Assembly: GCF_000760935.2 (NCBI RefSeq)
Contig: NZ_CP049745.1
Location: 1 to 64,000, forward strand
Reading direction: 5' to 3'
DNA: 64,000 nt
Source: Rhodococcoides fascians A25f
Lineage (GTDB): Bacteria > Actinomycetota > Actinomycetes > Mycobacteriales > Mycobacteriaceae
A program made the translations under genes and the position numbers. The notes under the pieces are model-generated. The model was given only the letters and a program-made list of their open reading frames with translations, was not told the origin of the DNA and ran no database searches. Below, piece after piece: positions 1 to 64,000 of the stretch (positions within the stretch are counted from its first letter, which is position 1; every line of letters starts with the position of its first letter).

Positions 1-126
1 TCCGGACGAGGGCGGGTAGTAGCGGTTCAGGGTATCGATCAGGGATTCGACGCTTCGGCAGTCCGCGGCCGCGTCGAGGGCCTTGTCGTAGGTGGTCCAG
101 TAGTCGTCGATGTCGTTGGTGGTCAT
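1..126 (-). CDS. hypothetical protein, N-terminal part (runs off the left edge)
   Basis: Reading leftward from an ATG at 126 there are 42 open codons up to the window edge, so only the N-terminus is visible. The peptide begins MTTNDIDDYWTTYDKALDAA and is acidic and probably helical. A purine-rich GAGGAG lies 7-8 bases before the ATG and supports this start. It lies 54 bases downstream of the small gene ending at 181 on the same strand, so the two may be co-transcribed. I do not recognise the family. Small acidic proteins of this kind are common on actinobacterial plasmids. Confidence 0.6.
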   Translation of the reverse strand, partial: MTTNDIDDYWTTYDKALDAAADCRSVESLIDTLNRYYPPSSG

Positions 127-180
127 GGACTTTGCTCCTCGGTCGATGCGGTTCGGATGGGGTGTGGTGAGCGGGCCGGG

Positions 181-417
181 TCAGTAGTCCTCGTCCCAGT
201 GCTCGCCTGCGTAGGTGGGGTCGAAGTCGGCGGGTGCGTGGGCCGGGTAGCGGCGTCGGAGGTCGCCCTCGAGGTCGAGCCGGTCTTGCCAGTGCTTGTC
301 GCACCTCGGGTGCGCTACTCCAATGCCGGACAGTGCGTCCCGGTAGTCGACGTCGCCGGTGCAATCGGGGCCGTCCGCCATGCAGGTGACGGCGTCGGTG
401 TTCGTGGTCTCGGTCAT
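181..417 (-). CDS. small hypothetical protein (78 aa) with Cys pairs
   Basis: A 78-residue acidic protein with ATG at 417. It has cysteines near residues 12, 19 and 39 (CMADGPDC and RCDKHW), which could form a small metal-binding or structural knot, and an acidic C-terminus ending AGEHWDEDY. The mix of charged residues and good third-position GC argue for real coding. It precedes the partial gene at 1-126 on the same strand. Similar short Cys/His-containing proteins of unknown function occur on Rhodococcus plasmids and actinophages. No function is assigned. Confidence 0.55.
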   Translation of the reverse strand: MTETTNTDAVTCMADGPDCTGDVDYRDALSGIGVAHPRCDKHWQDRLDLEGDLRRRYPAHAPADFDPTYAGEHWDEDY

Positions 418-586
418 AACTGTTGCTGCCCTTCGGAACTCGTGCCGGGTCGGTCTTGCGTCCTCCCCCGCGTTCTTTCGCCGTCATCTGGCGTGGGGAG
501 AGTAGGCGGCGCACGGGAACGGCGTCCTGCCCCTGGGCCGGGAAGTTTTCAGCCGGAGGCGTTCGTGAAAAGTTTTCGGCGCCCGC

Positions 587-730
587 AGGGCCGGAGCATC
601 GCGGAGTCAGGGGTGGGTAAGGCGGGCCCGGGTGACGCAGACTCGCCGGCAGCCAGATGCCCGAAAGAACGATGCTCGTCTACGGTGCGGAGCGCAGCGG
701 AGCTCCACTCAGGGGACACCGCAGGTGGCC
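587..730. repeat. dispersed repeat, copy 1 left part
   Basis: About 144 bases that recur, with a few mismatches, at 29428-29574. Both share the run GGGTGGGTAAGGCGGGCCCG, then a stretch ending CGGAGCGCAGCGGAGCTCCA. No convincing gene covers it. The rest of the 29.4-kb copy matches 1626-1761, so the left copy is split by about 0.9 kb carrying the genes at 882-1520. Confidence 0.8.
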
Positions 731-881
731 GGTCGGTGCCGAAGGCGGGTCACGCGTCGAGCTGGTTGCCAGTGTCGGTTGATCGGATGATTCGGTGTCT
801 GTCGATTGGATGATTCGTTGCCGTTCAATCTGATTGGGGCTATCTCGAAGGCATAGCGTCCGCTCTGGCATAGGTTTTTCT

Positions 882-1520
882 CTACGGAGTCAGGCGGTTC
901 AGATGAGAAGATCGGTTATCTCGACAGGCAAGCTCAGGGGCGTGGTCGTGGCATTGCTTGCCGCTGGTGCACTGCTGTTGGGCTTGCCCGGATCGGCTGG
1001 CGCTGGGACGTTCAACAATCCGGTGGGCACGTTCGAGAGGGATGTGTCGACGACGCTGACGTACCCGAACGGTCATGCGAGCTTGAGGGTGAATGTGTGG
1101 TCCGATCGGGACTGTGGCGGCACGTTGTGCCGGGCCACGTATTCGATTCGGATGTACAACGCCGGTGGCGGGCTTGTGTACAGCGGAAATGTGCACACGA
1201 ACGGGTACTACACCGTCGGGGGCAACGTGACTCGGATCGTGATCAATCGGGATTGTGGGTGCTCGGGGCACAACTACACGCAAAAGCAGTAGCCGTCCCC
1301 GTCCGCGATGTGGAGCAGACAGTTCAGCAGCGGAACACTGCGCGCGCTGCTTCGGCGGCCATTCATCGTGGCCGTGCCTGCGCAGGAGCTCGTTCTCGAC
1401 GGCACGATAGATTCCGCCCCAGCCGGTGTCGAGGGTGCCGGCGCGGGTCGCCAGTTGCTCTGCGAGCGCGATTGCACTGGCGCGTTGGAGACTAGCGTCT
1501 GTGATCCTCGAAGGAATCAT
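882..1520 (-). CDS. homologue of the 60-aa protein at 31760-31942, with uncertain 3' end
   Basis: The first ~58 residues (MIPSRITDASLQRASAIALA, then EQLATRAGTLDTGWGGIYR) clearly match the 60-residue protein at 31760-31942, including the E-Q-L-A-T-x-A-G-x-L-D-T core and the W-G-x-I-Y-R motif. AAGAGG precedes ATG 1520. The sister gene stops after 60 codons. Here the frame stays open to 882, running antisense through the secreted-protein gene. The genuine product is therefore probably about 60-70 residues, and the stop has been lost or the tail replaced. Residues beyond ~65 are arginine-rich and do not look like protein. Function unknown, probably a small helical plasmid protein. Confidence 0.45.
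   Translation of the reverse strand: MIPSRITDASLQRASAIALAEQLATRAGTLDTGWGGIYRAVENELLRRHGHDEWPPKQRAQCSAAELSAPHRGRGRLLLLRVVVPRAPTIPIDHDPSHVAPDGVVPVRVHISAVHKPATGVVHPNRIRGPAQRAATVPIGPHIHPQARMTVRVRQRRRHIPLERAHRIVERPSASRSGQAQQQCTSGKQCHDHAPELACRDNRSSHLNRLTP
903..1292 (+). CDS. small secreted protein (129 aa)
   Basis: The protein starts MRRSVISTGKLRGVVVALLA and has a classic Sec signal peptide: basic N-region, hydrophobic core around residues 12-28, and cleavage near GSAGA-GT. The mature part is about 95 residues, rich in Gly, Asn, Tyr and Val, with four cysteines (CGGTLCR and NRDCGCSG) that could form disulphides outside the cell. I chose ATG 903 over the upstream in-frame start at 834 because the signal peptide begins there and GGAG lies about 13 bases upstream. 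It overlaps the minus-strand frame 882-1520. Both cannot be fully coding, and the signal peptide favours this one. Function unknown. Confidence 0.6.
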   Translation: MRRSVISTGKLRGVVVALLAAGALLLGLPGSAGAGTFNNPVGTFERDVSTTLTYPNGHASLRVNVWSDRDCGGTLCRATYSIRMYNAGGGLVYSGNVHTNGYYTVGGNVTRIVINRDCGCSGHNYTQKQ

Positions 1521-1625
1521 GGTCAATACCTCTTATCTCTCCGCACACCGCTCTGAATGAACGACGTGTCCATTCATTACGTCGCGAAAGCGGTGAAATT
1601 AGAGGATCGACAGTGGCTCGGTTCG

Positions 1626-1761
1626 GGTGGACGCCCGGAGGGCGGCCGGCACCGCCGGCAGGCGGACGCATGACGCTCGTCTCCGATTCGCGGCGTGGCC
1701 ACTCCCGGTCGTGGAGCTCGTGCGGTGATTGTGCGGGAGCGACGGGCGTGGCCACGCTCGG
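1626..1761. repeat. dispersed repeat, copy 1 right part
   Basis: Two blocks match the 29.4-kb copy. Positions 1626-1648 match 29553-29575, and 1724-1761 match 29650-29688 (shared run GGTGATTGTGCGGGAGCGAC). Together with 587-730 they cover the whole repeat. No gene is supported in 1527-1829. Confidence 0.7.
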
Positions 1762-1829
1762 TGTCGCGGTACGCGCTGGGCATCGGCCACGCCGGTTGTC
1801 GCTGCCGATCGCGGATTCGTTGGCAGGTA

Positions 1830-1878
1830 CGAAAACGGCGCACGACCCGTTGTTCTCGTGGGTCGTGCGCCGTTTTCG
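1830..1878 (-). terminator. intrinsic terminator of the lipoprotein gene
   Basis: A perfect 19-bp stem (1830-1848 with 1860-1878) and an 11-base loop. The arm reads CGAAAACGGCGCACGACCC. It lies 8 bases after the stop of the minus-strand lipoprotein gene, and its distal arm ends in TTTTC. Confidence 0.85.
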
Positions 1879-1886
1879 TGCGGGTG

Positions 1887-2228
1887 TCAGATGCGGTCGA
1901 GCTCGAAGACCAGTGTTCCGGACGAGTTGTAGACGCCGAGGTGGTCGTCGCCGTCGGGTTGGACGAGGTAGGTCGCCGTGTTCTCGCTCTGGCGGACCTT
2001 CATCGTGTAGTAGCCGTCGGCTTCGTCGTCCGAGAGTGTGCAGTACATCGGGCCGCCGATGTCGACGCTCATCATGCCTTCGCAGCTTCCGTCGTCGTAG
2101 AAGTAGACGGTGCTCGATGGACCGGTGGAGTCCCACATACCGGTGATCTCGGGTGCCGAGGAGCAGCCGGTGAGAAGGGCGGACCCTGCGACGGTGAGCC
2201 CTGCGAGGAGGGTGGTTGTCTTGTTCAT
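1887..2228 (-). CDS. small lipoprotein (113 aa)
   Basis: A type II signal peptide, with lipobox LLTGC and Cys-22 as the predicted lipidated residue, predicts anchoring to the outer face of the membrane. The mature ~90 residues (GMWDSTGPSSTVYFYDDGSC, then a Gly/Tyr/Asp-rich stretch) look like a small beta-barrel in which GxW...F..DG..F segments alternate. Two further cysteines may pair. Its ATG lies 3 bases after the stop of the cutinase gene, so the two form an operon ending in a strong terminator. I infer a role at the cell surface together with the cutinase. No family name is assigned. Confidence 0.8.
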   Translation of the reverse strand: MNKTTTLLAGLTVAGSALLTGCSSAPEITGMWDSTGPSSTVYFYDDGSCEGMMSVDIGGPMYCTLSDDEADGYYTMKVRQSENTATYLVQPDGDDHLGVYNSSGTLVFELDRI

Positions 2229-2231
2229 TGG

Positions 2232-3182
2232 TCAGCCCTTCGCCATGCCCGCTGCGGCCTTGCCTACGAAAGTGGCCAGAGTCGCAGAAGTGTCCTGGAA
2301 GTTCACATCGGTGTAGAGGCCGTGGTACCAGCTCTTCTCGGCGGCCTCTTTCGCGTTGATGCCACCGAGGCCGACGGAGTTGAGGTCGCATACGGGATCT
2401 CCGACGATGCATGCAGACAGCACGGGCGCGCCCGCAGGGTATGCCTCGCGCTTGCCGAGCGAGCCACGAACATTCCACCCCCGGCCAACTGTGGAGAACA
2501 CAGTGTCATCGCTCGGATCGAAGTCGGCCGACGTCGGGGCCGGGCCATTGTACTGATACAAAGCCGACCGGCCAGTGACGCCGGCCTCCTTGATGACGCG
2601 GTTGAAGGCGGGGTCGGCGAGAAGGGCGGACGCTGCGAGGCGGTCGGATCCGATCGGGCCGTTGCCGTTGAAGATCGAGTTGGTGAGGTCACCCGCGATG
2701 TGACTGCCTTGCGAGTATCCGAACAGGATGAACTTCGACTTCTTGCAGCTGTCCGCGTACGAGACGAGGGTCTGATAGGCCACGTTGTAGCCCTCGTCTT
2801 TGCTGACCTTGTACTCCGAGGCGTTGTACGCCAGCTTCGCCGCGGCGGCGTTCCAGTTGCCGACACCGCCCAGGCCCGTCGCACGGTAGTTGATGGCGTG
2901 GGCTTCGAAGCTCGGCAGCGTCTGGGCTGCTGCCTCGATCATGTCCGCAACTTTGGGCCCGTAGATCGAGTCGTTGTCGGTCTTGCCCGGGTGGTGGGCC
3001 TGCCCTTCGTTGGTGCCCGGCACGCCGATGCCGATCACGTCCGCGCAGTTGGAGTCCTGCGCGTTGGCCGGTGCTGCGGCGAAGTTCAACCCGCCGATGG
3101 CCAGGCATCCTGTCGCGGCGACCACTCCCATTTTTCTGCGCCACTTGCGGTTTGGACGCTGTAGAGCTTCTTGCGATGTCAT
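2232..3182 (-). CDS. secreted cutinase-family esterase
   Basis: A 316-residue alpha/beta-hydrolase of the cutinase family, secreted by a signal peptide ending near ANA-QD (residue ~41). The nucleophile elbow GYSQGS is present, with the catalytic Asp in the C-x5-D region (CIVGDPVCD) and the His in WYHGLYTD, both in cutinase order. Cysteine pairs flank the core as in mycobacterial cutinase-like proteins. Such enzymes hydrolyse ester bonds of lipids, polyesters or cutin. Several rhodococci and mycobacteria have many copies, and some act as phospholipases. It is the first gene of an operon with the downstream lipoprotein. The upstream region carries a GCGTATACG palindrome that may be a regulator site. 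Confidence 0.9.
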   Translation of the reverse strand: MTSQEALQRPNRKWRRKMGVVAATGCLAIGGLNFAAAPANAQDSNCADVIGIGVPGTNEGQAHHPGKTDNDSIYGPKVADMIEAAAQTLPSFEAHAINYRATGLGGVGNWNAAAAKLAYNASEYKVSKDEGYNVAYQTLVSYADSCKKSKFILFGYSQGSHIAGDLTNSIFNGNGPIGSDRLAASALLADPAFNRVIKEAGVTGRSALYQYNGPAPTSADFDPSDDTVFSTVGRGWNVRGSLGKREAYPAGAPVLSACIVGDPVCDLNSVGLGGINAKEAAEKSWYHGLYTDVNFQDTSATLATFVGKAAAGMAKG

Positions 3183-3257
3183 CGCATTCCCTCTCGGTCA
3201 CCCCGTTGTGCGGGTTCCATCACACTGTGCGATGTAGAGAGAGCGTAAATGGTCTGA

Positions 3258-3334
3258 TTGCGTATACGCAAGCCCTAGATAAATTTTGCTCGTTTATGGG
3301 TTGACAAGGGATGCGATCATGGAGGGCGTATACG
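3258..3334. promoter_or_regulatory. divergent promoter region with TTGCGTATACGCAA palindrome
   Basis: Between the divergent cutinase and RHH genes lies a perfect 14-bp palindrome at 3258-3271. Its core GCGTATACG recurs at 3326-3334, close to the RHH start, and a TTGACA hexamer sits at 3301. The repeated core near an RHH gene suggests autoregulation. A related half site (GTATACGCAA) occurs at about 55931. Confidence 0.45.
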
Positions 3335-3369
3335 AAAGCTGAGAAAATACTTAGGAAGGTGGCTCAGCG

Positions 3370-3708
3370 GTGGTTGCTAACGCGCCCCAGACCGTCTGCT
3401 TCCGCGCCTCCGACGACGAGCGCGCGCTTGTTCAGCGAGTTGCCGATCATCACGGCACGAACATGTCCGCGTTCGTGCGGGAGATGATGCTCGAGATCTG
3501 CGAGCGGTACATCCGTGATGTGGGCGAAGAGCAGTTCGCAACGGACATCGCAGATATCGAAGCCGAACGAGAACGCAAGCGCGTCGAGAAGGAACAACGG
3601 GCGGCCGCAGCGGCAGAACGGCAGAAAGCTCGCGAGGAGCAGGCGGAGCGAAGCAAGAATTTGGTCGCGTCTATTGCCCTTCAGTCGACGACCAGGCAGA
3701 ATCACTGA
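3370..3708 (+). CDS. ribbon-helix-helix type DNA-binding protein with long charged tail
   Basis: A 112-residue protein. Residues 1-45 (QTVCFRASDDERALVQRVAD, then HHGTNMSAFVREMML) fit a ribbon-helix-helix/Arc-MetJ fold: a strand, then two helices with the typical N-x-S-x-F-V-R turn. Residues 55-105 are an almost continuous Glu/Arg/Lys/Ala coiled coil. The start is GTG 3370 with AGGAAGG about 10 bases upstream. The next gene begins 32 bases after its stop, probably in the same operon. RHH proteins with coiled-coil tails on plasmids usually repress their own operon or act in partition or mobilisation. The exact role here is unknown. Confidence 0.75.
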   Translation: MVANAPQTVCFRASDDERALVQRVADHHGTNMSAFVREMMLEICERYIRDVGEEQFATDIADIEAERERKRVEKEQRAAAAAERQKAREEQAERSKNLVASIALQSTTRQNH

Positions 3709-3740
3709 CCCCAGGTATGGGACGACGGAGGGGACCTGCT

Positions 3741-4169
3741 GTGAATCGAAAATCCCAGTTGCGCGTGTTTGAGAGCGCGCTGCTCGCAGTCACAGCATCG
3801 TTCGCGAATGCTCGGCGTATCAACTCCGTCGATGTCGACATGACGGAACGGGTCATGCGCTGGCAGATCGAAGACCACCGTCTCGAGCATCGACGCACGT
3901 CGATCCACAACACGACGCAGCGGACAGGTCCAGAACCCGGAGAAGGATCACTACGTCGTCCACGCTCGGCCCCTGCAACCCTCGACACTCTGCCCGTAGA
4001 CACTGCATCGTCCGACGACGTTATGGCTTTCAGGAACCATCGACAGATATTGGATCGGGCATCGGAATTGGACAGGACTGCAACAAGGCCACTGGTTTAT
4101 AGCCGACGTCTGGTGCATGAGTCTGATACACGCGCCGTGCATCGGGCTTTAGCGACGGCGACCTGCTAG
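3741..4169 (+). CDS. hypothetical protein downstream of the RHH gene
   Basis: An in-frame GTG at 3741 is preceded by GGAGGGG at good spacing, a better start than the ATG at 3717. The 142-residue product is basic and begins VNRKSQLRVFESALLAVTAS. The first ~65 residues show strong third-position GC and a possible helix-rich region. The later part is Ser/Thr/Arg-rich and less convincing. Its 3' end runs into the first unit of a tandem repeat (4111-4236). It may be the second gene of the RHH operon. No family is recognised, and the C-terminal half could be non-native. Confidence 0.45.
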   Translation: MNRKSQLRVFESALLAVTASFANARRINSVDVDMTERVMRWQIEDHRLEHRRTSIHNTTQRTGPEPGEGSLRRPRSAPATLDTLPVDTASSDDVMAFRNHRQILDRASELDRTATRPLVYSRRLVHESDTRAVHRALATATC

Positions 4170-4236
4170 CCGCAAAGGGTCCGGTGCATGCGTCAGATAC
4201 ACGCGTTCATGCACCGGGCTTTAGCGACAGTCGCCG
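4111..4236. repeat. two-copy tandem repeat of ~71 bp
   Basis: Units start at 4111 and 4182. Each has GGTGCATG, then a TCNGATACACGCG block, then CGGGCTTTAGCGAC. The spacing and internal dyads (TGCATG, GTGCAT) suggest a protein-binding or structured RNA element. Confidence 0.7.
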
Positions 4237-4263
4237 CATAGGCAGAACGGTCCACGAATAAAT

Positions 4264-4300
4264 GGTGGGGCGCTTTCAATTGAAAGCGCCCCACCTTTTA
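4264..4300. terminator. bidirectional terminator
   Basis: A perfect loopless palindrome of 16+16 bases (4264-4295; arm GGTGGGGCGCTTTCAA) followed by TTTTATATAT. It sits between the converging genes ending at 4169 and 4318 and should stop transcription from both. Confidence 0.85.
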
Positions 4301-4317
4301 TATATTCGACCTACGCG

Positions 4318-4806
4318 CTATTGCAGGTTCTCGGCGGTATCCGGAAATAGTGTCGGCCCGAGTTCGATGTTTGTCGAGTGTCGAATGTCTTTGTGCATGG
4401 AGGTGAGTTCGATTAACTGATTCAACACCTCGTCGATGGACTGCTGGGCTGCACTTATGGCTTCAGACGCGTCAGATGCGCAGTGGCGGCCCAGTTGAAC
4501 GAGTGCGTCTCGCATCTCCCCTGCCAAAGTCATGACATGCCTGGTTCTGGTGACCGTGTCCGGATGCGCGAGGTGGACATATAGCTGCATCTTTCTCATC
4601 GTGATCGCAGCTACGCTCCGCGGGTTGGAGAATTCATCGGCATTAACGGCAATCTCGGCGGTGTTGAATGAGAACTCCTTTCCGATATTGAATTCCATTT
4701 TTAGATGGTTGAATGCTTTTGTAATCGTCGCGACCGAGTCAGCCATGGCTGAGGGCTTGTTCAATCGGTCACTGACATCTGCGGGGGGCTTGGCCGGTTG
4801 TTCCAC
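4318..4806 (-). CDS. hypothetical helical protein (162 aa)
   Basis: A 162-residue protein starting at a GTG (4806). It is predicted mainly helical, with a central beta/helix region (EFSFNTAEIAVNADEFSNPR, then RKMQLYVHL) and a C-terminal helical bundle (LAGEMRDALVQLGRHCASDA, SIDEVLNQLIELTSM). No signal peptide or membrane segment is visible. Base composition is somewhat more AT-rich than the neighbours, hinting at separate acquisition. It ends at the bidirectional terminator at 4264-4300. I do not recognise the family. Confidence 0.6.
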   Translation of the reverse strand: MEQPAKPPADVSDRLNKPSAMADSVATITKAFNHLKMEFNIGKEFSFNTAEIAVNADEFSNPRSVAAITMRKMQLYVHLAHPDTVTRTRHVMTLAGEMRDALVQLGRHCASDASEAISAAQQSIDEVLNQLIELTSMHKDIRHSTNIELGPTLFPDTAENLQ

Positions 4807-5219
4807 CCGGAGAGTATTGCGCAGGTCGGCATGTACGTCAGCGCTTCACCGAGGACGGCTCACGGTTCGAACCGCCTGGCATCACTGGAATCACGGTCGA
4901 GTGGGCCACATTCGGCCTTCGAGATCGAGGACGACAAGGCAGTTTTACGCACGAGAAAGGCACCTCGCGGGGGTTGGAATCCCGTTGAGGTGCCTCTCTG
5001 CAACATACCCACCTGAATGAGGGAACCAATATCGCGTCGAAACTATTGGTTCGGCCCCTCACTCCTGGCCCTCCGACGTTCCGGGTTTGGACCCCGATGC
5101 CGTTAGGTCGTGGTCGGCACTACTGCATTGCCGCCGCGTCGCTTCCCGGTATGAAGCACAGGCCAGGCCTGCCTCTCTCAGGCTATCAGAAGCATCGTCG
5201 AGAGGCCCGCGGATTGATC
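4807..5219. other. intergenic region, hairpin only
   Basis: No gene is supported. An inverted repeat GGCACCTC (4959-4966) / GAGGTGCC (4987-4994) with a 20-base loop may act as a terminator for the minus-strand gene ending at 5220, although it lies 225 bases beyond the stop. Confidence 0.4.
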
Positions 5220-6056
5220 TCAGCCCCGCACGGTCGAGGCATTCGACTTCGCCGCTGCTGGACCACCTGAGGTCGCTTGACTCGCGTCGGGCGATACCCA
5301 CGGGGCCGGCTGCTGGAACGGCTGCGCGAGTCGATACCGGTTGCGTCGTACCGTTCGGAAGGTGACGGAGTCCTGACTCTCTGTCACGTCCACTGTGAGG
5401 ACGCCTCGTTCGACTAGCTCGGCTAGTCCTCGTTTTCGGCTCGATCGGGAGATCCCGTAGCGGTCGTCGAAGTAGCTCCCGACGATGAAGAATTCGGGAT
5501 CCTCGGCTCTGGTCATCGCGAGCGAGCATAAGTACATCGCCACGCCGGCCCCGGAGAGGTTTGCGGCCAGCCCTTCGGTCCAGAATGCACGCGGGATCGG
5601 CAGGTAGGGCTCGGTGTTGTAGGGCGGCTTATAGGGAACAGGTGCGCCGCGGCTGTCGATGGGGCGCGATTCGTTGTGGAGCTCGATCAACGTTTTGGGT
5701 CCGATGGTGTGCAGTCCCACCAGGCGTCTATCGGCCAGTTCGTGCAGGGCGTCCCGCACAGCTCGGGCACCGTCTCCTCGTGGGTCGTCGCTGCGACCGA
5801 TCAGTTCGGCCCAGTAGGCGGCGACACGGCTGGTCGTGTAGGGCTCCCGCGCTGTAACCCAGATCAGCGAGAGTAGGAGCGAAATCCTGAGCGCGCCTCC
5901 TTGCCCACCTGCTGCGCCTCGTGTGCGCAGCAGGCTCGCAAGTGGAGTGAGGTCCTGGCTGCCGAGCTCGCGTTCGACGAAGGAACGGCGAAGTGGACAG
6001 GTGTCGCGCTTGACCGCCGCTGCCGGGGATTCTCGCCGGACGGTTGATTCGACCAC
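5220..6056 (-). CDS. winged-helix plasmid protein, possible replication initiator (paralogue 1)
   Basis: A 278-residue protein clearly related to the product of 30745-31656. Both share R-x-x-L-L-L-S/T-x-x-W-V-x-A-R-x-P-x-T, then A-x-W-A-(E/D)-x-(I/L), a R-A-V-x-x-x-L-x-x-L-A-(D/E)-R-(R/K) helix, a P-x-A-(F/L)-W-T-x-G loop, and G-x-A-M-Y-(L/V). This looks like two winged-helix units, the arrangement of many plasmid initiators, but I cannot confirm Rep activity. The start is GTG 6056 with GGAAAGGG upstream. The C-terminus after ~255 is low complexity. Alternatives are a plasmid regulatory or partition protein. Confidence 0.6.
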   Translation of the reverse strand: MVESTVRRESPAAAVKRDTCPLRRSFVERELGSQDLTPLASLLRTRGAAGGQGGALRISLLLSLIWVTAREPYTTSRVAAYWAELIGRSDDPRGDGARAVRDALHELADRRLVGLHTIGPKTLIELHNESRPIDSRGAPVPYKPPYNTEPYLPIPRAFWTEGLAANLSGAGVAMYLCSLAMTRAEDPEFFIVGSYFDDRYGISRSSRKRGLAELVERGVLTVDVTESQDSVTFRTVRRNRYRLAQPFQQPAPWVSPDASQATSGGPAAAKSNASTVRG

Positions 6057-6307
6057 TGTCTTCGCCCTTTCCGAATTAAGCCTCGGTGCGGTAGCCTGAT
6101 GGTTCTGCGAGCGTACTGACGCGCCGACGGGGAGTACCTCTATTGGGGTTCCGTTAAGGCTATCACTAGTGTCGCGTTAACGTTGCCTATGCGGTTCAGT
6201 GGTTTCCTGGTCGTTCAGAATGCTCTAACCAGGGCCGTGTCCCACGACGGGGGGACCGGCTATCGCGCCGCTTCGGCGTGCGCGAAGGACCCAACGGACC
6301 GAGTGGT

Positions 6308-7117
6308 ATGAACATCGCTATGAAACGTGTCGTTTTGGCTGCGGTGGTTGCGGGCCTCACTCTAATTGCAGGCTGCTCCGGTTCCGCAGATGACGACGCG
6401 GCGGACCGAGCCGATTCACCGTCCGCGACCTTGTCATCGACGCAGGCAGCAACGCCGTCATCGACCGCCACTACGCCTGAACCGGGGGCCGGAAGCATCT
6501 CTTTCGACTGTTACTTAGGTCCTGGGTATGAGAAGAAGGGGACCTACAGGATCTATCCCAAGGATGGCCTGTTGGACTTCAGAGCGTTGTGGGCGACCAA
6601 CCCGCATTCATGCGATATCCGCGCCGATGCCGTCATGGCCACCACCGATGCAGAGAAGGCCGCCTACGCAGCGTCCGGATACGACAATGGCGGAAGCATC
6701 AAGACTCTCTACACGATCTGCGCAGAGAACGATCCCGACGATGTACGTGCGCAGCCGGGGTTTGTGCTCAGCGGTCCGCAGGCCAAAGAGCTGCAAGCTG
6801 CGCTGATGCTTTGCCCGGGACACCCGCAAGCGCCACTTTGGAACGCTGCGCTGGGCGACGCCGCAGTGAACACCGAGCTGGAAGCGTCCGGTCAGCGATT
6901 CGGTAACGGTACGCATCTCGTCAATGCCGAGATCGCCCCCGGCACTTACGTAATCGAGGGAGAGATCGAAGGCTGCTACTGGAGTCGACAGGACTCCAGC
7001 GGGAACACGATAGACAACGATTTCATCCCCAACGCTCGCCGCGTTCAGGTCACCATCGACCAGTCGGATTACGCCTTCGACTCCAAGGGATGCGGCACGT
7101 GGTCGCCGGCATCGTGA
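6308..7117 (+). CDS. lipoprotein with GxYxVxG...GCYWxR...GCGTW domain
   Basis: About 269 residues. The N-terminal signal has lipobox LIAGC (Cys about 23 residues from ATG 6308), followed by a Ser/Thr/Ala-rich linker (~40 residues). The C-terminal ~70 residues (GNGTHLVNAEIAPGTYVIEG, then CYWSRQDSSG, and a final SKGCGTW) are a conserved beta-domain seen in many actinobacterial lipoproteins, probably closed by a disulphide between the two GC motifs. I chose 6308 because the basic n-region MKR and hydrophobic core follow it. ATG 6320 is also possible. Expected on the outer face of the membrane. Ligand unknown. Confidence 0.8.
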   Translation: MNIAMKRVVLAAVVAGLTLIAGCSGSADDDAADRADSPSATLSSTQAATPSSTATTPEPGAGSISFDCYLGPGYEKKGTYRIYPKDGLLDFRALWATNPHSCDIRADAVMATTDAEKAAYAASGYDNGGSIKTLYTICAENDPDDVRAQPGFVLSGPQAKELQAALMLCPGHPQAPLWNAALGDAAVNTELEASGQRFGNGTHLVNAEIAPGTYVIEGEIEGCYWSRQDSSGNTIDNDFIPNARRVQVTIDQSDYAFDSKGCGTWSPAS

Positions 7118-7226
7118 CCCAGCGAAGCAGTCGCACATCTCGTTACGACAACCCGGCAAGCTTCGAGGCCGAGGACGCGACTTCGACTTCTTCGCAGATC
7201 CGCGCAAGCGGCTCGCAACTCAGGCC

Positions 7227-8372
7227 CTAGCTTTCGCCCCGCTGCTGGTCGTCGATGACGTTGTTCGTGAGCTCGATCGTGGCGAGATAGAGCCAGAAGA
7301 TCCAGTCCAGGTAGTAGTCGGGGTAGTCGGCCTTCTGGTCTTCGGTGTGGTGGCGGATGTCGAACTTGTTGGCGATGTGAAACAGCTCGCCGGCATGAGT
7401 CTTGTCCAGAGCGTCCGCCAGTACATTCTTGCGTCGAGACTCCAGAACATCGGCGAGATCCTTGGCTGCCGAACGCTTGTCGGTGCGGGTGGCACCCCGC
7501 CGGCGGAACTGCTCTACGCCGTGCTGGACTCGATCGACGCTGGGCGTGGTCCTACTGGTGGCGGCGTCGATCAGGTCGTTGCGTGCGTCGTCCGAAGTGG
7601 CGACAAGACGGCCCTCTTCGGCACCGTCCTCGGCAAGGCGGAGCCTGACGTTGTGTCGGTCGAAAAGTTTGTTGACACGCCAGCGATAGACGGCGCGTCC
7701 GCTTGTCGAGTCGAATTGCTTTCCATGCCAACCGCATTCGTTGTAATGGTGCTCGTAGCCATCGCACGGGCGGGCCGCCGCGTCGTGTAGAACTTCGACG
7801 ACGTCGTAGAACAGATCGCGATCGTCGATCAGCACACTCGAATCGAGCGGCCATGCGAGATCTACAGTCAAGTGTTGATACAGGTACCGTTCAGGCTGAT
7901 TGCCTCGTTGATCGTCGACGCAGTCCTTGGTGAAGACACGATCGAAGTAGCAGAGGGCGTCCAGGTCGTTGACCAGGTCTAGGTAGCGGGCCACCAAGGT
8001 ATCGAACGCCGCGGGCGACTCCGCGGACGTAGTGATGCCGCGGCGTTCTCGCCAGAGCGGCCGTCTAGCTGGCGGATCCTCGTTGAGCTGGTCGGCCTGC
8101 GACATGAGGTCGCGGAGGAACATATGCCGACGTGAGAAGACATTGTCGAGAGGCTTCTCCCCCCATTCCCGGCCAAGATTCTCAGGAAGCTCATTCAGAT
8201 CGTCCAGGGGCCCGCACGTTGGAAAGTCGACGAACGCGTCACGAAGCAACAGCTTGCAGCGGTCGTCCCAATTATCCTCAGACCGTAGATTGAGCAGCTT
8301 TGCTGCCTCCTGTACGAAAAGTTTTCTCGGCCAACGCAGTTGGTAGTCAGCGTCAGCTACTCGATCGATCAT
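7227..8372 (-). CDS. HEPN/abortive-infection-like protein coupled to a resolvase gene
   Basis: A 381-residue soluble protein. The C-terminal segment (THAGELFHIANKFDIRHHTE, then YLDWIFWLYLATIEL) resembles the all-helical C-termini of uncharacterised defence-linked proteins of HEPN/Abi type, with an I-R-H-H motif and the W-x-F-W-L-Y-L-A-T-I helix. A strict HEPN R-x4-6-H motif is not obvious, so RNase activity is only inferred. Residues 1-120 (RWPRKLFVQEAAKLLNLRSE, then LLLRDAFVDFPT) may form a separate recognition domain. Its ATG overlaps the TGA of the upstream resolvase gene (ATGA), implying translational coupling and shared control. The role could be phage defence or a host factor of the element. 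Confidence 0.65.
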   Translation of the reverse strand: MIDRVADADYQLRWPRKLFVQEAAKLLNLRSEDNWDDRCKLLLRDAFVDFPTCGPLDDLNELPENLGREWGEKPLDNVFSRRHMFLRDLMSQADQLNEDPPARRPLWRERRGITTSAESPAAFDTLVARYLDLVNDLDALCYFDRVFTKDCVDDQRGNQPERYLYQHLTVDLAWPLDSSVLIDDRDLFYDVVEVLHDAAARPCDGYEHHYNECGWHGKQFDSTSGRAVYRWRVNKLFDRHNVRLRLAEDGAEEGRLVATSDDARNDLIDAATSRTTPSVDRVQHGVEQFRRRGATRTDKRSAAKDLADVLESRRKNVLADALDKTHAGELFHIANKFDIRHHTEDQKADYPDYYLDWIFWLYLATIELTNNVIDDQQRGES

Positions 8373-8971
8373 TCCGGCACTGCTCCTGATGTCGAATTAA
8401 GGGTGACCGGTTTCTGCGCAGCCTGCTCGAAGTACCGATACAGAGTGCGCCTACTGACTCCCAGCACTTCTGCGATATCTCCGATCGTCCTGCCCTGGTT
8501 ACGCATTCGGGTCGCTTCCCGCTTCTTGGTAACCGTGAGCGCGGGTGGGCGGCCGCCGACCTTCCCTCGTTCGCGGGCTGCGGCGAGGCCCGCGTGTGTG
8601 CGTTCGCGGAGAAGTTGTCGCTCGAAGCTGGCGAGTGCACCGAAGATGTGGAAGACAAGTTCCCCGCCGGCGGTGGTCGTATCGATCTGTTCGGTGACAG
8701 ATGCGAACGCCACTCCCCTGGCCTTGAGGTCTGCGATGAGCTCGATGAGGTGTGGGAGGTTTCGGCCGAGTCGGTCGAGTCGCCAGACAGTGAGCACATC
8801 ACCGGGCAGGAGGATCTCGAGCAGCTCGGTCAGCGCCGGCCTGGTGGTGGTGGATCCGCTCGCGGTGTCGGTGAAGATGCGTTCGCAGCCGAAGGCGCTC
8901 AGAGCGTCGCTCTGTAGATCGAGGTTCTGTTCGGCGGTCGAGACCCTGGCGTATCCGTATTTGTGGCCCAC
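8369..8971 (-). CDS. serine resolvase/invertase
   Basis: A 200-residue small serine recombinase. The catalytic N-terminal domain starts YARVSTAEQNLDLQSDAL with the nucleophile Ser, followed by the conserved D-x-L-T-V-W-R-L-D-R-L-G-R, F-A-S-V-T-E-Q-I-D-T-T-T-A-G-G, and F-E-R-Q-L-L-R-E-R-T. Residues ~150-190 are a helix-turn-helix (TIGDIAEVLGVSRRTLYRYF). It resolves cointegrates or multimers at the res site lying just upstream. The end of a large transposon lies 101 bases from its start codon, within or next to that res region. It is coupled to the downstream HEPN-like gene by a 4-base overlap. Confidence 0.93.
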   Translation of the reverse strand: MGHKYGYARVSTAEQNLDLQSDALSAFGCERIFTDTASGSTTTRPALTELLEILLPGDVLTVWRLDRLGRNLPHLIELIADLKARGVAFASVTEQIDTTTAGGELVFHIFGALASFERQLLRERTHAGLAAARERGKVGGRPPALTVTKKREATRMRNQGRTIGDIAEVLGVSRRTLYRYFEQAAQKPVTLNSTSGAVPE

Positions 8972-8984
8972 AATCGTCTACTGT

Positions 8985-9060
8985 GCCACAACTCATCGGT
9001 TTCGATGTTTTGACATGCAGTGGTTTAGCGCACGTTTTTGGCACTGCTCGGCGGCTGGTC
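8985..9060. promoter_or_regulatory. res-like recombination site of the 8.4-kb resolvase
   Basis: Dyads with TGTGCC/GACA-type ends occur at about 8992-9023 and 9026-9055 (outer arms GCAGTG/CACTGC). This is the layout of resolvase binding subsites just upstream of a resolvase gene. The gene promoter probably overlaps them. Confidence 0.55.
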
Positions 9061-9072
9061 GGCGGATCGGCC

Positions 9073-9119
9073 TGTCAGTTTCAGAAGACGACTGCACTAG
9101 TTCAGAAGACGACTGCACT
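9073..9119. repeat. left terminal inverted repeat with second transposase-binding repeat
   Basis: Outer TGTCAG followed by two direct copies of TTCAGAAGACGACTGCACT (9080-9098 and 9101-9119), a 21-bp period. Tn402-type ends carry several such 19-bp TniA-binding repeats. Confidence 0.9.
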
Positions 9120-9768
9120 TACCCACCACACGGGAGCGCCGGTCAGTAGCATTCATCCCGCCGAGCTACGCGTACAACCACCATATAGAACAGCTTCTGT
9201 GATCGAAAAGTCCTCGATCTACCAGTGAACATGATTGCCCTCGACACGTCGTGTGTGTTCCCTTGGAGTCTTTGACTTTGACGTAGCTCGTCACCGGTAT
9301 GTTGAGTGCGCTTGTGCGCCAGACGTTCTATGCGTTCGATTCGAAGTATCCCGATTCACTCTCGACCTACTGCAGTGGGGTTAAATTGGGTGGCGCAGTT
9401 CATGTTCGAGTGTGGTCTAGTCGACTGCGTGTCGATGCGGCGTGGCAATGAACCTCGGTTCCGAGCCTGGTGCCCGCTCTGAGTTCGACGACAATGCTGT
9501 GTTCGGCGAAATGTTCAGCGTCTTGGTGACGCCGTGTGCCACGTACCCGTGTTGAGAAGATCGCGGTGGTCGGCGGATCGGGAATACCGGGCTTGATACG
9601 CGAACACAGGTGTCCAATCCGACCCGTTGCACGGCCGGTGCCGTCGTGGCCGGTGCCGTCGTGGCCGTTAGTCGAGCTCAACAACCGGGTTCGGTTGTTG
9701 AGCTGCAGCGCTGGCACATAGACACCTCGGCCTGCTGACCGAGAATCTCGAACGTACATCGGATCTGC
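9120..9768. other. non-coding left arm of the transposon
   Basis: No gene is supported in 650 bases. It contains a two-copy 15-bp tandem repeat (about 9639-9668, CGGTGCCGTCGTGGC) and a strong hairpin at 9675-9704 with a 12-bp stem (AGCTCAACAACC/GGTTGTTGAGCT) and 6-base loop. The hairpin could insulate the fluoride operon from outside transcription. Confidence 0.5.
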
Positions 9769-9796
9769 TTGGGTCGATCCCTGGTCAGGCTATAGT
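9769..9796 (+). promoter_or_regulatory. promoter of the fluoride riboswitch/crcB operon
   Basis: TTGGGT at 9769-9774 and TATAGT at 9791-9796 with 16 bases between them. The predicted transcription start lies at the first bases of the riboswitch. Confidence 0.6.
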
Positions 9797-9803
9797 GGTG
9801 TCC

Positions 9804-9880
9804 GGCGATGGATCTCCGCCGAGACCGCCCCGTAGGGGGTTGTCTGAACCGCCCCAACCCTGGGGCTGATGGCTCCTTTC
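9804..9880 (+). ncRNA. fluoride riboswitch (crcB motif)
   Basis: The conserved crcB-motif blocks are present in order: GGCGATGG at 9804, CTCCGCC closing the first stem, AACCGCC at 9847, and GCTGATGGCTCC at 9865-9876. The variable stem between them is longer than usual. It lies directly upstream of two crcB fluoride channel genes, the classic context. Fluoride binding to this mRNA leader should switch on expression of the operon. Confidence 0.88.
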
Positions 9881-9902
9881 CCTGAGTGGAAGGAGTCTGT
9901 CC

Positions 9903-10388
9903 ATGAACGGCCATCACGACCCGAATCCGACCCTACCGGTCGATCCCGACAGTGCGCCCCCAAGCCCGCTGCATGCGCGAGCGTCCGCGATCGCCGCCGT
10001 CGGTGTCGGTGGATTGGTCGGGGCCCCGCTCCGATACCAACTCGGACTGTGGTGTTCCTCTGCCGCGAGTGGCTGGCCGGTGACGACCTTCGCTATCAAC
10101 ATCGTCGGGGCGTTCCTGCTCGGAATGCTGCTGGAGGGATTGGCTCGCCTGGGCCCGGACACAGGGTGGCGGCAGCGGGTCCGGCTGTTGGTGGGCACCG
10201 GGATGCTCGGTTCGTTCACTACCTACAGCACACTGGCCGTCGATACCGATCTGTTTCTGCGCAGCCATCAGTGGTGGGCCGCCGGCAGCTACGCGGCCGG
10301 CACCGTACTGGTGGGTCTGGTCGCCACCACCGCCGGAATCGCGATCGCCGCGCGACTGCGGACACGGCCCGCGGAGGCAACACAATGA
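9903..10388 (+). CDS. crcB: fluoride channel CrcB/Fluc, subunit 1
   Basis: A 161-residue membrane protein of the CrcB/Fluc family with four transmembrane helices. Signatures: GGLVGAPLRYQLGL in TM1, FAINIVGAFLLGML in TM2 (conserved Asn), and GMLGSFTTYSTLAVD, the G-x-x-G-x-x-T-T-F/Y-S-T Na+/fluoride-pore motif, in the third. In Gram-positive bacteria Fluc genes often come in pairs whose products can form heterodimers that export F- passively. The start is ATG 9903 with AAGGAG upstream, just after the riboswitch. Its TGA overlaps the ATG of the second crcB gene. The first ~35 residues are a hydrophilic extension. Confidence 0.93.
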   Translation: MNGHHDPNPTLPVDPDSAPPSPLHARASAIAAVGVGGLVGAPLRYQLGLWCSSAASGWPVTTFAINIVGAFLLGMLLEGLARLGPDTGWRQRVRLLVGTGMLGSFTTYSTLAVDTDLFLRSHQWWAAGSYAAGTVLVGLVATTAGIAIAARLRTRPAEATQ

Positions 10389-10750
10389 CGACACTCTGGA
10401 TCGCCTGCGCGGGCAGTGCAGGGGCGATCGTCCGTTTTGTGCTCGACGGGGCCATCAGGCACCGCCGGGCGTCGGATTTTCCCTGGGCGACAGCGATCAT
10501 CAACGTGACCGGATCACTGCTCCTCGGATTCGTCACCGGACTGATCCTTTTCCACGGACTACCCCAGGAACTTCAGCTGATCGTGGGCATCGGTTTCTGC
10601 GGCGGGTACACCACCTTCAGCACCGCCAGTTTCGAGACGGTGCGGCTGATCCAACGTCAGAAGTACATCGCTGGCGTGTTGAACGCGGTCGGCACCCTGC
10701 TGGTGACTGTCGTCGCCGGCGGTGCCGGTCTCGTCCTGGCTTCCGTATGA
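10385..10750 (+). CDS. crcB: fluoride channel CrcB/Fluc, subunit 2
   Basis: A 121-residue CrcB/Fluc protein with four membrane helices: GSAGAIVRFVLDGAI (conserved G-x-x-G-A-x-x-R), TAIINVTGSLLLGF (Asn of TM2), IGFCGGYTTFSTASFETV (pore motif TTFST), and a Gly/Val-rich final helix. It overlaps the preceding crcB by 4 bases, so the two subunits are translationally coupled, fitting dual-topology or heterodimer assembly. It shares control by the upstream fluoride riboswitch and detoxifies fluoride that enters as HF. Confidence 0.93.
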   Translation: MTTLWIACAGSAGAIVRFVLDGAIRHRRASDFPWATAIINVTGSLLLGFVTGLILFHGLPQELQLIVGIGFCGGYTTFSTASFETVRLIQRQKYIAGVLNAVGTLLVTVVAGGAGLVLASV

Positions 10751-10776
10751 GGAGAAAACAATATGAGGAGAAAACA

Positions 10777-11337
10777 ATGACCGAGGACGATCCCAGCCAC
10801 GCCTCCTGCGACGACCTAGGGGACTGGCGCGCTCCGCTACAGGTGGACGGCCCCGCCGCCTCGGTAGAACCGGTGTGCCACCTGGTCGTGGGGTTCGACC
10901 GGCACCCAGCAAGCCACGCTGCCTTGACCTACGCGATGGACCTTGCCGGTCGACTGAACGCGTTCCTGCATGTAGCGCACATCGTCGACACCGATGACCT
11001 GCCGATCGACCCGGACAGCGACGACTGGGAACAACGCATCGCCGACGCTGTCGAACAAGAGCGCCGCGAGGCATGCGCGATGCTGGCCGCCATCCCCGGG
11101 AACTGGGCGTTCTACTCGAGGCGGGGCAACCCGGCTCGACTGTTGACCACGATCGCCGACGCCAACGACGCCCTGATGATCATCATCGGTACCACCCGCG
11201 GCGGGATGATGTCACTGGTGGAGAGGGCCGTCGGCGAATCGGTGTCCGCGACACTCGCCCGCCACGCCCACCGCCCGGTCCTCCTCGTCCCCGCTACCGA
11301 TAGGCAGCATAGTGACGCAGCCCAAACACGCCGGTGA
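10777..11337 (+). CDS. universal stress protein (UspA family)
   Basis: About 186 residues. After a ~35-residue hydrophilic N-terminal extension the USP fold begins (CHLVVGFDRHPASHAALTYA). The ATP-binding G-2x-G-9x-G-(S/T) type motif near the C-terminus (IIGTTRGGMMSLVERAVGES) is close to consensus. Start ATG 10777 follows GAGGAG. A 16-bp unit covering this Shine-Dalgarno is exactly duplicated (10746-10777), so an alternative in-frame ATG exists at 10747 overlapping the crcB stop. It is probably co-transcribed with the fluoride genes. USP genes are commonly found next to Fluc genes. Confidence 0.88.
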   Translation: MTEDDPSHASCDDLGDWRAPLQVDGPAASVEPVCHLVVGFDRHPASHAALTYAMDLAGRLNAFLHVAHIVDTDDLPIDPDSDDWEQRIADAVEQERREACAMLAAIPGNWAFYSRRGNPARLLTTIADANDALMIIIGTTRGGMMSLVERAVGESVSATLARHAHRPVLLVPATDRQHSDAAQTRR

Positions 11338-11862
11338 CCCATCCGCCGCACCGGGTTCCCGCCGCGCGCTTCCAGAAAGAAATCCACCGAACCGCCACGA
11401 CCATCGATGGGGGGCGTGTCGGTTCGTTGTCGCGTTCGGGACGGTCAGCATGCTCGCGGACTTCGTCTACGAAGGTGCCCGCTCGATCACCGGCCCCCTC
11501 GCCTCGCGGGGGGCTACCGCCTTCGTCGTCGGGGTGTGGTCACCGCATCCGACGAGGTCGCAGCGCTGATGGTGCGCTCGGTCTCCGGCCCGGTGGCATA
11601 CACCAAGCCGCCGCTTCTGGGCGTCGACGTTTCCGGTTACGCCCACCCCGTCATCGCCGTGCACTTCCTCTGGATCGCCGGCGCACTGGCGCGTCTGCGT
11701 TCTCGTGATCGACGAACGGAGCGGCAAAGCCATCCGTTCCCCAGCCGAAAACCGATCTGCTCTACGACATTCGATTCCCGCGTCGCTCACCGTCGTTCCC
11801 GCAATCCAGGTCATCGCAGTGGCCGCCCTACTCGCCACCGGTCGTCGCCGCACCTGGCACCC
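11312..11862 (+). pseudogene. decayed MFS transporter
   Basis: Remnants of a major facilitator gene appear successively in different frames. FGTVSMLADFVYEGARSITG is in frame from GTG 11312, then VVTASDEVAALMVRSVSGPV in the next frame, then LVIDERSGKAIRSPAE in a third, ending around VVPAIQVIAVAALLATGRR. Intact relatives are about 400 residues, whereas only ~180 codons remain with at least two frameshifts and an internal deletion. It lies between the stress protein and the PAP2 gene and overlaps the end of the former. It was probably once part of the fluoride operon. Confidence 0.7.
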
Positions 11863-11902
11863 CACCGTCCATCCCACGCAACCCAACCAAGGAAAGTCAC
11901 CT

Positions 11903-12583
11903 ATGTTTCCTGCTCGTCCGTGGATTCGGCCGTTTGCCGCCGCTCTGCTCGCATTTGCCGCACTGCTCGCCGCCGGCACTCTCGCCTCCACCACTGCTGT
12001 GACAGAGGCGGGTCTGCGGTTCCACGACCGTATCGCCCTTCATCGCGCCGGCTGGGCCACTGCCCTCGCCGAATTTGTCACGGACTGCGCACAACCGGTC
12101 GTCGGAATCGTGGTGGCGATCGGTATCGCCGCATGGCTCACGTGGAGAGGCCGACGGGTCGACGCGGCATGGGCCCTGGCAGTGATGGCATCTACCCTCG
12201 TCGTGTCGACAATCGCGAAATACAGCATCCGCGAACCCCGTCCCCCGCAACGGTTCTGGCTGATTCCTCCCGACACCGTGTGGTCGTTCCCGTCTGGACA
12301 TACAGCGGTGGCTGCGGCCATGATCGGGCTTGTGGTCCTGCTCACCGCTCGGGCGCACGTAATTGTCCGGCGGTTGGCCCGCACGACATCAGTGCTGTTC
12401 GCGCTCGCCGTCGCTGCCTCCCGGCTGTACCTCGGCGTACATTTCCCGCTCGACGTCGCCGCGAGCATTCTTGCCGCCAGCACTGCGCTCCTCGCACTGT
12501 GGACCATGTGGTCGATCCCTCCGGTCCGACACTGGGTCAATGTCCGGCTCGGACCGACCCCTCAGGCAGCCTCACCCGACTGA
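11903..12583 (+). CDS. PAP2-family membrane phosphatase
   Basis: A 226-residue polytopic protein with the three PAP2 phosphatase motifs: KYSIREPRP (K-x6-R-P), FPSGHT (PSGH) and SRLYLGVHFPLD (S-R-x5-H). Five or six membrane helices surround them, with the active site expected on the outer side. Family members dephosphorylate lipid phosphates such as undecaprenyl or phosphatidic acid pyrophosphates. Start ATG 11903 has AAGGAAAG upstream. Longer in-frame starts belong to the decayed MFS gene. It may be read from the fluoride operon promoter. Confidence 0.88.
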   Translation: MFPARPWIRPFAAALLAFAALLAAGTLASTTAVTEAGLRFHDRIALHRAGWATALAEFVTDCAQPVVGIVVAIGIAAWLTWRGRRVDAAWALAVMASTLVVSTIAKYSIREPRPPQRFWLIPPDTVWSFPSGHTAVAAAMIGLVVLLTARAHVIVRRLARTTSVLFALAVAASRLYLGVHFPLDVAASILAASTALLALWTMWSIPPVRHWVNVRLGPTPQAASPD

Positions 12584-12840
12584 TCGCGGACCCACTCCGA
12601 CTCCGAGCACTACGTGACGGGAAGGTGAATACAAGTCCGCCGTCGACCGTCCGCGGCTGGTAGCGCAGGTGAGGATCGTTGCCCACAACTCGATACCCTC
12701 AGGTTGGTCAGCCGTTGAGAGCGTGCACGCCGACGGGGCCTTCATCTCGCTGAGAGGCGTCAGGTCTAGACGGATGAGCGCCCGGACGTCCGGGCGCGGT
12801 CTCGCTGGGAACATGGCCCGACGTTAGCCCCAGCACCTGC

Positions 12841-12890
12841 GTGGAAGGTCAAGGATTTGACCTTCCACCCGACTCGAAGGTTTATCCTCG
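12841..12890 (+). promoter_or_regulatory. MerR-type promoter/operator
   Basis: A perfect dyad GTGGAAGGTCAA/TTGACCTTCCAC spans 12841-12868. TTGACC (12857) is the -35 and TATCCT (12883) the -10, giving a 20-bp spacer characteristic of MerR-activated promoters, with ACCTTC/GAAGGT between. The transcription start would fall at or beside ATG 12896, so the mRNA may be leaderless. Confidence 0.75.
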
Positions 12891-12895
12891 TGCGC

Positions 12896-13327
12896 ATGTC
12901 CGCTCTGCGCATTTCACAGCTGTCATCGGCGACCGGCGTCCCGGCGACCACGCTACGGTTCTACGAAAGCGAGGGCCTGCTCCCGGCGGACCGTTCGGCG
13001 AACGGTTACCGCGTTTACGACGACCGCGCTCGGCAACGCTTGGCGTTCATCACCGCCGCCAAGAGCCTGAACCTGTCGCTGCCGGAGATCAAACTTCTCC
13101 TTCGTGTCTGGGAGAAAGACTCCTGCGCAGCAGTCAAAGCCGAACTCGGCCCCGCCATCGAGTCCCACATCGCGCACGCCAACGAATCGATCGCTCAATT
13201 GACCGCTCTGCGTGAGAGTTTGACCGACGCGCTGGCCCGGCTCGGGGACACACCCGACGCGCCGACGCCATGCAATCCGGACTGCACCTGGCTGATCTCA
13301 GCGAACACCGCGGTGGGCACCGCATGA
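12896..13327 (+). CDS. MerR-family metal/metalloid-type regulator
   Basis: About 143 residues. The N-terminal MerR winged helix-turn-helix (ALRISQLSSATGVPATTLRF, then YESEGLLPADRSANGYRVY) is followed by a dimerisation coiled coil (AELGPAIESHIAHANESIAQ). Candidate effector ligands are C in KDSCAAV and the C-terminal pair in PCNPDCTW. It overlaps the downstream transporter by 4 bases and should sense its substrate, probably an arsenical or a metal, and activate the operon through the promoter at 12841-12890. ATG 12896 fits the predicted leaderless transcript, and GTG 12890 is an alternative. Confidence 0.88.
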   Translation: MSALRISQLSSATGVPATTLRFYESEGLLPADRSANGYRVYDDRARQRLAFITAAKSLNLSLPEIKLLLRVWEKDSCAAVKAELGPAIESHIAHANESIAQLTALRESLTDALARLGDTPDAPTPCNPDCTWLISANTAVGTA

Positions 13328-14358
13328 ACATATCGAGCACCACCTCGGTGGTGGCGTGGCTGGAGAAGTTCCAGATCCCGCTCTACCTGCTGGCCCTGCT
13401 CATCGGTGGCGGTGTCGGTTTGGGTGCGCCGTCGTCGGCGCATGCGTTCGAGATTGCTATCAATCCGGTACTGATCGTGTTGCTCTACGCTACGTTCCTC
13501 GCGGTTCCGTTCTCCGCCATCGGCGCATCGCTGCGCGACGGCACATTCTTGCTCAGCGTCGTAGTACTGAATTTCGTGCTCGTTCCAATCGTCGTATTCG
13601 CTCTGACCCGGTTCGTTGCTGCTGATCAGGCGGTACTCGTCGGTGTGCTGTTGGTGTTGTTGGCTCCCTGCATCGACTACGTCATCGTCTTCAGTGGGTT
13701 GGCCGGTGCAGCGTCGGAACGGCTCCTCGCGAGCGCGCCGCTGTTGATGTTGTTGCAGATCGCGTTCCTGCCGCTCTACCTGTGGTTGTTCGTCGGGTCC
13801 GAGCTGGTGGAGATCATCGACATTGCACCGTTCGTCGAAGCGTTCGTGCTGTTGATCGTTGTTCCTCTGGTGTTGGCGGCCCTGACGCAAGCACTTGCGC
13901 GTCGTCGGCGTATCGGCACCCAGATCATGGATGTGATGGCCGCGGCGATGGTGCCGGTCATGATGGCCACTCTTGCCGTCGTCGTGGCGTCGCAGATCGA
14001 CGCAGTCCGCTCCGAAGGCTCCCAGCTGTTTGCCGCGGTGCCGATCTTCGTCGCGTTCCTGGTCATCATGGCGGTTGTCGGATGGGCGACGGCCAGAGTG
14101 ACCCGCCTGGACGTCCCGGACGCTCGGGCCTTGATCTTCTCCGGTGCCACCCGAAATTCGTTGGTCGTTCTGCCGCTGGCGCTCGCGCTGCCACCAGCAC
14201 TGTCTCTTGCTGCCGTGGTCGTGGTGACGCAGACACTGGTGGAGCTGATCGGAATGGTCGCCTACGTCCGACTCATCCCCTGCCTTGTCCCAGCTCACGC
14301 TGCGAGAGCACCGGTGAAGTTCGAAACAACTCGCACGAACCAAGGCAATCCTGGGTGA
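13324..14358 (+). CDS. ACR3/BASS-type transporter (arsenic resistance-like)
   Basis: A 344-residue integral membrane protein with about ten helices of the bile acid:sodium symporter/ACR3 superfamily. The motif LLAPCIDYVIVFSGLAG resembles the ACR3 segment containing the essential membrane Cys. FSGATRNSLVVLPLALALP matches the second conserved repeat (S-G-A-T-R-N-S). ACR3 proteins export arsenite using proton motive force. Substrate specificity is inferred from the motif and MerR linkage, not proven. Its ATG overlaps the MerR stop (ATGA), so the pair is one operon. Confidence 0.82.
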   Translation: MNISSTTSVVAWLEKFQIPLYLLALLIGGGVGLGAPSSAHAFEIAINPVLIVLLYATFLAVPFSAIGASLRDGTFLLSVVVLNFVLVPIVVFALTRFVAADQAVLVGVLLVLLAPCIDYVIVFSGLAGAASERLLASAPLLMLLQIAFLPLYLWLFVGSELVEIIDIAPFVEAFVLLIVVPLVLAALTQALARRRRIGTQIMDVMAAAMVPVMMATLAVVVASQIDAVRSEGSQLFAAVPIFVAFLVIMAVVGWATARVTRLDVPDARALIFSGATRNSLVVLPLALALPPALSLAAVVVVTQTLVELIGMVAYVRLIPCLVPAHAARAPVKFETTRTNQGNPG

Positions 14359-14528
14359 CGAGAACTGGATAAAAGCAGGTGGCGTCAGTGAGGGTGAACG
14401 AACCACGGGATCCAGTGCCGCGACCCCGTTCCACTTCCCGCGAGCATTGAGCATCGAATGGGGACTTTTCCGGCAAACGCGCCTGTGGGCTCCGCGCCCG
14501 CTACGACTGCAGTCTCTACGCTGGCACC

Positions 14529-15434
14529 GTGCCCCTGCCGACCCATGTGACCGACCTGATCAGCTACGAATTATTGCTGTCCGTCGCCGAGCTGGGAAGC
14601 ATCGGACGCGCAGGGGAGGCGCATGACATGTCGCAGCCAGCGGCGAGCGCACGCCTGAAAGCACTCGAAAGCCGCATCGGGGTAGCACTCCTGCATCGCG
14701 GGCAGCGAGGTGCCACCCTCACCGCAACCGGCGAACTGGTCGCCGGCTGGGCCGAGCGCGTCATCGCCGAAGCCGCCGAGCTCGCCACGAGCATCGCAAT
14801 GCTGCGCACCGACCGCCACAGCCACATTCGTATCGCCGCAAGCCTCACCATCGCCGAATACCTCATACCGCGATGGCTCATCACACTGCGCTCCCACGAC
14901 ACTTCCATCACACCGACTCTCACCTCCGGAAACTCTGTCGACGTAGCCGCATCGGTGCTCGACGGCCGCGCCGACATCGGATTCGTCGAAAGCCCCGATC
15001 TGCCCAGCGGACTCCACTCGAAGGACGTTGCCCGCGACGAACTCGTCGTCGTCGTCGCCCCCGATCATCAATGGGCTCGACGAACGATCACGGCGAGCGA
15101 ACTGGCCGCGACACCGCTGGTCACCCGCGAACCCGGGTCCGGCACACGTCTCGCGCTCGAACGTGCGCTCCGGACTGCGGGCCCACTCGCCGCGCCACTG
15201 CTCGAGGTGTCCTCCACCACTGCCATCAAAGCTGCCGTCATCGGCGGCCTCGCACCGGCCGTACTCAGCTCCCTCGCGGTATCCGCCGAGATCGCCGCCG
15301 GAACGCTGGCCCGCGTTCACACAGAGGGGCTCGACCTGCGCCGGTTCCTGCGTGCCGTGTGGCCCGCGGGCCGTGAACTGCGAGGACCGTCGAGCGACCT
15401 GCTCGTCGTCGCCCTCAAATCCCCGCAGTCATAA
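14529..15434 (+). CDS. LysR-family transcriptional regulator
   Basis: A 301-residue LTTR. The N-terminal winged helix (SYELLLSVAELGSIGRAGEA, then MSQPAASARLKALESRIGVA) is followed by a periplasmic-binding-like effector domain (HIRIAASLTIAEYLIPRWLI, then DIGFVESPDLPSG). The start is GTG 14529. It lies 69 bases upstream of a TDT-family exporter in the same orientation and most likely controls it. LTTRs beside TDT sulfite exporters respond to sulfur compounds, but the ligand here is not evident from sequence. Confidence 0.9.
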   Translation: MPLPTHVTDLISYELLLSVAELGSIGRAGEAHDMSQPAASARLKALESRIGVALLHRGQRGATLTATGELVAGWAERVIAEAAELATSIAMLRTDRHSHIRIAASLTIAEYLIPRWLITLRSHDTSITPTLTSGNSVDVAASVLDGRADIGFVESPDLPSGLHSKDVARDELVVVVAPDHQWARRTITASELAATPLVTREPGSGTRLALERALRTAGPLAAPLLEVSSTTAIKAAVIGGLAPAVLSSLAVSAEIAAGTLARVHTEGLDLRRFLRAVWPAGRELRGPSSDLLVVALKSPQS

Positions 15435-15503
15435 CCTGAGGTTGGGACCGGCCAGGTAATCGGTGTCTACCGGTGACGACTGTGTGCGAGGACGCTGGAA
15501 GTC

Positions 15504-16775
15504 ATGACCACGACAGCTCTGCACCGCTCCTCCATCACGTCTCGGCGCGGCGACGATACCGAGCGGCCGCGCAAGTGGCCGGTGCTCTCCGACCTCGACC
15601 ACCCGAGCCAGATCTTCGAACACATCACCCCCAACTGGTTCGCCTCGGTCATGGGCACCGGTATCGTCGCCAACGCCGCCGCCACCCTGCCCGCCCACAT
15701 CCCCGGACTGCACGTGTTCGCAACGATCGTGTGGATCGCAGCGTCGGTCGCCTTGATCACACTCTCCGGTGCCTTCGCAGTGCACTGGATCCGACACCGG
15801 CAGTATGCGCGTGAGCACGCCGCGCATCCGGTGATGGTGCAGTTCTACGGCGCACCCCCCATGGCGCTGCTGACCGTCGGTGCCGGGACGATGCTGCTGG
15901 GCAAAGACGTCATCGGAGCGGCGCCCGCAACCGTGATTTTTGCCGTCCTGTGGACCGCTGGCACAGCCCTCGGGCTGATCACCAGCATTCTCGTGCCCTA
16001 CCTGATGATCACCGCCCACGATCACCAGACCGCCGTCGCACTCCCGGCGTGGTTGATGCCCGTCGTACCGCCGATGGTGTCCGCCTCCACCGGTGCGCTG
16101 CTGCTCCCTCATATCGCGGATGGGCAATGGCGCCTGGCCATGCTGTCCGGTTGCTACGCGATGTTCGGGCTGTCACTGATCATCGGAATGCTGACCATGA
16201 CGCTCATCTACGGACGGCTCGTCCACGGCGGAATCCCGCCGGTCCAGGCAGCACCGACGGTGTGGATCACCCTCGGCATGATCGGTCAATCGATCACCGC
16301 CGCGAACCTGCTCGGCAACGATGCACCCTTGGTGTTCACCGGCGAGACCGCCTCCGTCGCAACCGGCCTGCACGTGTTCGGCATTCTGTACGGACTGACG
16401 ATGGGCGGCTTCGGCGTCTTGATGTTCACCCTCGCAACCGCCCTCACCATCCATGCCGCCCAGAAGGGACTGACATTCTCACTGACCTGGTGGTCGTTCA
16501 CCTTCCCCATCGGCACCTGCGTCACCGGTGCCACTGCCCTCGGCGGCGCTCTGGGGTCGGCCGCGGTCGAGGCCCTTGCAATCGGACTGTATGCGGCCTT
16601 GCTCGCAGCCTGGGGCACAGTCGCCGCCCACACTCTCCGCGGCAGCGTGCAAGGAAAACTTTTTCAACCCAGCGGAACCGACCGCCGGGTAGTACCCACT
16701 CGGAACGCTGATACCGAACGAACAGCGTTGATCCAATCGACCACTGACCCCGGAAAGGACTCACGATCACGATGA
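15504..16775 (+). CDS. TDT-family (SLAC1/TehA/Ssu1-like) anion exporter
   Basis: A 423-residue protein with ten membrane helices of the voltage-dependent anion channel/TDT family. The TDT start motif ITPNWFASVMGTGIVANAAA is characteristic, and TWWSFTFPIGTCVTGATALG matches the conserved W-W-(A/S)-F-T-F-P-x-G helix. Family members include yeast Ssu1 sulfite exporter, TehA and SLAC1 anion channels. In actinobacteria with a LysR neighbour a sulfite or similar anion efflux role is most likely. A hydrophilic C-terminal tail of ~45 residues follows. It overlaps the next small membrane gene by 4 bases. Confidence 0.9.
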   Translation: MTTTALHRSSITSRRGDDTERPRKWPVLSDLDHPSQIFEHITPNWFASVMGTGIVANAAATLPAHIPGLHVFATIVWIAASVALITLSGAFAVHWIRHRQYAREHAAHPVMVQFYGAPPMALLTVGAGTMLLGKDVIGAAPATVIFAVLWTAGTALGLITSILVPYLMITAHDHQTAVALPAWLMPVVPPMVSASTGALLLPHIADGQWRLAMLSGCYAMFGLSLIIGMLTMTLIYGRLVHGGIPPVQAAPTVWITLGMIGQSITAANLLGNDAPLVFTGETASVATGLHVFGILYGLTMGGFGVLMFTLATALTIHAAQKGLTFSLTWWSFTFPIGTCVTGATALGGALGSAAVEALAIGLYAALLAAWGTVAAHTLRGSVQGKLFQPSGTDRRVVPTRNADTERTALIQSTTDPGKDSRSR

Positions 16776-17119
16776 ACACACCGAATGCAGACACACCGAC
16801 TTCCGATACCCCGAGACGGGGCAGCCGCGGACGCGTCTGGGCACGAGTCACCGAAAATTATCTGACCTGGCTGTTGCTGATGGCGGGAACAGCTGCTGCG
16901 GGGGCCTTTCTCACGGCCCTCGCCGGCGGGTTCGAGGGCTGGACCGTCGTCGCAGCGATCGTGACAGTGGTGCTGTTCGCGGGATGTTGGTTCTCATATC
17001 GAGACGGTGCACGCCGGGGTGCCGCCGAACCACACATCATCCAGTACCACCCCGACAGCCCGGACGAGGTGATCGACATCGACACCGACACCGGCGAACG
17101 CCAGCCCCACCAGGACTGA
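16772..17119 (+). CDS. small two-helix membrane protein
   Basis: 115 residues. A Thr/Arg-rich cytoplasmic N-terminus is followed by two hydrophobic helices (TWLLLMAGTAAAGAFLTALA, then WTVVAAIVTVVLFAGCWFSY) and an acidic C-terminal tail rich in Asp-Glu-His. The ATG overlaps the TGA of the TDT gene, so it is translationally coupled and may be an accessory subunit of that exporter. No named family is recognised. Confidence 0.75.
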   Translation: MNTPNADTPTSDTPRRGSRGRVWARVTENYLTWLLLMAGTAAAGAFLTALAGGFEGWTVVAAIVTVVLFAGCWFSYRDGARRGAAEPHIIQYHPDSPDEVIDIDTDTGERQPHQD

Positions 17120-17150
17120 CCGGTCGGAGGCAGCAGCAGCACGATCCGCC

Positions 17151-17786
17151 CTACCTCAGCACAGTGCGGGGTTCAGGTGCCTTCTCCAGGTGCGTTGCGA
17201 CCGACAGTGCTGCGTTGATCAACCGCTGGCGAGCAGCCGCCGGTGCGTGTGCGTTGCGAGCCGAGGGGTGCGGTGCCGCTATCACCGGGAGGAGGCGGGT
17301 GGGAGCAGATGCAGTGATGACGCGCATGTAGCCATCGAGAGCCTTCGCACCAAGAACGAAAACCACCTCCAGTTTCGGCAGCAAGGCCATAAGCTCGCCG
17401 ACATATGGGCCCGCCTCACCGAGAACGGATGCCGTCGGCGATACCGGATGACCGGCGTCATCGAGCACTGCCCACGGCACAATATTCCACTTGACGCACT
17501 GCACCCGGTCGATACCCGCGTCGGCGAACACCGATTTCAGCACGGGGTTCGTTCGATCTGGATTGTCGAACGAACACATGTTGGTCCCGCCCGGACGTAT
17601 CGTTTTCGGCCCCGGAGACTCCAACAGCACCAGACAGCGAGCCGCGTCGCCGCCGTCGTCGGGATCGAACAGTGGAATGGACCGTGCAGTGTCGATCCTC
17701 CATCGCAACACCGACGCATTGAGTGAGCGGACCGGGGCATCGTGCGCTCGGGCGTGCTTTCCGGACCACACGTCATCATCTGTCAT
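17151..17786 (-). CDS. uracil-DNA glycosylase superfamily protein
   Basis: A 211-residue protein with UDG-superfamily motifs in order: VLLESPGP (equivalent of G-E-(A/S)-P-G), then CSFDNPDRTNP, KWNIVPW with the conserved Asn/Pro, and the C-terminal PHPSARNAH, equivalent to the active-site H-P-S. The motif variants place it in a divergent clade annotated as UDG-like. It may remove deaminated bases or have a related nucleic-acid role. Oriented against the TDT operon, with ends 32 bases apart. ATG 17786 was preferred to the upstream GTG at 17795. Confidence 0.82.
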   Translation of the reverse strand: MTDDDVWSGKHARAHDAPVRSLNASVLRWRIDTARSIPLFDPDDGGDAARCLVLLESPGPKTIRPGGTNMCSFDNPDRTNPVLKSVFADAGIDRVQCVKWNIVPWAVLDDAGHPVSPTASVLGEAGPYVGELMALLPKLEVVFVLGAKALDGYMRVITASAPTRLLPVIAAPHPSARNAHAPAAARQRLINAALSVATHLEKAPEPRTVLR

Positions 17787-17795
17787 ACGCCGCAC

Positions 17796-18290
17796 TCACT
17801 GCTGACCCACGCCACACGTACTGCTGGCCATGGGGAAACGCACCGTGAGCCGTAGACGCCAGCTCTCGGTGGCTCGCCTCGACGACCACTGCTGAGCGTT
17901 TGACGACTCCGCTGCCTGAACACACCTATGAGATAACCACGACAGGCCGTGTGGTGCCTATTGCACCCGTCTTCTCATCGACTTCGATTCCAGATCAGGT
18001 CGGATACCCCCTAGGGTACTTACATACCCCCCTTGGTATATGCCACAGTGGGTACCGAACCGACCGAAAGTATGCACGACTTTTCTGGAATGAGTCCGGA
18101 AAACGAGCGACGGACCGATGCGGTGCGGCGAACGCAGAGCCAGCGCGTTCGGACTCGGATGTCGATCCGGGGTACGTCGTCAGCGTCCCGATCTCACTCG
18201 ACCGCGGTCCAGCCGTTCGGGCGGCCACGCGACCGACACGCTGTCCGAGGCACCGCATCGAAACCTGCCCGTGTCCGTGACGACTCGGTC
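17796..18290. other. intergenic region with orphan CsoR-like operator
   Basis: No gene is well supported. Short open frames from about 18072 may be the start of a lost gene downstream of the operator at 18004-18041. Confidence 0.5.
18004..18041. promoter_or_regulatory. tandem CsoR/RcnR-type operator-like sites
   Basis: ATACCCCCTAGGGTA (18004-18018) and ATACCCCCCTTGGTATAT (18024-18041) are two neighbouring dyads of the A-T-A-C-C-C-C-C...G-G-T-A-T type recognised by CsoR/RcnR/FrmR repressors. No gene for such a repressor lies nearby. Confidence 0.55.
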
Positions 18291-18968
18291 TCAGCGAGAG
18301 GCCCGCGCGATCGTGTTGCCCGCCGGATCGTCGATCACGATCGAGTGGATGTCCTCGACAGAAAGGGACGTTGCGCCGGTCACCGCTGCTGCTCGGCTCG
18401 CGGTGACCGACCATTGAGCTGCTTGTTGTCGAGTCCCGTCGTTGCCGACCACTTGCAGAGTGAGGATGCCTGCGCCGGGGAGTTGTTGAACGTCGACGTC
18501 GATCGATGTGCCCCAGGCTTTCGTGGTGAGCTCGAGGTCACCTGTGGCCCCGACGGTGCTCGACAGAACGAGCGGGCGGGCACCCGCATCGTTCACCGTT
18601 GTCGAATCGTCGGAGCGGGCGAGGGTACTGAGCGGGACGATCGCCGCAGCGACTCCCAGAACGAGGGTCGCCGACACCGCAGTCCACACTCGCCGCCGCC
18701 TCTTCTCGGAGGTCCGTTGATGCCTCATCGCGCTCAGCAGGTGGTCGAGTCGCTGGTCTGCACCGGCCGTCGAGTGCACCGGTGAGAGATCTGCTGGCTG
18801 CCTGCGACGTCGAAGCACTCCTGCGACGGGTGCCAGGACGTCGATTTCGGTTCGGCAGGCAAGGCAGTCGTCGAGGTGTCGTCGTACCGCTGCTCGGTCG
18901 TCGCGCTCGAGTCCGTCGAGTACGTACGCCCCGAGCAGTGGTCGGATCTCGTCGTGCGCTGAGCTCAT
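18291..18968 (-). CDS. anti-sigma factor (RskA-like, single membrane helix)
   Basis: 225 residues beginning MSSAHDEIRPLLGAYVLDGL. The cytoplasmic N-terminus holds the zinc-binding anti-sigma domain (HLDDCLACR, H-x3-C-x2-C). A membrane helix lies at about 95-117 (VWTAVSATLVLGVAAAIVPL), followed by an extracytoplasmic RskA-type beta domain (ELTTKAWGTSIDVDVQQLPG, then GTRQQAAQWSVT). It holds the adjacent ECF sigma factor inactive until a surface signal triggers proteolysis. Its ATG overlaps the sigma stop by 4 bases. Confidence 0.9.
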   Translation of the reverse strand: MSSAHDEIRPLLGAYVLDGLERDDRAAVRRHLDDCLACRTEIDVLAPVAGVLRRRRQPADLSPVHSTAGADQRLDHLLSAMRHQRTSEKRRRRVWTAVSATLVLGVAAAIVPLSTLARSDDSTTVNDAGARPLVLSSTVGATGDLELTTKAWGTSIDVDVQQLPGAGILTLQVVGNDGTRQQAAQWSVTASRAAAVTGATSLSVEDIHSIVIDDPAGNTIARASR

Positions 18969-19516
18969 GGAATCAATCCCAACTCGTCGAAGATCCGGCG
19001 TAGGGCACGCACAGCGTAATAGGAGCGGGACTTGACCGTGCCGACCGCGATATCGAGGTGCGCGGCCACTTCGGAGACGGTTCGACCCTCGTAGTAGATG
19101 AGCACGATGACTGCTCGATGCTCCTCGGACAACCGACGCAGCGACTCGTCTATGAGCCACCCGTCGAGGACCCCGCCCAATTCGTCGTCGATGCACTCGG
19201 CGGCGAGTGCGATCTGATCGTGGACGAGAGTCGGCCTGCTCGTGCTCGCCCGCCACTGATCGGTGAGTACGTTTCGCGCGATGGTCATGAGATAGGACCG
19301 CGTCGATGCTGCCGTCACATCGATGCGGTCGATCCCGCGCCACGCGCGCAACATCGTCTCCTGGACGATGTCCTCACACTGCTCGCGGGTCTGGGTGTAG
19401 CGGCTGACGAATCGAGTCACTGCGTGCTGGTGCTCGCGGAAGAGCGCCGACATGGCGACTTCGGACGCATCGACGAGCTGGTGGTTGTGCTGTGAGCCGG
19501 ATTCGACACCGTCCAC
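18965..19516 (-). CDS. ECF RNA polymerase sigma factor
   Basis: 183 residues with sigma-70 region 2 (SALFREHQHAVTRFVSRYTQ, then CEDIVQETMLRAWRGI) and region 4 (LRRLSEEHRAVIVLIYYEGR, then SEVAAHLDIAVGTVKSRSYY). The pairing with an RskA-type anti-sigma resembles the SigK/SigL group. I used GTG 19516, which directly follows the TAG of the upstream gene. ATG 19453 is an alternative nearer the usual length. The operon order is DUF302 lipoprotein, sigma, anti-sigma. It probably directs its own operon and surface-stress genes. Confidence 0.92.
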   Translation of the reverse strand: MDGVESGSQHNHQLVDASEVAMSALFREHQHAVTRFVSRYTQTREQCEDIVQETMLRAWRGIDRIDVTAASTRSYLMTIARNVLTDQWRASTSRPTLVHDQIALAAECIDDELGGVLDGWLIDESLRRLSEEHRAVIVLIYYEGRTVSEVAAHLDIAVGTVKSRSYYAVRALRRIFDELGLIP

Positions 19517-20503
19517 CTAACTGCCCGAGCCGGAAGCGGCATCGGTGAAACCGGTCGTGGCGGCGGCGACCATGTCGAGAACAGGATTGGTCGGCGAGAT
19601 CGAATGCCGAGCGGCGAGTACACGGATATCGGGGTGAGCCACGTGAACGATCCCTTCGGCATCCTGCCACGCCACGTATCGGGCGGGGAGGTCGATCCCC
19701 ATGGTCTGCTGCGCTCCGACCAGCGCAGTCGAGACCGCAGGATTACCGACGTAGGTGACCATGGTGGGCCTCAGAGGTGTCTCGGCAGCGGCGGACGCGA
19801 GATCGACGGTTGCGACTGTGGGCTGATTCTTGGCCGCGAACGCTGCCTCGTATCGGGCAATGGACGCTGCAACCGATGCATCACTGGTCTTCTCGACCAG
19901 GTATCCCGGCGCTGCGGACACATCGGTGCCCTCTGCGGCGGCCGCCGAGGATCCCGTCGCATCGGACGCGGTCGATGCCGAGCCGGCCCGGAGTCCGTCG
20001 AGGGCGTCGGACGAGACCGGGATGCCTGCGAGCGTCGCGATGTACTCGGCGGAGTTGTATGCCAGAAACACCGTTCCGTTGGCGGCCTGCCAGACCAGGT
20101 ACTTCTGTGGAAGGTCGATCGCGGCCCGTTGGTCCGCGGCGATCAACGGCGACGCCGCTTTCGGATTCCCCCCGATCACCACGGTGGTCGGGCGGATCGT
20201 CTCACCTGCTCCCTGTGCCAACTTCTCGAAATCCACAGTGGCTGCCACAGCTCCCGCCGTCTCCAGCGCGCGCTGTACCCGAGAGACCGTGTCACTCACA
20301 GAGTAGTTACTGGCGTACACCACCAGTCCGGGTTCGGACGGTGCCACATCGGGTGTCGCAGCCTTCGCGTCCGCCGACGTGGACACCGGAGTGCTCGACA
20401 CCGCCACCGAACCGGTGGGTTCGGTGGAACCGCACCCGGCGAGGGCGATCACCGCCGCCGACGCGAGCAGCGACGTTGCCATACGGAACCTTGAAGTGCT
20501 CAT
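19517..20503 (-). CDS. lipoprotein with two DUF302 domains
   Basis: 328 residues from ATG 20503. A lipobox (IALAGC) anchors the mature protein outside the membrane, followed by an Ala/Ser/Thr linker. Two copies of the DUF302 fold follow. Each ends in a G-N-P-x-x-x-x-x-L-(I/V) strand, then I-D-L-P-x-(K/R)-Y-(L/V)-(V/A)-W-(Q/D) (around residues 120-160 and 255-300). DUF302 proteins are small extracytoplasmic domains of unclear activity, suspected in redox or metal stress. Being first in the sigma/anti-sigma operon, it could be the sensor or a regulated effector. Confidence 0.85.
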   Translation of the reverse strand: MSTSRFRMATSLLASAAVIALAGCGSTEPTGSVAVSSTPVSTSADAKAATPDVAPSEPGLVVYASNYSVSDTVSRVQRALETAGAVAATVDFEKLAQGAGETIRPTTVVIGGNPKAASPLIAADQRAAIDLPQKYLVWQAANGTVFLAYNSAEYIATLAGIPVSSDALDGLRAGSASTASDATGSSAAAAEGTDVSAAPGYLVEKTSDASVAASIARYEAAFAAKNQPTVATVDLASAAAETPLRPTMVTYVGNPAVSTALVGAQQTMGIDLPARYVAWQDAEGIVHVAHPDIRVLAARHSISPTNPVLDMVAAATTGFTDAASGSGS

Positions 20504-20762
20504 CACGTGTCCTGTCCTCGTGCCCACGCCAGCGGTGGGCTTCACTGTGGTGTACGCACACCGAGCCTGAGGGGTTCACCCGAACCGAAGTTCCCTCCGG
20601 CGATTGCTCCCGGAATGTCGGTGCACCGGAGGGCGACACAGTCGAGTTCACGCAAGCGGAGATCTGATCGATCGGTTCACCCCGGTCTCGTCGAGCGTCT
20701 CCACGCCACAGAAGCGGCCTGAACGGGTGCAGGGACCATCTTCGCGGCACGAACGGCCGACC

Positions 20763-21857
20763 TCACGGCGGCACTTCTGCCTCGACGAATTCGAGAAGCC
20801 GCTTCAACAGTGAATCCGCACGCTCTTCGACGTCGTCGAGCGTCGAATCGACGCCACCGAGTAGCTGGTGTGCGTCTCGGCGTGCCCGAGTCCCGTGTTC
20901 GTAGTAGCCGGGGTCGAGTAGCGAAGCCGAGGCGGGCTTGGGTACGAGATCTGTGCTCGGCTGCCGTGCCTGCACCGAATGGTGTCGGTGCACAGGTGCT
21001 CGTCCGTCCAGGTGCGCTCGAACGATGTCGGCGACCGCATGGGCGGTAAGTGCAGTCGCAGTCAGCGGGGTGTGACCCCACCGGTCGATTGCGGTCGACA
21101 GCGGCTGTCGACCGGCCGGATCGACGTACCGGTCGAATCCGCTGAGCCCGGTACCGCCCACGGCATCGAGAGCGTCGGCGAGCATTCGAGTGTTCGGGTA
21201 CCGCGTGTGATGGCCCAGCACCTCCAACCAGCGCTGGAACACCGTCCGCGGCGAGATACCCGTCTCCATCAGTGCGAGAGGAGTGACGGTGCGAACGCCG
21301 CGGCCTGTGTCGATACGAAGGGCATCGATCCTCGGATCGGCGGTGACGTCGCAGGGCCGCAGGGCCGCGATCTGGGTGTACGGCAGACCGGTCGAGGCAA
21401 AGACCAGGACGAGGGCGTCTCGCCGCGCGAACAGTTCGGACGGCCAACCGGATTCGGGGAGGCGCGCGATGACGCCGCCGATCACGGCTGCCAGCTCGTG
21501 CAGGCGCGCCGTACGCGCCACGTCCAGCGCAGCCCGGACGACCTCCGCACGGCCCGGCTGGGGTAACAGGTGCCGGGAATGGGCGGCGTCGATCACCGCG
21601 ATCCGGCGGCGCTGGGTCGTGGACGCCGCGGGGTGCGCCGAGAGGAACCGAGCAAGTGAATCCGGGGAGGCCGCCAGTGGTGTTTCGTCATGGGCGGTGC
21701 ACCAGTCCTCGAACAGTGACCACGTGTGCCGATCCCGCTTCGGCACCGCCACGTTCGTGATATCCGCTGGTCGAATCGAACCGGTGCAGTCGTCGTGGTC
21801 AGCATCTACCCCGGTCGCCCTATCGGCGTTCACGGGTGAAGTCACACGCCCGGTCAT
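20763..21857 (-). CDS. inactive tyrosine-recombinase homologue (partner protein 1)
   Basis: 364 residues. The N-terminal half has the SAM-like core-binding domain of integrases (HTWSLFEDWCTAHDETPLAA, then SLARFLSAHPAA). The catalytic-domain scaffold follows (SELFARRDALVLVFASTGLP), but the first catalytic Arg of the G-x-R-x-S-E motif is replaced (GLPYTQIAAL), and no H-x-x-R box or C-terminal Tyr motif is found. It overlaps the active recombinase by 4 bases. A homologue with the same losses lies at 54609-55607. It probably serves as an architectural or target-binding partner. Confidence 0.8.
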   Translation of the reverse strand: MTGRVTSPVNADRATGVDADHDDCTGSIRPADITNVAVPKRDRHTWSLFEDWCTAHDETPLAASPDSLARFLSAHPAASTTQRRRIAVIDAAHSRHLLPQPGRAEVVRAALDVARTARLHELAAVIGGVIARLPESGWPSELFARRDALVLVFASTGLPYTQIAALRPCDVTADPRIDALRIDTGRGVRTVTPLALMETGISPRTVFQRWLEVLGHHTRYPNTRMLADALDAVGGTGLSGFDRYVDPAGRQPLSTAIDRWGHTPLTATALTAHAVADIVRAHLDGRAPVHRHHSVQARQPSTDLVPKPASASLLDPGYYEHGTRARRDAHQLLGGVDSTLDDVEERADSLLKRLLEFVEAEVPP

Positions 21858-23026
21858 AGACCGAGTTCGGTGACCGCGTTGCCGACCAGAGGGGCGTGCT
21901 CGCGGGCATATGTCTCGACCATTGCGGGTGTGGTGTGCCCGGTCTGGCGCATGATCGCATGTGCATCGGCACCGTTACGGAAGGCTTGGGTGACGAATCC
22001 TGCCCGCAGGGAATGGCCGCCGAGCTGCATGACAGTCTCGGGGTCGTACCCGGCGTGAGCTGCGCGGCGGCGGATCGCCGCATGGACCGCTGCCCCGGAC
22101 AACACAGTGTCGGAGAGGTTGCCGTTCTTGCGGACAGACCGGAACAGCGGCGACCGTTTCTCGGCGGTCGGCAGGGTGCCGCGGCAGAGATGGGAGTCGA
22201 ATTGTGCTGCGCGAGAAAGCAGTCGAATGACGGCGGCTCTGCCCCCGGTGTCGAACGCGGCGACGATCTGCAGCCATCGCACCCACGCGCAGACCGGGCA
22301 GGATTCGTGGCAGTCGGTGAACGGAAGCGCTTTCACCGTTCCGATGCCGGTTCCGTCCTGGTCGGTCTTCGATCTTCGGATCCGTACGTGCGCACCGTCG
22401 AGACGGTCGCGGCGCACATCGCGGCATTCCAGCGCTACGAGTTCGCTGCGTCGAAATGCGCCGGTGTATCCCATCAGCAGCAGCGCGGTGTCGCGGCGTT
22501 CGAGCACCTCCGACGCCCACCCCGCTGTAGTGCGTCGGGCGTGGTCGACGATCGTGGTGATGTCGGAGGTCAGCAGCGGTGCGCGCGGGTTGCGGGGCCG
22601 CTCCCCCGCCGACGCGTAGTCCCGCCGGATACCGGCGAGGGTGGCGCGCACCATCTCGTGCCCGCACGGGTTGTCGTGTCCGGTAGCGCGGTGGCGGTCG
22701 GCGATCGCCGCAATCCACTTGCCGAACGTCGCGGCCGCGTACGCCCGCGTCCCGTCGACGGTGAGCGTGTCGGCCGCGGCGACGAGGTAGGCCGCCACTG
22801 TCGCGGGATGCGCCGGCAACGCGTGGTGCCCGGCGACGGTGCACCAGGTCTCGAAGCGTCGCCACGCCGAGGTGTAGGCCCGGCGGGTACCGGTCGAGCG
22901 GGACGCGGCCATGGAACGCTCGATCCGAGCAGCAACCTCGGGCGGTAGGTCTGGAAACACCGCCGCGGCACCCGGCACGACAGCCGGGATCGTGGTCGGG
23001 CCGTCTACGAGCTGGCGATCTGTCAT
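21854..23026 (-). CDS. tyrosine recombinase
   Basis: 390 residues from ATG 23026, which matches the start of the homologue at 45688. The N-terminal core-binding domain contains STGTRRAYTSAWRRFETWC. Catalytic residues are all visible: Arg in GAFRRSEL, Lys in RSKTDQ, H-S-L-R (GHSLRAGFVT), His in QTGHTTPAM, and Tyr in VETYAREHAPL. A TACAGT -10 element ends 6 bases before the ATG, suggesting a leaderless mRNA. Placed next to tniQ where Tn402 relatives have the serine resolvase, it may resolve cointegrates of this transposon at the repeat-rich site 23201-23534. Confidence 0.92.
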   Translation of the reverse strand: MTDRQLVDGPTTIPAVVPGAAAVFPDLPPEVAARIERSMAASRSTGTRRAYTSAWRRFETWCTVAGHHALPAHPATVAAYLVAAADTLTVDGTRAYAAATFGKWIAAIADRHRATGHDNPCGHEMVRATLAGIRRDYASAGERPRNPRAPLLTSDITTIVDHARRTTAGWASEVLERRDTALLLMGYTGAFRRSELVALECRDVRRDRLDGAHVRIRRSKTDQDGTGIGTVKALPFTDCHESCPVCAWVRWLQIVAAFDTGGRAAVIRLLSRAAQFDSHLCRGTLPTAEKRSPLFRSVRKNGNLSDTVLSGAAVHAAIRRRAAHAGYDPETVMQLGGHSLRAGFVTQAFRNGADAHAIMRQTGHTTPAMVETYAREHAPLVGNAVTELGL

Positions 23027-23073
23027 GGCTGGACTGTAGCGGGCCCTCCCGACAGACTTCTCAGGCCGAAAGC

Positions 23074-23107
23074 ACGCTGAGCAGGCGTTTCCGCGGAGAC
23101 GGTGCGG
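23074..23107 (-). repeat. conserved 34-bp element upstream of the recombinase (also 45608-45641)
   Basis: On the minus strand it begins CCGCACCGTCTCCGCGGAAA and ends GCTCAGCGT. About 28 of 34 bases match the element upstream of the homologous recombinase at 45688, with similar distance to the start codon. It could be a core recombination site or operator. Confidence 0.6.
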
Positions 23108-23200
23108 GAAGGAAAATTCTCGTCGGTCACCGCACAAATAACGTTGGTGACTATGACCCCGGCGCGAAAACGGGCTCCTCTGCTATCGCCGCGTGTGCGT

Positions 23201-23534
23201 CGCGTGTGAAGTGACACGCTGGTTGTCCAATTGACAGCCTTTCTGTCCAATCGTGACCAGGGCATGTCCACTCCTGAAGACCGCCCGCATGAAAGCTCCC
23301 CACGGCCGCGCTAGCTTCCTTGTCATCGCCGCAGGTCCAGACCCCCTCATCGCCAACACGAGGACGGGCTCCGGCTGGTCTTCACGTTGGACAACTTCAC
23401 TGACAACACGCGCAGAGACCGAAGATTTTCGATCATTGGACAGGTTATTTGGCACCCGACCAGGCATTCCCCCAGCAACGCGGTGGACAACTACCTGGTC
23501 CGATTGGACAACTTCGGTGTCACTTCACATCGCG
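23201..23534. promoter_or_regulatory. putative recombination (resolution) site of the transposon
   Basis: A non-coding stretch between tniQ and the recombinase, bounded by ~32-bp inverted repeats. Positions 23201-23232 contain TGTGAAGTGACAC followed by GTTGTCCAAT, and 23502-23534 holds the reverse complement with few changes. Further TTGGACA/TGTCCAA boxes lie near 23245, 23387, 23436 and 23484. Multiple spaced boxes plus inverted ends are typical of complex tyrosine-recombinase resolution sites. Confidence 0.6.
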
Positions 23535-23560
23535 GACGACCCCGCTCCATCGGGCGAGAG

Positions 23561-24793
23561 CTATGTCGGCGGATGGTGCAGCGGGATCCCGTGGTCAAGG
23601 AACAGTTGCACCGTCTCATCCAGCTCCGCCGCGGTGCGGCACCCCATGCGCAGGAAGTTGTACAACGAACTGGCGGATGCGGGATCGACACGCGCCGCCG
23701 CGATGGCGGCCTCGGCCGCAGCGTGCGCGTCAGCCCATAAATCGCGCTCGGGTGCGGGATAAGACGAGCGCGTCGGAGCTGTCCCGGGATCGACCGGCTC
23801 ATACGGTCGTGGGCTCAGCAGAGATGCGTGCGCACCGCCGGCATCGATCTCACCGCTCTCGACCAACGCAATGCCGATCGCTGCGGCCTCGAGGACTTTC
23901 GCCTGCTCGTCCCAGTGCAGGTCCTCGAACGGAACCCACGCTGTCCGCAACGGGCGAGAACGACCGGCGGCCTTCCAGATCGCAACGAGCCTCGTCGCCC
24001 ACCGTCCCGTGCGAACCAGTGGCGAAGACACTTCGTCGACAACGGTGCGCAGAAGCCGAAACCACACTGCGGCATGTACCCGGCCTGGGCCGAGTTCCAC
24101 CCATCCCGTCGTCAGAGCCTCGGTACTGCGCCGATCGAGGTCCGTGACCGCTGAGGGAACCGGAACGGGCGAGACCCGTTCATCCGAACCGAACCGGACC
24201 TCATCCCAGAAGATTGCATAACCAGGGAAAGCAGAGCAGGGTTCGAGTCGACAACGGTGGTCGAGGCAGCTGCTCAGCACCGGATATTGCTGCAGCAGAG
24301 TCATGTTGATATCAGCAGTGGATTCGAGGCTGTCGACACATGCCGGGCATGCCCGACTGCGCAGAGTGCTCGCCCACGGCAACCATGCCTCGCTCGTGGG
24401 TGTGCGACGTCGTCGATCCTCCCTCGCGAGGTCGGCCGGCAGCAGGATCGAGAATTGGTGGACGTAGGTGTCGAAGTCGCAGTCGGCGGGGTCAGTGCTG
24501 TCGAGCAACCACGGTGTCCACCCCGCCAACGTCATCATCCGCACCCTCTCCACCGGGACTGCGCCGCGACCGGCCAGCTCGACAAGTATCGGCTCCGGTG
24601 TGTAGCGGTCGAGATCCTCGACAGCACAATCGATATCGAGGTCTGCAAGCAGGTCAGAAGGCTTGATGTGCGGATACAGCTCGCATATCCGGGCCAACCA
24701 GGACGAGAGGACCTCGCCTGGCAGTGGCTGCGGGTGCAGCGGCCACGGGCGAACGTACGCATCACCGGGCACCGCCGCGAGCCGCGCGTTCAT
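23561..24793 (-). CDS. tniQ: transposition protein TniQ
   Basis: 410 residues. The N-terminal TniQ domain starts with LHPQPLPGEVLSSWLARICE, the usual P-x-P-x-E-S-x-x-S-W-L-x-R signature. Zinc-finger cysteines follow (RACPACVDS, then SSCLDHRCRLEPC). TniQ is a TnsD-like factor that works with the TniB ATPase in target choice for Tn402/Tn5053-type elements. Its ATG overlaps the tniB stop by 4 bases. It is the last gene of the tniA-tniB-tniQ operon. Confidence 0.88.
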   Translation of the reverse strand: MNARLAAVPGDAYVRPWPLHPQPLPGEVLSSWLARICELYPHIKPSDLLADLDIDCAVEDLDRYTPEPILVELAGRGAVPVERVRMMTLAGWTPWLLDSTDPADCDFDTYVHQFSILLPADLAREDRRRRTPTSEAWLPWASTLRSRACPACVDSLESTADINMTLLQQYPVLSSCLDHRCRLEPCSAFPGYAIFWDEVRFGSDERVSPVPVPSAVTDLDRRSTEALTTGWVELGPGRVHAAVWFRLLRTVVDEVSSPLVRTGRWATRLVAIWKAAGRSRPLRTAWVPFEDLHWDEQAKVLEAAAIGIALVESGEIDAGGAHASLLSPRPYEPVDPGTAPTRSSYPAPERDLWADAHAAAEAAIAAARVDPASASSLYNFLRMGCRTAAELDETVQLFLDHGIPLHHPPT

Positions 24794-25728
24794 GCGAGGT
24801 GGCGTTCGAACTGGCGGCGTCGCTCCGTGGGACCGACGTACGGAGTGCGCGTGAGCACCGATGAGGTGATCGCTTCCTCTCCGCTGTCGACGGCGGTCAC
24901 TGCTGCGGCTGTGAGCAGCGTTGTCAGTTCACCGATAGTGCCCTCGGAGCGAGTGAGGAGGTAGTCGGTCATCTCCGGTGATGTCAGGTGCGAGGGTTTG
25001 CGGAGGGGGAAGCTCGTGGTGAAGCTGGCCAGCAGTGATCTGGTGTCGGCAGTGTTGGTCCAGACCGGCAAAGTCATGGGGTGGAATCGGTTCTCCAGCT
25101 GGGGATCGGTCCGGATGGCGAGGTAGGCGTCGCGGGTTCCGACAGCGACAAGAGGAATGCGTAGTTCGTTGCCCAGGAACCGCAGCACGTTCAAGAATTC
25201 GCGGCGGACGTTGTCGCGGCCGGCGAGAACATTGTGGAGCTCGTCGATGATCAACATCTTCACGCCGGTGGCGCGGAGCAGCATCAATGCTTGCTGTTCG
25301 AGTTCGTGGACCCGATTGCGTGGTCGGGTCGGTGTTCCCAACGCTGTGAGCAGTGCGAGGTAGAACCGGCCGGGTGACGGGTCCGGGGGCATCTGCATGC
25401 ACAACACCGGTATCTGCTCGCGATCGGACAAGCTGATCGGCGGATGAGTGCGCCGGAACTTTTCGATGATCATCGACTTGCCGTTGTTCGTCGGACCGAG
25501 CAACAGTAAGTTCGGCATACGCTGCCGGTCCGGCCACGACAGCAACGACTCCAGATGGTAGATGACCGTACGGGCCTGCGGATACCCGATCCACCTCTCC
25601 GACCGAATCAACCGGATCCGCTCCGCGTCGTCGAGTGCGGTGAGCGGTCGAACCGACTCCCGCAAGTGCCCCAAATCCTCGATCGACGACTCGGTGGGTT
25701 CGTCGCTGCTTCCTGTCGATGCGGTCAT
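24790..25728 (-). CDS. tniB: transposition ATPase TniB
   Basis: 312 residues from ATG 25728. AAA+ ATPase with Walker A GPTNNGKS, Walker B MLIIDELHNVL and sensor-1 segment PLVAVGTRDAY. TniB (TnsC-like) forms filaments on target DNA and recruits and activates the TniA transposase. The ATG lies 4 bases after the tniA stop. The longer in-frame extension into tniA was rejected because the typical N-terminus (TALDDAERIRLIRSERWIGY) is fully contained in this start. Confidence 0.92.
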   Translation of the reverse strand: MTASTGSSDEPTESSIEDLGHLRESVRPLTALDDAERIRLIRSERWIGYPQARTVIYHLESLLSWPDRQRMPNLLLLGPTNNGKSMIIEKFRRTHPPISLSDREQIPVLCMQMPPDPSPGRFYLALLTALGTPTRPRNRVHELEQQALMLLRATGVKMLIIDELHNVLAGRDNVRREFLNVLRFLGNELRIPLVAVGTRDAYLAIRTDPQLENRFHPMTLPVWTNTADTRSLLASFTTSFPLRKPSHLTSPEMTDYLLTRSEGTIGELTTLLTAAAVTAVDSGEEAITSSVLTRTPYVGPTERRRQFERHLA

Positions 25729-25732
25729 CGCC

Positions 25733-27412
25733 TCACCATTCCTCGATGTCACTGAAGACAGGCGTTGCGGTGCCGCCGCCCGCTCGAGGCTCCACCGGCG
25801 GGTGGATCGCCGGGATCGGTGCAGACGCGGCACCGTTGAGATGCGTGCGGCGGGCACGGTTGCGCCGGGCTTTGCGGGTGGCTTTCTGCGAGCGGTCGGT
25901 GACCTCGCGCATCTGCTCGATCATCGAAAACAGTGCGCTCTCATCGACGTTCGACCGACCTTGTTCGCGGAGACGGGCGATAGCAGCTCTGTGCTCCCAC
26001 AGTGTCACCGCGGGATGTGACATCGTCCGGTACGGCACCTCGACATAGCCGGCACCGTCTGGTTCGAGGACCCAGATTCTGCTCAAATCGCGTGGGTCAC
26101 GTCGTATCACGAACCGCCCCAGGTCCTCTCGCCGCGCAACCCACGGTTTGAGCGCGTTCGAGAAGTAGTGCACGTGATCGAGAACGAAGCCCGTGCGCGT
26201 CAAACGTCGCCGGATGACGGGAAGAAAGTCCACCAGGAACGCGGTTTCGCCGAGCACCACACGAGGGGCGTGACCAACTGCGGCTACCTCGCCGGCCCAC
26301 ACGGTGGCCGGAGTGTTCCCAATCCCTGTGTGAACGCTCGCGTGATACGAGGCTATGGCCAGGACCAGCCAGCGCTCCAACTCACGCAATGTCAACGCCG
26401 CGTGCTTGTACGAGTCGTAACTTCCTCGGTCCGCTGGGTTCGAGAAGGTGGTCCCAGGCAGCTCGTGCACCGCCGTCATCGCCGTTCCGATGATGCGTTC
26501 GACGATCCCGCCGTAGTGCGGTCGGCCCGGAGGACGGTATTCGAGTGTGATGGCGTGCTGGGCGCATCCGCGGCGCAGTGCTTCGCTTTTGAACTCGGAG
26601 GCGTTGTCGAGATACAACTGTTTCGGCTTCCCTGCCATCGGCCACTGCACCTGCTCCGCGAGCTCGCATGCCTCCAGCCATGTCTGCTTCTCGCAGCACA
26701 CGCGGCCCAGGCACAACCCGACCGATATCGACGACGGCGGCTCCAGAGTGACGACGAACCCGAGTACGGAACGGCTGAAGACATCAATGGCGATCGTCAG
26801 GTAGGGGCGGCCGATCGGTTGTCGCTCGTACTCGTCAACGACCATCAGATCGACGACGGTGTGGTCGATCTGGACCTGATCGAGAATCCCCGAAACCGTC
26901 GGTGGACTGTCGCCGGCGGACTGACGTGGGCGGGCGGCATCGGGTCCTCCGCGTGACCTGGCCACCGATGCCGGATGGAGCGCGGCGATACGCGCGGTGA
27001 CGGTATTTCTGGCCGGCACTGGCAGACCCGCGCGGTGACAGGCCAGTGCTATACGTCGATGCAGCGCAGCGACACTCAGCTTCTGGCGGTGAAGAAAATA
27101 GCGGGTGAGATGATCGCCGATCACTTCCTCGACCTCAGCCGTCACTCGGCTGCGGCCACGCCCTCCCGACGAGACCTTCGTCAGAAGATCGGTGACTGTC
27201 CCCGTCCCGTTCCTGAGCCTGCCGACCAACGTGTAGACCTGCCGCCTGGACAATCCCAACCGTTGCGCGGCATCGTCGACCGCTTCCGAACGCACCGGAT
27301 GCATCTCCAGCAAGGGAGCCAGGACAGCGAAACGGGCCTCAGCCTGAGACCACCGCTCCCCCGACGCTGTCAGCACGCCGGTCTCCACGACGTCGAGCTT
27401 GTCGGGGTCCAT
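25733..27412 (-). CDS. tniA: transposase TniA (DDE integrase-like)
   Basis: 559 residues from ATG 27412 (GGGAGG upstream). Helix-turn-helix domains occupy the first ~170 residues (DAAQRLGLSRRQVYTLVGRL). The DDE/rve catalytic core has Asp in VQIDHTVVDL, Asp in LYLDNASEFK and Glu in GGIVERIIGT. A Mu-type C-terminal barrel follows (PWVARREDLGRFVIRRDPRD). TniA cuts and joins the transposon ends. The gene starts 131 bases inside the right terminal repeat. A dyad with TGTCAGAAG arms lies in its promoter region, so TniA may control its own expression. Confidence 0.95.
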   Translation of the reverse strand: MDPDKLDVVETGVLTASGERWSQAEARFAVLAPLLEMHPVRSEAVDDAAQRLGLSRRQVYTLVGRLRNGTGTVTDLLTKVSSGGRGRSRVTAEVEEVIGDHLTRYFLHRQKLSVAALHRRIALACHRAGLPVPARNTVTARIAALHPASVARSRGGPDAARPRQSAGDSPPTVSGILDQVQIDHTVVDLMVVDEYERQPIGRPYLTIAIDVFSRSVLGFVVTLEPPSSISVGLCLGRVCCEKQTWLEACELAEQVQWPMAGKPKQLYLDNASEFKSEALRRGCAQHAITLEYRPPGRPHYGGIVERIIGTAMTAVHELPGTTFSNPADRGSYDSYKHAALTLRELERWLVLAIASYHASVHTGIGNTPATVWAGEVAAVGHAPRVVLGETAFLVDFLPVIRRRLTRTGFVLDHVHYFSNALKPWVARREDLGRFVIRRDPRDLSRIWVLEPDGAGYVEVPYRTMSHPAVTLWEHRAAIARLREQGRSNVDESALFSMIEQMREVTDRSQKATRKARRNRARRTHLNGAASAPIPAIHPPVEPRAGGGTATPVFSDIEEW

Positions 27413-27460
27413 CACAAGCCTCCCTGTCACCGAGAGCCGAACGTGCGACCGTGCACCGCA

Positions 27461-27543
27461 CTTCTGACATCAGAATGTCAGAAGACACGTGCACTCACCC
27501 TCGAAACGCCTGCAAAGAGTGCAGCCGTCTTCTGAACCTGACA
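27461..27543. repeat. right terminal inverted repeat and inner transposase sites
   Basis: The outer end (27543 inward) reads TGTCAGGTTCAGAAGACGGC. An inner inverted copy TCAGAAGACACGTGCACT lies at 27478-27495, and a 9-bp-arm dyad CTTCTGACA/TGTCAGAAG at 27461-27484. These are TniA-binding-type repeats and overlap the tniA promoter. Confidence 0.88.
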
Positions 27544-27553
27544 GATCCGTCGA

Positions 27554-27671
27554 GGCCTAAACGGCTCCTGGCCTGTTCGGGCTTGGGCCGGCAGTCTGCG
27601 ATCGCGCCGTTCGTTTAGGCCGCGCCTGTGTCTCACCGATCGGTGTCCCAGAAACGACCGTTTCTGGGGCA
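27554..27671. promoter_or_regulatory. res-like sequence flanking the transposon right end
   Basis: GTGTCCCAGAAACGACCGTT (27643-27662) continues into TTCTGGGGCA. It closely resembles the first subsite of the res region at 40075-40102 (GTGTCCCAAAAACAAACGTT). A 10-bp inverted repeat GGCCTAAACG/CGTTTAGGCC at 27554-27621 lies between it and the transposon. No resolvase gene is attached on this side. Confidence 0.55.
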
Positions 27672-27752
27672 GACGCGAGCAACGAGCAAAGTGCGACTCG
27701 ATCCTGCGTCGGTACATACAACAAGGGGTTAGCGCAAAGCACCACGCCCCAA

Positions 27753-28874
27753 CTAGTCGGTTTCAGGCTTTCTCGAATCTTTTACATTCGGTAAATCAAA
27801 AAGCGTGAGCTGGCCCGATTCTCCGACCTTCGATTCGGTCGGCCGGATAGGTTTCCAATTACGGCGTACATGCATGAACAGCTGGACACCCGTAACCAAA
27901 AATACGAAGGCCCCTGAAACAGATTCGGCAATGCCCAGCATTTCTTCACCATCCGAGAAAAGCAGAACCCCGGTACCGACCACGGCAGCGGAGCCAATTA
28001 ACACTGAAAATTTAAACATCGGCAGACCACCCAGGAATGTTGAGATCGCGGCAACACCCCCCGCGACCACCATAATGGACCCTACGATGTGAAGCGGCAC
28101 CGACTCGGAGGAGAGGAAAGGCACTCCGAGAATGACCATCACACCGCCTGCTCCAAGCCGCACAAAGCGCGGAAATAGAATGTCGCTATAGATGATCGAC
28201 AACCCAACGCCGATTATTGCGATCCCCCCGCCGACCACTGCACCGCCTGTCAATCTCGATCCATCCCACAACAGCGCCACCCCGAGTCCGATTATCGACA
28301 GCCCATAACCGATCCCTGCACTACCCGCCAGAGTCGACAAGCCCCAGAGAAGAGACCCCCCGATAGCGATCGCCGAGACCCCGCAGCTCATGATGGCGAG
28401 TCCTTGTGCGGCTGAGCCGTTCACCAAAGTGGATACACCGGTTCCCACCATTGCCAGTCCGAATCCGCCGATGGCTATTGCCCCTATCGTCGCAACACTG
28501 TCGAAACGCGAGTCCGGTGCGATCACTCGGACAAACACCACCGCAGCTAGCACCCACACGGCTGCCGGCAATCCAACCTTTGCCGCTGTCGGCGCGAGGG
28601 GCCACACTGCGATAGCCGCTAGAGCCACGACGTACGCCACACCGACGCAGGCCAGAGCCCACCGGCGGACCAGCGCCAGGTAGTCCGACTTGACCGACTG
28701 CCACACCAGAAACAACACCGCCAGAACACAGGCAGGGACTACCGCCCACAATCCCCACTGCTCACGCAGAATCGTAACTAGCGGCGACAGCACCACCGTG
28801 GAGATCAGAACCTTTCCGACGTCCTTCCCTACCTCAGGCCCTTCGTCTCTCCCCATGGCGCAAGAGTCTGACAT
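27753..28874 (-). CDS. polytopic membrane protein of unknown function (373 aa)
   Basis: A hydrophilic N-terminus is followed by about ten Gly/Val/Ile-rich helices, starting VLISTVVLSPLVTILREQWG and WAVVPACVLAVLFLVW. A long central run of short glycine-zipper-like helices follows (IAIGGFGLAMVGTGVSTLVN, GIGYGLSIIGLGVALLWDGS, GGAVVGGGIAIIGVGLSIIY). These look like tandem repeats of a G-x-x-x-x-G-x-G-(V/L) unit. The C-terminal tail is soluble (RRNWKPIRPTESKVGESG). The start has GCGAGG upstream. It diverges from the pentapeptide-repeat gene. No known family is recognised. Confidence 0.7.
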   Translation of the reverse strand: MSDSCAMGRDEGPEVGKDVGKVLISTVVLSPLVTILREQWGLWAVVPACVLAVLFLVWQSVKSDYLALVRRWALACVGVAYVVALAAIAVWPLAPTAAKVGLPAAVWVLAAVVFVRVIAPDSRFDSVATIGAIAIGGFGLAMVGTGVSTLVNGSAAQGLAIMSCGVSAIAIGGSLLWGLSTLAGSAGIGYGLSIIGLGVALLWDGSRLTGGAVVGGGIAIIGVGLSIIYSDILFPRFVRLGAGGVMVILGVPFLSSESVPLHIVGSIMVVAGGVAAISTFLGGLPMFKFSVLIGSAAVVGTGVLLFSDGEEMLGIAESVSGAFVFLVTGVQLFMHVRRNWKPIRPTESKVGESGQLTLFDLPNVKDSRKPETD

Positions 28875-28947
28875 AGCTGGCGACCTCGCATCTGTCGCGT
28901 CAGTGTCAGTGCGTTAAATTGGGCTTTGCACAGGTCAACTAAGGGGG

Positions 28948-29429
28948 ATGTCAAGTAGCACGGGAACGCATACCGAACCGAGATGGTGGGTGCGTGACAT
29001 TTTCATAGCCGGTTTGGTCGGAACACTCGTGTCCGGTGGAGGGATACTAGTTCAATTGCATTTCGAGAATGAGGCGTCGCTGCGTGCGGAGCGATTAGAA
29101 AACCTCAGATTTGTTCGCGAAAGAAGTTCCACCGACGAGTCTGTCTCCCGCCCCTTTGCTGGATTAGATTTGTCGGGTATGCCGCTGGGTGGGTTGAAGC
29201 TTAGGGGCGCGGGTTCCCCACAGCAAACCTATCGGGTGCGGATCTACAGGGAACGGACCTGACTGGCGCGAATCTATCGTTGGCAAATCTAGATGGGTCG
29301 TACCTATTTCTTGCAAAACTTAACAATTCAGTAATGAATTTCCCAACCATGAATGTGACAAACGTTCCACAAACTGATTTCACCGGCGCTAACATCACGG
29401 ATGTCGATTTGACCACGATTCGCCCGTAG
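28948..29429 (+). pseudogene. membrane-anchored pentapeptide-repeat protein, frameshifted
   Basis: From ATG 28948 the frame encodes an N-terminal membrane helix (DIFIAGLVGTLVSGGGILVQ), a short charged helix, and the start of pentapeptide repeats (FAGLDLSGMPLGGLKLRGA). Near 29210, in a G-rich run, the frame shifts. The next frame continues the repeats (FPTANLSGADLQGTDLTGAN, then FTGANITDVDLTTI) to TAG 29427-29429. Adding one base restores a 160-residue protein exactly. This could be a real mutation, a sequencing error, or slippage. The right end abuts the dispersed repeat. Divergent from the membrane protein at 27753-28874. Confidence 0.75.
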
Positions 29430-29690
29430 GGCCGGAGCGCAGCGGAGTCGGGGGTGGGTAAGGCGGGCCCGGGTGACGCAGACTCGCCCGGCAGCCAGAT
29501 GCCCGAAAGAACGATGCTCTTTCACGGTGCGGAGCGCAGTGGAGCTCCATTCGGTGGACGCCCGCAGGGTGGCCGTTTGAACGGTTGGCCGGAGCGGGCC
29601 GGTTGGTCGACGTCGGCGGTATCCACCTCCCCGACCGTGAAGCCCGTGGGGTGATTGTGCGGGAGCGACGGAGGCCGGCCACGCTCGGCA
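29428..29690. repeat. dispersed repeat, complete copy 2
   Basis: 263 bases matching 587-730 followed by 1626-1761, without the ~0.9-kb interruption found there. It starts at the stop codon of the pentapeptide gene. The rest up to 30060 shows no gene and is AT-rich from about 29750. Confidence 0.75.
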
Positions 29691-30060
29691 TGGCGGTAGC
29701 CCGTCCAACCCCGGCATGCCTGCAATACGATCAGTGCGCGCCGAATAAGAAAAGTAATATTCGATACAGGCTATTACAAAAGATCGTTCGCGGAGTTTTA
29801 TCTAATTAAATTTTCGGCTCGATATGCAGGCTCGATCCGGGATTTAGATTTCAGGCCAAATGATGCATGGACCAGGCGTTATGCATCATATAGCAGGGTG
29901 TTGACTTCGGTTCCGCGATCACATACTGTCCCTCTCAAGCATTCGAGCGAACGAGCCGCCACGCGCCATTCAAGGAAGGAGCGAAGGGGTCAGCTGTGCC
30001 ATTTTCGGACGCTCAGAGAAGGTGATTCAAACCAAACATTAACCAGATAAAGGAAAAGAA

Positions 30061-30390
30061 ATGAATTTCAACGGTTTAGACTTAGATGAAGTTGTCATGC
30101 TGATTGTGGCCGTACTGCTGTGGGCTGCTACGCGCCTCCACCAGGGCTTTCATGCATTCGCGAGGGCTGCGGACGCTGCTGTCGAGTGGATCGCAACTGG
30201 GTGGCGTCGTTGGGCGTCGTCGTTGTCGCCGGAGTCGGTCGAGAGGCTCGAGGCAGCGGTGCTGTGGTTCAGGCTAGTCGCCGACCTGGTCGCAGCGACT
30301 GGAAGCGGCGGTCTTCTCGTGGCGGTGATGACTGCGGCGGCAGCTGCGCTGTCGGTGGCCTGTGCGTTGATCCAGAAGGCCAGGAGGTGA
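30061..30390 (+). CDS. small membrane protein (109 aa)
   Basis: ATG 30061 has AAAGGAAAAGAA upstream. An N-terminal hydrophobic helix (LDEVVMLIVAVLLWAATRLH) is followed by an amphipathic Trp/Arg-rich segment (AAVEWIATGWRRWASSLSPE). A second hydrophobic helix is at the C-terminus (SGGLLVAVMTAAAAALSVAC), ending in basic residues. The arrangement resembles holin-like or plasmid membrane proteins, but no family is recognised. Nested hairpins follow at 30451-30507. Confidence 0.6.
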   Translation: MNFNGLDLDEVVMLIVAVLLWAATRLHQGFHAFARAADAAVEWIATGWRRWASSLSPESVERLEAAVLWFRLVADLVAATGSGGLLVAVMTAAAAALSVACALIQKARR

Positions 30391-30450
30391 CCACGGTCGG
30401 ATCCGCATCGAGCTGATTACGGTCAGCAGGGATGCGGTAGAACGAGGAAA

Positions 30451-30507
30451 CCCGACACGAGGGCGGCCTACCCGATCCCATATCGGGAGCCGGTACTCAG
30501 TGTCGGG
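30451..30507. terminator. nested hairpins, possible terminator
   Basis: Outer arms CCCGACAC (30451-30458)/GTGTCGGG (30500-30507) enclose CCCGAT/ATCGGG around 30471-30487. It lies 60 bases after the small membrane gene, with no T-tract. Confidence 0.4.
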
Positions 30508-30663
30508 CCTCGGCACCGTCCGGCCGCAGACCCAGCTCCGGAGCCTGAGCCTGAGCGGTGCGACCGTTCCGCCATTGACGGGCGACGTTGCGAGAGCCAC
30601 GTTACTTGTCGGGCGCGCTCGTCGGCAAGGCCGATTCGGGACTGGGGTACGTATCGAGCGGTT

Positions 30664-30704
30664 GGACCCCCCTTTATCGAGCGGCGCGATAGTATTACTT
30701 CACC
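30664..30704. promoter_or_regulatory. motif upstream of Rep-like gene, shared with 40788-40854
   Basis: GGACCCCCCTTTATCGAG (30664-30681) and GTATTACTTCACC (30692-30704) recur with one or two changes at 40788-40805 and 40842-40854. Its position before the Rep-like gene suggests an operator or origin-related site. Confidence 0.45.
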
Positions 30705-30744
30705 ATTGTCGCGGGAGTCGACATCGAAAAGGAGGTGAACCCCG

Positions 30745-31656
30745 ATGGCATCTCGGCATCGGTTGTCGGAGGCGAATCGGTTACTTGTCGACCCGAACCG
30801 ACGACTCGGGGCTCCTGTTCGACGTGGCTTCGTGCTCGCGTCCGGCCAGTCGGGGCAATCGCCACTCTCGGCGCTGATGAGCAGTCAGCGGTCCTCGGGT
30901 GGGCGGGGCGGTAAGCAGCGGCTTGCGCTGCTGCTCACTGCCTTGTGGGTGGCGGCGCGCCCACCGTTCACCGTGAGCCATGCGGCGAGCTGGTGGGCGG
31001 ACATGCTCGCCCTCGAGGATCCTCGAAGTCGTGCGGCGACTCGGTCGGTGAACCAGAATTTGAGGGTGCTCGCGGAGCGCAAACACATTGTGCTGACCCC
31101 GGGAAGTGCCGGGTATTCACCGACGGTTGAGGTGTTGAGCGAGCTGGGAACCAAGGACTCATATTCCAGGCCCAAGGGGTCGGACGGCGATGTGTACTTC
31201 CGGGTCCCTCCTGCGTTGTGGACGACTGGCCGAATCGGAGACCTCGACGGGCCAGGGCTGGCGATGTACGTCATCCTGCTCTCGCGTTACATCCCGTCGA
31301 AACCGCGACCGGTGTGGTTCTCGGACAGAGCGTTCCGAGACGCTCATGGGTTCAGTGAGAACACCCGCTTGAGTGGGTTGAACCAGCTGGTCAATCTGGG
31401 TATGGCATCGATGGAAGAGGAATACGTCGACGCTCCCAAACTCGGTGGAGGCTACGGCACTACCCGGCGACGGCTGTACATGCTCACTCCTCAGTACGCG
31501 CCGGTCGACAACAGGTCAACGAAGGACAGGACGGCGGACACGGCCGCGGAGGAATCTGGCGTGCAGTTTGATGAATTTTTGGCAGGCCTGGGCGAGTCGA
31601 ATCGTTGGCCGCCTGGTGATTCCGAGTCTGCGGCGTCAGGGGATGAACCTTTTTGA
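30745..31656 (+). CDS. winged-helix plasmid protein, possible replication initiator (paralogue 2)
   Basis: 303 residues. ATG 30745 has a near-perfect AAGGAGGTGA. It is homologous along most of its length to 5220-6056: QRLALLLTALWVAARPPFTV, ASWWADML, RVPPALWTTGRIGDLDGPGL, AMYVILLS, and the second winged helix FRDAHGFSENTRLSGLNQLV. This double winged-helix layout is typical of plasmid initiators, but no catalytic motif identifies it, so Rep is inferred. The Ser/Asp/Glu-rich tail after ~270 is probably disordered. A strong terminator follows at 31681. Confidence 0.65.
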   Translation: MASRHRLSEANRLLVDPNRRLGAPVRRGFVLASGQSGQSPLSALMSSQRSSGGRGGKQRLALLLTALWVAARPPFTVSHAASWWADMLALEDPRSRAATRSVNQNLRVLAERKHIVLTPGSAGYSPTVEVLSELGTKDSYSRPKGSDGDVYFRVPPALWTTGRIGDLDGPGLAMYVILLSRYIPSKPRPVWFSDRAFRDAHGFSENTRLSGLNQLVNLGMASMEEEYVDAPKLGGGYGTTRRRLYMLTPQYAPVDNRSTKDRTADTAAEESGVQFDEFLAGLGESNRWPPGDSESAASGDEPF

Positions 31657-31680
31657 CGTGCGGCAGCGATGGTGACACGG

Positions 31681-31736
31681 CCTGGCCGAGTAGGTGCAGT
31701 CGAGGCCGAACCCCGGAGCGGACCTACTCGGCCAGG
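31681..31736. terminator. convergent terminator
   Basis: A perfect 15-bp inverted repeat CCTGGCCGAGTAGGT (31681-31695)/ACCTACTCGGCCAGG (31722-31736), loop 26 bases with inner pairing. It separates converging genes ending at 31656 and 31760. Confidence 0.7.
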
Positions 31737-31759
31737 CCGAGCGAGCCACCTCCTACGTT

Positions 31760-31942
31760 CTATCGCGTGCGCGGTTCCGGCCATTCGGTGAGGCCGGCCC
31801 TGCGCAAGCGCTCGTTATCGAGCTCGCGGTAGATGCTGCCCCAGTTGGTGTCGAGGCTGCCGGCATGGGTTGCCAGCTGCTCGGCATACGCGGTATGGAT
31901 CGCGCGTGCGAGGACGTCGTCTGAAATCGTTCTCGGAATCAT
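31760..31942 (-). CDS. small conserved plasmid protein (60 aa)
   Basis: 60 residues (MIPRTISDDVLARAIHTAYA, then EQLATHAGSLDTNWGSIYRE, ending RAGLTEWPEPRTR). It is homologous to the first ~58 residues encoded from 1520 leftwards. ATG 31942 has GGAGTACC upstream. It is helical and soluble. That both copies lie near the same dispersed repeat and that both Rep-like paralogues are nearby suggests a duplicated plasmid segment. Function unknown. Confidence 0.65.
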   Translation of the reverse strand: MIPRTISDDVLARAIHTAYAEQLATHAGSLDTNWGSIYRELDNERLRRAGLTEWPEPRTR

Positions 31943-32362
31943 CTGGTACTCCTTCGTCTTTCACGCCGTTCGGGATGAACAGCGCTACTACTCATTGATG
32001 TCCAGCCCACGAGCCAATTACCAGGTCGACAGACGAAGTTTCTTCGGGCACCAGTCCTAACGTCGATTTTCGGGCCCTACCCGCTACCGGAAAACTTCTC
32101 GAAGTGGCGGTACAGGGCTCGTTTGCCCCCCCCTGAGCATCGGCGATACCTGGCCGTCGACTTGGGGTCCGAGGCGAAATAAGTGGTGGCCCCCGACTGT
32201 AGGCCTAGGCGGGATAGCGACACTTCGGCGCCCGCATGACCGGCGGTGCGTCCTCCTCAAGGTCCCACCAAGCCACCGATGCGCGCCAGCCGACTGAAAA
32301 CGTGCCGGGACACCACCGGCTGATATGCCCGAAACGTCGGACGAGTCAGGAACAATCGAACC
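31943..32362. other. intergenic region without supported gene
   Basis: 420 bases upstream of the NACHT gene. A run of C at 32130-32136 and several weak dyads are present, but no promoter or small gene stands out. Confidence 0.4.
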
Positions 32363-35300
32363 GTGTCCACGCCATCGTCCCCCGTACCGCAGTCGCCCAT
32401 CGGACCTTATTGGTACGAGAACTTGGGTGAGGACGAATTTCAGAAGCTGTGTCATGTCTTGATTGCCAGCAAGTTCGACCGGGTGACGTGTTACCCGGTG
32501 GGCCAGAAGGACGGCGGCCGTGACATCTCCCAGAAGACTGATACAGGCTCAGTTGTATATCAGGTGAAATGGTCGAAAGTTGCGGTAAAGAACCCAGTCA
32601 CCTGGCTGGAGAAAGCGGTCGAGGGTGAGTCGAAGAAAATCAAGGCGCGCGTCAGAGAGGGGGCAACGCGCTACGTATTGATGACCTCAGTGTCCGGAAC
32701 AGCGGCGGCCGCAACCGGTCCCAATGCTTACGGTGCCGGAACTATCGACAAACTCGAACTCAAACTGGCTGCCTTCGCCGCCGAATACAAGTTGGAGACG
32801 ATGGACTGTTGGTGGCGCGACGACATCGATGCCCTCATACCCACGCTGTCTCACTCAGTCCTGTGGCGGTTCCAGAGGATGCTGGCCGGTCCTGAGGCGA
32901 TGCGGTTCTTACTCGATGCCGAGCAGTCGGAACTCGTCGATGCGCGGATTGCGCTGCTGGTCCGCAAGGCGGTCGGCGCGCAGTGGTCGCAGGATGCCAA
33001 GGTCAAGTTCAAGCAGGCCGAACTCGATAACGATGACTTGGAAGATCTGTTCATCGATGTGCGGGCACAGACAACCGAGTCCCCGAGGTCGGTCTCGAAT
33101 CCGTACGGCACGCGGTCCGCTCAGATACCGGCTCCCTTAGGCGCTGTCGAGTACCTCGTAAAGTCGCCGCAGCCGTTCACCCTTGTTCGAGGCGAACCTG
33201 GCCAGGGCAAATCGACGCTGGGTCAGTATCTGTCGCAGATCTATCGATCCGAGTTCGTGCCCGACGATCCAGGTGTAGCGCTCAAGCGTCCGACCCTCAC
33301 GCCTACTGCCTCACGCATGCCGCTACGAATCGACCTACGTGACTACGGCACCTGGTTGGACGGATACGACCCCTTCGACGAGTCAAAACCGACGCCGACG
33401 AAGGCAGCGAAATCCCGCCGGCTCGGGTCGGTGGAAAAGTTCCTCGCAATCTTTCTCACGTCCCTCACCGCCTCGAGCGACGTAACTCAGTCGACAATCG
33501 ATGACTTGCTGACCAGATTTCCGGTGCTGGTCGTGTTCGACGGCTTGGACGAGGTTGCTCAGCGAACAACCCGAAAACGGGTCGTCGACGAGATCGAGAA
33601 GTTCATCGGGCGGTGGAGAGCTAGCTCTGTCCCGCCCAAGATCGTTGTGACTACCCGCCCGAACGTCTCGAAACTGGCCGAGCCGAGCTCGCAGTGGTTC
33701 GAGACCATCACCCTGATCAAACTCGACCACGAGCTACGGACCGAGTATTTGCGGAAGTGGTGTGCGGCAAGGGGAATCGTCAACCGCGCCCGCCGCGAGT
33801 TGATGCACACTTTCGACACTCGCACAGCTGAACCGCACATCGCGCAGCTCGCAGAAAACCCTATGCAGTTGACGATCCTGCTCTACCTCCTTCATTTACA
33901 GGGGCACTCGGTTCCGGACAAGAGAACACCGCTCTACGACGATTACATGAAGACATTCTTGAATCGCGAAGCCGAGAAGAGCGCTTCGGTGCGGGACAAT
34001 CGCGAGAACCTCGAGGAGGTCACCGCCTACCTGGGGTGGTACCTGCAGGGGTTGGCAGAAGAGAACGGCTCCATCGGACGCCTGACCACGACAGCTCTGA
34101 AAACAGAGATATACCGATACCTGACGACAGCGGAGAAGGACGCAGCGCTGGTCGAGGCGTTGTTCACCAGCGTCACCGACCGTGTGTGGGCTCTGTCGAG
34201 CAAATCGCAGGGTACGTTCCAGTTCGACGTGCAGCCGGTTCAGGAGTTCTTTGCCGCTAAATATCTGTCTCAGTACGCCGCGGTCGATAAATCCGACGTG
34301 CTCAACGAACTTATCCGGCGGCCGTTCTGGTTCAACACCAGCCGCTTCTTCGCTGGATTCGCGCACGCGAACGAGGTTGGTGGGTTGGTAGATGGGCTCG
34401 TCGAGGAGTTCGCTGAGGCGCGGCACCCCCTGGCGGAGCGCGTCGCGGCGTGGACGCTGTTGGCCGATGGTGTGTTCTCGTCCAAGACCACTGCGCAGCG
34501 GCGCGCGGTGGATTTGCTCACCGACGACCTGAGCATTCGCCTGCTGCTGGCGAGTAACGCTTCTGCAAAACCGCTTCCGGTGATGCCGGCGGATCGCGGT
34601 GCCGACCGGCTGCACGCGCAGTTGCTCGATTCCGTTTTGCAGGTCCCCGAGCAGCCGATCTCAATGGAACGGATCGCACTGGCAGCCGGCCTGGGAATCG
34701 ATGCTGCTCGACTGGAGCAATGGTGGCTTGTTCAGGCCCGCCCGGGTATCGGCGGCGCGGACGAATCGACGTGGTTGCGGTTGGGGATACCCATCGCTGC
34801 TGGCCGCCTGTTGCAACCAGCGGATCTGGACCGGCTCGCTTTGTCGAAGCCTCGAACGATTGCGGCTGCTATCGCTGCGGGGGTCGTACCGACGGCCGGC
34901 TCGGATCTGGAGGCCAGACTGGTGAACGCGGTGCTTGCGGGCCATTGTTCGGACGTCGCGGCACCGCAGGGCGGCCTTGCGTCCGACCTCGTCAATACGC
35001 TGGCCCCGCGCGAGTTCCTTCGGCTCGCCCAAGATGAGGAATCGACTGTCCTGTTCGCTCGTCGGTCAGGACACTGCGGCACGTCCCTCCGAACATTGAA
35101 GCGGCAGGATGCGTTCCGGCGACTGAAGAACGTCAATGCCGGATTCGACAAGGTGCAACGGTCGATGAACAAAGTGCGCCTCTCACCCAATTCTGTCGCT
35201 CCCTGGAGCGACGCAGCCGAGCAACTACGCGGGATCTATGGCCCGACCTGGCTCGCCCTCGACATCGCGGTCATCGGTGCCGCGATCGACCCGAAAGTCC

Positions 35301-36001
35301 GACGCGACGTCGGGCCGATGAACCCGGCTCGGTCCACGTTCGGACCGAATATCGACTATGGCCGCCTGGTCAACGATGTGCGGATCAACCGCGCTCGCGC
35401 GGAATGGTGGATCGAGCAGCGTGAGAACCTCACGGTCCTCGAACTCGGGACGTGGGGGTATGCGCTGGTCGCCGTTGCGGCCCCTCACGTTCTCGACGCC
35501 TGCATGGATCTTCTTGCGGCTGACCTCGCCGCGCTCCCAACTGAGAACCTCGAAGCGTTGATGTCGAGTTCGAGCCGCCTGGGACTGTCCGGGGTGAGCC
35601 GACGACTCACCACCGAGCTTTTCGACAGAGCGGCACGGACCTCGCTGTCCGCGGGGCTGCTCATCTCCCACCACGTCGATCAACTCGACGCCTCGGCGTT
35701 CAGCCCTGAATCCGCGACCCAGGCGGCGCGATACGGTGTTGCTGCCTGGCCGGCCCTGCACGTCGCAGGACTGTCTCTGGCGCAGACAGAGTCAGAGGAC
35801 TGGTTGGCGGCGCTGAAAGCTCACGGCCCGGTCGATATCGCTGCCGTTAGAGAGTCTCTGTCGGACGTGTTGTGTTCACGAATCCTCGCTGACTGCGCGC
35901 ACTACCCACTCGAATTGGTCCTCGGCGCTGCGTCGGCTCGTGCGCAGAGAAACACCGAAGCACCGCTGCGGGCGGTGGCCGGTACGTGGTTCGACGATTG
36001 A
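32363..36001 (+). CDS. nuclease-NACHT STAND NTPase (antiphage-defence candidate)
   Basis: 1212 residues from GTG 32363. Residues ~20-110 form a Mrr/PD-(D/E)XK-like nuclease domain: LGEDEFQKLCHVLIASKF, QKDGGRDIS with the catalytic Asp, and VVYQVKW with the Q-x-K. A NACHT/STAND ATPase follows, with Walker A GEPGQGKST at 277-285 and Walker B PVLVVFDGLDEVA at 387-399. The remaining ~700 residues are helical-repeat-like and probably sense the trigger. This matches the effector-NTPase-sensor plan of bacterial NLR-like Avs/bNACHT proteins, which degrade DNA on sensing phage proteins. It stands alone, without a small partner gene. Confidence 0.85.
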   Translation: MSTPSSPVPQSPIGPYWYENLGEDEFQKLCHVLIASKFDRVTCYPVGQKDGGRDISQKTDTGSVVYQVKWSKVAVKNPVTWLEKAVEGESKKIKARVREGATRYVLMTSVSGTAAAATGPNAYGAGTIDKLELKLAAFAAEYKLETMDCWWRDDIDALIPTLSHSVLWRFQRMLAGPEAMRFLLDAEQSELVDARIALLVRKAVGAQWSQDAKVKFKQAELDNDDLEDLFIDVRAQTTESPRSVSNPYGTRSAQIPAPLGAVEYLVKSPQPFTLVRGEPGQGKSTLGQYLSQIYRSEFVPDDPGVALKRPTLTPTASRMPLRIDLRDYGTWLDGYDPFDESKPTPTKAAKSRRLGSVEKFLAIFLTSLTASSDVTQSTIDDLLTRFPVLVVFDGLDEVAQRTTRKRVVDEIEKFIGRWRASSVPPKIVVTTRPNVSKLAEPSSQWFETITLIKLDHELRTEYLRKWCAARGIVNRARRELMHTFDTRTAEPHIAQLAENPMQLTILLYLLHLQGHSVPDKRTPLYDDYMKTFLNREAEKSASVRDNRENLEEVTAYLGWYLQGLAEENGSIGRLTTTALKTEIYRYLTTAEKDAALVEALFTSVTDRVWALSSKSQGTFQFDVQPVQEFFAAKYLSQYAAVDKSDVLNELIRRPFWFNTSRFFAGFAHANEVGGLVDGLVEEFAEARHPLAERVAAWTLLADGVFSSKTTAQRRAVDLLTDDLSIRLLLASNASAKPLPVMPADRGADRLHAQLLDSVLQVPEQPISMERIALAAGLGIDAARLEQWWLVQARPGIGGADESTWLRLGIPIAAGRLLQPADLDRLALSKPRTIAAAIAAGVVPTAGSDLEARLVNAVLAGHCSDVAAPQGGLASDLVNTLAPREFLRLAQDEESTVLFARRSGHCGTSLRTLKRQDAFRRLKNVNAGFDKVQRSMNKVRLSPNSVAPWSDAAEQLRGIYGPTWLALDIAVIGAAIDPKVRRDVGPMNPARSTFGPNIDYGRLVNDVRINRARAEWWIEQRENLTVLELGTWGYALVAVAAPHVLDACMDLLAADLAALPTENLEALMSSSSRLGLSGVSRRLTTELFDRAARTSLSAGLLISHHVDQLDASAFSPESATQAARYGVAAWPALHVAGLSLAQTESEDWLAALKAHGPVDIAAVRESLSDVLCSRILADCAHYPLELVLGAASARAQRNTEAPLRAVAGTWFDD

Positions 36002-36349
36002 GCTCCGTGCCCAGACTGCCGTCATATCGGGACAGGGTTCATCTCCGACCGAAGAGCATCCTTGGCGTTTCCCGAAATCTGCACCGATAGCGCTATACCG
36101 CATCTAGTGGCAATGAAAATGTGCTCTCAACTACACCCCGGTGTAGTTGAATCCTTCTGCCTATCAAAGTGGTTCATGATTTAGTCTCCCTTCACCGTTC
36201 GGTCCAAAGTCCGGTTTCGGTGTAGAAGGCGGGCCTGGCGACCGTTTGTTACTGATGTGTTTTCTGTTTCTGTTGTAAACCTGTGGGACTTCCTTGAAGA
36301 TGCTGACAGCGGACCGATCGGGTGCCGCGATTGCGAGACAAGGACGCCC
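36002..36349. promoter_or_regulatory. upstream region with TCAACTACACC palindrome
   Basis: No gene is seen in 348 bases. An inverted repeat TCAACTACACC/GGTGTAGTTGA with a 2-base spacer at 36127-36150 could be a regulator site for the secreted nuclease gene downstream. Confidence 0.5.
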
Positions 36350-38890
36350 ATGAATAATTCACTGAGACCTCTCAGGCCTCCACGAGCCCCACGGCGTGCG
36401 GCAGCTCGCTCGCTGCTCGTTGCCGGCACCGCGGTGCTGCTGGTGCTGTCGAGTGGGCCCATGTCGGTGGCGCAACCCACAACGACACCGATGCCCGCAC
36501 CGACGACCGAAACTTCGGAATCGGCTGATGCTCAGCAGTCACCGGCCACCGATCAGTGTGCGACACCGACACCCTCCTCAACGTCCACTAGTGGTGCACC
36601 GACCTCGACCACGGTGACACCGACGACCACCGACCCAAATGCTGCCAAACCGTCGTGTGAGACCTCGCCCGACTCGCTGGACACGACCACCCCAACGGTG
36701 CCGTCTGCCACGCCTGAGCCGTCGCTGTCGCTGTCGACGGCAACGGAGGCCCCGCCCGGCACCAAAAAGATCCCGTTCACGGGTCTTCCTACCGAAAACC
36801 CCAACGACACAATCGTTCCCGGCAAGATGCGCTCCGACCGTGAAGAGCTCCCCGAGGGCTTCACGAAGGAAGACGCCGACAAGGCCGAAATCGAGGAGGC
36901 ACGACTCCTCAAGCAGAGATCCATGCAGCGCGGAGTGAGCGCGTTGGCCGCGCCCACCGACTGCATGTACTACTGGCCATCGCCACACCAGGTGTGCGGT
37001 CAGATTCGAGTCAAATACGATTCGCTGGGCGGCTCGAGCAGCTTTCTGGGACCCCCTACTGCCATCGATGTCGCGAACCCGGACAACTACGGACGACGTC
37101 AGACGTTCTTCAACGGCCCGATCTACTGGTCCCCCGCCGGCGGCGCTCATCCTGTGGTCAATCACTTCTTCGCAGCCTGGCAACGCAACGGATGGGAAGC
37201 CGGCGTACTCAAGTACCCGACCACCGATGAAATCGTCAATCCGGACGGTATCGGTCGACGTCAGGAGTTCCAGGGCGGAACGATCCACTGGAAGCTCAAT
37301 GAGGCGTACTACGTCACCGGAGCGATCCGCGACAAGTGGTGGAGCGTCGGAGCCGAAACGAACGGCAGCCTTCTTGGATATCCACTGAGCGACCAAATCG
37401 TTCTGCCGGATGGGCAAGGCCGGATGAACAGGTTCGAACGGGGAGTTATCTACTGGTCACCGAATGGTGGCGCTCATCCTGTGACAGGTGGTCTGCTGAG
37501 CCGGTACACGTCCTCGGGCTACGAGCAGGGCTCCTGGGGCTACCCGATTGCGGATTCTGTTGTCTCCGGTGCTAATTCGAGTCAGCAGTTCGAGTTTGGC
37601 TTGATGTCATGGCCGTACACCGACGCTGCGGCGATCGTCGACGACGGCGATATAGAACCGATCTTCGTGGATGGTCGGACTCCCGTCACATCTGCCGACT
37701 TCGCCTACGACGCCCGCGATGGACGCAGCCCCGCCGAGACTTTCGACCTTGTATCAGCGGGTGGCGTAACGAAGCAACCGTGCACCACCACTTCATCTTG
37801 CATTGGAGGTACACCTGATCCTGAAGAGCCCGTCGTGGACGCACCCGAGCCCACTCCGTCTGTCTTCATGCCACAAGATTGCCTGAGCGCGGCAGCTACC
37901 TCAGTCGGGAAGTGGAAGGCGGTCCGAAAGCAAGCCTGTCTTATTGACTATGTGAGCGGCTATCGCGTGAAGGACAAAGATACGACCAAGACCGTCGGAA
38001 GAATTCCAGGAACACTGTCGGCCTCGACGGTGACCTCACATCTGTCGGGCAAATTCGTTCAAGAAGTTACCCTGCAACTCGGGCAAGGATGGGGTTCAAC
38101 CGGAATCCCTCACCTGCAATGGGAGGCTAACGGCGACCACGCCGGGTCCGATCTGACAGTCACTGCCAGCCACCCAACGGGTTCTATTGTGGGAAGCAAC
38201 ACCAAAATCACTTGGAAGCTCGAATGGAACTACACCGGTGTCCCACAGGGCCAAGTCGATCCCCGGCAGACCTACCTGTCATGGTGGTTCACCAACGATC
38301 AGGCCAATATTTACAGCCCATCGTCGCGGGCCTCCGTGGAGTCAGACATGGTGCGATGCGACAATACGATGAAGACATCGGGAGGGCAGTTCCGAGAAGG
38401 GTGCGTTATCTCTCAAGCGCGACCAGGTTGGGCCATGAACGAGTTCGGAGACGTCTCGCAGGCCTCAGGGCATGTGCTCGCAGCGCTGGCCGCCGGCTTG
38501 CCAGGAGGATCGAAGAGCAGCTTGCTTCAGCGGACCACCGTCATTGCGGATCGTAACGCCAACCGCAGGCAAGCATGCCCCCGCGGCGGAAAAATTCAAG
38601 CAGATAGACAAGCGGGCGTACCTGATCGCAGTTGCGACGAATATCCCTTTGCCAGCACCAACCAAGGTGCCCGAGGAAAAAACGGCCTCGGTCGATCGTT
38701 CAACCCTCAATGCCACGTCCCGGACTTGACCTCGACGACGAACAAGGGATACAGCGTGTGCATGATCGACAACACCCAGAACCTCAGAGCAGGCGGCCAA
38801 CTCGGAGGTTTCTACGGGAAGAATCGGGTAGTCAATCAGGACTCGTATTACGTCACGCCGATCTCGGGTGCATTGCCGCCCACGCCGTAG
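36350..38890 (+). CDS. secreted LGFP-repeat protein with C-terminal NucA/NucB-type nuclease domain
   Basis: 846 residues from ATG 36350 (AAGGA upstream). The signal peptide is at ~20-42 (SLLVAGTAVLLVLSSGPMSV). A Thr/Ser/Pro linker extends to ~160. Four LGFP-type cell-wall repeats lie at ~205-420 (LGPPTAIDVANPDNYGRRQT, FNGPIYWSPAGGAHPV and following). A linker contains DGRTPVTSADFAYDARDG. A beta-rich domain follows, and a C-terminal DNA/RNA non-specific nuclease segment has SCDEYPFAST at ~761 and N-G-x-G-R. LGFP repeats bind the arabinogalactan/mycolate wall, and NucA/NucB domains cut DNA. I infer a surface-exposed DNase, possibly a competition toxin. Confidence 0.85.
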   Translation: MNNSLRPLRPPRAPRRAAARSLLVAGTAVLLVLSSGPMSVAQPTTTPMPAPTTETSESADAQQSPATDQCATPTPSSTSTSGAPTSTTVTPTTTDPNAAKPSCETSPDSLDTTTPTVPSATPEPSLSLSTATEAPPGTKKIPFTGLPTENPNDTIVPGKMRSDREELPEGFTKEDADKAEIEEARLLKQRSMQRGVSALAAPTDCMYYWPSPHQVCGQIRVKYDSLGGSSSFLGPPTAIDVANPDNYGRRQTFFNGPIYWSPAGGAHPVVNHFFAAWQRNGWEAGVLKYPTTDEIVNPDGIGRRQEFQGGTIHWKLNEAYYVTGAIRDKWWSVGAETNGSLLGYPLSDQIVLPDGQGRMNRFERGVIYWSPNGGAHPVTGGLLSRYTSSGYEQGSWGYPIADSVVSGANSSQQFEFGLMSWPYTDAAAIVDDGDIEPIFVDGRTPVTSADFAYDARDGRSPAETFDLVSAGGVTKQPCTTTSSCIGGTPDPEEPVVDAPEPTPSVFMPQDCLSAAATSVGKWKAVRKQACLIDYVSGYRVKDKDTTKTVGRIPGTLSASTVTSHLSGKFVQEVTLQLGQGWGSTGIPHLQWEANGDHAGSDLTVTASHPTGSIVGSNTKITWKLEWNYTGVPQGQVDPRQTYLSWWFTNDQANIYSPSSRASVESDMVRCDNTMKTSGGQFREGCVISQARPGWAMNEFGDVSQASGHVLAALAAGLPGGSKSSLLQRTTVIADRNANRRQACPRGGKIQADRQAGVPDRSCDEYPFASTNQGARGKNGLGRSFNPQCHVPDLTSTTNKGYSVCMIDNTQNLRAGGQLGGFYGKNRVVNQDSYYVTPISGALPPTP

Positions 38891-38920
38891 ATTCGGGCTC
38901 AACACGCTAGAGTGGAAGTT

Positions 38921-39259
38921 ATGCCGAAGTTGACTGGACGAGCACGAAACGGAGCATTGCTCGGCGCTGCAGTGCTCGCCTCCGTCGGACTGGCAGTCAC
39001 ACTCTGGCTCGGTGGTGCTGAGGGTAATTCGCAACCTACGCCCTCAGCACCACCCGAGCCGACGGTATCCAACCAGGAGGTCTCGGTGCCCGAAGAATAT
39101 GACGCGGATCTAGAGGACCCTGTCGTCGACGGACGAGAGCCCACCACCGTCGAGGACTTCATCGAGGACTCCCGTGAGGGCATTGCGCCCGGTGAAGAAT
39201 GGGATGTCATCGAAGAGGGTGGCGTTACGCACTATCCGGATGAGGTACCCCCTCGGTAG
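38921..39259 (+). CDS. membrane-anchored small protein sharing a motif with the upstream nuclease
   Basis: 112 residues from ATG 38921 (GGAAG upstream; GTG 38912 is an alternative). It has an N-terminal membrane helix (GALLGAAVLASVGLAVTLWL), then a Pro/Glu-rich stretch. The C-terminal segment VDGREPTTVEDFIEDSREGI...DVIEEGGVTHYP mirrors VDGRTPVTSADFAYDARDGR...DLVSAGGVTKQP in the nuclease. The gene starts 30 bases after the nuclease stop, so they are probably co-transcribed. It could be an anchor, chaperone or immunity-like partner of the nuclease. No family name is known to me. Confidence 0.7.
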   Translation: MPKLTGRARNGALLGAAVLASVGLAVTLWLGGAEGNSQPTPSAPPEPTVSNQEVSVPEEYDADLEDPVVDGREPTTVEDFIEDSREGIAPGEEWDVIEEGGVTHYPDEVPPR

Positions 39260-39289
39260 ACCCGAGGCAACAGCATTCGGACATTTTAT

Positions 39290-39940
39290 TCAGTTTGCAG
39301 TGCCATCAATTTTTGACGAACTAACAAATTCATCGGCAATAGCCTTCTTAAGGGCGAATTCCGCTCGACCTAAAAGTTGGGTGTCCGTGTCGATATCGGA
39401 GACGTCTGATCGCGAGGAATACCACACCCCCGAGTGATACCCGAAGATGACCTCCAACAGGATCTCGGAATTCTCCCACTGCTCGTCTAGTTGATACTGT
39501 TCAGCGACGGCGACTGCAACATCGGAGCTTTCTTCGGCCGAGGACATCAACTCCTCGAATGAAGTATCTCGTTCGACTGTTTGGACGAATCCCACGAACG
39601 ACTCTCCAACCAAGTTGTTGATTCGGTTCACGAAGTAAAGCCATCCTGGCCCGAACTGCCTTTCCATATCGGTCGCGGTGATACGAACCGACTCAAGAGA
39701 TTCGGCAACATCACTTTGCGCCAGCCCAGGCGAGTAATACCGCGAAAGCCACTCCCGCTCGATCACGGCCGCTTCGACAGGTGTTGCGACCGAATTGAGA
39801 GCCTGCTCGAACGAAACATTCTCGGCTTCAGCATCTTTCGCTGTACTGCGAGTCGTCCCAGTATTGTTGCGAAGTAGCGCAGCAGCATTGCTGGCGGCAC
39901 CGCTCAAGCGATCGACGAATCCAGTCTCACCATCATCCAT
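39290..39940 (-). CDS. hypothetical protein (216 aa)
   Basis: A 216-residue acidic, mostly helical soluble protein (ATG 39940, GAGGG upstream). It contains Q-F-G-P-G-W-L-Y-F-V-N-R-I-N-N-L-V-G-E-S-F and a conserved-looking stretch around EVIFGYHSGVWYSS. Base composition is more AT-rich than the preceding genes. It converges with the secreted nuclease operon. No family is recognised. Confidence 0.6.
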   Translation of the reverse strand: MDDGETGFVDRLSGAASNAAALLRNNTGTTRSTAKDAEAENVSFEQALNSVATPVEAAVIEREWLSRYYSPGLAQSDVAESLESVRITATDMERQFGPGWLYFVNRINNLVGESFVGFVQTVERDTSFEELMSSAEESSDVAVAVAEQYQLDEQWENSEILLEVIFGYHSGVWYSSRSDVSDIDTDTQLLGRAEFALKKAIADEFVSSSKIDGTAN

Positions 39941-40074
39941 ACCCTCAACAATAGGCGCGCAACAGGTCTCTTACGATGCTTCGCTTCAAACGAGGCACAG
40001 CCACCACCCACCGGATCGGTTCACTGCAGCTCGCCCCGGTTCACACCTCAACGTCCGGAGCGCGGATTTAGATC

Positions 40075-40202
40075 GTGTCCCAAAAACAAACGTTTTAGAC
40101 ACATAGTCGCTTCGAGACACCGCCGACGGTTGGAGCATGTGTCAAAAGTCGTGTCCAAAACTGCGAGCGGAAAATGGTTCATATCGTTGAGTTCTGACAC
40201 AC
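40075..40202. promoter_or_regulatory. res site of the 40.2-kb resolvase
   Basis: Three probable binding subsites: I at 40075-40102 (ends GTGTCC and GACAC, centre CAAACGTTTT), II at about 40138-40162 (GTGTCAAAA and GTGTCC), and III at about 40180-40202 (ending TCTGACACAC). This is the usual three-subsite layout directly upstream of a resolvase gene. Confidence 0.7.
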
Positions 40203-40211
40203 TCGACGCTC

Positions 40212-40760
40212 ATGGGCGAGCTTTTGGGGTACGCGAGGGTGTCGACGACCGAGCAGAGCGCCGATGCGCAGAGGGACGCTCTGAGCGCTGCGGGGTGTTC
40301 TCGGGTGTGGGTGGAGACGGCGAGCGGTGCGACGACGTCTCGGCCGGAGTTGTCGGACCTGTTCTCTCATCTGCGGTCGGGTGACACTCTGGTGGTGTGG
40401 CGGCTCGATCGTCTCGGGCGATCCCTCCCCCACCTTCTGCAGACAGTCGAGGACCTCGAATCCAGTGGTGTCGGGTTTCGGTCGTTGACGGAGTCGATCG
40501 ACACGACTACTTCGGGTGGAAAGTTGATCTACCCGATTTTCGGGGCGCTGGCCGAGTTCGAGCGCAACCTGATCCGTGAACGCACTCAGCTCGGGTTGGC
40601 GGCCGCGCGTGCGCAAGGCCGGTTGGGTGGCCGACCACGTGCGATGTCCGATGCGAAGATCAAACAGGCGAGACGGATGCGAGCCGGCGGCATGTCGCTA
40701 GCCGATATCCGAGACGTCGTGGGTGTCTCGCGTTCGACTCTGTATCGGTATCTAAAGTGA
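40212..40760 (+). CDS. serine resolvase
   Basis: 182 residues, ATG 40212. Catalytic domain with YARVSTTEQSADAQRDALSA (nucleophile Ser), TLVVWRLDRLGRSLPHL, SLTESIDTTTSGGKLI, FERNLIRERTQLGL. A C-terminal helix-turn-helix (SLADIRDVVGVSRSTLYRYL) follows. It is homologous to, but distinct from, the resolvase at 8369-8971. It acts at the res site just upstream, most likely for plasmid multimer or cointegrate resolution. No transposase gene is attached. Confidence 0.93.
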   Translation: MGELLGYARVSTTEQSADAQRDALSAAGCSRVWVETASGATTSRPELSDLFSHLRSGDTLVVWRLDRLGRSLPHLLQTVEDLESSGVGFRSLTESIDTTTSGGKLIYPIFGALAEFERNLIRERTQLGLAAARAQGRLGGRPRAMSDAKIKQARRMRAGGMSLADIRDVVGVSRSTLYRYLK

Positions 40761-40787
40761 CCAGCCAACAGGAGAACGAGGCAAGGC

Positions 40788-40854
40788 GGACCCCACTTTA
40801 TCGAGTAAATTAGGGGCTACAGTAAGAAAATGTATAGTCCGGTAATACTTCACT
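40788..40854. repeat. remnant of Rep-like gene upstream motif
   Basis: GGACCCCACTTTATCGAG (40788-40805) and GTAATACTTCACT (40842-40854) match the region before the Rep-like gene at 30745. Here no Rep-like gene follows, so it looks like a left-over from a deleted or recombined copy. Confidence 0.45.
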
Positions 40855-40904
40855 AGGATACAAATCGCGCAAATCTTCGTAGGTTTTTACCGGCAAATTC
40901 TTCA

Positions 40905-41160
40905 GCTCTTCCCCACCTGTGAGCCGCTACTAGGGCCGTTGGATGCTCTGGATTTGTCCGGTGTGCACTGGGTCATCGTAGGGGGCGAATCTGGGCCTCA
41001 GGCGCGGCCGATGGACGCAAAGTGGGCCCGTGACATTCGCGATACGTGTGATGTTGCTCGGGTGCCGTTTTTCTTCAAGCAATGGGGCGGCCGCACCCCG
41101 AAGCGCAATGGTCGCGTTCTTGATGGACGGACTTGGGATGCGCTGCCTGACGCCGGGTAA
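40905..41160 (+). pseudogene. C-terminal fragment of a DUF5131 (phage Gp37/Gp68-like) protein
   Basis: The frame [40 protein letters not shown], then [29 protein letters not shown] matches the conserved C-terminal third of DUF5131 proteins, which are normally ~240 residues or longer. The N-terminal radical-SAM-like part is absent, and upstream sequence is unrelated AT-rich DNA. It is therefore a truncated relic, ending in TAA at 41160. Confidence 0.75.
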
Positions 41161-41164
41161 CAAA

Positions 41165-41378
41165 CAGCCTCGACGTCTGATCGCGGGGACCCGATGATCA
41201 CGGCCAACTCGCCGAGCGTGAGTCGGTGGAACTCCGCGTCGTCGACCACGGTCAAACCGGCGAGAAACCCCTCATCTGTCGGCTGCGTCGCCGCCTCGAC
41301 AGTGTCACTCCACCGGGCGTCGTCGGAGAAGTCTGTGCGGATCAACAACGATTGACCGTCGGGCAGTTCTCGCATCAT
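41165..41378 (-). pseudogene. truncated DUF6924-like gene
   Basis: From ATG 41378 the minus strand encodes MMRELPDGQSLLIRTDFSDD, ARWSDTVEAATQPTDEGFLA, then VVDDAEFHRLTLGELAVI. This resembles the start of DUF6924 proteins (L-x-R-T-D-F-S-D-D-x-x-W). After about residue 70 the frame runs antisense into the DUF5131 relic, so the C-terminus appears lost at a junction near 41165-41200. The open frame itself continues to 40998. Confidence 0.5.
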
Positions 41379-41614
41379 GTCCGCACTGTAGGACGCACGG
41401 GCGGTACATCGCAGCGAGTCGTGAACCATCGACGCACGCGCACGACACGACGATGTCTCACTCCCGCAGCGGGTCACACATTCTCACGCGACACTTACAG
41501 ACACCGCCCGGAAGTGGGCCGGTATCGCGATGCTCCTGATCACCGGGTCAGGCGCGAACTCTGTTGCTGCTCAGTTTAGTACGTCGGCGCGTGTTCTGAC
41601 GTAGTGCTCTTCGG

Positions 41615-42568
41615 TCACCGCGTCGCGCCCGCGTAGTCACGACCGGCATCTATCGAGTCGTAGTCGTCCGCGTCGTACCCCGAACTCGATTCGATTGCGT
41701 CGTCGGCGCTGTGGTCGCCATCGACGGTGGTGGTGGTGCTGTGCGCCTGGTTAGCTGCGACGGTGGGGGCTGCGGTGCTGCGTTCGCAGGCGATGTTCTG
41801 CTGGACCTGTGTCCAGGTCTTGATGTGCCGAGAGACGGTCGAGGTGTGCAGCTCGAGGTGGCGGGCGATGTCACTCAGCGACCAGTCGGGGTGCGCGAGG
41901 TAAAGGTAGACGCTGGTCCACACGGCGGGCTTGAGCAGGCCATTATCGAGATCTTCGTCTACCCCGGCGAGAGTCGAACCTTTTGTCGCGCCGAGTTGCT
42001 CGACCTCCACACGATCGATCGGGCCGTCGATGCGAGCTGTCTCAGTGGCCGTATCGAATGGTTGGGGCGTGTCGATTGTGGTCGTGGCACGACGGCGGCG
42101 GGGTGCGCGCAGGACGACGGCGACGATCTCGCTCATCGTGAGGACCATCGCTGGCGCTAATGCGGCTATTGCGGCTGCGACGGCGGCGTTGAGGACGGTT
42201 GCGGTCAGAACTGCGTGGTAGGCGTTGCCTGCGATCGACAGGATCGCCGAGGCGGTCAGCACTGCCACTACGAGTCGCCGACCTCGCTTCGTGGCTGCGT
42301 CGGTGTGCTGTGAGAGGGCGATCCGGATGACGGCGGCAGCGAGAATCGGGCCGTCGAGAGCGACGGGGATAACCCAGGCATCGGCCGGATGGATGCCGGC
42401 CATAACGGCGAGGTCGAGCAGGGTGGAAAAGGAGAGCTTGAAGGACGCCGCGCCGACGATGATGGCGATGGCCAGGCCGGTGATCAGGGCACCGGTCAAC
42501 ACGCGGGGGTGGATGTCGAGGGTGTCCTCGCTGGTGACGTCTGGCGCAGGGGTATTAGCGTTGTCCAT
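41615..42568 (-). CDS. DUF2637 membrane protein with C-terminal helix-turn-helix
   Basis: 317 residues from ATG 42568 (MDNANTPAPDVTSEDTLDIH). Four membrane helices occupy ~25-145, with the DUF2637 pattern FKLSFSTLLDLAVMAGIHPA, WVIPVALDGPILAAAVIRIA, and a final helix APAMVLTMSEIVAVVL. A cytoplasmic linker and a helix-turn-helix follow (WSLSDIARHLELHTSTVSRH). DUF2637 proteins are typical of actinobacterial plasmids and integrative elements, thought to act in conjugal transfer or its control. An acidic Asp/Ser-rich tail follows. The longer GTG 42619 start is possible. Confidence 0.8.
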   Translation of the reverse strand: MDNANTPAPDVTSEDTLDIHPRVLTGALITGLAIAIIVGAASFKLSFSTLLDLAVMAGIHPADAWVIPVALDGPILAAAVIRIALSQHTDAATKRGRRLVVAVLTASAILSIAGNAYHAVLTATVLNAAVAAAIAALAPAMVLTMSEIVAVVLRAPRRRRATTTIDTPQPFDTATETARIDGPIDRVEVEQLGATKGSTLAGVDEDLDNGLLKPAVWTSVYLYLAHPDWSLSDIARHLELHTSTVSRHIKTWTQVQQNIACERSTAAPTVAANQAHSTTTTVDGDHSADDAIESSSGYDADDYDSIDAGRDYAGATR

Positions 42569-42783
42569 TGATCGCAGGTCCGTTCTGTGATCGACCGGCC
42601 CCGGCGGTGTGTGGAGCACTGCCGGGGCCTTAGCGGCCGGATAGGGTACTTGATGTGGTTACAAGCGGCGCGGAGATCCGCGAGCCACTGAGCTGCGGCG
42701 GCACGCTCGTGCATACCGCATGTGCGCCGAATCTGTAGCAGCACACCGGCTTCGGTGTGGTCGAGGTCTGTGAGCTTGCACAT
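42496..42783 (-). CDS. possible small protein upstream of the DUF2637 gene
   Basis: A 95-codon frame from ATG 42783. The first ~45 residues (MCKLTDLDHTEAGVLLQIRR, then MHERAAAAQWLADLRAACNH) look like a genuine helical protein. The rest is Arg/Thr/Ser-rich and overlaps the DUF2637 start by 73 bases, which is unusual. It may be a short regulator of the transfer gene or a chance frame. No family is recognised. Confidence 0.3.
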   Translation of the reverse strand: MCKLTDLDHTEAGVLLQIRRTCGMHERAAAAQWLADLRAACNHIKYPIRPLRPRQCSTHRRGRSITERTCDQWTTLIPLRQTSPARTPSTSTPAC

Positions 42784-42849
42784 GTCCTGCAAGATCAGAG
42801 GTCTACGCCATCGCGTACACGAGTCAAAGCTTATGGGTGACCCACGAGC

Positions 42850-42876
42850 TGTGCTAGCAACGCTAGCTAGCACAGC
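42850..42876. repeat. GCTAGC dyad next to the partition operon (parS candidate)
   Basis: GTGCTAGCAACGCTAGCTAG followed by CAC gives overlapping GCTAGC dyads, 25 bases beyond the end of the ParB-like gene. Similar TAGC boxes crowd the region upstream of parA. Confidence 0.45.
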
Positions 42877-42900
42877 AAGCGGGCATGTTCATTCAGCGGT

Positions 42901-43302
42901 CTAGATGCCCCGCTTGTCGAGGTACTCACAGAGCGCTGCGTCGGTCAATGAAGCAATACTGATTGATCGATCCCCCGTCTCATAACGCAGCCTGTCAACG
43001 GCTCTGTTCAAACGAAGCTTGGTCGAACTCCGTATCCGCACATTGTGCTGCTCAGTGAACTTTTCCGCGCCTGGTCCTGCCGCCGGCCGCGCACTGTGCG
43101 GAGCCGACGGTTCGTTCGACGCCGGCTGAGTGGGCTCGTTTGTCGGGCTGATAGCGCCAGCACTGGTCGAGAAGTCGACGCTCGGCGACGCGGTTGATTC
43201 TTGCTGAGCTTCGTTCCCAACGCGCCGGGGTGAAACCGTTGGTCGCGAAGGGAGGTCTGCAGCCGGGTGGCGGCGGATGGCGGGTTCGCGTTGTGCGCTC
43301 AT
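42901..43302 (-). CDS. small ParB-like DNA-binding partner of ParA
   Basis: 133 residues. The N-terminal ~75 residues are a Pro/Ser/Ala-rich disordered region. The C-terminal ~50 (EQHNVRIRSSTKLRLNRAVD, then DRSISIASLTDAALCEYLDK) fit a ribbon-helix-helix-type fold, as in ParG and omega-type centromere-binding proteins. Its ATG overlaps the parA stop by 4 bases. Together they form a type Ib-like partition operon. The disordered N-terminus may contact ParA, as in ParG. It should bind the TAGC-rich repeats around the operon and repress transcription. Confidence 0.75.
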   Translation of the reverse strand: MSAQREPAIRRHPAADLPSRPTVSPRRVGNEAQQESTASPSVDFSTSAGAISPTNEPTQPASNEPSAPHSARPAAGPGAEKFTEQHNVRIRSSTKLRLNRAVDRLRYETGDRSISIASLTDAALCEYLDKRGI

Positions 43303-44102
43303 GCGGCAGGCTCTCCTAGAAGGTCGATAGACAGTTCTTTTAGCAGGGCGTCATAGGCGACTTGCAGGTCTATCGCCCGGCCTCCCTTGTAAGAATGGAT
43401 GGGGGTGTGGCTGCTATGAGCGTCTTGGCGCGCCGCCAGCTCCGGGATCCCTGCTCTTGCAACCAATTCGCCGTATGCAGCACGCAACTCGTCCTCGCGA
43501 TACTGATGCTCCGAGGTTCTTCGTTTCTTAGACAAGACGATCTTCTCAAGCTCGAGACGAGGGTTCGCACGCCGCTTGACGTTGGTGATGGTTTCTTCAA
43601 CCTTGGTAATCGCACGCACGCTGTCGATGGTGGGTTCGGTAACCGCAATGACCGAGTCGCAGGCGCAGAGGACCGCGAAGAGTAATTTTCCGAGCGACGG
43701 CGGGCAGTCGATGAAAACTGCACTATAAGGCGACAGATCGACACCTTCAAGCGCGATATCCAACCGAAAGATCAGGTCGTTTGCGCCGTCAGCCTCAAGA
43801 TTGGCGAGGCTCTGAGTCGCCGCGATCAGGTCGACCCGATCCCATTCGGTTGCTACTACTGCATCCGCTGCCGCACCTTCGCCAGTGACCGACATCAGGT
43901 CGAAGGTAGTTCGCATTTCGTCATCAACGTCGACTCCCAGACCGGTCGTCGCGTTGGCCTGAGGATCCATATCGATGACGAGGACGTGTTTGCCCTTGTC
44001 GGCCAAAGCACTCGCCAATCCGAGTGTTGTCGCCGTCTTCCCAACCCCACCCTTCTGGTTGCATATTGCGAACTTCCTGGGTTGCTTCGACGACGTCGAC
44101 AT
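43299..44102 (-). CDS. parA: plasmid partition ATPase ParA
   Basis: 267 residues. Deviant Walker A KGGVGKTATT at ~18-27, A' motif VLVIDMDPQANATTGLG, and Walker B AVFIDCPPSLGKL. There is no N-terminal helix-turn-helix, so it is a short (type Ib-like) ParA. It positions plasmid copies on the nucleoid through ATP-dependent DNA binding with its partner encoded immediately downstream. The promoter region and 90-bp tandem repeats lie upstream (44103-44400). Confidence 0.93.
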   Translation of the reverse strand: MSTSSKQPRKFAICNQKGGVGKTATTLGLASALADKGKHVLVIDMDPQANATTGLGVDVDDEMRTTFDLMSVTGEGAAADAVVATEWDRVDLIAATQSLANLEADGANDLIFRLDIALEGVDLSPYSAVFIDCPPSLGKLLFAVLCACDSVIAVTEPTIDSVRAITKVEETITNVKRRANPRLELEKIVLSKKRRTSEHQYREDELRAAYGELVARAGIPELAARQDAHSSHTPIHSYKGGRAIDLQVAYDALLKELSIDLLGEPAA

Positions 44103-44207
44103 TGGGATTCGCGTTCCTTTCTCTGTTCGAGGATCAAGGCCAACGAACTATTCTCCGAGGAAAACTGCGTTGGCTCGCACCCTGGACCTATGCCCTGCAA
44201 GCCTTCT

Positions 44208-44386
44208 GGCTCGCTACGCTATAACCAATTGCTTCGTGTGCTGCGTTAACACGCGGAGCGTTGCTTGCGACGAGCGCCCTGCTCGCTTACGTAGCGTGGC
44301 TCGCTACGCTACAACCAATTGCTCCGTGTGCTGCGTTAACACGCGGAGCGTCGCTTGCGACGAGCGCTCTGCTCGCTTACGTAGCT
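44208..44386. repeat. two ~89-bp tandem repeats upstream of parA
   Basis: Copies at 44208-44296 and 44298-44386 differ at about five positions. Each contains GCTACGCTA-AACCAATTGCT, CTGCGTTAACACGCGGAGCG and CTGCTCGCTTACGTAGC, with internal dyads. They lie 100-300 bases upstream of parA and are candidate centromere or origin repeats. Confidence 0.85.
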
Positions 44387-44439
44387 TGGTTCGCTTGTCT
44401 AGCACTGTTTGCACGCCTCGCTGCAATACTTTGCCTATC

Positions 44440-45065
44440 TACCCAAGTGGCACTAGCTAAGCCAGAAACGCGTGCTATGTCAGCAACGCTCACTTGCGTC
44501 GCTATCGACGCTTGCGTAGCACCCGCAACTAGTATATCGCCCCTATCGTGCCTTGGTCCGCTAGCTATGTCAGCTACATTAGCTTACTTTACCTTGCTCT
44601 GCTCGCTTTGTGTCCTTAGCTAGCTCTGCTAGCTATCATTGCACTCATACTCTCGTAACTGAGAATGAATTGAACACGCACCAACGAATCTGACTAACCG
44701 CCCACCGCACGCAGGCGCAACTCGCCTGCAACGGCCATCAACAGGGTAAATAGCAATGCTAGATGGCCTAGCACCCACGTATGCTGAAACCCGAGAGGGC
44801 CCGCGGGGCGCTGGCGTTGCAGAGCCTTGCAACACCTTGCCCCGCAGTGCGTCAGATGAATGTCGTTGGACACCCGGGGCTGCGGACTGGATGCAGAGGC
44901 GACACGACCCGCGACGGAATGCGTCAGAGCCGCAACACCGCAACCAAATCGAGAGCGGTGATCACGTACGGACCGGGCGCGCCTTGTTCAACTCGTGTGA
45001 AACTATGCTCGGCGAGTACGCCCCTAGCGTTGCTAGCGTGGATAGCTATCGTCACTAGCATCGAC
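44440..45065. other. TAGC-rich non-coding region upstream of parA
   Basis: There are many GCTAGC/TAGCTA boxes, for example near 44449, 44570-44582, 44618-44636, 44760-44773 and 45024-45058. A dyad GTTGCA/TGCAAC lies near 44814-44831. No gene is convincing in 44103-45607. It probably combines partition sites with plasmid control sequences. Confidence 0.5.
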
Positions 45066-45607
45066 ATCCAACCTAAAAGGTGGACGGACCCTTCCCGTAC
45101 AACGATGACCGATGGGATGTCGCGCGACTCGTCGGATTCAACCAACTCAGCCTGCGGTGAGTTCAGCGTGGAGGACGGGAAGTTGCCGGTTGGCGGTGTA
45201 CACAAGCGCCTCCGGCACGATTTCTCAAGGTGCGAGACGTGCGTCAGGCCGACACCCCACACACGAGCACCACCGTGAGGCTGTTCCTGCCTAGGTCGGG
45301 GGACCGGTCGGAACCACAACTACGCCCCGAACGTAACCGATCATTCGGTGGAATACCGGGGTAAACGGTCAAGACCACGGCCACCGAGGACATCCCACCG
45401 TTCGAGGCCCCAAATGCGGATGCGAAACTCCGGCAGTTGTATCCGCCGGGGGGAGGCAACGACCGCCAAGATCGCCTGGTGCAGCCCCGTGGCAACTTCG
45501 ACGGGGGTCTATTACGGCGGCTCATTCAAGCTGGGCAGCATGGACACAGTCACCGTATTGGTTGTCACCCATAGGTCTCTGGTTTACACCCACGTAAATT
45601 ACATTTT

Positions 45608-45641
45608 CCGCACTGTATGCGACGAAACACCAGCTCAGCGT
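45608..45641 (+). repeat. conserved 34-bp element upstream of the recombinase (also 23074-23107)
   Basis: It begins CCGCACTGTATGCGACGAAA and ends GCTCAGCGT. It sits about 47 bases before the recombinase ATG, as in the 23-kb copy. Confidence 0.6.
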
Positions 45642-45687
45642 AGTTTTTCGCTGCAGGCGTGTCAGTGACCTGCGCTATGCTGCCGAT

Positions 45688-46863
45688 ATGGACTTCCGAT
45701 CAGGCCGAACACCTGCCGTGACCACCGTTGCGGGCACTGCCGAGGTTGGCAGGTCAGTCGCGGTCGAGCCGGAGATCCCACCCGCCGTCGCGAAACGGAT
45801 CGCGGCCGCCGTGGACTCCTCACGGTCGGAGGGAACGCGCAAGACCTACGCCGCCGCGTGGCGACGCTTCTCCAACTGGTGCGAGACGAATGGTCACGTG
45901 ACGTTACCGGCGCACCCGATCACCGTCGCCGCCTATCTCGTCGACGCCGCCGACACCCGAACCGAAACGGGGGAGCGGGCCTATGCCGTCGCCACCTTCG
46001 GCACTTGGATTGCGGCGATCAACCATCACCACCGGACGACCGGCCACCTGTCCCCGTCCGCGCACGAGTTGGTCACCGCAACCCTGTCGGGGATTCGGCG
46101 CGAGTACGCCGTGGCGGGCGACCGCCCCCGCACCCCACGAGACCCGCTGCTGGTCGACGACATCAAGTTGCTCGTGTGGACCGCGCGGGAAGGGTGTCAA
46201 TGCTGGGCCGACGAGGTCCTTGAACGACGGGATTCGGCAATCCTGCTCCTTGGGTTCGCCGGCGCGTACCGCCGCAGCGAGCTGTCGGAGATGGTCTGCG
46301 GGGACGTCACGGTGCATCGACACGACGGCCTGCACATCCGGCTACGGAAGTCGAAGACCGACCAAGAGGGCAGGGGAGTGGTAAAGGCGCTGCCTTACAC
46401 CGAGTCCCACGAGACCTGCCCACCCTGCGCATACGTCCGCTGGGTCCAGGTCGTGGCCGCGTTCGATACCGGCGGCCGCCCGTCTGTGATCCGACTGCTC
46501 CGGGGGCGAGAACCGTTCGACGGGCACGTGTGCCGTGGGGGAGTGCCGCGCACCGCCGCCCGCGCACCGCTGCTCCGCGCCATTGCAAAGAACGGCAACC
46601 TCGGCGGCACTGCACTCTCCGGCGCTGCGATCCATCAGACCATCCGTCGCCGAGCCGAACAGGCCGGCTACAACCACTCTGTACTCGCCAAACTTGGCGG
46701 ACATTCCCTCCGGGCGGGGTTCGTCACCCAAGGCACTCGGAACGGTGCCGATGGTCCGTCGATCGCCCGGCAGACGGGACATGCCAGTCTTGACTCGGTC
46801 GAGGGGTATCGCCGCGAACACGCCCCCCTTGCCGGCAACGCCGTCGAGGAAATCGGGTTGTAG
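45688..46863 (+). CDS. tyrosine recombinase
   Basis: 391 residues, homologous throughout to the recombinase at 21854-23026. N-terminal core-binding domain (SEGTRKTYAAAWRRFSNWCE), catalytic Arg in GAYRRSELSEM, Lys in RKSKTDQ, H-S-L-R in GGHSLRAGFVTQ, His in QTGHASLDS, Tyr in VEGYRREHAPL. TATGCT ending 6 bases before ATG 45688 suggests a leaderless transcript. Unlike its relative it has no inactive partner gene next to it. A possible partner lies 8 kb away at 54609. It may serve integration or resolution of the plasmid. Confidence 0.92.
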   Translation: MDFRSGRTPAVTTVAGTAEVGRSVAVEPEIPPAVAKRIAAAVDSSRSEGTRKTYAAAWRRFSNWCETNGHVTLPAHPITVAAYLVDAADTRTETGERAYAVATFGTWIAAINHHHRTTGHLSPSAHELVTATLSGIRREYAVAGDRPRTPRDPLLVDDIKLLVWTAREGCQCWADEVLERRDSAILLLGFAGAYRRSELSEMVCGDVTVHRHDGLHIRLRKSKTDQEGRGVVKALPYTESHETCPPCAYVRWVQVVAAFDTGGRPSVIRLLRGREPFDGHVCRGGVPRTAARAPLLRAIAKNGNLGGTALSGAAIHQTIRRRAEQAGYNHSVLAKLGGHSLRAGFVTQGTRNGADGPSIARQTGHASLDSVEGYRREHAPLAGNAVEEIGL

Positions 46864-46895
46864 AACTCAGGCCTCAAGCTTGAGCCCGGGCGGAG

Positions 46896-47963
46896 CTAGC
46901 GGCGCATGTGTGTGCGCACGGACTCAAGTACGCGACGGGCCAATAGCGGCGGAACGGAGTTCCCAAGCTGAGCCTGGACGCTGCCTCGACTTCCTACCAA
47001 CTCGAAGTCGTCTGGATACGTGAAGAGTCGTTTGACTTCGCTCGCTCGAAGGCGACGGTTGTCCCAGTGGAATGGGCCAACGTTTGGTCCGGGCTGAGCT
47101 TGAATCGTTGGCGATGGCTTTTCTGGAGAAAGCTTGAGCAAAAACGACCAGTAGCGGCTGCGCCACTCAAATCGAGGATCCGGGTGGCCCTTCTCGGCGG
47201 TGTAGTGCAGGTAGTTTCCGCCTGGTGGAATCTCTGACAGCAAAGGCCCGTACTGGCCTCCGACCGTCTCTTCCGGCTCAGGATCGCTGACCAACCCGGC
47301 AAGCGCCTCCCCGGCCGTGACGTACCCCTTGGCCGAATTGCCGCTGGCGCGTCGTTCCCACTGGCCCCCGTGGGTGGGCAAGGGATGTGGCGGCAGCGGC
47401 TTACCCTTAGGAACCCCAATAATGAATAAGCGTGGCCTAGCTTGGGGGACACCGAAGTCCGCGGCATTCAGGACCTGCATGTGGTGGTCGTACCCGGCCT
47501 CGCCTATCTCTCGCAAAAGTCGTTCCAGCGCAGGTCGACTTGCCTTGTTGTTGTATGTGAGGGCGTACACATTTTCTAGAACAAAGGCACGTGGTCGTGC
47601 TTCACGGAGTACTCGCGTGTACTCCTGAAGAAGCGTGGCATCAGGGTCCAGACCCGATCTTTTCCACTCCAGCCAAAACCCACTCTTCGAGAACGGTGTG
47701 CAGGGCGGTCCGCCTATCAAGAGGTCTGGCCGTTGCCCCCTTGTGAGTCCCGCAGCGCGACAAATCTCATCGGTGCTGGTGTCGAGGATGTCCTTCTGGA
47801 TCACGGGCGACGCCAACTTCGGGAAGTTCTTCTCCATTGTCAGAGCCGCGTCGCGGTCGCGTTCAACGGCTGCGCGGACGTCGAAACCTGCCTGCTCGGC
47901 GCCCAAGTCCAGTCCACCCGCGCCGGAGAACAGGGAGATAGCGACTCCGTGGGTACTTGCCAT
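46896..47963 (-). CDS. DNA cytosine-5 methyltransferase
   Basis: 355 residues from ATG 47963. C5-methyltransferase motifs in order: I (ISLFSGAGGLDLGAEQAGFD), IV with the catalytic Pro-Cys (LLIGGPPCTPFSKSG), VI (AFVLENVYAL, the E-N-V), VIII (FGVPQARPRLFIIG), and IX-X (LFTYPDDFELVGSRGSVQAQ, LGNSVPPLLA). It protects DNA against the endonuclease encoded divergently at 48094, forming a type II restriction-modification pair. The recognition sequence cannot be told from the sequence. Confidence 0.93.
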   Translation of the reverse strand: MASTHGVAISLFSGAGGLDLGAEQAGFDVRAAVERDRDAALTMEKNFPKLASPVIQKDILDTSTDEICRAAGLTRGQRPDLLIGGPPCTPFSKSGFWLEWKRSGLDPDATLLQEYTRVLREARPRAFVLENVYALTYNNKASRPALERLLREIGEAGYDHHMQVLNAADFGVPQARPRLFIIGVPKGKPLPPHPLPTHGGQWERRASGNSAKGYVTAGEALAGLVSDPEPEETVGGQYGPLLSEIPPGGNYLHYTAEKGHPDPRFEWRSRYWSFLLKLSPEKPSPTIQAQPGPNVGPFHWDNRRLRASEVKRLFTYPDDFELVGSRGSVQAQLGNSVPPLLARRVLESVRTHMRR

Positions 47964-48093
47964 ACCCGTAAGCTTCCCATGCCTGCGGACCACCGCTTGT
48001 ATCGGATGCTGCCGCGTCGCGAAAAAGCTCAGCGGCCATAGTGGCGTGAGTAGGCATCGGAGACGCCGAGCCGTAAACGTCCCAGGAGATGAG

Positions 48094-49296
48094 ATGTCGG
48101 AGACCTTCCTCGCCGGTCGTTTCTACCCGCGGGTGTACCGCGTCAAAGGCCGCCAAGACATACACGACTTCCTCATCCGATCCGTGGAACAGTCAGGCGG
48201 CCAGGTTCTCTATGCCAGCGACAGCACCAGAGCACCCGTCTACCTGGGTGTGCAGGACAGTCGAGGTGATCGACTCGGGCTGCTGATCTACCCCTTCCGA
48301 ATGACTCGCAAGGCAATAAACCATCGGCCGACCGATGAAGTACGCGGTCAGATCCGATACGGCGGCGAAGAGTCCTGGCGTGATTACCATCCGCTAGGTC
48401 GCGATATCACGGGTGTCGACATAACGCTCGTGCTTGGCGTAGACATCGAAGCAGGTCTGGCAGTCGGTCTCCAGCCATCGCTCTACGATCCGCTACCGAT
48501 GGGTATCTCTTTTTATACGAAGACCGCGGAGATGGACCGCGCTGCCGACCACAGCTGGCACGTCTGGGAAAAGGAAAACAAAGCTGGACGCAAACGAAAT
48601 TCCCCTCGTGGCCCGGCGGGACTCGAAACAATGGTGGCCTTCACCCCCGACAGGCTGTTGGACTACGCCCGCTTTGAACGTCGAGCTACTGATCTCGGCC
48701 TGGATCACGCCTTGCGGTTCAGCGCAGCGGAACTAGCCGCAGCGAGCGGGGCGACGGCGGCCGAAGGTTTGCACGCGTTGGAATCCGAGTTCGACCTGAC
48801 CAGTGCAGAAATCCTCCACATCATTGCAACCCGGAACAGGCTCCAGGTTGCGGTTCGCGGTGGTGTCGCTGAGCATCATCTACAACGCGCTCTCGAGCAG
48901 GACCTACAGATCGATCGCGTCGACAGGCTCGATCAAGACGCCCAGCATGACTTCGATGTCACCATGACCACTGGTAGTTCGTGGAGAGTGGAGTGCAAGA
49001 ACGCCAGCCCCACGACCTACGCGAATGGAGACATGAAGGTTGAGGTGCAAAAGACCAGAGCTTCACGCAACGATCCAGCCAGCCGCTACTACCGTGTAGA
49101 TCAGTTCGATGTGGTTGCTGCGTGTGTGTACTCGCCTACCGGGAGATGGGAGTTCCTCTTCCATGCCACCGACACACTCCCTCGACACCCAAATTTTGTA
49201 GATCGACTAGCTCCGATGCAAAGGGTAAATGGCAACTGGTCAAGCAATCTCAGCGAGGCAGTCAGTGCAGCGACGGGTACATCGAATTCGGACTAA
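48094..49296 (+). CDS. probable type II restriction endonuclease (PD-(D/E)XK)
   Basis: 400 residues from ATG 48094 (AGGAG upstream). It is divergent from the C5 methyltransferase, with 130 bases between start codons. The C-terminal third carries a PD-(D/E)XK-like site, QHDFDVTMTTGSSWRVECKN, with Asp and E-x-K. The N-terminal ~200 residues are unrecognised and may bind the target. The upstream open part of this frame (47635-48093) is antisense to the methyltransferase and was excluded. The restriction role is inferred from the nuclease motif and the neighbour. Confidence 0.75.
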   Translation: MSETFLAGRFYPRVYRVKGRQDIHDFLIRSVEQSGGQVLYASDSTRAPVYLGVQDSRGDRLGLLIYPFRMTRKAINHRPTDEVRGQIRYGGEESWRDYHPLGRDITGVDITLVLGVDIEAGLAVGLQPSLYDPLPMGISFYTKTAEMDRAADHSWHVWEKENKAGRKRNSPRGPAGLETMVAFTPDRLLDYARFERRATDLGLDHALRFSAAELAAASGATAAEGLHALESEFDLTSAEILHIIATRNRLQVAVRGGVAEHHLQRALEQDLQIDRVDRLDQDAQHDFDVTMTTGSSWRVECKNASPTTYANGDMKVEVQKTRASRNDPASRYYRVDQFDVVAACVYSPTGRWEFLFHATDTLPRHPNFVDRLAPMQRVNGNWSSNLSEAVSAATGTSNSD

Positions 49297-49667
49297 GACA
49301 CGCCAGTCACGGATTCCTTGAGACTCTCGATGCACATCAAGCCACCTTCACACACATCTGCCCGGACTCACGGCCTCTTGGTATAGGCCGCGCGGAGCAA
49401 CACAGTCATGTGCTAACTGATTGGACACATGCCAAGTCGACCGTCTTCCTTCGTCCCAGCGTGCGAGATCCGTCTCGACAACCGCCGGCATCTTGTGGGT
49501 GCCCGTTGTAAGCGGATTTGTTGCTATCGGGTGTCCCGGGAGCCGCGCGGGGACGGGGATGCGCCGCCATCTGCCCACGCAGTGAACTCCGACGGCCACG
49601 CCGAGAACGACGGTCTCGGATGGTTCACCTCGCGAAATGCGGAAGACTACCGTCAGTCACACAGCGA
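49297..49667. other. intergenic region without supported gene
   Basis: 371 bases between converging genes. No clear terminator or gene was seen. Confidence 0.4.
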
Positions 49668-50657
49668 CTAGTCGATCGATATCCCAAGGTCCAGACAAAT
49701 CTCTTGAAGATATGAAAGGTCAAGGGGCCACAATTCCTTTAAATCGTACAGGCTTTCAGTCGCCAGTAGGTATGCGTAGAGCACTCCAGAAATTCCATAC
49801 ATCAATGGTCTGCGTTCACGATTACTCGCAATTTTTTCGGCAAGATACGGCTTCGATTCGATCAAGGACTCAACCCTAGATGCCACAGAAGTGCCGTCGC
49901 CTTCGAAGCCCAATTCGATCAGATCTTCAATGAACTCGGAGTTATAGTTGGTTGCCGTCGGCTCGACCTCAACAGCTTTTCGGTAAATCTCATCCAATTT
50001 CGTTACAACACCTCGAACATTAGACTCCGCTTCATCAAGCTTTCTCGCCACATCGCCAAAGATGTCATCGGTGGCTTCGATCAGCGCCATGCTACGAGCA
50101 ACAGATCTGTGCAGACTTTTCGGAGCCTCGCGCTTAGACTTATAGAGGCGGTCGTGCGTTAATTCGCTGTGCGCATGCTGTAAAAGAGTTCTGATCTGCA
50201 CTTCGCAAGCTGTGCCCGCTGGAATAGCTACACCCTGATAGATCAGATCAGACTTAGGCCGAACTACAAGGTGAACGGACTGGTAGGCAAACTCTAATGG
50301 CTTCAGATCACGTTCCGCTTCGTAGTCCCTGTCCTTCGAAACGGAGTGGCCAAAACTCCGTACGATGTCTTCAATTTCGGAAATCTGTTCAGTTAGTAGC
50401 ACAACGAATCGGACACCTACACGGTCATCTATCGTCTCGATATCTTGATCCTTGGCCGTCTTTTTCTGAACCTTCGCGAGGTACGAATCATCTGCTTTCA
50501 ATCGGGGGGCGGGTGGTATTTTTAGAAAATTATCCAACGAAGAACCATCGATATTCTTTAGGCTCGACAGAACACTTTGAACGATAAACTTCCCCCAAGC
50601 CTGGTAAACAGGCTTTTCAAGGTTCCACTTCGCGAGCGCATCCTTTTCGATGGTCAT
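49668..50657 (-). CDS. RelA/SpoT-domain (nucleotide pyrophosphokinase) protein
   Basis: 329 residues. The RelA/SpoT synthetase fold occupies ~1-210, with signatures IDDRVGVRFVVLL, EFAYQSVHLVVRPK and CEVQIRTLLQHAHSELTHDR followed by LYK. The C-terminal ~120 residues are helical and unassigned. Related small alarmone synthetases make (p)ppGpp or (p)ppApp or, as toxSAS/CapRel, pyrophosphorylate tRNA. The gene overlaps the upstream NA37-like gene by 4 bases, and both are distinctly AT-richer than their surroundings. I infer a transferred defence or toxin operon. Confidence 0.8.
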   Translation of the reverse strand: MTIEKDALAKWNLEKPVYQAWGKFIVQSVLSSLKNIDGSSLDNFLKIPPAPRLKADDSYLAKVQKKTAKDQDIETIDDRVGVRFVVLLTEQISEIEDIVRSFGHSVSKDRDYEAERDLKPLEFAYQSVHLVVRPKSDLIYQGVAIPAGTACEVQIRTLLQHAHSELTHDRLYKSKREAPKSLHRSVARSMALIEATDDIFGDVARKLDEAESNVRGVVTKLDEIYRKAVEVEPTATNYNSEFIEDLIELGFEGDGTSVASRVESLIESKPYLAEKIASNRERRPLMYGISGVLYAYLLATESLYDLKELWPLDLSYLQEICLDLGISID

Positions 50658-51763
50658 GCTTCTGTGGGGTTCTCGTTGATCTCGATAACAGTTTTGTCGT
50701 GGTTTTCTCCGGTCTCGCGTGCAGACTTGTACTCAATTTTTACATTTTTGGAGAATGATTCAACAGAACCCGTCAAACGAATACCAGAAGGGAAGGCGAC
50801 GGTGCGCTTGTTCAGCTTAGACTTAATATCCCCAATGTCTTTTGAAAATGCTCGTGTAGAAAAGTTCTCGGACTCCATGAATTGCCTAAAATCCGACGCT
50901 CTCTTCGTGTCTTCTGATAGATATCTTTCAGTGAATTCTTCCACTGAGATTGTTGGACTTACGTCAATCTTCAAGTAAGAGTACAGTGCGGTTTTAGTAT
51001 CCGCTTGCTCTTGAGGCGACGAGATCGCATTGTTCACATAATGACTTGTTAGCTCATAAAATCGTTTGGTTAAAAATGCGCTATCTTTAGGCAGCGCGCA
51101 CCCCAGGAAGGAATCGTAAAAGTACTTTGATGCATTCTGTCTGTCAGCTTGCGTCATTCGCTGATCGAATACGACGGCCTCCCAACCTTCGGCATCCATT
51201 TCGTTAGATAAGTCGCCGTCCCGTTCGACAAAGATACCCACCTTGTAGAGCTTGGAAGCAGGTGTCAAGACTAATTGGTCAAGAAGCTTCAGGGAAATCG
51301 AATCCGATTCGTCAATTGAGAATCCGGACTGTGGCTCTGCTTTCATTAAGGCCACGAATGACAAAGCGGGATACCCCGTCGTTCCGTTGATGATAAAGAG
51401 AAATCCCTCGGGGGGAACTTTTGTCCTCTGGGCATCCGCAAGTGCGTCAGTTATTTTTGTGGATATCCTGATGAATTCATCGTCGCTAGCGAAAGCTGCT
51501 TGCCTGCCCAGCTGGAACGTTGTATCTGCACCAGCCTTGACAATGTCTACCGTCATCGCCTTGGACTGATTTGCTACAGCCATGACCAGTCGTTGCTCAA
51601 TGAGTCGCTTGACGTCGGTATCGGGCCGGAACACCGACCTGGCGTAGATGGGTGTCACCCGTTCACCGCCTGGCGCTCGTTTGAAGACATGATGCAAGGT
51701 CAGTCGTTCTACAGTGAGGTTCTCGAACATGCCCGGCGTGACATCCTTCCAGTCCGCAGTCAA
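50654..51763 (-). CDS. nucleoid-associated (NA37/YejK-like) protein
   Basis: 369 residues. Features of the 37-kDa nucleoid-associated family: central strand LFIINGTTGYPALSFVALMK, then AEPQSGFSI and LYKVGIFV, and the helix KYFYDSFLGCALPKDSAFLT followed by KRFYELTSHYVN. NA37 proteins bind DNA. In operons with nucleases or toxins they are seen as defence components. It is coupled by ATGA to the RelA/SpoT gene. Low GC relative to neighbours indicates horizontal origin. Confidence 0.7.
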   Translation of the reverse strand: MTADWKDVTPGMFENLTVERLTLHHVFKRAPGGERVTPIYARSVFRPDTDVKRLIEQRLVMAVANQSKAMTVDIVKAGADTTFQLGRQAAFASDDEFIRISTKITDALADAQRTKVPPEGFLFIINGTTGYPALSFVALMKAEPQSGFSIDESDSISLKLLDQLVLTPASKLYKVGIFVERDGDLSNEMDAEGWEAVVFDQRMTQADRQNASKYFYDSFLGCALPKDSAFLTKRFYELTSHYVNNAISSPQEQADTKTALYSYLKIDVSPTISVEEFTERYLSEDTKRASDFRQFMESENFSTRAFSKDIGDIKSKLNKRTVAFPSGIRLTGSVESFSKNVKIEYKSARETGENHDKTVIEINENPTEA

Positions 51764-51908
51764 AGCGGTCAGACTCTAATCCAAACGCGCCAAAGGTCCT
51801 TGCCGCTTCGATGAACCGTATCTGCCATGCGGTTTTCAGGTACGACCTTGGGTCGCTTCTCAGCGAGGGATACTTCAGCACGTGTACTGAATGAATGACA
51901 GAAATATC

Positions 51909-51956
51909 TCCACTCAGCCTGGGGGCTCCGCATCTGTGGCCCCCAGGCTGAGTGGA
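51909..51956. repeat. perfect 18-bp inverted repeat between divergent genes
   Basis: TCCACTCAGCCTGGGGGC (51909-51926) pairs perfectly with 51939-51956 across a 12-base loop. It lies between the divergent starts at 51763 and 52040. There is no T-tract, so an operator or RNA hairpin is as likely as a terminator. Confidence 0.7.
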
Positions 51957-52039
51957 CAGCACACTGCTGTGTCCGCCTCGTCCACACGTCGCTTCTGCAC
52001 GGAAGACCTCGTGTCCGAGCGCTCAGGGAGGATGAGCGT

Positions 52040-52843
52040 ATGGACGACGAATGGCAAGCCGAAATCTATGACAGCATCCTCGCTCGCACAACGGCATTGT
52101 TCGCGGAGCGGGGCGACGAGCGAGTTGTCGCGCTCCTCGTTGACGTCAGAACCATGACCATCTCCGACGGATCCACCGTGATCGGGCGTAACGAAAACGC
52201 TTGGACGAACCTCCCGGAGGAGGTTTACAACCGCGCGGCGCTTCTCGACGTCGATGATCACCTCGTAAATCGATTCACGAACGACGTCCTTCAACAGATC
52301 AGCGCTGTTCTCGGCTATGTCGCTGGACGGTTGGGTGAACCCAACATCACCGAGGTACGGGTGCAGCCAGCCCTGCCTGACATAGTCGGCGACTGGCGCG
52401 AAATTTTTGCCGGACGTCTAGGCAGAGATCTGGTGAGCAATCAGGCCAGACGTGAGCGCAACTTGGCGAATTACCCAGTCGAAGATGGTCTCACGTTCGG
52501 CAGTAAAGAAGAGTTGACCGTATACAAGGTGCTCAAAGACCTGCAGCAGGGTGCACCGGAAGACCGGACAATTGCGATCGCACCGTCTCCGGGAGTCAGA
52601 CTTCGCGCCGGTCACACCTGGACTCCTGATTTCGTCGTCTTGGGTAACCGCAGAGCCGTTGTGATTGAGGTCGACGGGCCGCACCATCGCAGTAGCCGTC
52701 GATTCGCCGATGACAAGAACCGTGATCTGCAGTGGCAGCGTTGCGGTGTACCAACAGTCCGTCTGCCCGTCGAAGATATTTCCGATGTGACCGGGTTAAA
52801 GGCAAGGCTCGCCGAAGAGGTACGTCATCACCTCTGGAGGTAA
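52040..52843 (+). CDS. DUF559/Vsr-like PD-(D/E)XK endonuclease-type protein
   Basis: 267 residues. The C-terminal ~120 residues match the DUF559/very-short-patch-repair-like nuclease fold: SKEELTVYKVLKDLQQ, HTWTPDFVVLGNRRAVVIEV (catalytic Asp and Glu), DGPHHRSSRRFADDKNRDLQ, then WQRCGVPTVRLPVEDI. The N-terminal half is unassigned. It sits beside the RelA/SpoT-NA37 operon and near the restriction-modification pair, so a defence or DNA-repair role is plausible. Confidence 0.75.
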   Translation: MDDEWQAEIYDSILARTTALFAERGDERVVALLVDVRTMTISDGSTVIGRNENAWTNLPEEVYNRAALLDVDDHLVNRFTNDVLQQISAVLGYVAGRLGEPNITEVRVQPALPDIVGDWREIFAGRLGRDLVSNQARRERNLANYPVEDGLTFGSKEELTVYKVLKDLQQGAPEDRTIAIAPSPGVRLRAGHTWTPDFVVLGNRRAVVIEVDGPHHRSSRRFADDKNRDLQWQRCGVPTVRLPVEDISDVTGLKARLAEEVRHHLWR

Positions 52844-52881
52844 AGCACGGATCCCAGTTCTGTGTTTCTGCCTGACGGACC

Positions 52882-52908
52882 GTCAACATGTCTTGACGGT
52901 GCGGTAAC
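52882..52908. repeat. 27-bp repeat, copy 1 (also 55772-55798)
   Basis: It starts GTCAACATGTCTTGACGGTG. 24 of 27 bases match the second copy at 55772-55798 in direct orientation. It contains a GTCAA/TTGAC dyad. The two copies bracket the MerR gene and the inactive recombinase homologue. Confidence 0.65.
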
Positions 52909-53052
52909 TGCGGAATACGCGCCTGCAACGTTGAACCCCCAGACATCGACCAGCTGTCACAGAACTCCGTCTGACGCTTGGGACTGCCCCTAGTTCAGTT
53001 GACTGTTAGGGCTGAGTGGTTCAGCCCGCGTGCGGTGTGATCAAATCGTTAC

Positions 53053-53083
53053 TTGAAACTAACGCTACGTCAGGTTTTAGAGT
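53053..53083 (+). promoter_or_regulatory. MerR-type promoter
   Basis: TTGAAA (53053) and TAGAGT (53078) with a 19-base spacer containing an ACGCTACGTCAGG dyad, as found at actinobacterial MerR/TipA-like promoters. It lies upstream of the MerR gene. Confidence 0.55.
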
Positions 53084-53111
53084 AGGAGGCGCACATCGAT
53101 GGGAGGGGATC

Positions 53112-53723
53112 TTGGCTAAGCGGGTATGGCGAGTTGGAGAGTTGGCCCGGGAGTCCGGCGTCACAGTGCGGGCGTTGCACCATTACGAGGCTCTCGGATT
53201 GCTAGTCGCGTCGTCGCGAACGTCGGGCGGCCATCGGTGCTATACGCAGGCCGATGTTCGGCGGCTACATCGCATTGTGGCGTTGCGGAGCTTGGGGTTT
53301 CCACTCGAAGACATCGCTGCGGCGTTGCGCGCCGAACCCGACTTGGATCCCGGAGACCTCATTCGGGAGCAGTTGGTCCTGATCGAGGAACGCATCGATC
53401 GGGCCGCGGTTCTACGGAATCGTTTGCTCGTTGTGCTCGATGGTCTTGACAACGCGGTCGAGCCATCGACATCAGAATTCCTGCGATTGATAGAGGAGAC
53501 CATGACCACTCACCAACCTTTGACCTCAGAAGAATTCGAAAGCCTCAAGCAGAAGCGTGAAGAGTTCGCGCAGCGGATGGGTTCAGCGAAACTGGAGGAA
53601 CTCTCGAAACGACGCAAATCCAGCGCCGCGGAAATGAGCCGTGCCGAACACGAGAGGTTACGTGACAACCGCGCGCGGATCACTCCGCCCGACATCGAAA
53701 CCGCCGCGATCGCAGATCAGTAG
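53112..53723 (+). CDS. MerR-family regulator (TipA-like)
   Basis: 203 residues from TTG 53112 (GGAGGGG upstream), which places the first residues exactly at the MerR domain (RVWRVGELARESGVTVRALH, then YEALGLLVASSRTSGGHRCY). A dimerisation helix follows (DLIREQLVLIEERIDRAAVL). The C-terminal ~65 residues are Lys/Glu/Arg-rich helices (FESLKQKREEFAQRMGSAKL), shorter than the TipAS ligand domain, so it may be a truncated TipA-type activator. The promoter at 53053-53083 suggests autoregulation. No target gene follows directly. Confidence 0.88.
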   Translation: MAKRVWRVGELARESGVTVRALHHYEALGLLVASSRTSGGHRCYTQADVRRLHRIVALRSLGFPLEDIAAALRAEPDLDPGDLIREQLVLIEERIDRAAVLRNRLLVVLDGLDNAVEPSTSEFLRLIEETMTTHQPLTSEEFESLKQKREEFAQRMGSAKLEELSKRRKSSAAEMSRAEHERLRDNRARITPPDIETAAIADQ

Positions 53724-53751
53724 GAACCTAATTGCTGTCGCCTCGAATTAT

Positions 53752-53837
53752 ACCTGTCAGGATTGACAGGTCCTGCCGGGCGCGACGGTCAGGAGGGCCG
53801 CTCTGATGTTCCTGCCGTATAGCAACATCAGAGCGGC
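53752..53837 (+). terminator. hairpins after the MerR gene
   Basis: ACCTGTCA/TGACAGGT (53752-53771) is followed by a perfect 14-bp stem GCCGCTCTGATGTT (53797-53810) with 53824-53837 and a 13-base loop. They probably terminate the MerR transcript. Confidence 0.65.
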
Positions 53838-54608
53838 AAATTGAACAGGCCCCAAGCCCCCGCACTGAGCAAGCAGCCGCGTCCACGGAACGACCCAGTA
53901 GATCACCGAAGCTCGTCATTCAGCTTTGCCGGTCCGGAACACGCTGCGCCAGAACATGGGAGCAATAACTCTGTCTCGTAGGGTCATTCACAAGACCGAC
54001 CTGAGGCAACCGTGACGCCGACTGCCCAACACCCCATGGGCTAACGTTGATAGCGAGGTCGTGGATGCACGCAGTGCGTTCGTGCACGATGCCCACTTGG
54101 AGCAGACGGTCTGCGCTTCGACCCTCTGCGGACGTGATGCGGCTTGCAAACCTCGGTAATCGACGACGAAACATCCCTACTAGCCTTTCACGACCGGCTT
54201 GCCAGGATCTGCCTCGAATCGAAGTCTTCGGCCAGAATTCTGCTAATGCGCTCTTCGTGGGGTGATGCGGTGGGGACGCGCACCGAAAGCACTTTCGCGA
54301 AAACGGTCTCTCGATAGCAGGCACCGTGCCGGAGACGAAGCTCGTTATGCGGTCGACACCGTGTGCGTCGGAGAACACTCGAGCTCGGTGCGCGAAACCG
54401 ACCGCAGTGGCTCCGCCTTCTCGCCGGGAAGCGCTTCAATACAGCCTGCCGTGAGTGCCGTGGGTCTTCCGTGCCTGGGTTTAGGGCGACATCGGCCATC
54501 GATATCGCCGGCTCGGCTATCAACGCGAATACGCACCAGGTGCGCGGCAAGCGACCCACGGCGACTGTGTCCGATCCGGTCGGCTTTTAGCCCGGTACCG
54601 TCGCACTT
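53838..54608. other. non-coding or decayed region
   Basis: 770 bases without a convincing gene. Frames present are Arg/Ser-rich and lack start signals. Confidence 0.4.
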
Positions 54609-55607
54609 GTGACACCGAGACGGGGCAGCGCGGTGAGCGGTTACAGCTATCAGTGGTCGTTGTTCGTCGATTGGTGTTCCGCGGCCGACGTCGAGGCTCT
54701 CCCCGCGTTGCCGGTCACGTTGGCCGAGTTCCTCGATGAGAACCCTGCCGGCGACGCGGTTCAGCTGCGTCGGGTTTCCGCGATCAACCGCGCTCACCTC
54801 GATGCTGGCCATCCTGCGCCCGGGCGAGTCACGTCGATTCGGATGGCACTGGACTCGGCTCGCAGCGAGCGAACGATGCGGCGTGCCTCGCAGTACCAAG
54901 GGATCGCGGCCGAACTACCCAATATCGGATCGACGGCTGCACTGTTCGGTCGCCGCGACGCCGTCCTGCTCATTCTCACCGGAGCGGGCTTGTCCCATAA
55001 GGCTATTGCAGGACTCGACCGCACCGACATCACCACCGACGGCGACAGTGTGTGGATCGGCGGCCGCCACCGAATCCGCATCGCCCCCACCGACGCCACC
55101 GATTTCGAGCCGGCCACGATATGGGACCGATGGCACACGGTGCTGCGGTTCTCCGACAGCTACCCCTCGACGACACTGCTGGCAGAACATCTACAGCGCA
55201 ACACGTTTCCGGATATGACCGCGTTGCCACACCGCCCGGGTCCGATCGCGGTACCGATCGACCGGTGGGGACACCTGCCCCTGCCAGTCGCGGCGATGAC
55301 CGCAGCCGAGGTCGGAGCGGTGATTGCCAGGCACCGCATCGGAGCTTCTCCACTGCACACCCCACGTCGTCCCATCATCAGACCGTCCGACGGTACCGAT
55401 CGGAGTGACCCAATCGCCGCGCCGGAGCCGGTCTCTGTAGACCTCGACTCCGGGTACTACCGCTCGGGCGTCGAGGCACGTCGCCGTGCCCACACGGCGC
55501 TGGCCGATGTACCGGACATGGTCGACGACGTCGAGGACCGCATCGAGCAACTCCTCGAACGCACCCTGAAACTCCTCGACTCATCCGCCGACGGTGGTAG
55601 CACCTGA
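54609..55607 (+). CDS. inactive tyrosine-recombinase homologue (partner protein 2)
   Basis: 332 residues from GTG 54609. TACCGT ends 7 bases before it, suggesting a leaderless mRNA. It is homologous to 20763-21857: YSYQWSLFVDWCSAADVEAL, LAEFLDENPAG, TAALFGRRDAVLLILTGAGL, then VPIDRWGHLPLPVAAMTA and SVDLDSGYYRSGVEARRRAH. The catalytic Arg is absent (GLSHKAIAGL), and no H-x-x-R or Tyr box is present, so it cannot recombine DNA alone. No active recombinase is adjacent here, unlike on the transposon. The nearest is 45688-46863. Confidence 0.78.
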   Translation: MTPRRGSAVSGYSYQWSLFVDWCSAADVEALPALPVTLAEFLDENPAGDAVQLRRVSAINRAHLDAGHPAPGRVTSIRMALDSARSERTMRRASQYQGIAAELPNIGSTAALFGRRDAVLLILTGAGLSHKAIAGLDRTDITTDGDSVWIGGRHRIRIAPTDATDFEPATIWDRWHTVLRFSDSYPSTTLLAEHLQRNTFPDMTALPHRPGPIAVPIDRWGHLPLPVAAMTAAEVGAVIARHRIGASPLHTPRRPIIRPSDGTDRSDPIAAPEPVSVDLDSGYYRSGVEARRRAHTALADVPDMVDDVEDRIEQLLERTLKLLDSSADGGST

Positions 55608-55771
55608 CACGACGGCTCAAGATCGACACACCAAGACCCCACCGTCGCATACCTCATCGAACACAGCGATCGGACACCAACTCGTTGCCCCAACAGGGGT
55701 CCAGCACCTCAACGCAGAACGGCGACAAATGACGTGCGGCCTACGGGCTCAGTCCCGACACCCCGCACACT

Positions 55772-55798
55772 GTCAACATCTCTCGACGGTGCGGTAGC
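55772..55798. repeat. 27-bp repeat, copy 2
   Basis: It starts GTCAACATCTCTCGACGGTG and matches 52882-52908 at 24 of 27 positions. It is followed at 55816-55846 by five ACCGAC-type hexamers. Confidence 0.65.
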
Positions 55799-55813
55799 CC
55801 GTTACCGTCCATC

Positions 55814-55845
<32 letters not shown>

Positions 55846-55945
55846 AGTCGATGCAACACTCCGTTCGCCCAGGTGCAGCACGTCGACGTAGTGCGCCCGG
55901 ATCTACGCCATGCAGCTTTCCTATCAGATTGTATACGCAAATATA

Positions 55946-55980
55946 AGATAGAATCCGATACAACTAGATACAATCCGATA
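55946..55980 (+). promoter_or_regulatory. two direct repeats before the AAA ATPase gene
   Basis: AGATAGAATCCGATA (55946-55960) and AGATACAATCCGATA (55966-55980), 20-bp period. They end 10 bases before ATG 55991. They are AT-rich and probably overlap the promoter. Confidence 0.6.
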
Positions 55981-55990
55981 GTCTGAGGCT

Positions 55991-57163
55991 ATGGAGTACG
56001 GACTGAACCCCTTCACACCAGGGTCTGGCACCCGACCACCCGAACTCGTCGGGCGCACTGCCGAACTCGAACGATTCGACCTGTTGGTCGCGCGGGCGAA
56101 ACGGCGGCGCTACGACCGTGGGCTCATGCTGCAGGGTCTGCGGGGGGTAGGGAAGACCACGCTGTTGGCGACCATGGCGGACCAGGCTCGCCGCCACAAT
56201 TGGGTGGTGGTCGAGGTCGAGGCCCAGACCAGTGTGGAAGGTGCCGAAGCCCTGAGACGGCGCATCGCCAAAGACATCTCTCGCGCTGTACGTCGTCGTC
56301 AGTTCGCCGGCCCGGTCGCGAACAAGATCCGGCAGTTGACCGAAGAGTTCTCGGTGTCCGCCACCGCGTTCGGTGTCGGAGTCGAGCTCGCTCGCTCAAC
56401 CGATACCGAGAAGCCGACCTTAGGGGTCGAATTCGAGGATCTCGTCGAAGATCTCACCGAGGAACTGCGCAAGGACGGCACCGCGCTGGGGCTGTTCATC
56501 GACGAGATGCAGGAACTCGAGCCGGCGCTACTGCAAGTGATCCTGGCAACCCAGCACCGTGCGGCCCAGCGAGAATGGCCGTTCTTCGTGTGTGGCGCAG
56601 GCCTGCCGAACCTCGCGCAAGCATTGGCAGACGCACGGTCGTACGCCGAGCGCCAGTTCGATTACAGGACCATCGGTCCGCTCGCTGACGATCAGGCCCG
56701 CGATGCGATCGTCACACCCATCGCCAGGCTGAACCAAGACATCTCTGTCGAAGCGACCGACTACATCGTCGCGGCAAGTGACGGATACCCGTACTTCCTT
56801 CAAGTGTTCGGTCACGAGCTCTGGCAGGCAGCCCAGCAATCCCCGTTCACTCTCGCCGACGCCGAGGACGCCGTCGACACCGGCCATGCCTCGCTCGATT
56901 CCGGCTTCTACAGCTCGAGGTGGCTACGGGCCACCGAAGCAGAAAAGCGATATTTGGTCGCCATCGCACGCAGCGGAACAGACACTCCGCGGACGGCAAC
57001 CCTCGCCGAGGCCCTCGGATCGAACCCGCAATCGATGGCACCGCACCGTGACTCCTGCATACGCAAAGGACTCATCTGGTCTCCCGCCCGCGGCCTGGTT
57101 GCTTTCACCGTCCCCGGGATGGCGGACTTCATCCGTCGCCAACCCAACGCTCCGGTCATCTGA
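55991..57163 (+). CDS. Orc1/Cdc6-like AAA ATPase
   Basis: 390 residues. Start motif NPFTPGSGTRPPELVGRTAE, Walker A QGLRGVGKTTLLA, Walker B ALGLFIDEMQEL, sensor segment WPFFVCGAGLPNL, and a C-terminal winged-helix region (TATLAEALGSNPQSMAPHRD). This is a STAND/Orc1-like ATPase common in actinobacteria, and many copies lie on plasmids and mobile elements. It could assist replication, recombination or target choice. It lies between the inactive recombinase and the rep gene. The direct repeats before it suggest its own regulation. Confidence 0.85.
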   Translation: MEYGLNPFTPGSGTRPPELVGRTAELERFDLLVARAKRRRYDRGLMLQGLRGVGKTTLLATMADQARRHNWVVVEVEAQTSVEGAEALRRRIAKDISRAVRRRQFAGPVANKIRQLTEEFSVSATAFGVGVELARSTDTEKPTLGVEFEDLVEDLTEELRKDGTALGLFIDEMQELEPALLQVILATQHRAAQREWPFFVCGAGLPNLAQALADARSYAERQFDYRTIGPLADDQARDAIVTPIARLNQDISVEATDYIVAASDGYPYFLQVFGHELWQAAQQSPFTLADAEDAVDTGHASLDSGFYSSRWLRATEAEKRYLVAIARSGTDTPRTATLAEALGSNPQSMAPHRDSCIRKGLIWSPARGLVAFTVPGMADFIRRQPNAPVI

Positions 57164-57361
57164 TCTCATACAGAACGCCATCTGGGCCGAAGTCGAGCAC
57201 GTAGACGGATCGCGCAGCGCGGCATCACACAGCGAGGTCGGTGTAGGAACCAGTTCGATCCACCGTTGCCGCGTCCAACCACGCGGCGGGCGAGCGCGAG
57301 CAACGCGAACACGGCCGGCGCGCCCGCGTCTGCCCTAGATGGGTGACCGGTACTCAGTGCG

Positions 57362-59230
57362 TCAGAACGGGTCTGGCGGCCCGGTATCCATCACGGCGAG
57401 GATGTAGTCGTGGTCGGGTGGATCGGCCGGGTGATCGTCACCAATCGCGAACAATGACCGATCGGGCTCGGGCGGGGTGCGTGCCTCCTCCCGCGCTGCG
57501 AGCCATTCTCGCCAGACGATGCGTTCGGCGCGGTGGCGCACGATGCGGGCACGGACGGCCGACGTGAGACCGTGACGATGGCCGATGTCGTCGAGTTCGA
57601 CCGGCCCGACACCGATGTGGGCGTTCTCGACCGTGAGCAGACCGGCGACGCGAAGATCCAACAAGACCTCGTACCCGCTGGTGCGTCCCATCCCGGTGGC
57701 GGTGAACAACTCGTCCGGGGTAAGGGGTTCTGCTGCGGCGAGGACGGCGTCGTAGACGATGCGGTGACGCCATCCGATGACACTCCATGCCGGGTGTACT
57801 GATTCGACCTCTGCTGCCCCCGCCACGGTGTCGGTTACCGCCGCTCGTCCCGCATGTGTGGGCACCAGCGCGTACCGATCCGGGTTCTGGCCCACTCCGC
57901 GTTCGATCAGCAACAGCGGTGAGCCTTCCATGTCCCGCAGCCGCTCCAGAACTGACCACACCGTCGATTCAGGGAGCATGCCAGCGGCGATGGACAATGA
58001 CCGCCCACCGACACCGACAGTGGGAACACCTTCAACTATTTGATCGGACACTGCGGCAGCCCACGCCAAGGCTTGAACGACTGCATGGGTAGTCCATCGA
58101 TCTCGCCGATGAAGAAACTCGGAAGCGACCCAGGTTTGAGCGTGGGTAAGCCATGAACGAAATACCGGATCGTTGGTACCCCCTGTGTGCCTTTGCTTGT
58201 GCCCGATATCCCGGACTGGGTCCGGGAGTGTCGATGCGGCCCAGTCGAGGGCGCGGGCAGTGTCGCGGCGGATGGCACGTTCGGGTTCGGCGTAACGGCC
58301 GTACGCGGCACGTACACCCGCCCATGCAGGTTCAGTGACGCGGGTGAGGATGTCGGCGGCGCTGGCACCGGCTAGGACGGCGTGGGTGATAACCGACTGG
58401 CGTGCTTCCGAGCGTGAAGGCCAACGCCGGGTGTCGATGCGGCCGGTGCTGGCGAAGTCGAGGACGCAGCGCGGCGGAGGGGTGGAGCGGCAGAAACGCG
58501 GATGCAACCGGGCATCATCGCTACCGCCGAGGACGCGTTCGGCGGACGTCTCGGCGCGGATGTGGGCGTCGATCGGGCTGGTGATCGCGCGGCCCGTTCC
58601 TCCGAGCAGGGCTTCGAGGCGTTGGAGTGTGCCGGCATCGGACCCGACGGTCAGGATGTCGGATGCTACCGCCGGGTCGAGGTCGACGAGGGTGCGGTAG
58701 CCACCTTCTTTGCACTGCGAGCCCGGCACGGTGATGCAGCCGGTTGCGTCGTTGGTCATCGGTGTGATGTCCAACGTGGGAAGTCGCGCTGCGAGAAGGC
58801 GCAACAACGGTCGTACCTCGTGGGCGGTGACTGTTCTTCCCGGTGCCAGCGGTATCAGCACGTGTCGGCCGCCGCTGGTCGATTCGTCGACGACGGCGCG
58901 GCCACCGCATTCGGTCAGCCACGCCAGCAGACGCGTTACGTCGGCGACAACGGCGGCGTAGCCGTGGTGTTTGGTGTCGAAGTCCAGGGCAACGATGCCG
59001 GCGCGCCCGCGGGAGAACAGCGGCACAGCCGCTGGCAGTGCTGGTCTTTTGATCGTCAACGGTCCCGCGGACACGTATTTACGCGTCGTCGGGTCGTACA
59101 GCCTCATCGATCGGCGCGCAGCAATAGCCGATGCGAATCGTCGCCACAACCGGTCTGCAGTCGCATCCGGATGGACGACACGAGCGATCAATCTTGTACC
59201 TACTTCAGGGCACGATGTACCCTGAGACAT
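57362..59230 (-). CDS. plasmid replication protein with AEP primase-like domain
   Basis: About 622 residues from ATG 59230. The N-terminal archaeo-eukaryotic primase/Prim-Pol-like core has RAGIVALDFDTKHHGYAAVV (D-x-D), DESTSGGRHVLIPLAPG (s-G-G-x-H) and CITVPGSQCKEGGYRTLVDL. Central helices include FRSWLTHAQTWVASEFLHRR. C-terminal winged helices include PLTPDELFTATGMGRTSGYE. Such proteins serve as initiators/primases of actinobacterial plasmids. It is downstream of a CopG-like repressor gene, separated by a structured region likely encoding an antisense RNA. A TTG at about 59239 is an alternative start. Confidence 0.8.
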   Translation of the reverse strand: MSQGTSCPEVGTRLIARVVHPDATADRLWRRFASAIAARRSMRLYDPTTRKYVSAGPLTIKRPALPAAVPLFSRGRAGIVALDFDTKHHGYAAVVADVTRLLAWLTECGGRAVVDESTSGGRHVLIPLAPGRTVTAHEVRPLLRLLAARLPTLDITPMTNDATGCITVPGSQCKEGGYRTLVDLDPAVASDILTVGSDAGTLQRLEALLGGTGRAITSPIDAHIRAETSAERVLGGSDDARLHPRFCRSTPPPRCVLDFASTGRIDTRRWPSRSEARQSVITHAVLAGASAADILTRVTEPAWAGVRAAYGRYAEPERAIRRDTARALDWAASTLPDPVRDIGHKQRHTGGTNDPVFRSWLTHAQTWVASEFLHRRDRWTTHAVVQALAWAAAVSDQIVEGVPTVGVGGRSLSIAAGMLPESTVWSVLERLRDMEGSPLLLIERGVGQNPDRYALVPTHAGRAAVTDTVAGAAEVESVHPAWSVIGWRHRIVYDAVLAAAEPLTPDELFTATGMGRTSGYEVLLDLRVAGLLTVENAHIGVGPVELDDIGHRHGLTSAVRARIVRHRAERIVWREWLAAREEARTPPEPDRSLFAIGDDHPADPPDHDYILAVMDTGPPDPF

Positions 59231-59239
59231 GTCACGCAA

Positions 59240-59337
59240 GACAAGTCCCTTCGGGGAGTAGCAACACCCGAGTCGCGAGCTAGTCACTCGCTTCTCTGAT
59301 TTCGAGAACCCTCGGCCCGCCCGCCGGGGGTTTTTCG
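59240..59337 (+). ncRNA. probable countertranscribed RNA controlling rep
   Basis: The + strand, antisense to the rep leader, holds three hairpins: TCCC-TTCG-GGGA (59246-59257), GCGAG/CTCGC (59275-59291), and a GC-rich stem AACCCTCGGC/GCCGGGGGTT (59307-59332) running into TTTTT, a typical intrinsic terminator. No + strand protein gene ends here. The arrangement copG-antisense RNA-rep recalls pMV158-type copy control. On the mRNA side the first hairpin covers the GAAGGGA ribosome-binding region. Confidence 0.6.
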
Positions 59338-59399
59338 TTATCTGTGCTGCGCTAATTCAGTTGAATGAGTGTCCCGAATGTCGGTTCGGAACTGAACGA

Positions 59400-59612
59400 T
59401 CACGCAGTCAGGGGCAACACCCCTTGGTTCTGCGGTCGGTTGAGTTCAAGTGCGAGGTCCTCGCGGTCGTTCACGATCGCGATGAGGTCGGCCAGGTATT
59501 GACCCAAAGACGTCACACCTGCTGAACTCTGTTGTTCTTCGAGCGTCTTGATCAGCTCTAGCGGGATTCGGACAGTCAACGGCTTCCGGTCACCCTTACT
59601 GGGCATCGGCAT
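59400..59612 (-). CDS. CopG-like ribbon-helix-helix protein
   Basis: 70 residues (MPMPSKGDRKPLTVRIPLEL, then IKTLEEQQSSAGVTSLGQYL). The strand K-P-L-T-V-R-I-P and two helices match the RHH fold. ATG 59612 has AAGGAGG upstream. The gene lies 170 bases upstream of rep on the same strand. It should repress its own promoter through the GCATCAT repeats at 59630-59668 and so limit rep transcription, as CopG does in pMV158-like plasmids. Confidence 0.8.
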   Translation of the reverse strand: MPMPSKGDRKPLTVRIPLELIKTLEEQQSSAGVTSLGQYLADLIAIVNDREDLALELNRPQNQGVLPLTA

Positions 59613-59629
59613 AGCGTGGCCTCCTTCAT

Positions 59630-59668
59630 CTGCATCATCGGTCCCAACCAGGCATCATCCTGATGCAG
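59630..59668. promoter_or_regulatory. operator of the copG-rep operon
   Basis: CTGCATCA (59630-59637) and its inverse TGATGCAG (59661-59668), with a further GCATCAT at 59652-59658, lie just upstream of the CopG-like start. This is a typical spaced RHH operator. Confidence 0.65.
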
Positions 59669-59789
59669 AATCACGTTAGATTGCTTCAGACACGCCGAAG
59701 GCATCTCTAGGAATTACATCCATGTCGTTCAGTCGCGCGACCCCGTAAGTACGAACCGACAGTGGTCTCAGCCCGGTAGGCCCGGCAGC

Positions 59790-60052
59790 GGGCTCGCCGT
59801 CGCCGTCGACCACTCGCGGGCCACCATCGTCACCGCCGTCGCCCGACCAGACACGAGCATCTACATCGACGGCACGGCCACCGAGATGACAGCGGCAACC
59901 AGGCCACCGTTGCCGTCACCATCGACCGCGTCGTCCAACACAGCAGCGGTGAAATCACCCCGTTCACCGGGTATGCCGGAACCGTCGACCTCGACCGAAC
60001 GGACGACGGCTGGAAGTCTCGAACTACCGCCTTACCGCCACCAACCGCTGAG
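59790..60052 (+). pseudogene. relic of a small secreted/lipoprotein gene
   Basis: Successive frames give LAVAVDHSRATIVTAVARPD, then DSGNQATVAVTIDRVVQHSS, GEITPFTGYAGTVDLDRTDD, GWK, then SNYRLTATNR. This is a beta-sheet C-terminal domain resembling NTF2-like or Mce-associated exported proteins. At least two frameshifts break it, and the N-terminus is missing. Confidence 0.6.
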
Positions 60053-60260
60053 CGGCTTCAGCGCAGAACCCGGGATCGAGTAGGAACAATCCCGTTGGAG
60101 CTCACGCTGTCGGCATACAGTCCGAATGACCATGTGCCCGTGCGCCAACCGTGGCCAGGAGATGGCGGCTAGGGTGTCTCGCGGACAATCAGGCAGTATC
60201 GACAACCACGACCACTGGCTCGCTGCACTAAAGAGCGAACATGAACCAAAATACTCGCTT

Positions 60261-60635
60261 TCAGAAGAAAGTCAGTTGAGCCTCGTCGACACGAACACGA
60301 CCGGACCGCACTCTCCGCAGCGGGGGAGCGACGTCGGCCATCCCGAGGCCGGCACTTGCGCGTCGCAGCAATTCCGCTCGAACCCGAGACCGCTCGACAG
60401 AGCGAGCTCGGCCGATCGACGATTCGCGATCGCTCCATTCCGATTCCCAGACAGCCGATCCCGCTGTCGGCGCATCCAACGCCCGGTCGGTCAATCGATC
60501 GAGAAGTTGATCGAGCCTGTCGATCAGAACCTCGGCGAGGTCTTCGAGCACACGATCGGGCACCTGAATAACGCCGACGGACTCGTTCTCACTCACACGC
60601 GACACTGTAGAGCTGGGCACCGACGAAATCGACAT
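60261..60635 (-). CDS. hypothetical protein (124 aa)
   Basis: From ATG 60635 the frame shows strong third-position GC on the minus strand. The product has an amphipathic helix (VPDRVLEDLAEVLIDRLDQL, then LDRLTDRALDA) and an Arg-rich C-terminal region with RARSVERSRVRAELLRRASA. It is probably soluble and perhaps a coiled coil. No promoter or Shine-Dalgarno stands out. A + strand open frame covers the same DNA but has poorer codon use. No family is recognised. Confidence 0.45.
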   Translation of the reverse strand: MSISSVPSSTVSRVSENESVGVIQVPDRVLEDLAEVLIDRLDQLLDRLTDRALDAPTAGSAVWESEWSDRESSIGRARSVERSRVRAELLRRASAGLGMADVAPPLRRVRSGRVRVDEAQLTFF

Positions 60636-60917
60636 TTGCCGTCACAAGTGCGGCGAGATCAACAACGGCGGGTACCCGTTTTCTTTTCAATGAGGCCCGC
60701 CCCTCAACGCCAATATCACAGTTGCTCCGCCTCCAACACTGCCCTGCTTAGACTTGTCTCCACTGCTTTAGCGGCGAGCCGCTTTCCTTCCCGGCTCGAG
60801 GTGAATGATGCCAAAATAGGGAGATGAGTCATCGCAAACACCGGCCTGATCACGCCGAGAAGGCCAGTCAAAGTGAGACGACCGCGGACATGCCTGGGAT
60901 TAACTGGTTCGCAGCCG

Positions 60918-60944
60918 TAACTAGCGAATGTTGTTCGCTAGTTA
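60918..60944. promoter_or_regulatory. palindromic operator TAACTAGCGAA/TTCGCTAGTTA
   Basis: A perfect 11-bp-arm inverted repeat with a 5-base spacer, about 115 bases upstream of the membrane-protein gene at 61061. It is probably bound by a dimeric repressor. The rest of 60636-61060 shows no gene. Confidence 0.6.
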
Positions 60945-61060
60945 GACTAATTTTAATAGGGGTTCAGCGAGTTATTCTTCGTTTATGCTCGCACCGCCCG
61001 CGTCAGTCCTGCACCATTGGTCCATCAGCAGCGACTTTCTGACGGTAAGGACGCACAGCA

Positions 61061-62047
61061 ATGTCATTCAGCGATAGCTTCAAGCTCACTGTCCTTCCAC
61101 CAGAGCCTCGAAGCGGATCGGGGCAACCGGCCTTTGCGAACTTCTTCACCGCCACTGTCGATGAGACGGGCTCCGTTGCCGAAGCAATCGAGATCGCAGC
61201 CGCCGACGAGCAACTGCAGCTGCCCACGTCGCTCGCAGCCGCCGGGGAAGACCCTCCACCTCCGGACAGCGTGGTCAAGGCGGGGGTCGCGACCGCAAGC
61301 TACAGCGTCAAACGGAAAATCTGCTACGCAGGAGCGGCGTTAGTCGCCGTCGCCGCTGCATGCTGGGCGACCACAGAATGGTTTGCAAAAGAAGACATTG
61401 GCACTCTTCTCGGGACAGCCGCAGGGAAGCCTGTCGAGGGTTTAACGATTTTCGCGGTGTTCTTCGTCGCAGCACTGGGTATCGAACGCCTCCTAGAACC
61501 CATCTCGCGGGCCATCGTCGCTCCGGCCAAAGAGGCGAAACAAGTCCAAGCCAAAGCTGCGGCAAGGACGTGGCAACATGCGATTGACGGAGTCGCAATT
61601 ACTCAAGAGCGTTGGGCCATGGCCGTCAGAGCGGTCGATCACGCGACGGTTACCGCCGCGAACGACCCCACCAACAACGCGCTAGAGACCGCTGCCGCCA
61701 ACGCTGTCTCGAAAGCAAACGACGCAGCGAAAAAAGTCAACACCGCGACGGAGATGGCCAACACCAAGGCTGACCCGGCCGCGGAGGCGGCGGCAAAAGA
61801 GAAGACCGCCAGTTTCGGTGGTGCAGTTCTATTTTGGACCCTCGCTACTATCATTTCGATGTTCGCGGCCGCGAAGCTCAACCTGTACTTTCTGCATACG
61901 GTCGGCATCAGCAGTGGAGCCGTCTGGGTTGAAGTTCTGGCCACGGGTCTCATTATCGGAGCAGGAACGAAGCCATTACACGACGTCGTTGAACTGATCT
62001 CGAAGAAAAAGGATGCCGCAGACCAGAAGGCTGCGAACGCTGGGTAG
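61061..62047 (+). CDS. four-helix membrane protein of unknown function (328 aa)
   Basis: A soluble N-terminus of ~80 residues (FKLTVLPPEPRSGSGQPAFA, then EAIEIAAADEQLQLP). Membrane helices lie at ~87-105 (ICYAGAALVAVAAACWATTE), ~125-145 (GLTIFAVFFVAALGIERLLE), ~252-272 and ~283-303. A long Ala/Asn/Thr-rich coiled coil fills 155-245. The ending GLIIGAGTKPLHDVVELISK, with G-T-K-P-L-H-D, recurs in uncharacterised bacterial membrane proteins. Start ATG 61061. It may sense or transduce a signal at the membrane. Function unknown. Confidence 0.7.
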   Translation: MSFSDSFKLTVLPPEPRSGSGQPAFANFFTATVDETGSVAEAIEIAAADEQLQLPTSLAAAGEDPPPPDSVVKAGVATASYSVKRKICYAGAALVAVAAACWATTEWFAKEDIGTLLGTAAGKPVEGLTIFAVFFVAALGIERLLEPISRAIVAPAKEAKQVQAKAAARTWQHAIDGVAITQERWAMAVRAVDHATVTAANDPTNNALETAAANAVSKANDAAKKVNTATEMANTKADPAAEAAAKEKTASFGGAVLFWTLATIISMFAAAKLNLYFLHTVGISSGAVWVEVLATGLIIGAGTKPLHDVVELISKKKDAADQKAANAG

Positions 62048-62794
62048 GAACGTCGGGTGACAGCAAACCTGAGATTAGATTAGTGACCAGGGGCAGGGAT
62101 CTAACTGCCCAACTTGATCGTCAGTCCGGGCGCACCGGCGTAGGTCTCGCCGCCAACCTTTCTTCTGCGCCAGTCAGCATCTCCTTCTCGACCGCCCAGC
62201 CATAGCCTTCTCTGAACACTGCAGATGCATACTTTCGAGCGGCAGACGACCTGGGACTAGTGACAGGCAGTTGAGAGTGCACGTCCTGCGTAGATATCCG
62301 ACATCTACTGGCGCTCGGTGACATTGAAACCGAGAGATCCACCGAATCAACGCACACACCTGTCCGAGTGACAGTAGAAGCAGGTTGCCACCCGACGTTT
62401 ACCAAGGTGACGATGCAGGTTGTCCAAGATCGCTGTCACCAACTCCCAGATCAGGTGGCAGAGCCCACCTACGTTGCCATCCGATACTTAAGTCCAAGAT
62501 CTCCGAACGGCTCTGCCCTAGAACCCTTTCCAGCCACAACCCTGCATATCAAGACTAGTTCGTATTGCTCGGCCCTTCGCCAGCGGTGCCCGCGTGCGCA
62601 TTCACGGTCAGGATGTCCTGACGGCCGCCAGGCTGTCCCCCACCGGCAGTTTGGGCGTGGAACGACTCGCATCACAATCCCCGGATGCCGATCGCGCGTA
62701 CACAGGTACACGACCAGAACTCGCGACACGACAGATTTGCGTCTTCCGTCAACGCCCACTGCCGGCATACTATGCGGTCCAGCGGCAGTGAAGC
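62048..62794. other. intergenic region without supported gene
   Basis: 750 bases. Long open frames exist on both strands but have unnatural composition and no start signals. Confidence 0.4.
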
Positions 62795-63007
62795 TCATAG
62801 ATTTGGGAGTAAGGACATCAACGCGGTGGCCGCTCGTGCATCGAGCAGCCTCATGCAGATCGCAGTGGCCGAGCAGATGACAACCAGCACTGTACAAAGA
62901 CGAGCCGTCGCCGCCCACCCGGCGGCCGTCGCCGACATCACCGCATCCCAGAATGACGATCGGCGAGGCCACGCCGCGCACCTCGACTTCGACTTACCCA
63001 TGTCCAC
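62795..63007 (-). CDS. possible small membrane protein (70 aa)
   Basis: MDMGKSKSRCAAWPRRSSFW, then a hydrophobic helix TARLCTVLVVICSATAICMR. It has a basic N-terminus and one membrane segment. The gene diverges from 63080 with 72 bases between starts. Coding potential is moderate, and no family is recognised. Confidence 0.35.
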   Translation of the reverse strand: MDMGKSKSRCAAWPRRSSFWDAVMSATAAGWAATARLCTVLVVICSATAICMRLLDARAATALMSLLPNL

Positions 63008-63079
63008 TCCCTAGTCAGCCCGTCTCGATAGCTCGTACTGTTGCTGCTGCGCAGTCCGATGTCGTGACACCAAATTGAC

Positions 63080-63952
63080 ATGGGGGGAACCTTGGGCATC
63101 ATTGAGTCCATAACCGACGAGTTCAACGACCTGGTTGATCGTCCCGGCGGCCTGACCGTCGATAATCTCGTCCACTGCCCGACCATCGTTGCCCTCCTGG
63201 CACACGGTGACGCAGAACAGGCTTATCTAGTAATCGACGGGATCCGGCAGCGCAACGAATCCCGCGACGTCGCGGCCGCATTCGCCCACATAGGAGGCTT
63301 CGGGCACGCCGGTGACAACACCGAGGCCCGGCTGAACGACTTCGCCAAGCAGTTCCCGAGCCCACGTCCACGAAGCGATGAAGAGGACGGCTTCGTAGCA
63401 ACACGCACCGTACGCCGCTGGTCTGCTTCAGGTCGGAAGATGCTCGCCGAGAGAATCATTCACGCCTCGGGAATCGAACCGCCCACGGTGCACCTAGATG
63501 TGTTGCGCAGCAACACCACCGCCGTCACATTGCTCCCCACCATTTATCATATGCACGGTTACGTAATGAACGATCCGCTCCTCATCGTGGTCGGCACACA
63601 GACACACACGATCGTCGCCTTTCCCGCCGAGGAACTTGAGCAGATTGGGACAAACGTCTACCAGCCAGTCAACGCAGTCCAAGCAGACGTTGGCCTGCCT
63701 GTGCACCTGCTACTGATCTGGCAGGGCGAGGTGCAACCCACCGTGGTCACGCGAACAATCGGGTTCGGGGATGACCTCGTCCAGATGGTGTCAATGACGG
63801 CGGGCGCCTGCGGGGTGATGCTCTACCGCGATCAGGACAGCGATGCGATCGACGAGCTCGCCGAAGTCGCCGCCGAAATCGGCCGGCAACACGCTGACGC
63901 CGCGAAGGACCTGCGCGTCGAGTCGCGCGGCCACAGCGTCTCTGAAGACTGA
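63080..63952 (+). CDS. hypothetical protein (290 aa)
   Basis: A 290-residue soluble acidic protein from ATG 63080. The first ~130 residues are helical (SITDEFNDLVDRPGGLTVDN, then AEQAYLVIDGIRQRNESRDV). The second half is alpha/beta with repeated strands (YVMNDPLLIVVGTQTHTIVA, then LPVHLLLIWQGEVQPTVVTR). No signal peptide or membrane helix is visible. No Shine-Dalgarno precedes the ATG, so a leaderless transcript or a later start is possible. Family unknown. Confidence 0.6.
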   Translation: MGGTLGIIESITDEFNDLVDRPGGLTVDNLVHCPTIVALLAHGDAEQAYLVIDGIRQRNESRDVAAAFAHIGGFGHAGDNTEARLNDFAKQFPSPRPRSDEEDGFVATRTVRRWSASGRKMLAERIIHASGIEPPTVHLDVLRSNTTAVTLLPTIYHMHGYVMNDPLLIVVGTQTHTIVAFPAEELEQIGTNVYQPVNAVQADVGLPVHLLLIWQGEVQPTVVTRTIGFGDDLVQMVSMTAGACGVMLYRDQDSDAIDELAEVAAEIGRQHADAAKDLRVESRGHSVSED

Positions 63953-64000
63953 CAGTCCGCGACCAAAATGTGTCGTTCGACAGACCACTGAACAGGACGG

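What the first reader, a model, noticed from the sequence alone, without database searches (positions are those of the whole stretch)
20763..23560. Tn402-type transposon with a tyrosine recombinase pair in place of the TniR serine resolvase
tniA-tniB-tniQ are followed not by tniR/res but by an active tyrosine recombinase, an overlapping inactive homologue, and a 330-bp site built of ~32-bp inverted repeats (23201-23232, 23502-23534) plus several TTGGACA boxes. Known Tn402/Tn5053 elements resolve cointegrates with serine resolvase TniR. I infer that resolution has been taken over by a tyrosine recombinase module with its own complex site, comparable in concept to TnpS/TnpT-rst of Tn4651.
Basis: partly seen in the sequence, partly recalled or inferred. 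Interest (0 to 1): 0.8.

Follow-up and report, generated by a model that had tools for sequence, protein, structure and literature searches.

The report
Transposon with a tyrosine-recombinase resolution module
A bacterial jumping element of the Tn402 kind appears to separate its copies with a Cre-like enzyme and an inactive-looking Cre-like partner instead of the usual serine resolvase, while the odd repeats beside these genes turn out to be a second, tiny jumping element.

Summary
The recombinase half of the finding holds; the site half does not. An 18.5-kb element (9073-27543) with Tn402/Tn5053-type ends sits beside a serine-resolvase gene, apparently in its res region. It holds tniABQ, a Cre-related tyrosine recombinase (TR1) and a Cre-related partner without recognisable catalytic residues (TR2), and no serine resolvase. 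Two relatives have perfect 5-bp duplications outside ends that enclose the pair. The pair (intact or decayed) stands behind tniQ at 25 of 32 tniQ loci of 37 genomes of the genus. The 23205-23529 "site" is a 325-bp MITE-like insertion (TSD TCGCG; solo copies elsewhere with other TSDs; absent from 34 of the 37 genomes). The real site is a double palindrome at 23098-23151 in front of TR1. Natural mosaics suggest it is used: of 50 locus pairs with a sharp identity break, 43 break within 100 bp of it, and often a whole half-transposon is exchanged. Unexpectedly, the five near-complete MITE insertions found lie 79-334 bp from such palindromes, in one orientation. Tyrosine resolvases in Tn5053-related elements are already predicted in print (PMC8649781); the pair, the mapped site and the site-seeking MITE did not turn up in nine literature searches. 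No experiment was done.

The parts
9073..27543 (.). Tn402/Tn5053-type transposon, 18,471 bp, with passenger genes between 9.1 and 20.7 kb
   Evidence: end repeats TGTCAGTTTCAGAAGACGACTGCACT (9073, +) and the same on the minus strand ending at 27543, 24 of 26 matches between them; flanking 5-mers CGGCC and GATCC differ, so no target duplication in this copy
9073..9119 (+). left end with a second copy of the repeat
27470..27543 (-). right end: terminal repeat 27518-27543 and a further related repeat at 27470-27495 (other strand)
25733..27430 (-). tniA (DDE transposase)
   Evidence: Pfam Mu-transpos_C, rve
24790..25857 (-). tniB (ATPase; true start probably later, the ORF overlaps tniA)
   Evidence: Pfam TniB 8e-75
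23561..24793 (-). tniQ (target selection)
   Evidence: Pfam TniQ; 38.6-39.8% identical to TniQ of proteobacterial plasmids such as pMCBF6
23205..23529 (.). 325-bp MITE-like insertion with terminal inverted repeats; flanking duplications TCGCG at 23200-23204 and 23530-23534.
23126..23151 (-). P1, imperfect palindrome GTCACCAACG-TTATTT-GTGCGGTGAC, presumed accessory site
   Evidence: conserved in the tni elements
23098..23125 (-). P2, presumed crossover core: CGACGAGAA-TTTTCC-TTCCCGCACCGTC, ending 71 bp before the TR1 ATG
   Evidence: identity breaks map here; pattern in front of 59 of 64 TR1 homologues
21854..23026 (-). TR1, active-looking tyrosine recombinase (ATG at 23026; the ORF can be read from TTG 23137)
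   Evidence: PF00589; R192/R193, K220, H338, R341, H364 and Y373 invariant in 16 homologues; Cre match 5.6e-14
20763..21857 (-). TR2, Cre-related partner without recognisable catalytic residues; overlaps TR1 by 4 bp
   Evidence: hhalign to the TR1 family 98.9%; Cre match 2.7e-8; predicted model matches Cre/Tre structures only at E up to 0.01
8369..8971 (-). serine resolvase gene outside the left end, starting 101 bp from it
   Evidence: Pfam Resolvase 2e-45
8972..9072 (.). res-like region of that resolvase, interrupted by the transposon
   Evidence: aligns by eye with the upstream region of the 97% identical resolvase in L010, which is also interrupted by a tni transposon
18291..20545 (-). passenger genes next to TR2: zf-HC2 protein, sigma factor, DUF302 protein
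   Evidence: Pfam

Best explanation
This is a replicative TniABQ transposon of the Tn402/Tn5053 kind that inserts at serine-resolvase res regions, but whose own resolution system is a tyrosine-recombinase module. TR1, a Cre-related recombinase, cuts and rejoins DNA at P2 (23098-23125); P1 (23126-23151) and the non-catalytic Cre relative TR2 probably give the complex its architecture, so that only directly repeated sites in a cointegrate are joined. When two different elements are joined, the same reaction swaps the tniABQ half of one with the TR-plus-passenger half of the other. Shown by sequence: gene order, ends, site conservation, identity breaks at P2. Inferred: catalysis by TR1, the roles of TR2 and P1, cointegrate resolution. 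The 23205-23529 repeats are a MITE that landed beside this site.
For: Pair enclosed by transposon ends with perfect 5-bp TSDs in L010 (TACGC) and L011 (TGGGC). No serine resolvase inside. tniABQ-site-TR1-TR2 order in L007-L012 (6 of 6) and behind 25 of 32 tniQ loci of 37 genomes, 3 of the 25 decayed. Serine resolvase in the same place in L097-L099 of related genera. TR1 catalytic residues invariant. P2 pattern in front of 59 of 64 TR1 homologues; about 1% of shuffled regions have it. Breaks: 465 pairs of 31 loci, 50 with a sharp break and one side at most 3% divergent, 43 of these within 100 bp of P2; e.g. L061 against L049: 37% divergent on the tniQ side, 0.0% over the next 1.2 kb. The window's TR side is 99.96-100% identical over the 4.6-5.8 kb compared in L033, L035, L044, L045, L046, while the tni side is 94.9-97.8%. 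L037 and L048 keep tniQ and the site up to P2 but no TR genes. One TR haplotype stands behind six tniQ-side haplotypes; 8 haplotypes have more than one partner for a split at P2, 3 and 3 for control splits inside either half.
Against: No experiment. 7 of the 50 breaks lie elsewhere, and TR1/TR2 also recombine internally (L040: TR1 90%, TR2 100%; L007: TR1 97%, TR2 72%). Some exchanges do not run to the end of the half (L061/L049: 95.4% over 4.9 kb). The haplotype network has no closed cycle, so recombination is inferred from unequal divergence. Loci share ancestry and pairs are not independent. 7 of 32 tniQ loci lack the pair. The window copy has no TSD. The same pair with the same site occurs on plasmids without tni, so it is not a private part of the transposon.
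Confidence: 0.78

Rival explanations
1. TR2 is a target selector, like TnsF of Tn6022 (an inactivated tyrosine recombinase that brings TniQ to a target), and TR1 its relic partner; the pair serves target choice, not resolution.
For: TnsF is an inactivated tyrosine recombinase in a Tn7-like element (PMC10293859, passages).
Against: TR2 is operonic with TR1, not with tniQ; 100 Rhodococcus plasmid records match TR2 and only 14 match TniQ. These elements sit at serine-resolvase res regions, the usual target of TniABQ elements, without needing a new selector. TR1 keeps all catalytic residues.
Confidence: 0.08
2. The pair is a plasmid multimer-resolution or integration module carried as cargo; mosaic breaks at P2 come from its activity for other replicons or from RecA acting on a conserved patch.
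For: More distant versions of the pair stand on plasmids and chromosomes without tni and with the same site; there too loci share one flank and differ on the other at P2 (L071/L076, L082/L084). A 28-bp conserved patch between divergent flanks could steer homologous recombination.
Against: Fixed position between tniQ and the passengers in 25 of 32 tniQ loci. Breaks cluster at P2 also where both flanks are about 95% identical and RecA could act anywhere (window against L033, L044, L045, L046).
Confidence: 0.13
3. One reading: the 330-bp block 23201-23534 is the resolution site of the pair.
For: Real inverted repeats and five TTGGACA boxes next to TR1.
Against: 5-bp TSD, solo copies with other TSDs, absent from 34 of 37 genomes and from 6 of 6 named relatives; sits outside the conserved site.
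Confidence: 0.01

Closest known systems
Tn402/Tn5053 family (res-site hunters; tniABQ-res-tniR)
   Same: tniABQ, 25-bp-class end repeats in arrays, insertion at a serine-resolvase res region, 5-bp TSDs in two relatives (family features from PMC7765201, passages)
   Different: no tniR/res; a tyrosine recombinase pair and a double palindrome take their place
Tn7-like clades 2 and 3 with a tyrosine resolvase (Benler et al. 2021, PMC8649781, section 11 read in full)
   Same: TnsA-less transposon with a tyrosine resolvase; replicative transposition plus resolution predicted there; Tn5053 is in their clade 3
   Different: the section and passages seen name no two-gene pair with an inactive partner, no site, no recombinants; its figure S7 and supplements were not seen
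TnpS/TnpT-rst of Tn4651 (Tn3 family; PMC7157771, passages)
   Same: tyrosine recombinase plus helper, site of paired inverted repeats
   Different: [quoted passage not shown] here colinear overlapping genes, site in front of both, helper related to Cre
TnpI-IRS of Tn4430 (PMC7157771, passages)
   Same: site just upstream of a tyrosine resolvase gene, palindromic core plus further repeats
   Different: single recombinase there; the accessory repeats are direct repeats there, a second palindrome here
Cre of phage P1
   Same: closest solved structures for both TR1 and TR2 by sequence and for the TR2 model
   Different: Cre works alone (recalled); here two paralogues, one without recognisable catalytic residues
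TnsF of Tn6022 (PMC10293859, passages)
   Same: inactivated tyrosine recombinase in a Tn7-like element
   Different: TnsF is operonic with tniQ, has N-terminal zinc fingers and selects comM; TR2 follows TR1 and also occurs without TniQ

Membership tests
Tn402/Tn5053 family | tniA, tniB, tniQ in this order | tested here: met
Tn402/Tn5053 family | characteristic terminal repeats, in arrays | tested here: met
Tn402/Tn5053 family | 5-bp target duplication | tested here: inconclusive
   window and L012: none; L010 TACGC, L011 TGGGC; loss of duplications after insertion is described for Tn502 (PMC7765201, passage)
Tn402/Tn5053 family | insertion in a res region next to a serine resolvase gene | tested here: met
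   resolvase 8369-8971 starts 101 bp from the end; same region interrupted in L010; res subsites judged by eye
Tn402/Tn5053 family | own serine resolvase TniR with res behind tniQ | tested here: not met
   no Resolvase domain within 9073-27543; hence filed as a tni transposon variant, not as a canonical member
TnpS/TnpT-rst type | divergent genes with the site between them | tested here: not met
   TR1 and TR2 overlap in one direction, site upstream
TnpS/TnpT-rst type | helper protein unrelated to recombinases | tested here: not met
   TR2 related to TR1 and Cre
tyrosine recombinases | R-K-HxxR-H-Y catalytic set | tested here: met
   TR1: invariant in 16 sequences; the motif order is recalled
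tyrosine recombinases | same set in TR2 | tested here: not met
   first Arg pair not kept in the hhalign alignment, C-terminal catalytic part not alignable; conserved Y318/Y319 in a differently built C-terminus, so inactivity is inferred, not proven
tyrosine resolution site | recombination between two copies of the site | tested here: inconclusive
   natural identity breaks at P2; no assay
TnsF-type target selectors | gene operonic with tniQ, N-terminal zinc fingers | tested here: not met
   TR2 lies behind TR1 and the site; no Pfam domain found; no zinc-finger search beyond that
MITE (for 23205-23529) | terminal inverted repeats, target duplication, several copies, no transposase gene | tested here: met
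   the autonomous partner was not found

The most novel reading that the evidence does not exclude
A two-component Cre: an active Cre-like enzyme (TR1) with a catalytically dead Cre-like paralogue (TR2) forms a directional resolvase at a double palindrome, is shared by plasmids and Tn402-like transposons, and lets these transposons trade halves (transposition genes against passengers) at one 28-bp point. That same palindrome is in turn a landing target for another kind of TniQ-type mobile DNA: the MITE at 23205-23529 belongs to a family that hunts tyrosine-recombinase sites as Tn402 hunts serine res sites. For: 5 of 5 near-complete MITE insertions lie 79, 81, 81, 289 and 334 bp from a P2-type palindrome, same side and orientation, with different TSDs in the four whose two ends were read; shuffled loci have 0.003 such patterns each. 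Against: of the diverged single-end matches L023 and L105 lie about 1.3 kb from a TR1 homologue, L024 about 7.5 kb, and L028 has none in its 24 kb.
Probability: 0.45. Interest if true: 0.78.

Novelty: new variant of a known kind. Interest (0 to 1): 0.62.

Why it matters
Replicative transposons need a resolvase, and the Tn402 family, which carries many class 1 integrons, is known for a serine one. Here a whole branch in one actinobacterial genus and near kin seems to use a tyrosine system, and the sequence record shows where its crossover lies. That makes the tyrosine-resolvase prediction for Tn5053-related elements directly testable on a 54-bp site. It also shows how transposition genes and passenger genes are reshuffled at a fixed point, and raises the idea that some mobile DNA homes in on tyrosine-recombinase sites.

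Tried and rejected
An invertible segment flanked by the inverted repeats: rejected because TSDs and solo copies explain the repeats. Integration of the TR module as a unit at P2, which predicts a second P2 behind the module: not seen in the scan of the tni loci fetched by then (second-best matches at most 20 of 28). Search for the P2 core in IMG/VR: 0 exact matches of one 26-base version. One genome-contig scan for the MITE end gave 3 loci, one of them a genome already seen. The autonomous element behind the MITE was not found. TR1 fits no NCBIfam model above its cut-off and TR2 none at all. Literature: 9 searches in an open-access library only; [quoted passage not shown] PMC12915292 (passages) describes Tn7706, a Tn7-like element with tnsA; PMC3414803 (passages) has no such element.
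Full report
What is there. The window's 9073-27543 is a transposon with Tn402/Tn5053-type ends. tniA, tniB, tniQ, TR1 and TR2 run leftwards from the right end; the passenger genes include CrcB, SBF-type transporter, LysR regulator, SLAC1-type transporter, UDG-like, zf-HC2, sigma factor and DUF302 proteins. Outside the left end, 101 bp away, a serine resolvase gene starts (8369-8971). Its upstream region matches by eye that of a 97% identical resolvase in L010, where a tni transposon is also inserted. A palindrome AGAAACG..CGTTTCT at about 27650 in the right flank resembles one in the uninterrupted upstream region of L069 (by eye). This fits the res-site-hunter habit of the family (PMC7765201, passages). 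The window copy has no target duplication; L010 and L011 have perfect ones (TACGC, TGGGC), L012 none. So the pair lies inside the element.

No serine resolvase inside. The whole genome has four Resolvase-domain places: two on this contig outside the transposon, two on the chromosome.

The pair. TR1 keeps R192/R193, K220, H338, R341, H364 and Y373 in 16 of 16 homologues aligned (the motif order is recalled). TR2 aligns with the TR1 family at 98.9% probability over the N-terminal part and the first catalytic motif, where TR1's GAFRRSEL is GLPYTQIA; the part with HxxR, H and Y does not align. Both match Cre among solved structures (best E 5.6e-14 and 2.7e-8). The TR2 model (mean pLDDT 82, pTM 0.65) matches only Cre and Tre chains at E up to 0.01, with low TM-scores (0.19-0.33), which leaves the domain arrangement open. 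That TR2 is inactive is therefore inferred.

23205-23529 begins TGTGAAGTGACA and ends in its reverse complement, flanked by TCGCG on both sides. Copies 80-85% identical stand alone on R. jostii RHA1 pRHL3, Rhodococcus sp. ZPP and R. opacus G13 plasmids with their own TSDs. The six named relatives with tniABQ-TR1-TR2 lack it, as do 34 of 37 genomes of the genus; the three with it have it at this spot, 100% identical. Elements whose TR side is nearly identical to the window's but that lack the insertion show the empty site. It is a MITE-like element; the transposase that moves it is unknown, and the TTGGACA boxes may be its binding sites (inference).

The real site. Between tniQ and TR1 all 31 tni-TR1 loci in the table keep two adjacent imperfect palindromes, P1 (23126-23151) and P2 (23098-23125). 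A P2-type pattern stands in front of 30 of 34 close and 29 of 30 more distant TR1 homologues; shuffled regions have it in about 1% (in one close locus the first hit is another stretch). Three of the four close exceptions (L063-L065) share one altered upstream region, the fourth (L102) has a Tn7-like element between P2 and TR1. The arms vary together (GAGAA/TTCCC, GTAAA/TTTAC, GCTAA/TTAGC).

Evidence of use. For 31 loci, 465 pairs were scanned over 1.5 kb on the tniQ side and 1.2 kb on the TR side; L037 and L048, which have no TR genes, were left out. Fifty pairs have a strong change point with one side at most 3% divergent; 43 change points lie within 100 bp of P2, 7 elsewhere. Examples: L061/L049 37% against 0.0%; L007/L009 0.0% against 17.8%; L032/L033 0.0% against 15.9%. 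Over longer stretches the window's TR half is 99.96-100% identical for the 4.6-5.8 kb compared in L033, L035, L044, L045 and L046, against 94.9-97.8% on the tni side; L056/L057 are 99.9% on the tni side and 77% on the TR side. At 99% identity one TR-side haplotype stands behind six tniQ-side ones and another behind four; the network has no closed cycle. With a split at P2, 8 haplotypes have more than one partner, against 3 and 3 for splits inside either half. L061/L049 and L007/window show that exchange does not always run to the end of the half. The pairs are not independent, and RecA acting on the conserved patch cannot be excluded, but breaks also fall at P2 where both flanks are about 95% identical.

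How general. In 37 genomes of the genus, 32 places hold a near full-length TniQ; the pair stands behind 25, decayed in L042, L047 and L054, and is missing behind L034, L037, L048, L055, L058, L059 and L060; L037 and L048 still show the site up to P2. Of 27 TR1 places of 80% identity or more (one split in two pieces), 22 are next to TniQ. A sample of 301 genomes of the family gave TniQ matches in 23, 9 of them outside the genus; of 10 loci fetched from these 9, L092-L094 have P2 and TR1 (TR2 intact in L093 and L094), L097-L099 a serine resolvase about 150 bp behind tniQ (L098 and L099 are one genome), L095, L096, L100 and L101 neither. In plasmid records TR2 is matched in 125 (100 Rhodococcus), TniQ at E 1e-20 in 14 Rhodococcus records, so the pair is older or wider than its link with tni.

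Mechanism. Most likely TniABQ make a cointegrate at a res region and TR1, helped by TR2, resolves it at P1-P2; joining of two different elements yields the observed hybrids. Shown: anatomy, conservation, breaks. Inferred: catalysis, the helper role, resolution. TR2 as a TnsF-like target selector (PMC10293859, passages) is the most interesting rival; its gene position and its presence without TniQ speak against it.

The MITE as site hunter. Five insertion loci hold at least 303 of its 325 bp (window, L025, L026, L027, L106). All lie 81, 79, 334, 289 and 81 bp from a P2-type palindrome, with the same end towards it; the L106 copy lacks its far end. Shuffled loci have 0.003 such patterns each. 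Single-end, diverged matches fit less well: L023/L105 about 1.3 kb from a TR1 homologue, L024 about 7.5 kb, L028 none. In pRhX5 (L102) a Tn7-like element lies between P2 and TR1.

Known or new. Benler et al. 2021 state that Tn5053-related elements have either a serine or a tyrosine resolvase and predict its role in resolution (PMC8649781, section 11). The pair with an inactive-looking partner, the site, the natural recombinants and the site-seeking MITE were not found in nine searches of an open-access library. Hence: new variant of a known kind.

Noticed in passing
window 45688-46863 (+) and 54609-55607 (+): A second, distant TR1 (59%) with its own P2-type palindrome at about 45590, and a second TR2 (37%) 8 kb further on; between them a C5 methylase, an MTaX1 protein, a RelA/SpoT-type protein, a nucleoid-associated protein and a MerR regulator. 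TR1 and TR2 are separated by other genes in the same way at other loci (e.g. L067, L069, L072).
   Followed up: partly
L102 (pRhX5) 10161-29642, L103 (pLP337): A Tn7-like element (TnsA, TnsB, TniB, TniQ, cargo) lies behind P2 of a tniABQ transposon; in L102 TR1 and TR2 follow about 19 kb later. With the MITE this makes the tniQ-TR1 gap an insertion spot for two kinds of element.
   Followed up: partly
L014 (pRaL13f) 8451-14567: TR1 and TR2 stand behind a different, distant transposase and AAA-ATPase set (Mu-transpos_C; AAA_22; a second AAA-like protein), so the pair may serve a second transposon family.
   Followed up: partly
L012 (R. erythropolis KB1 plas4) 7905-15371: Four Tn402-type end repeats in two orientations around one tniABQ-TR1-TR2 set without matching duplications: nested or repeated insertions at one resolvase gene.
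   Followed up: no
window 40212-40772 (+): A second serine resolvase gene on the plasmid (58% to the first), with no tni transposon end found near it.
   Followed up: no
L026 4306-4320: The base run just outside the MITE's right end reads like the start of another copy of its terminal repeat.
   Followed up: no
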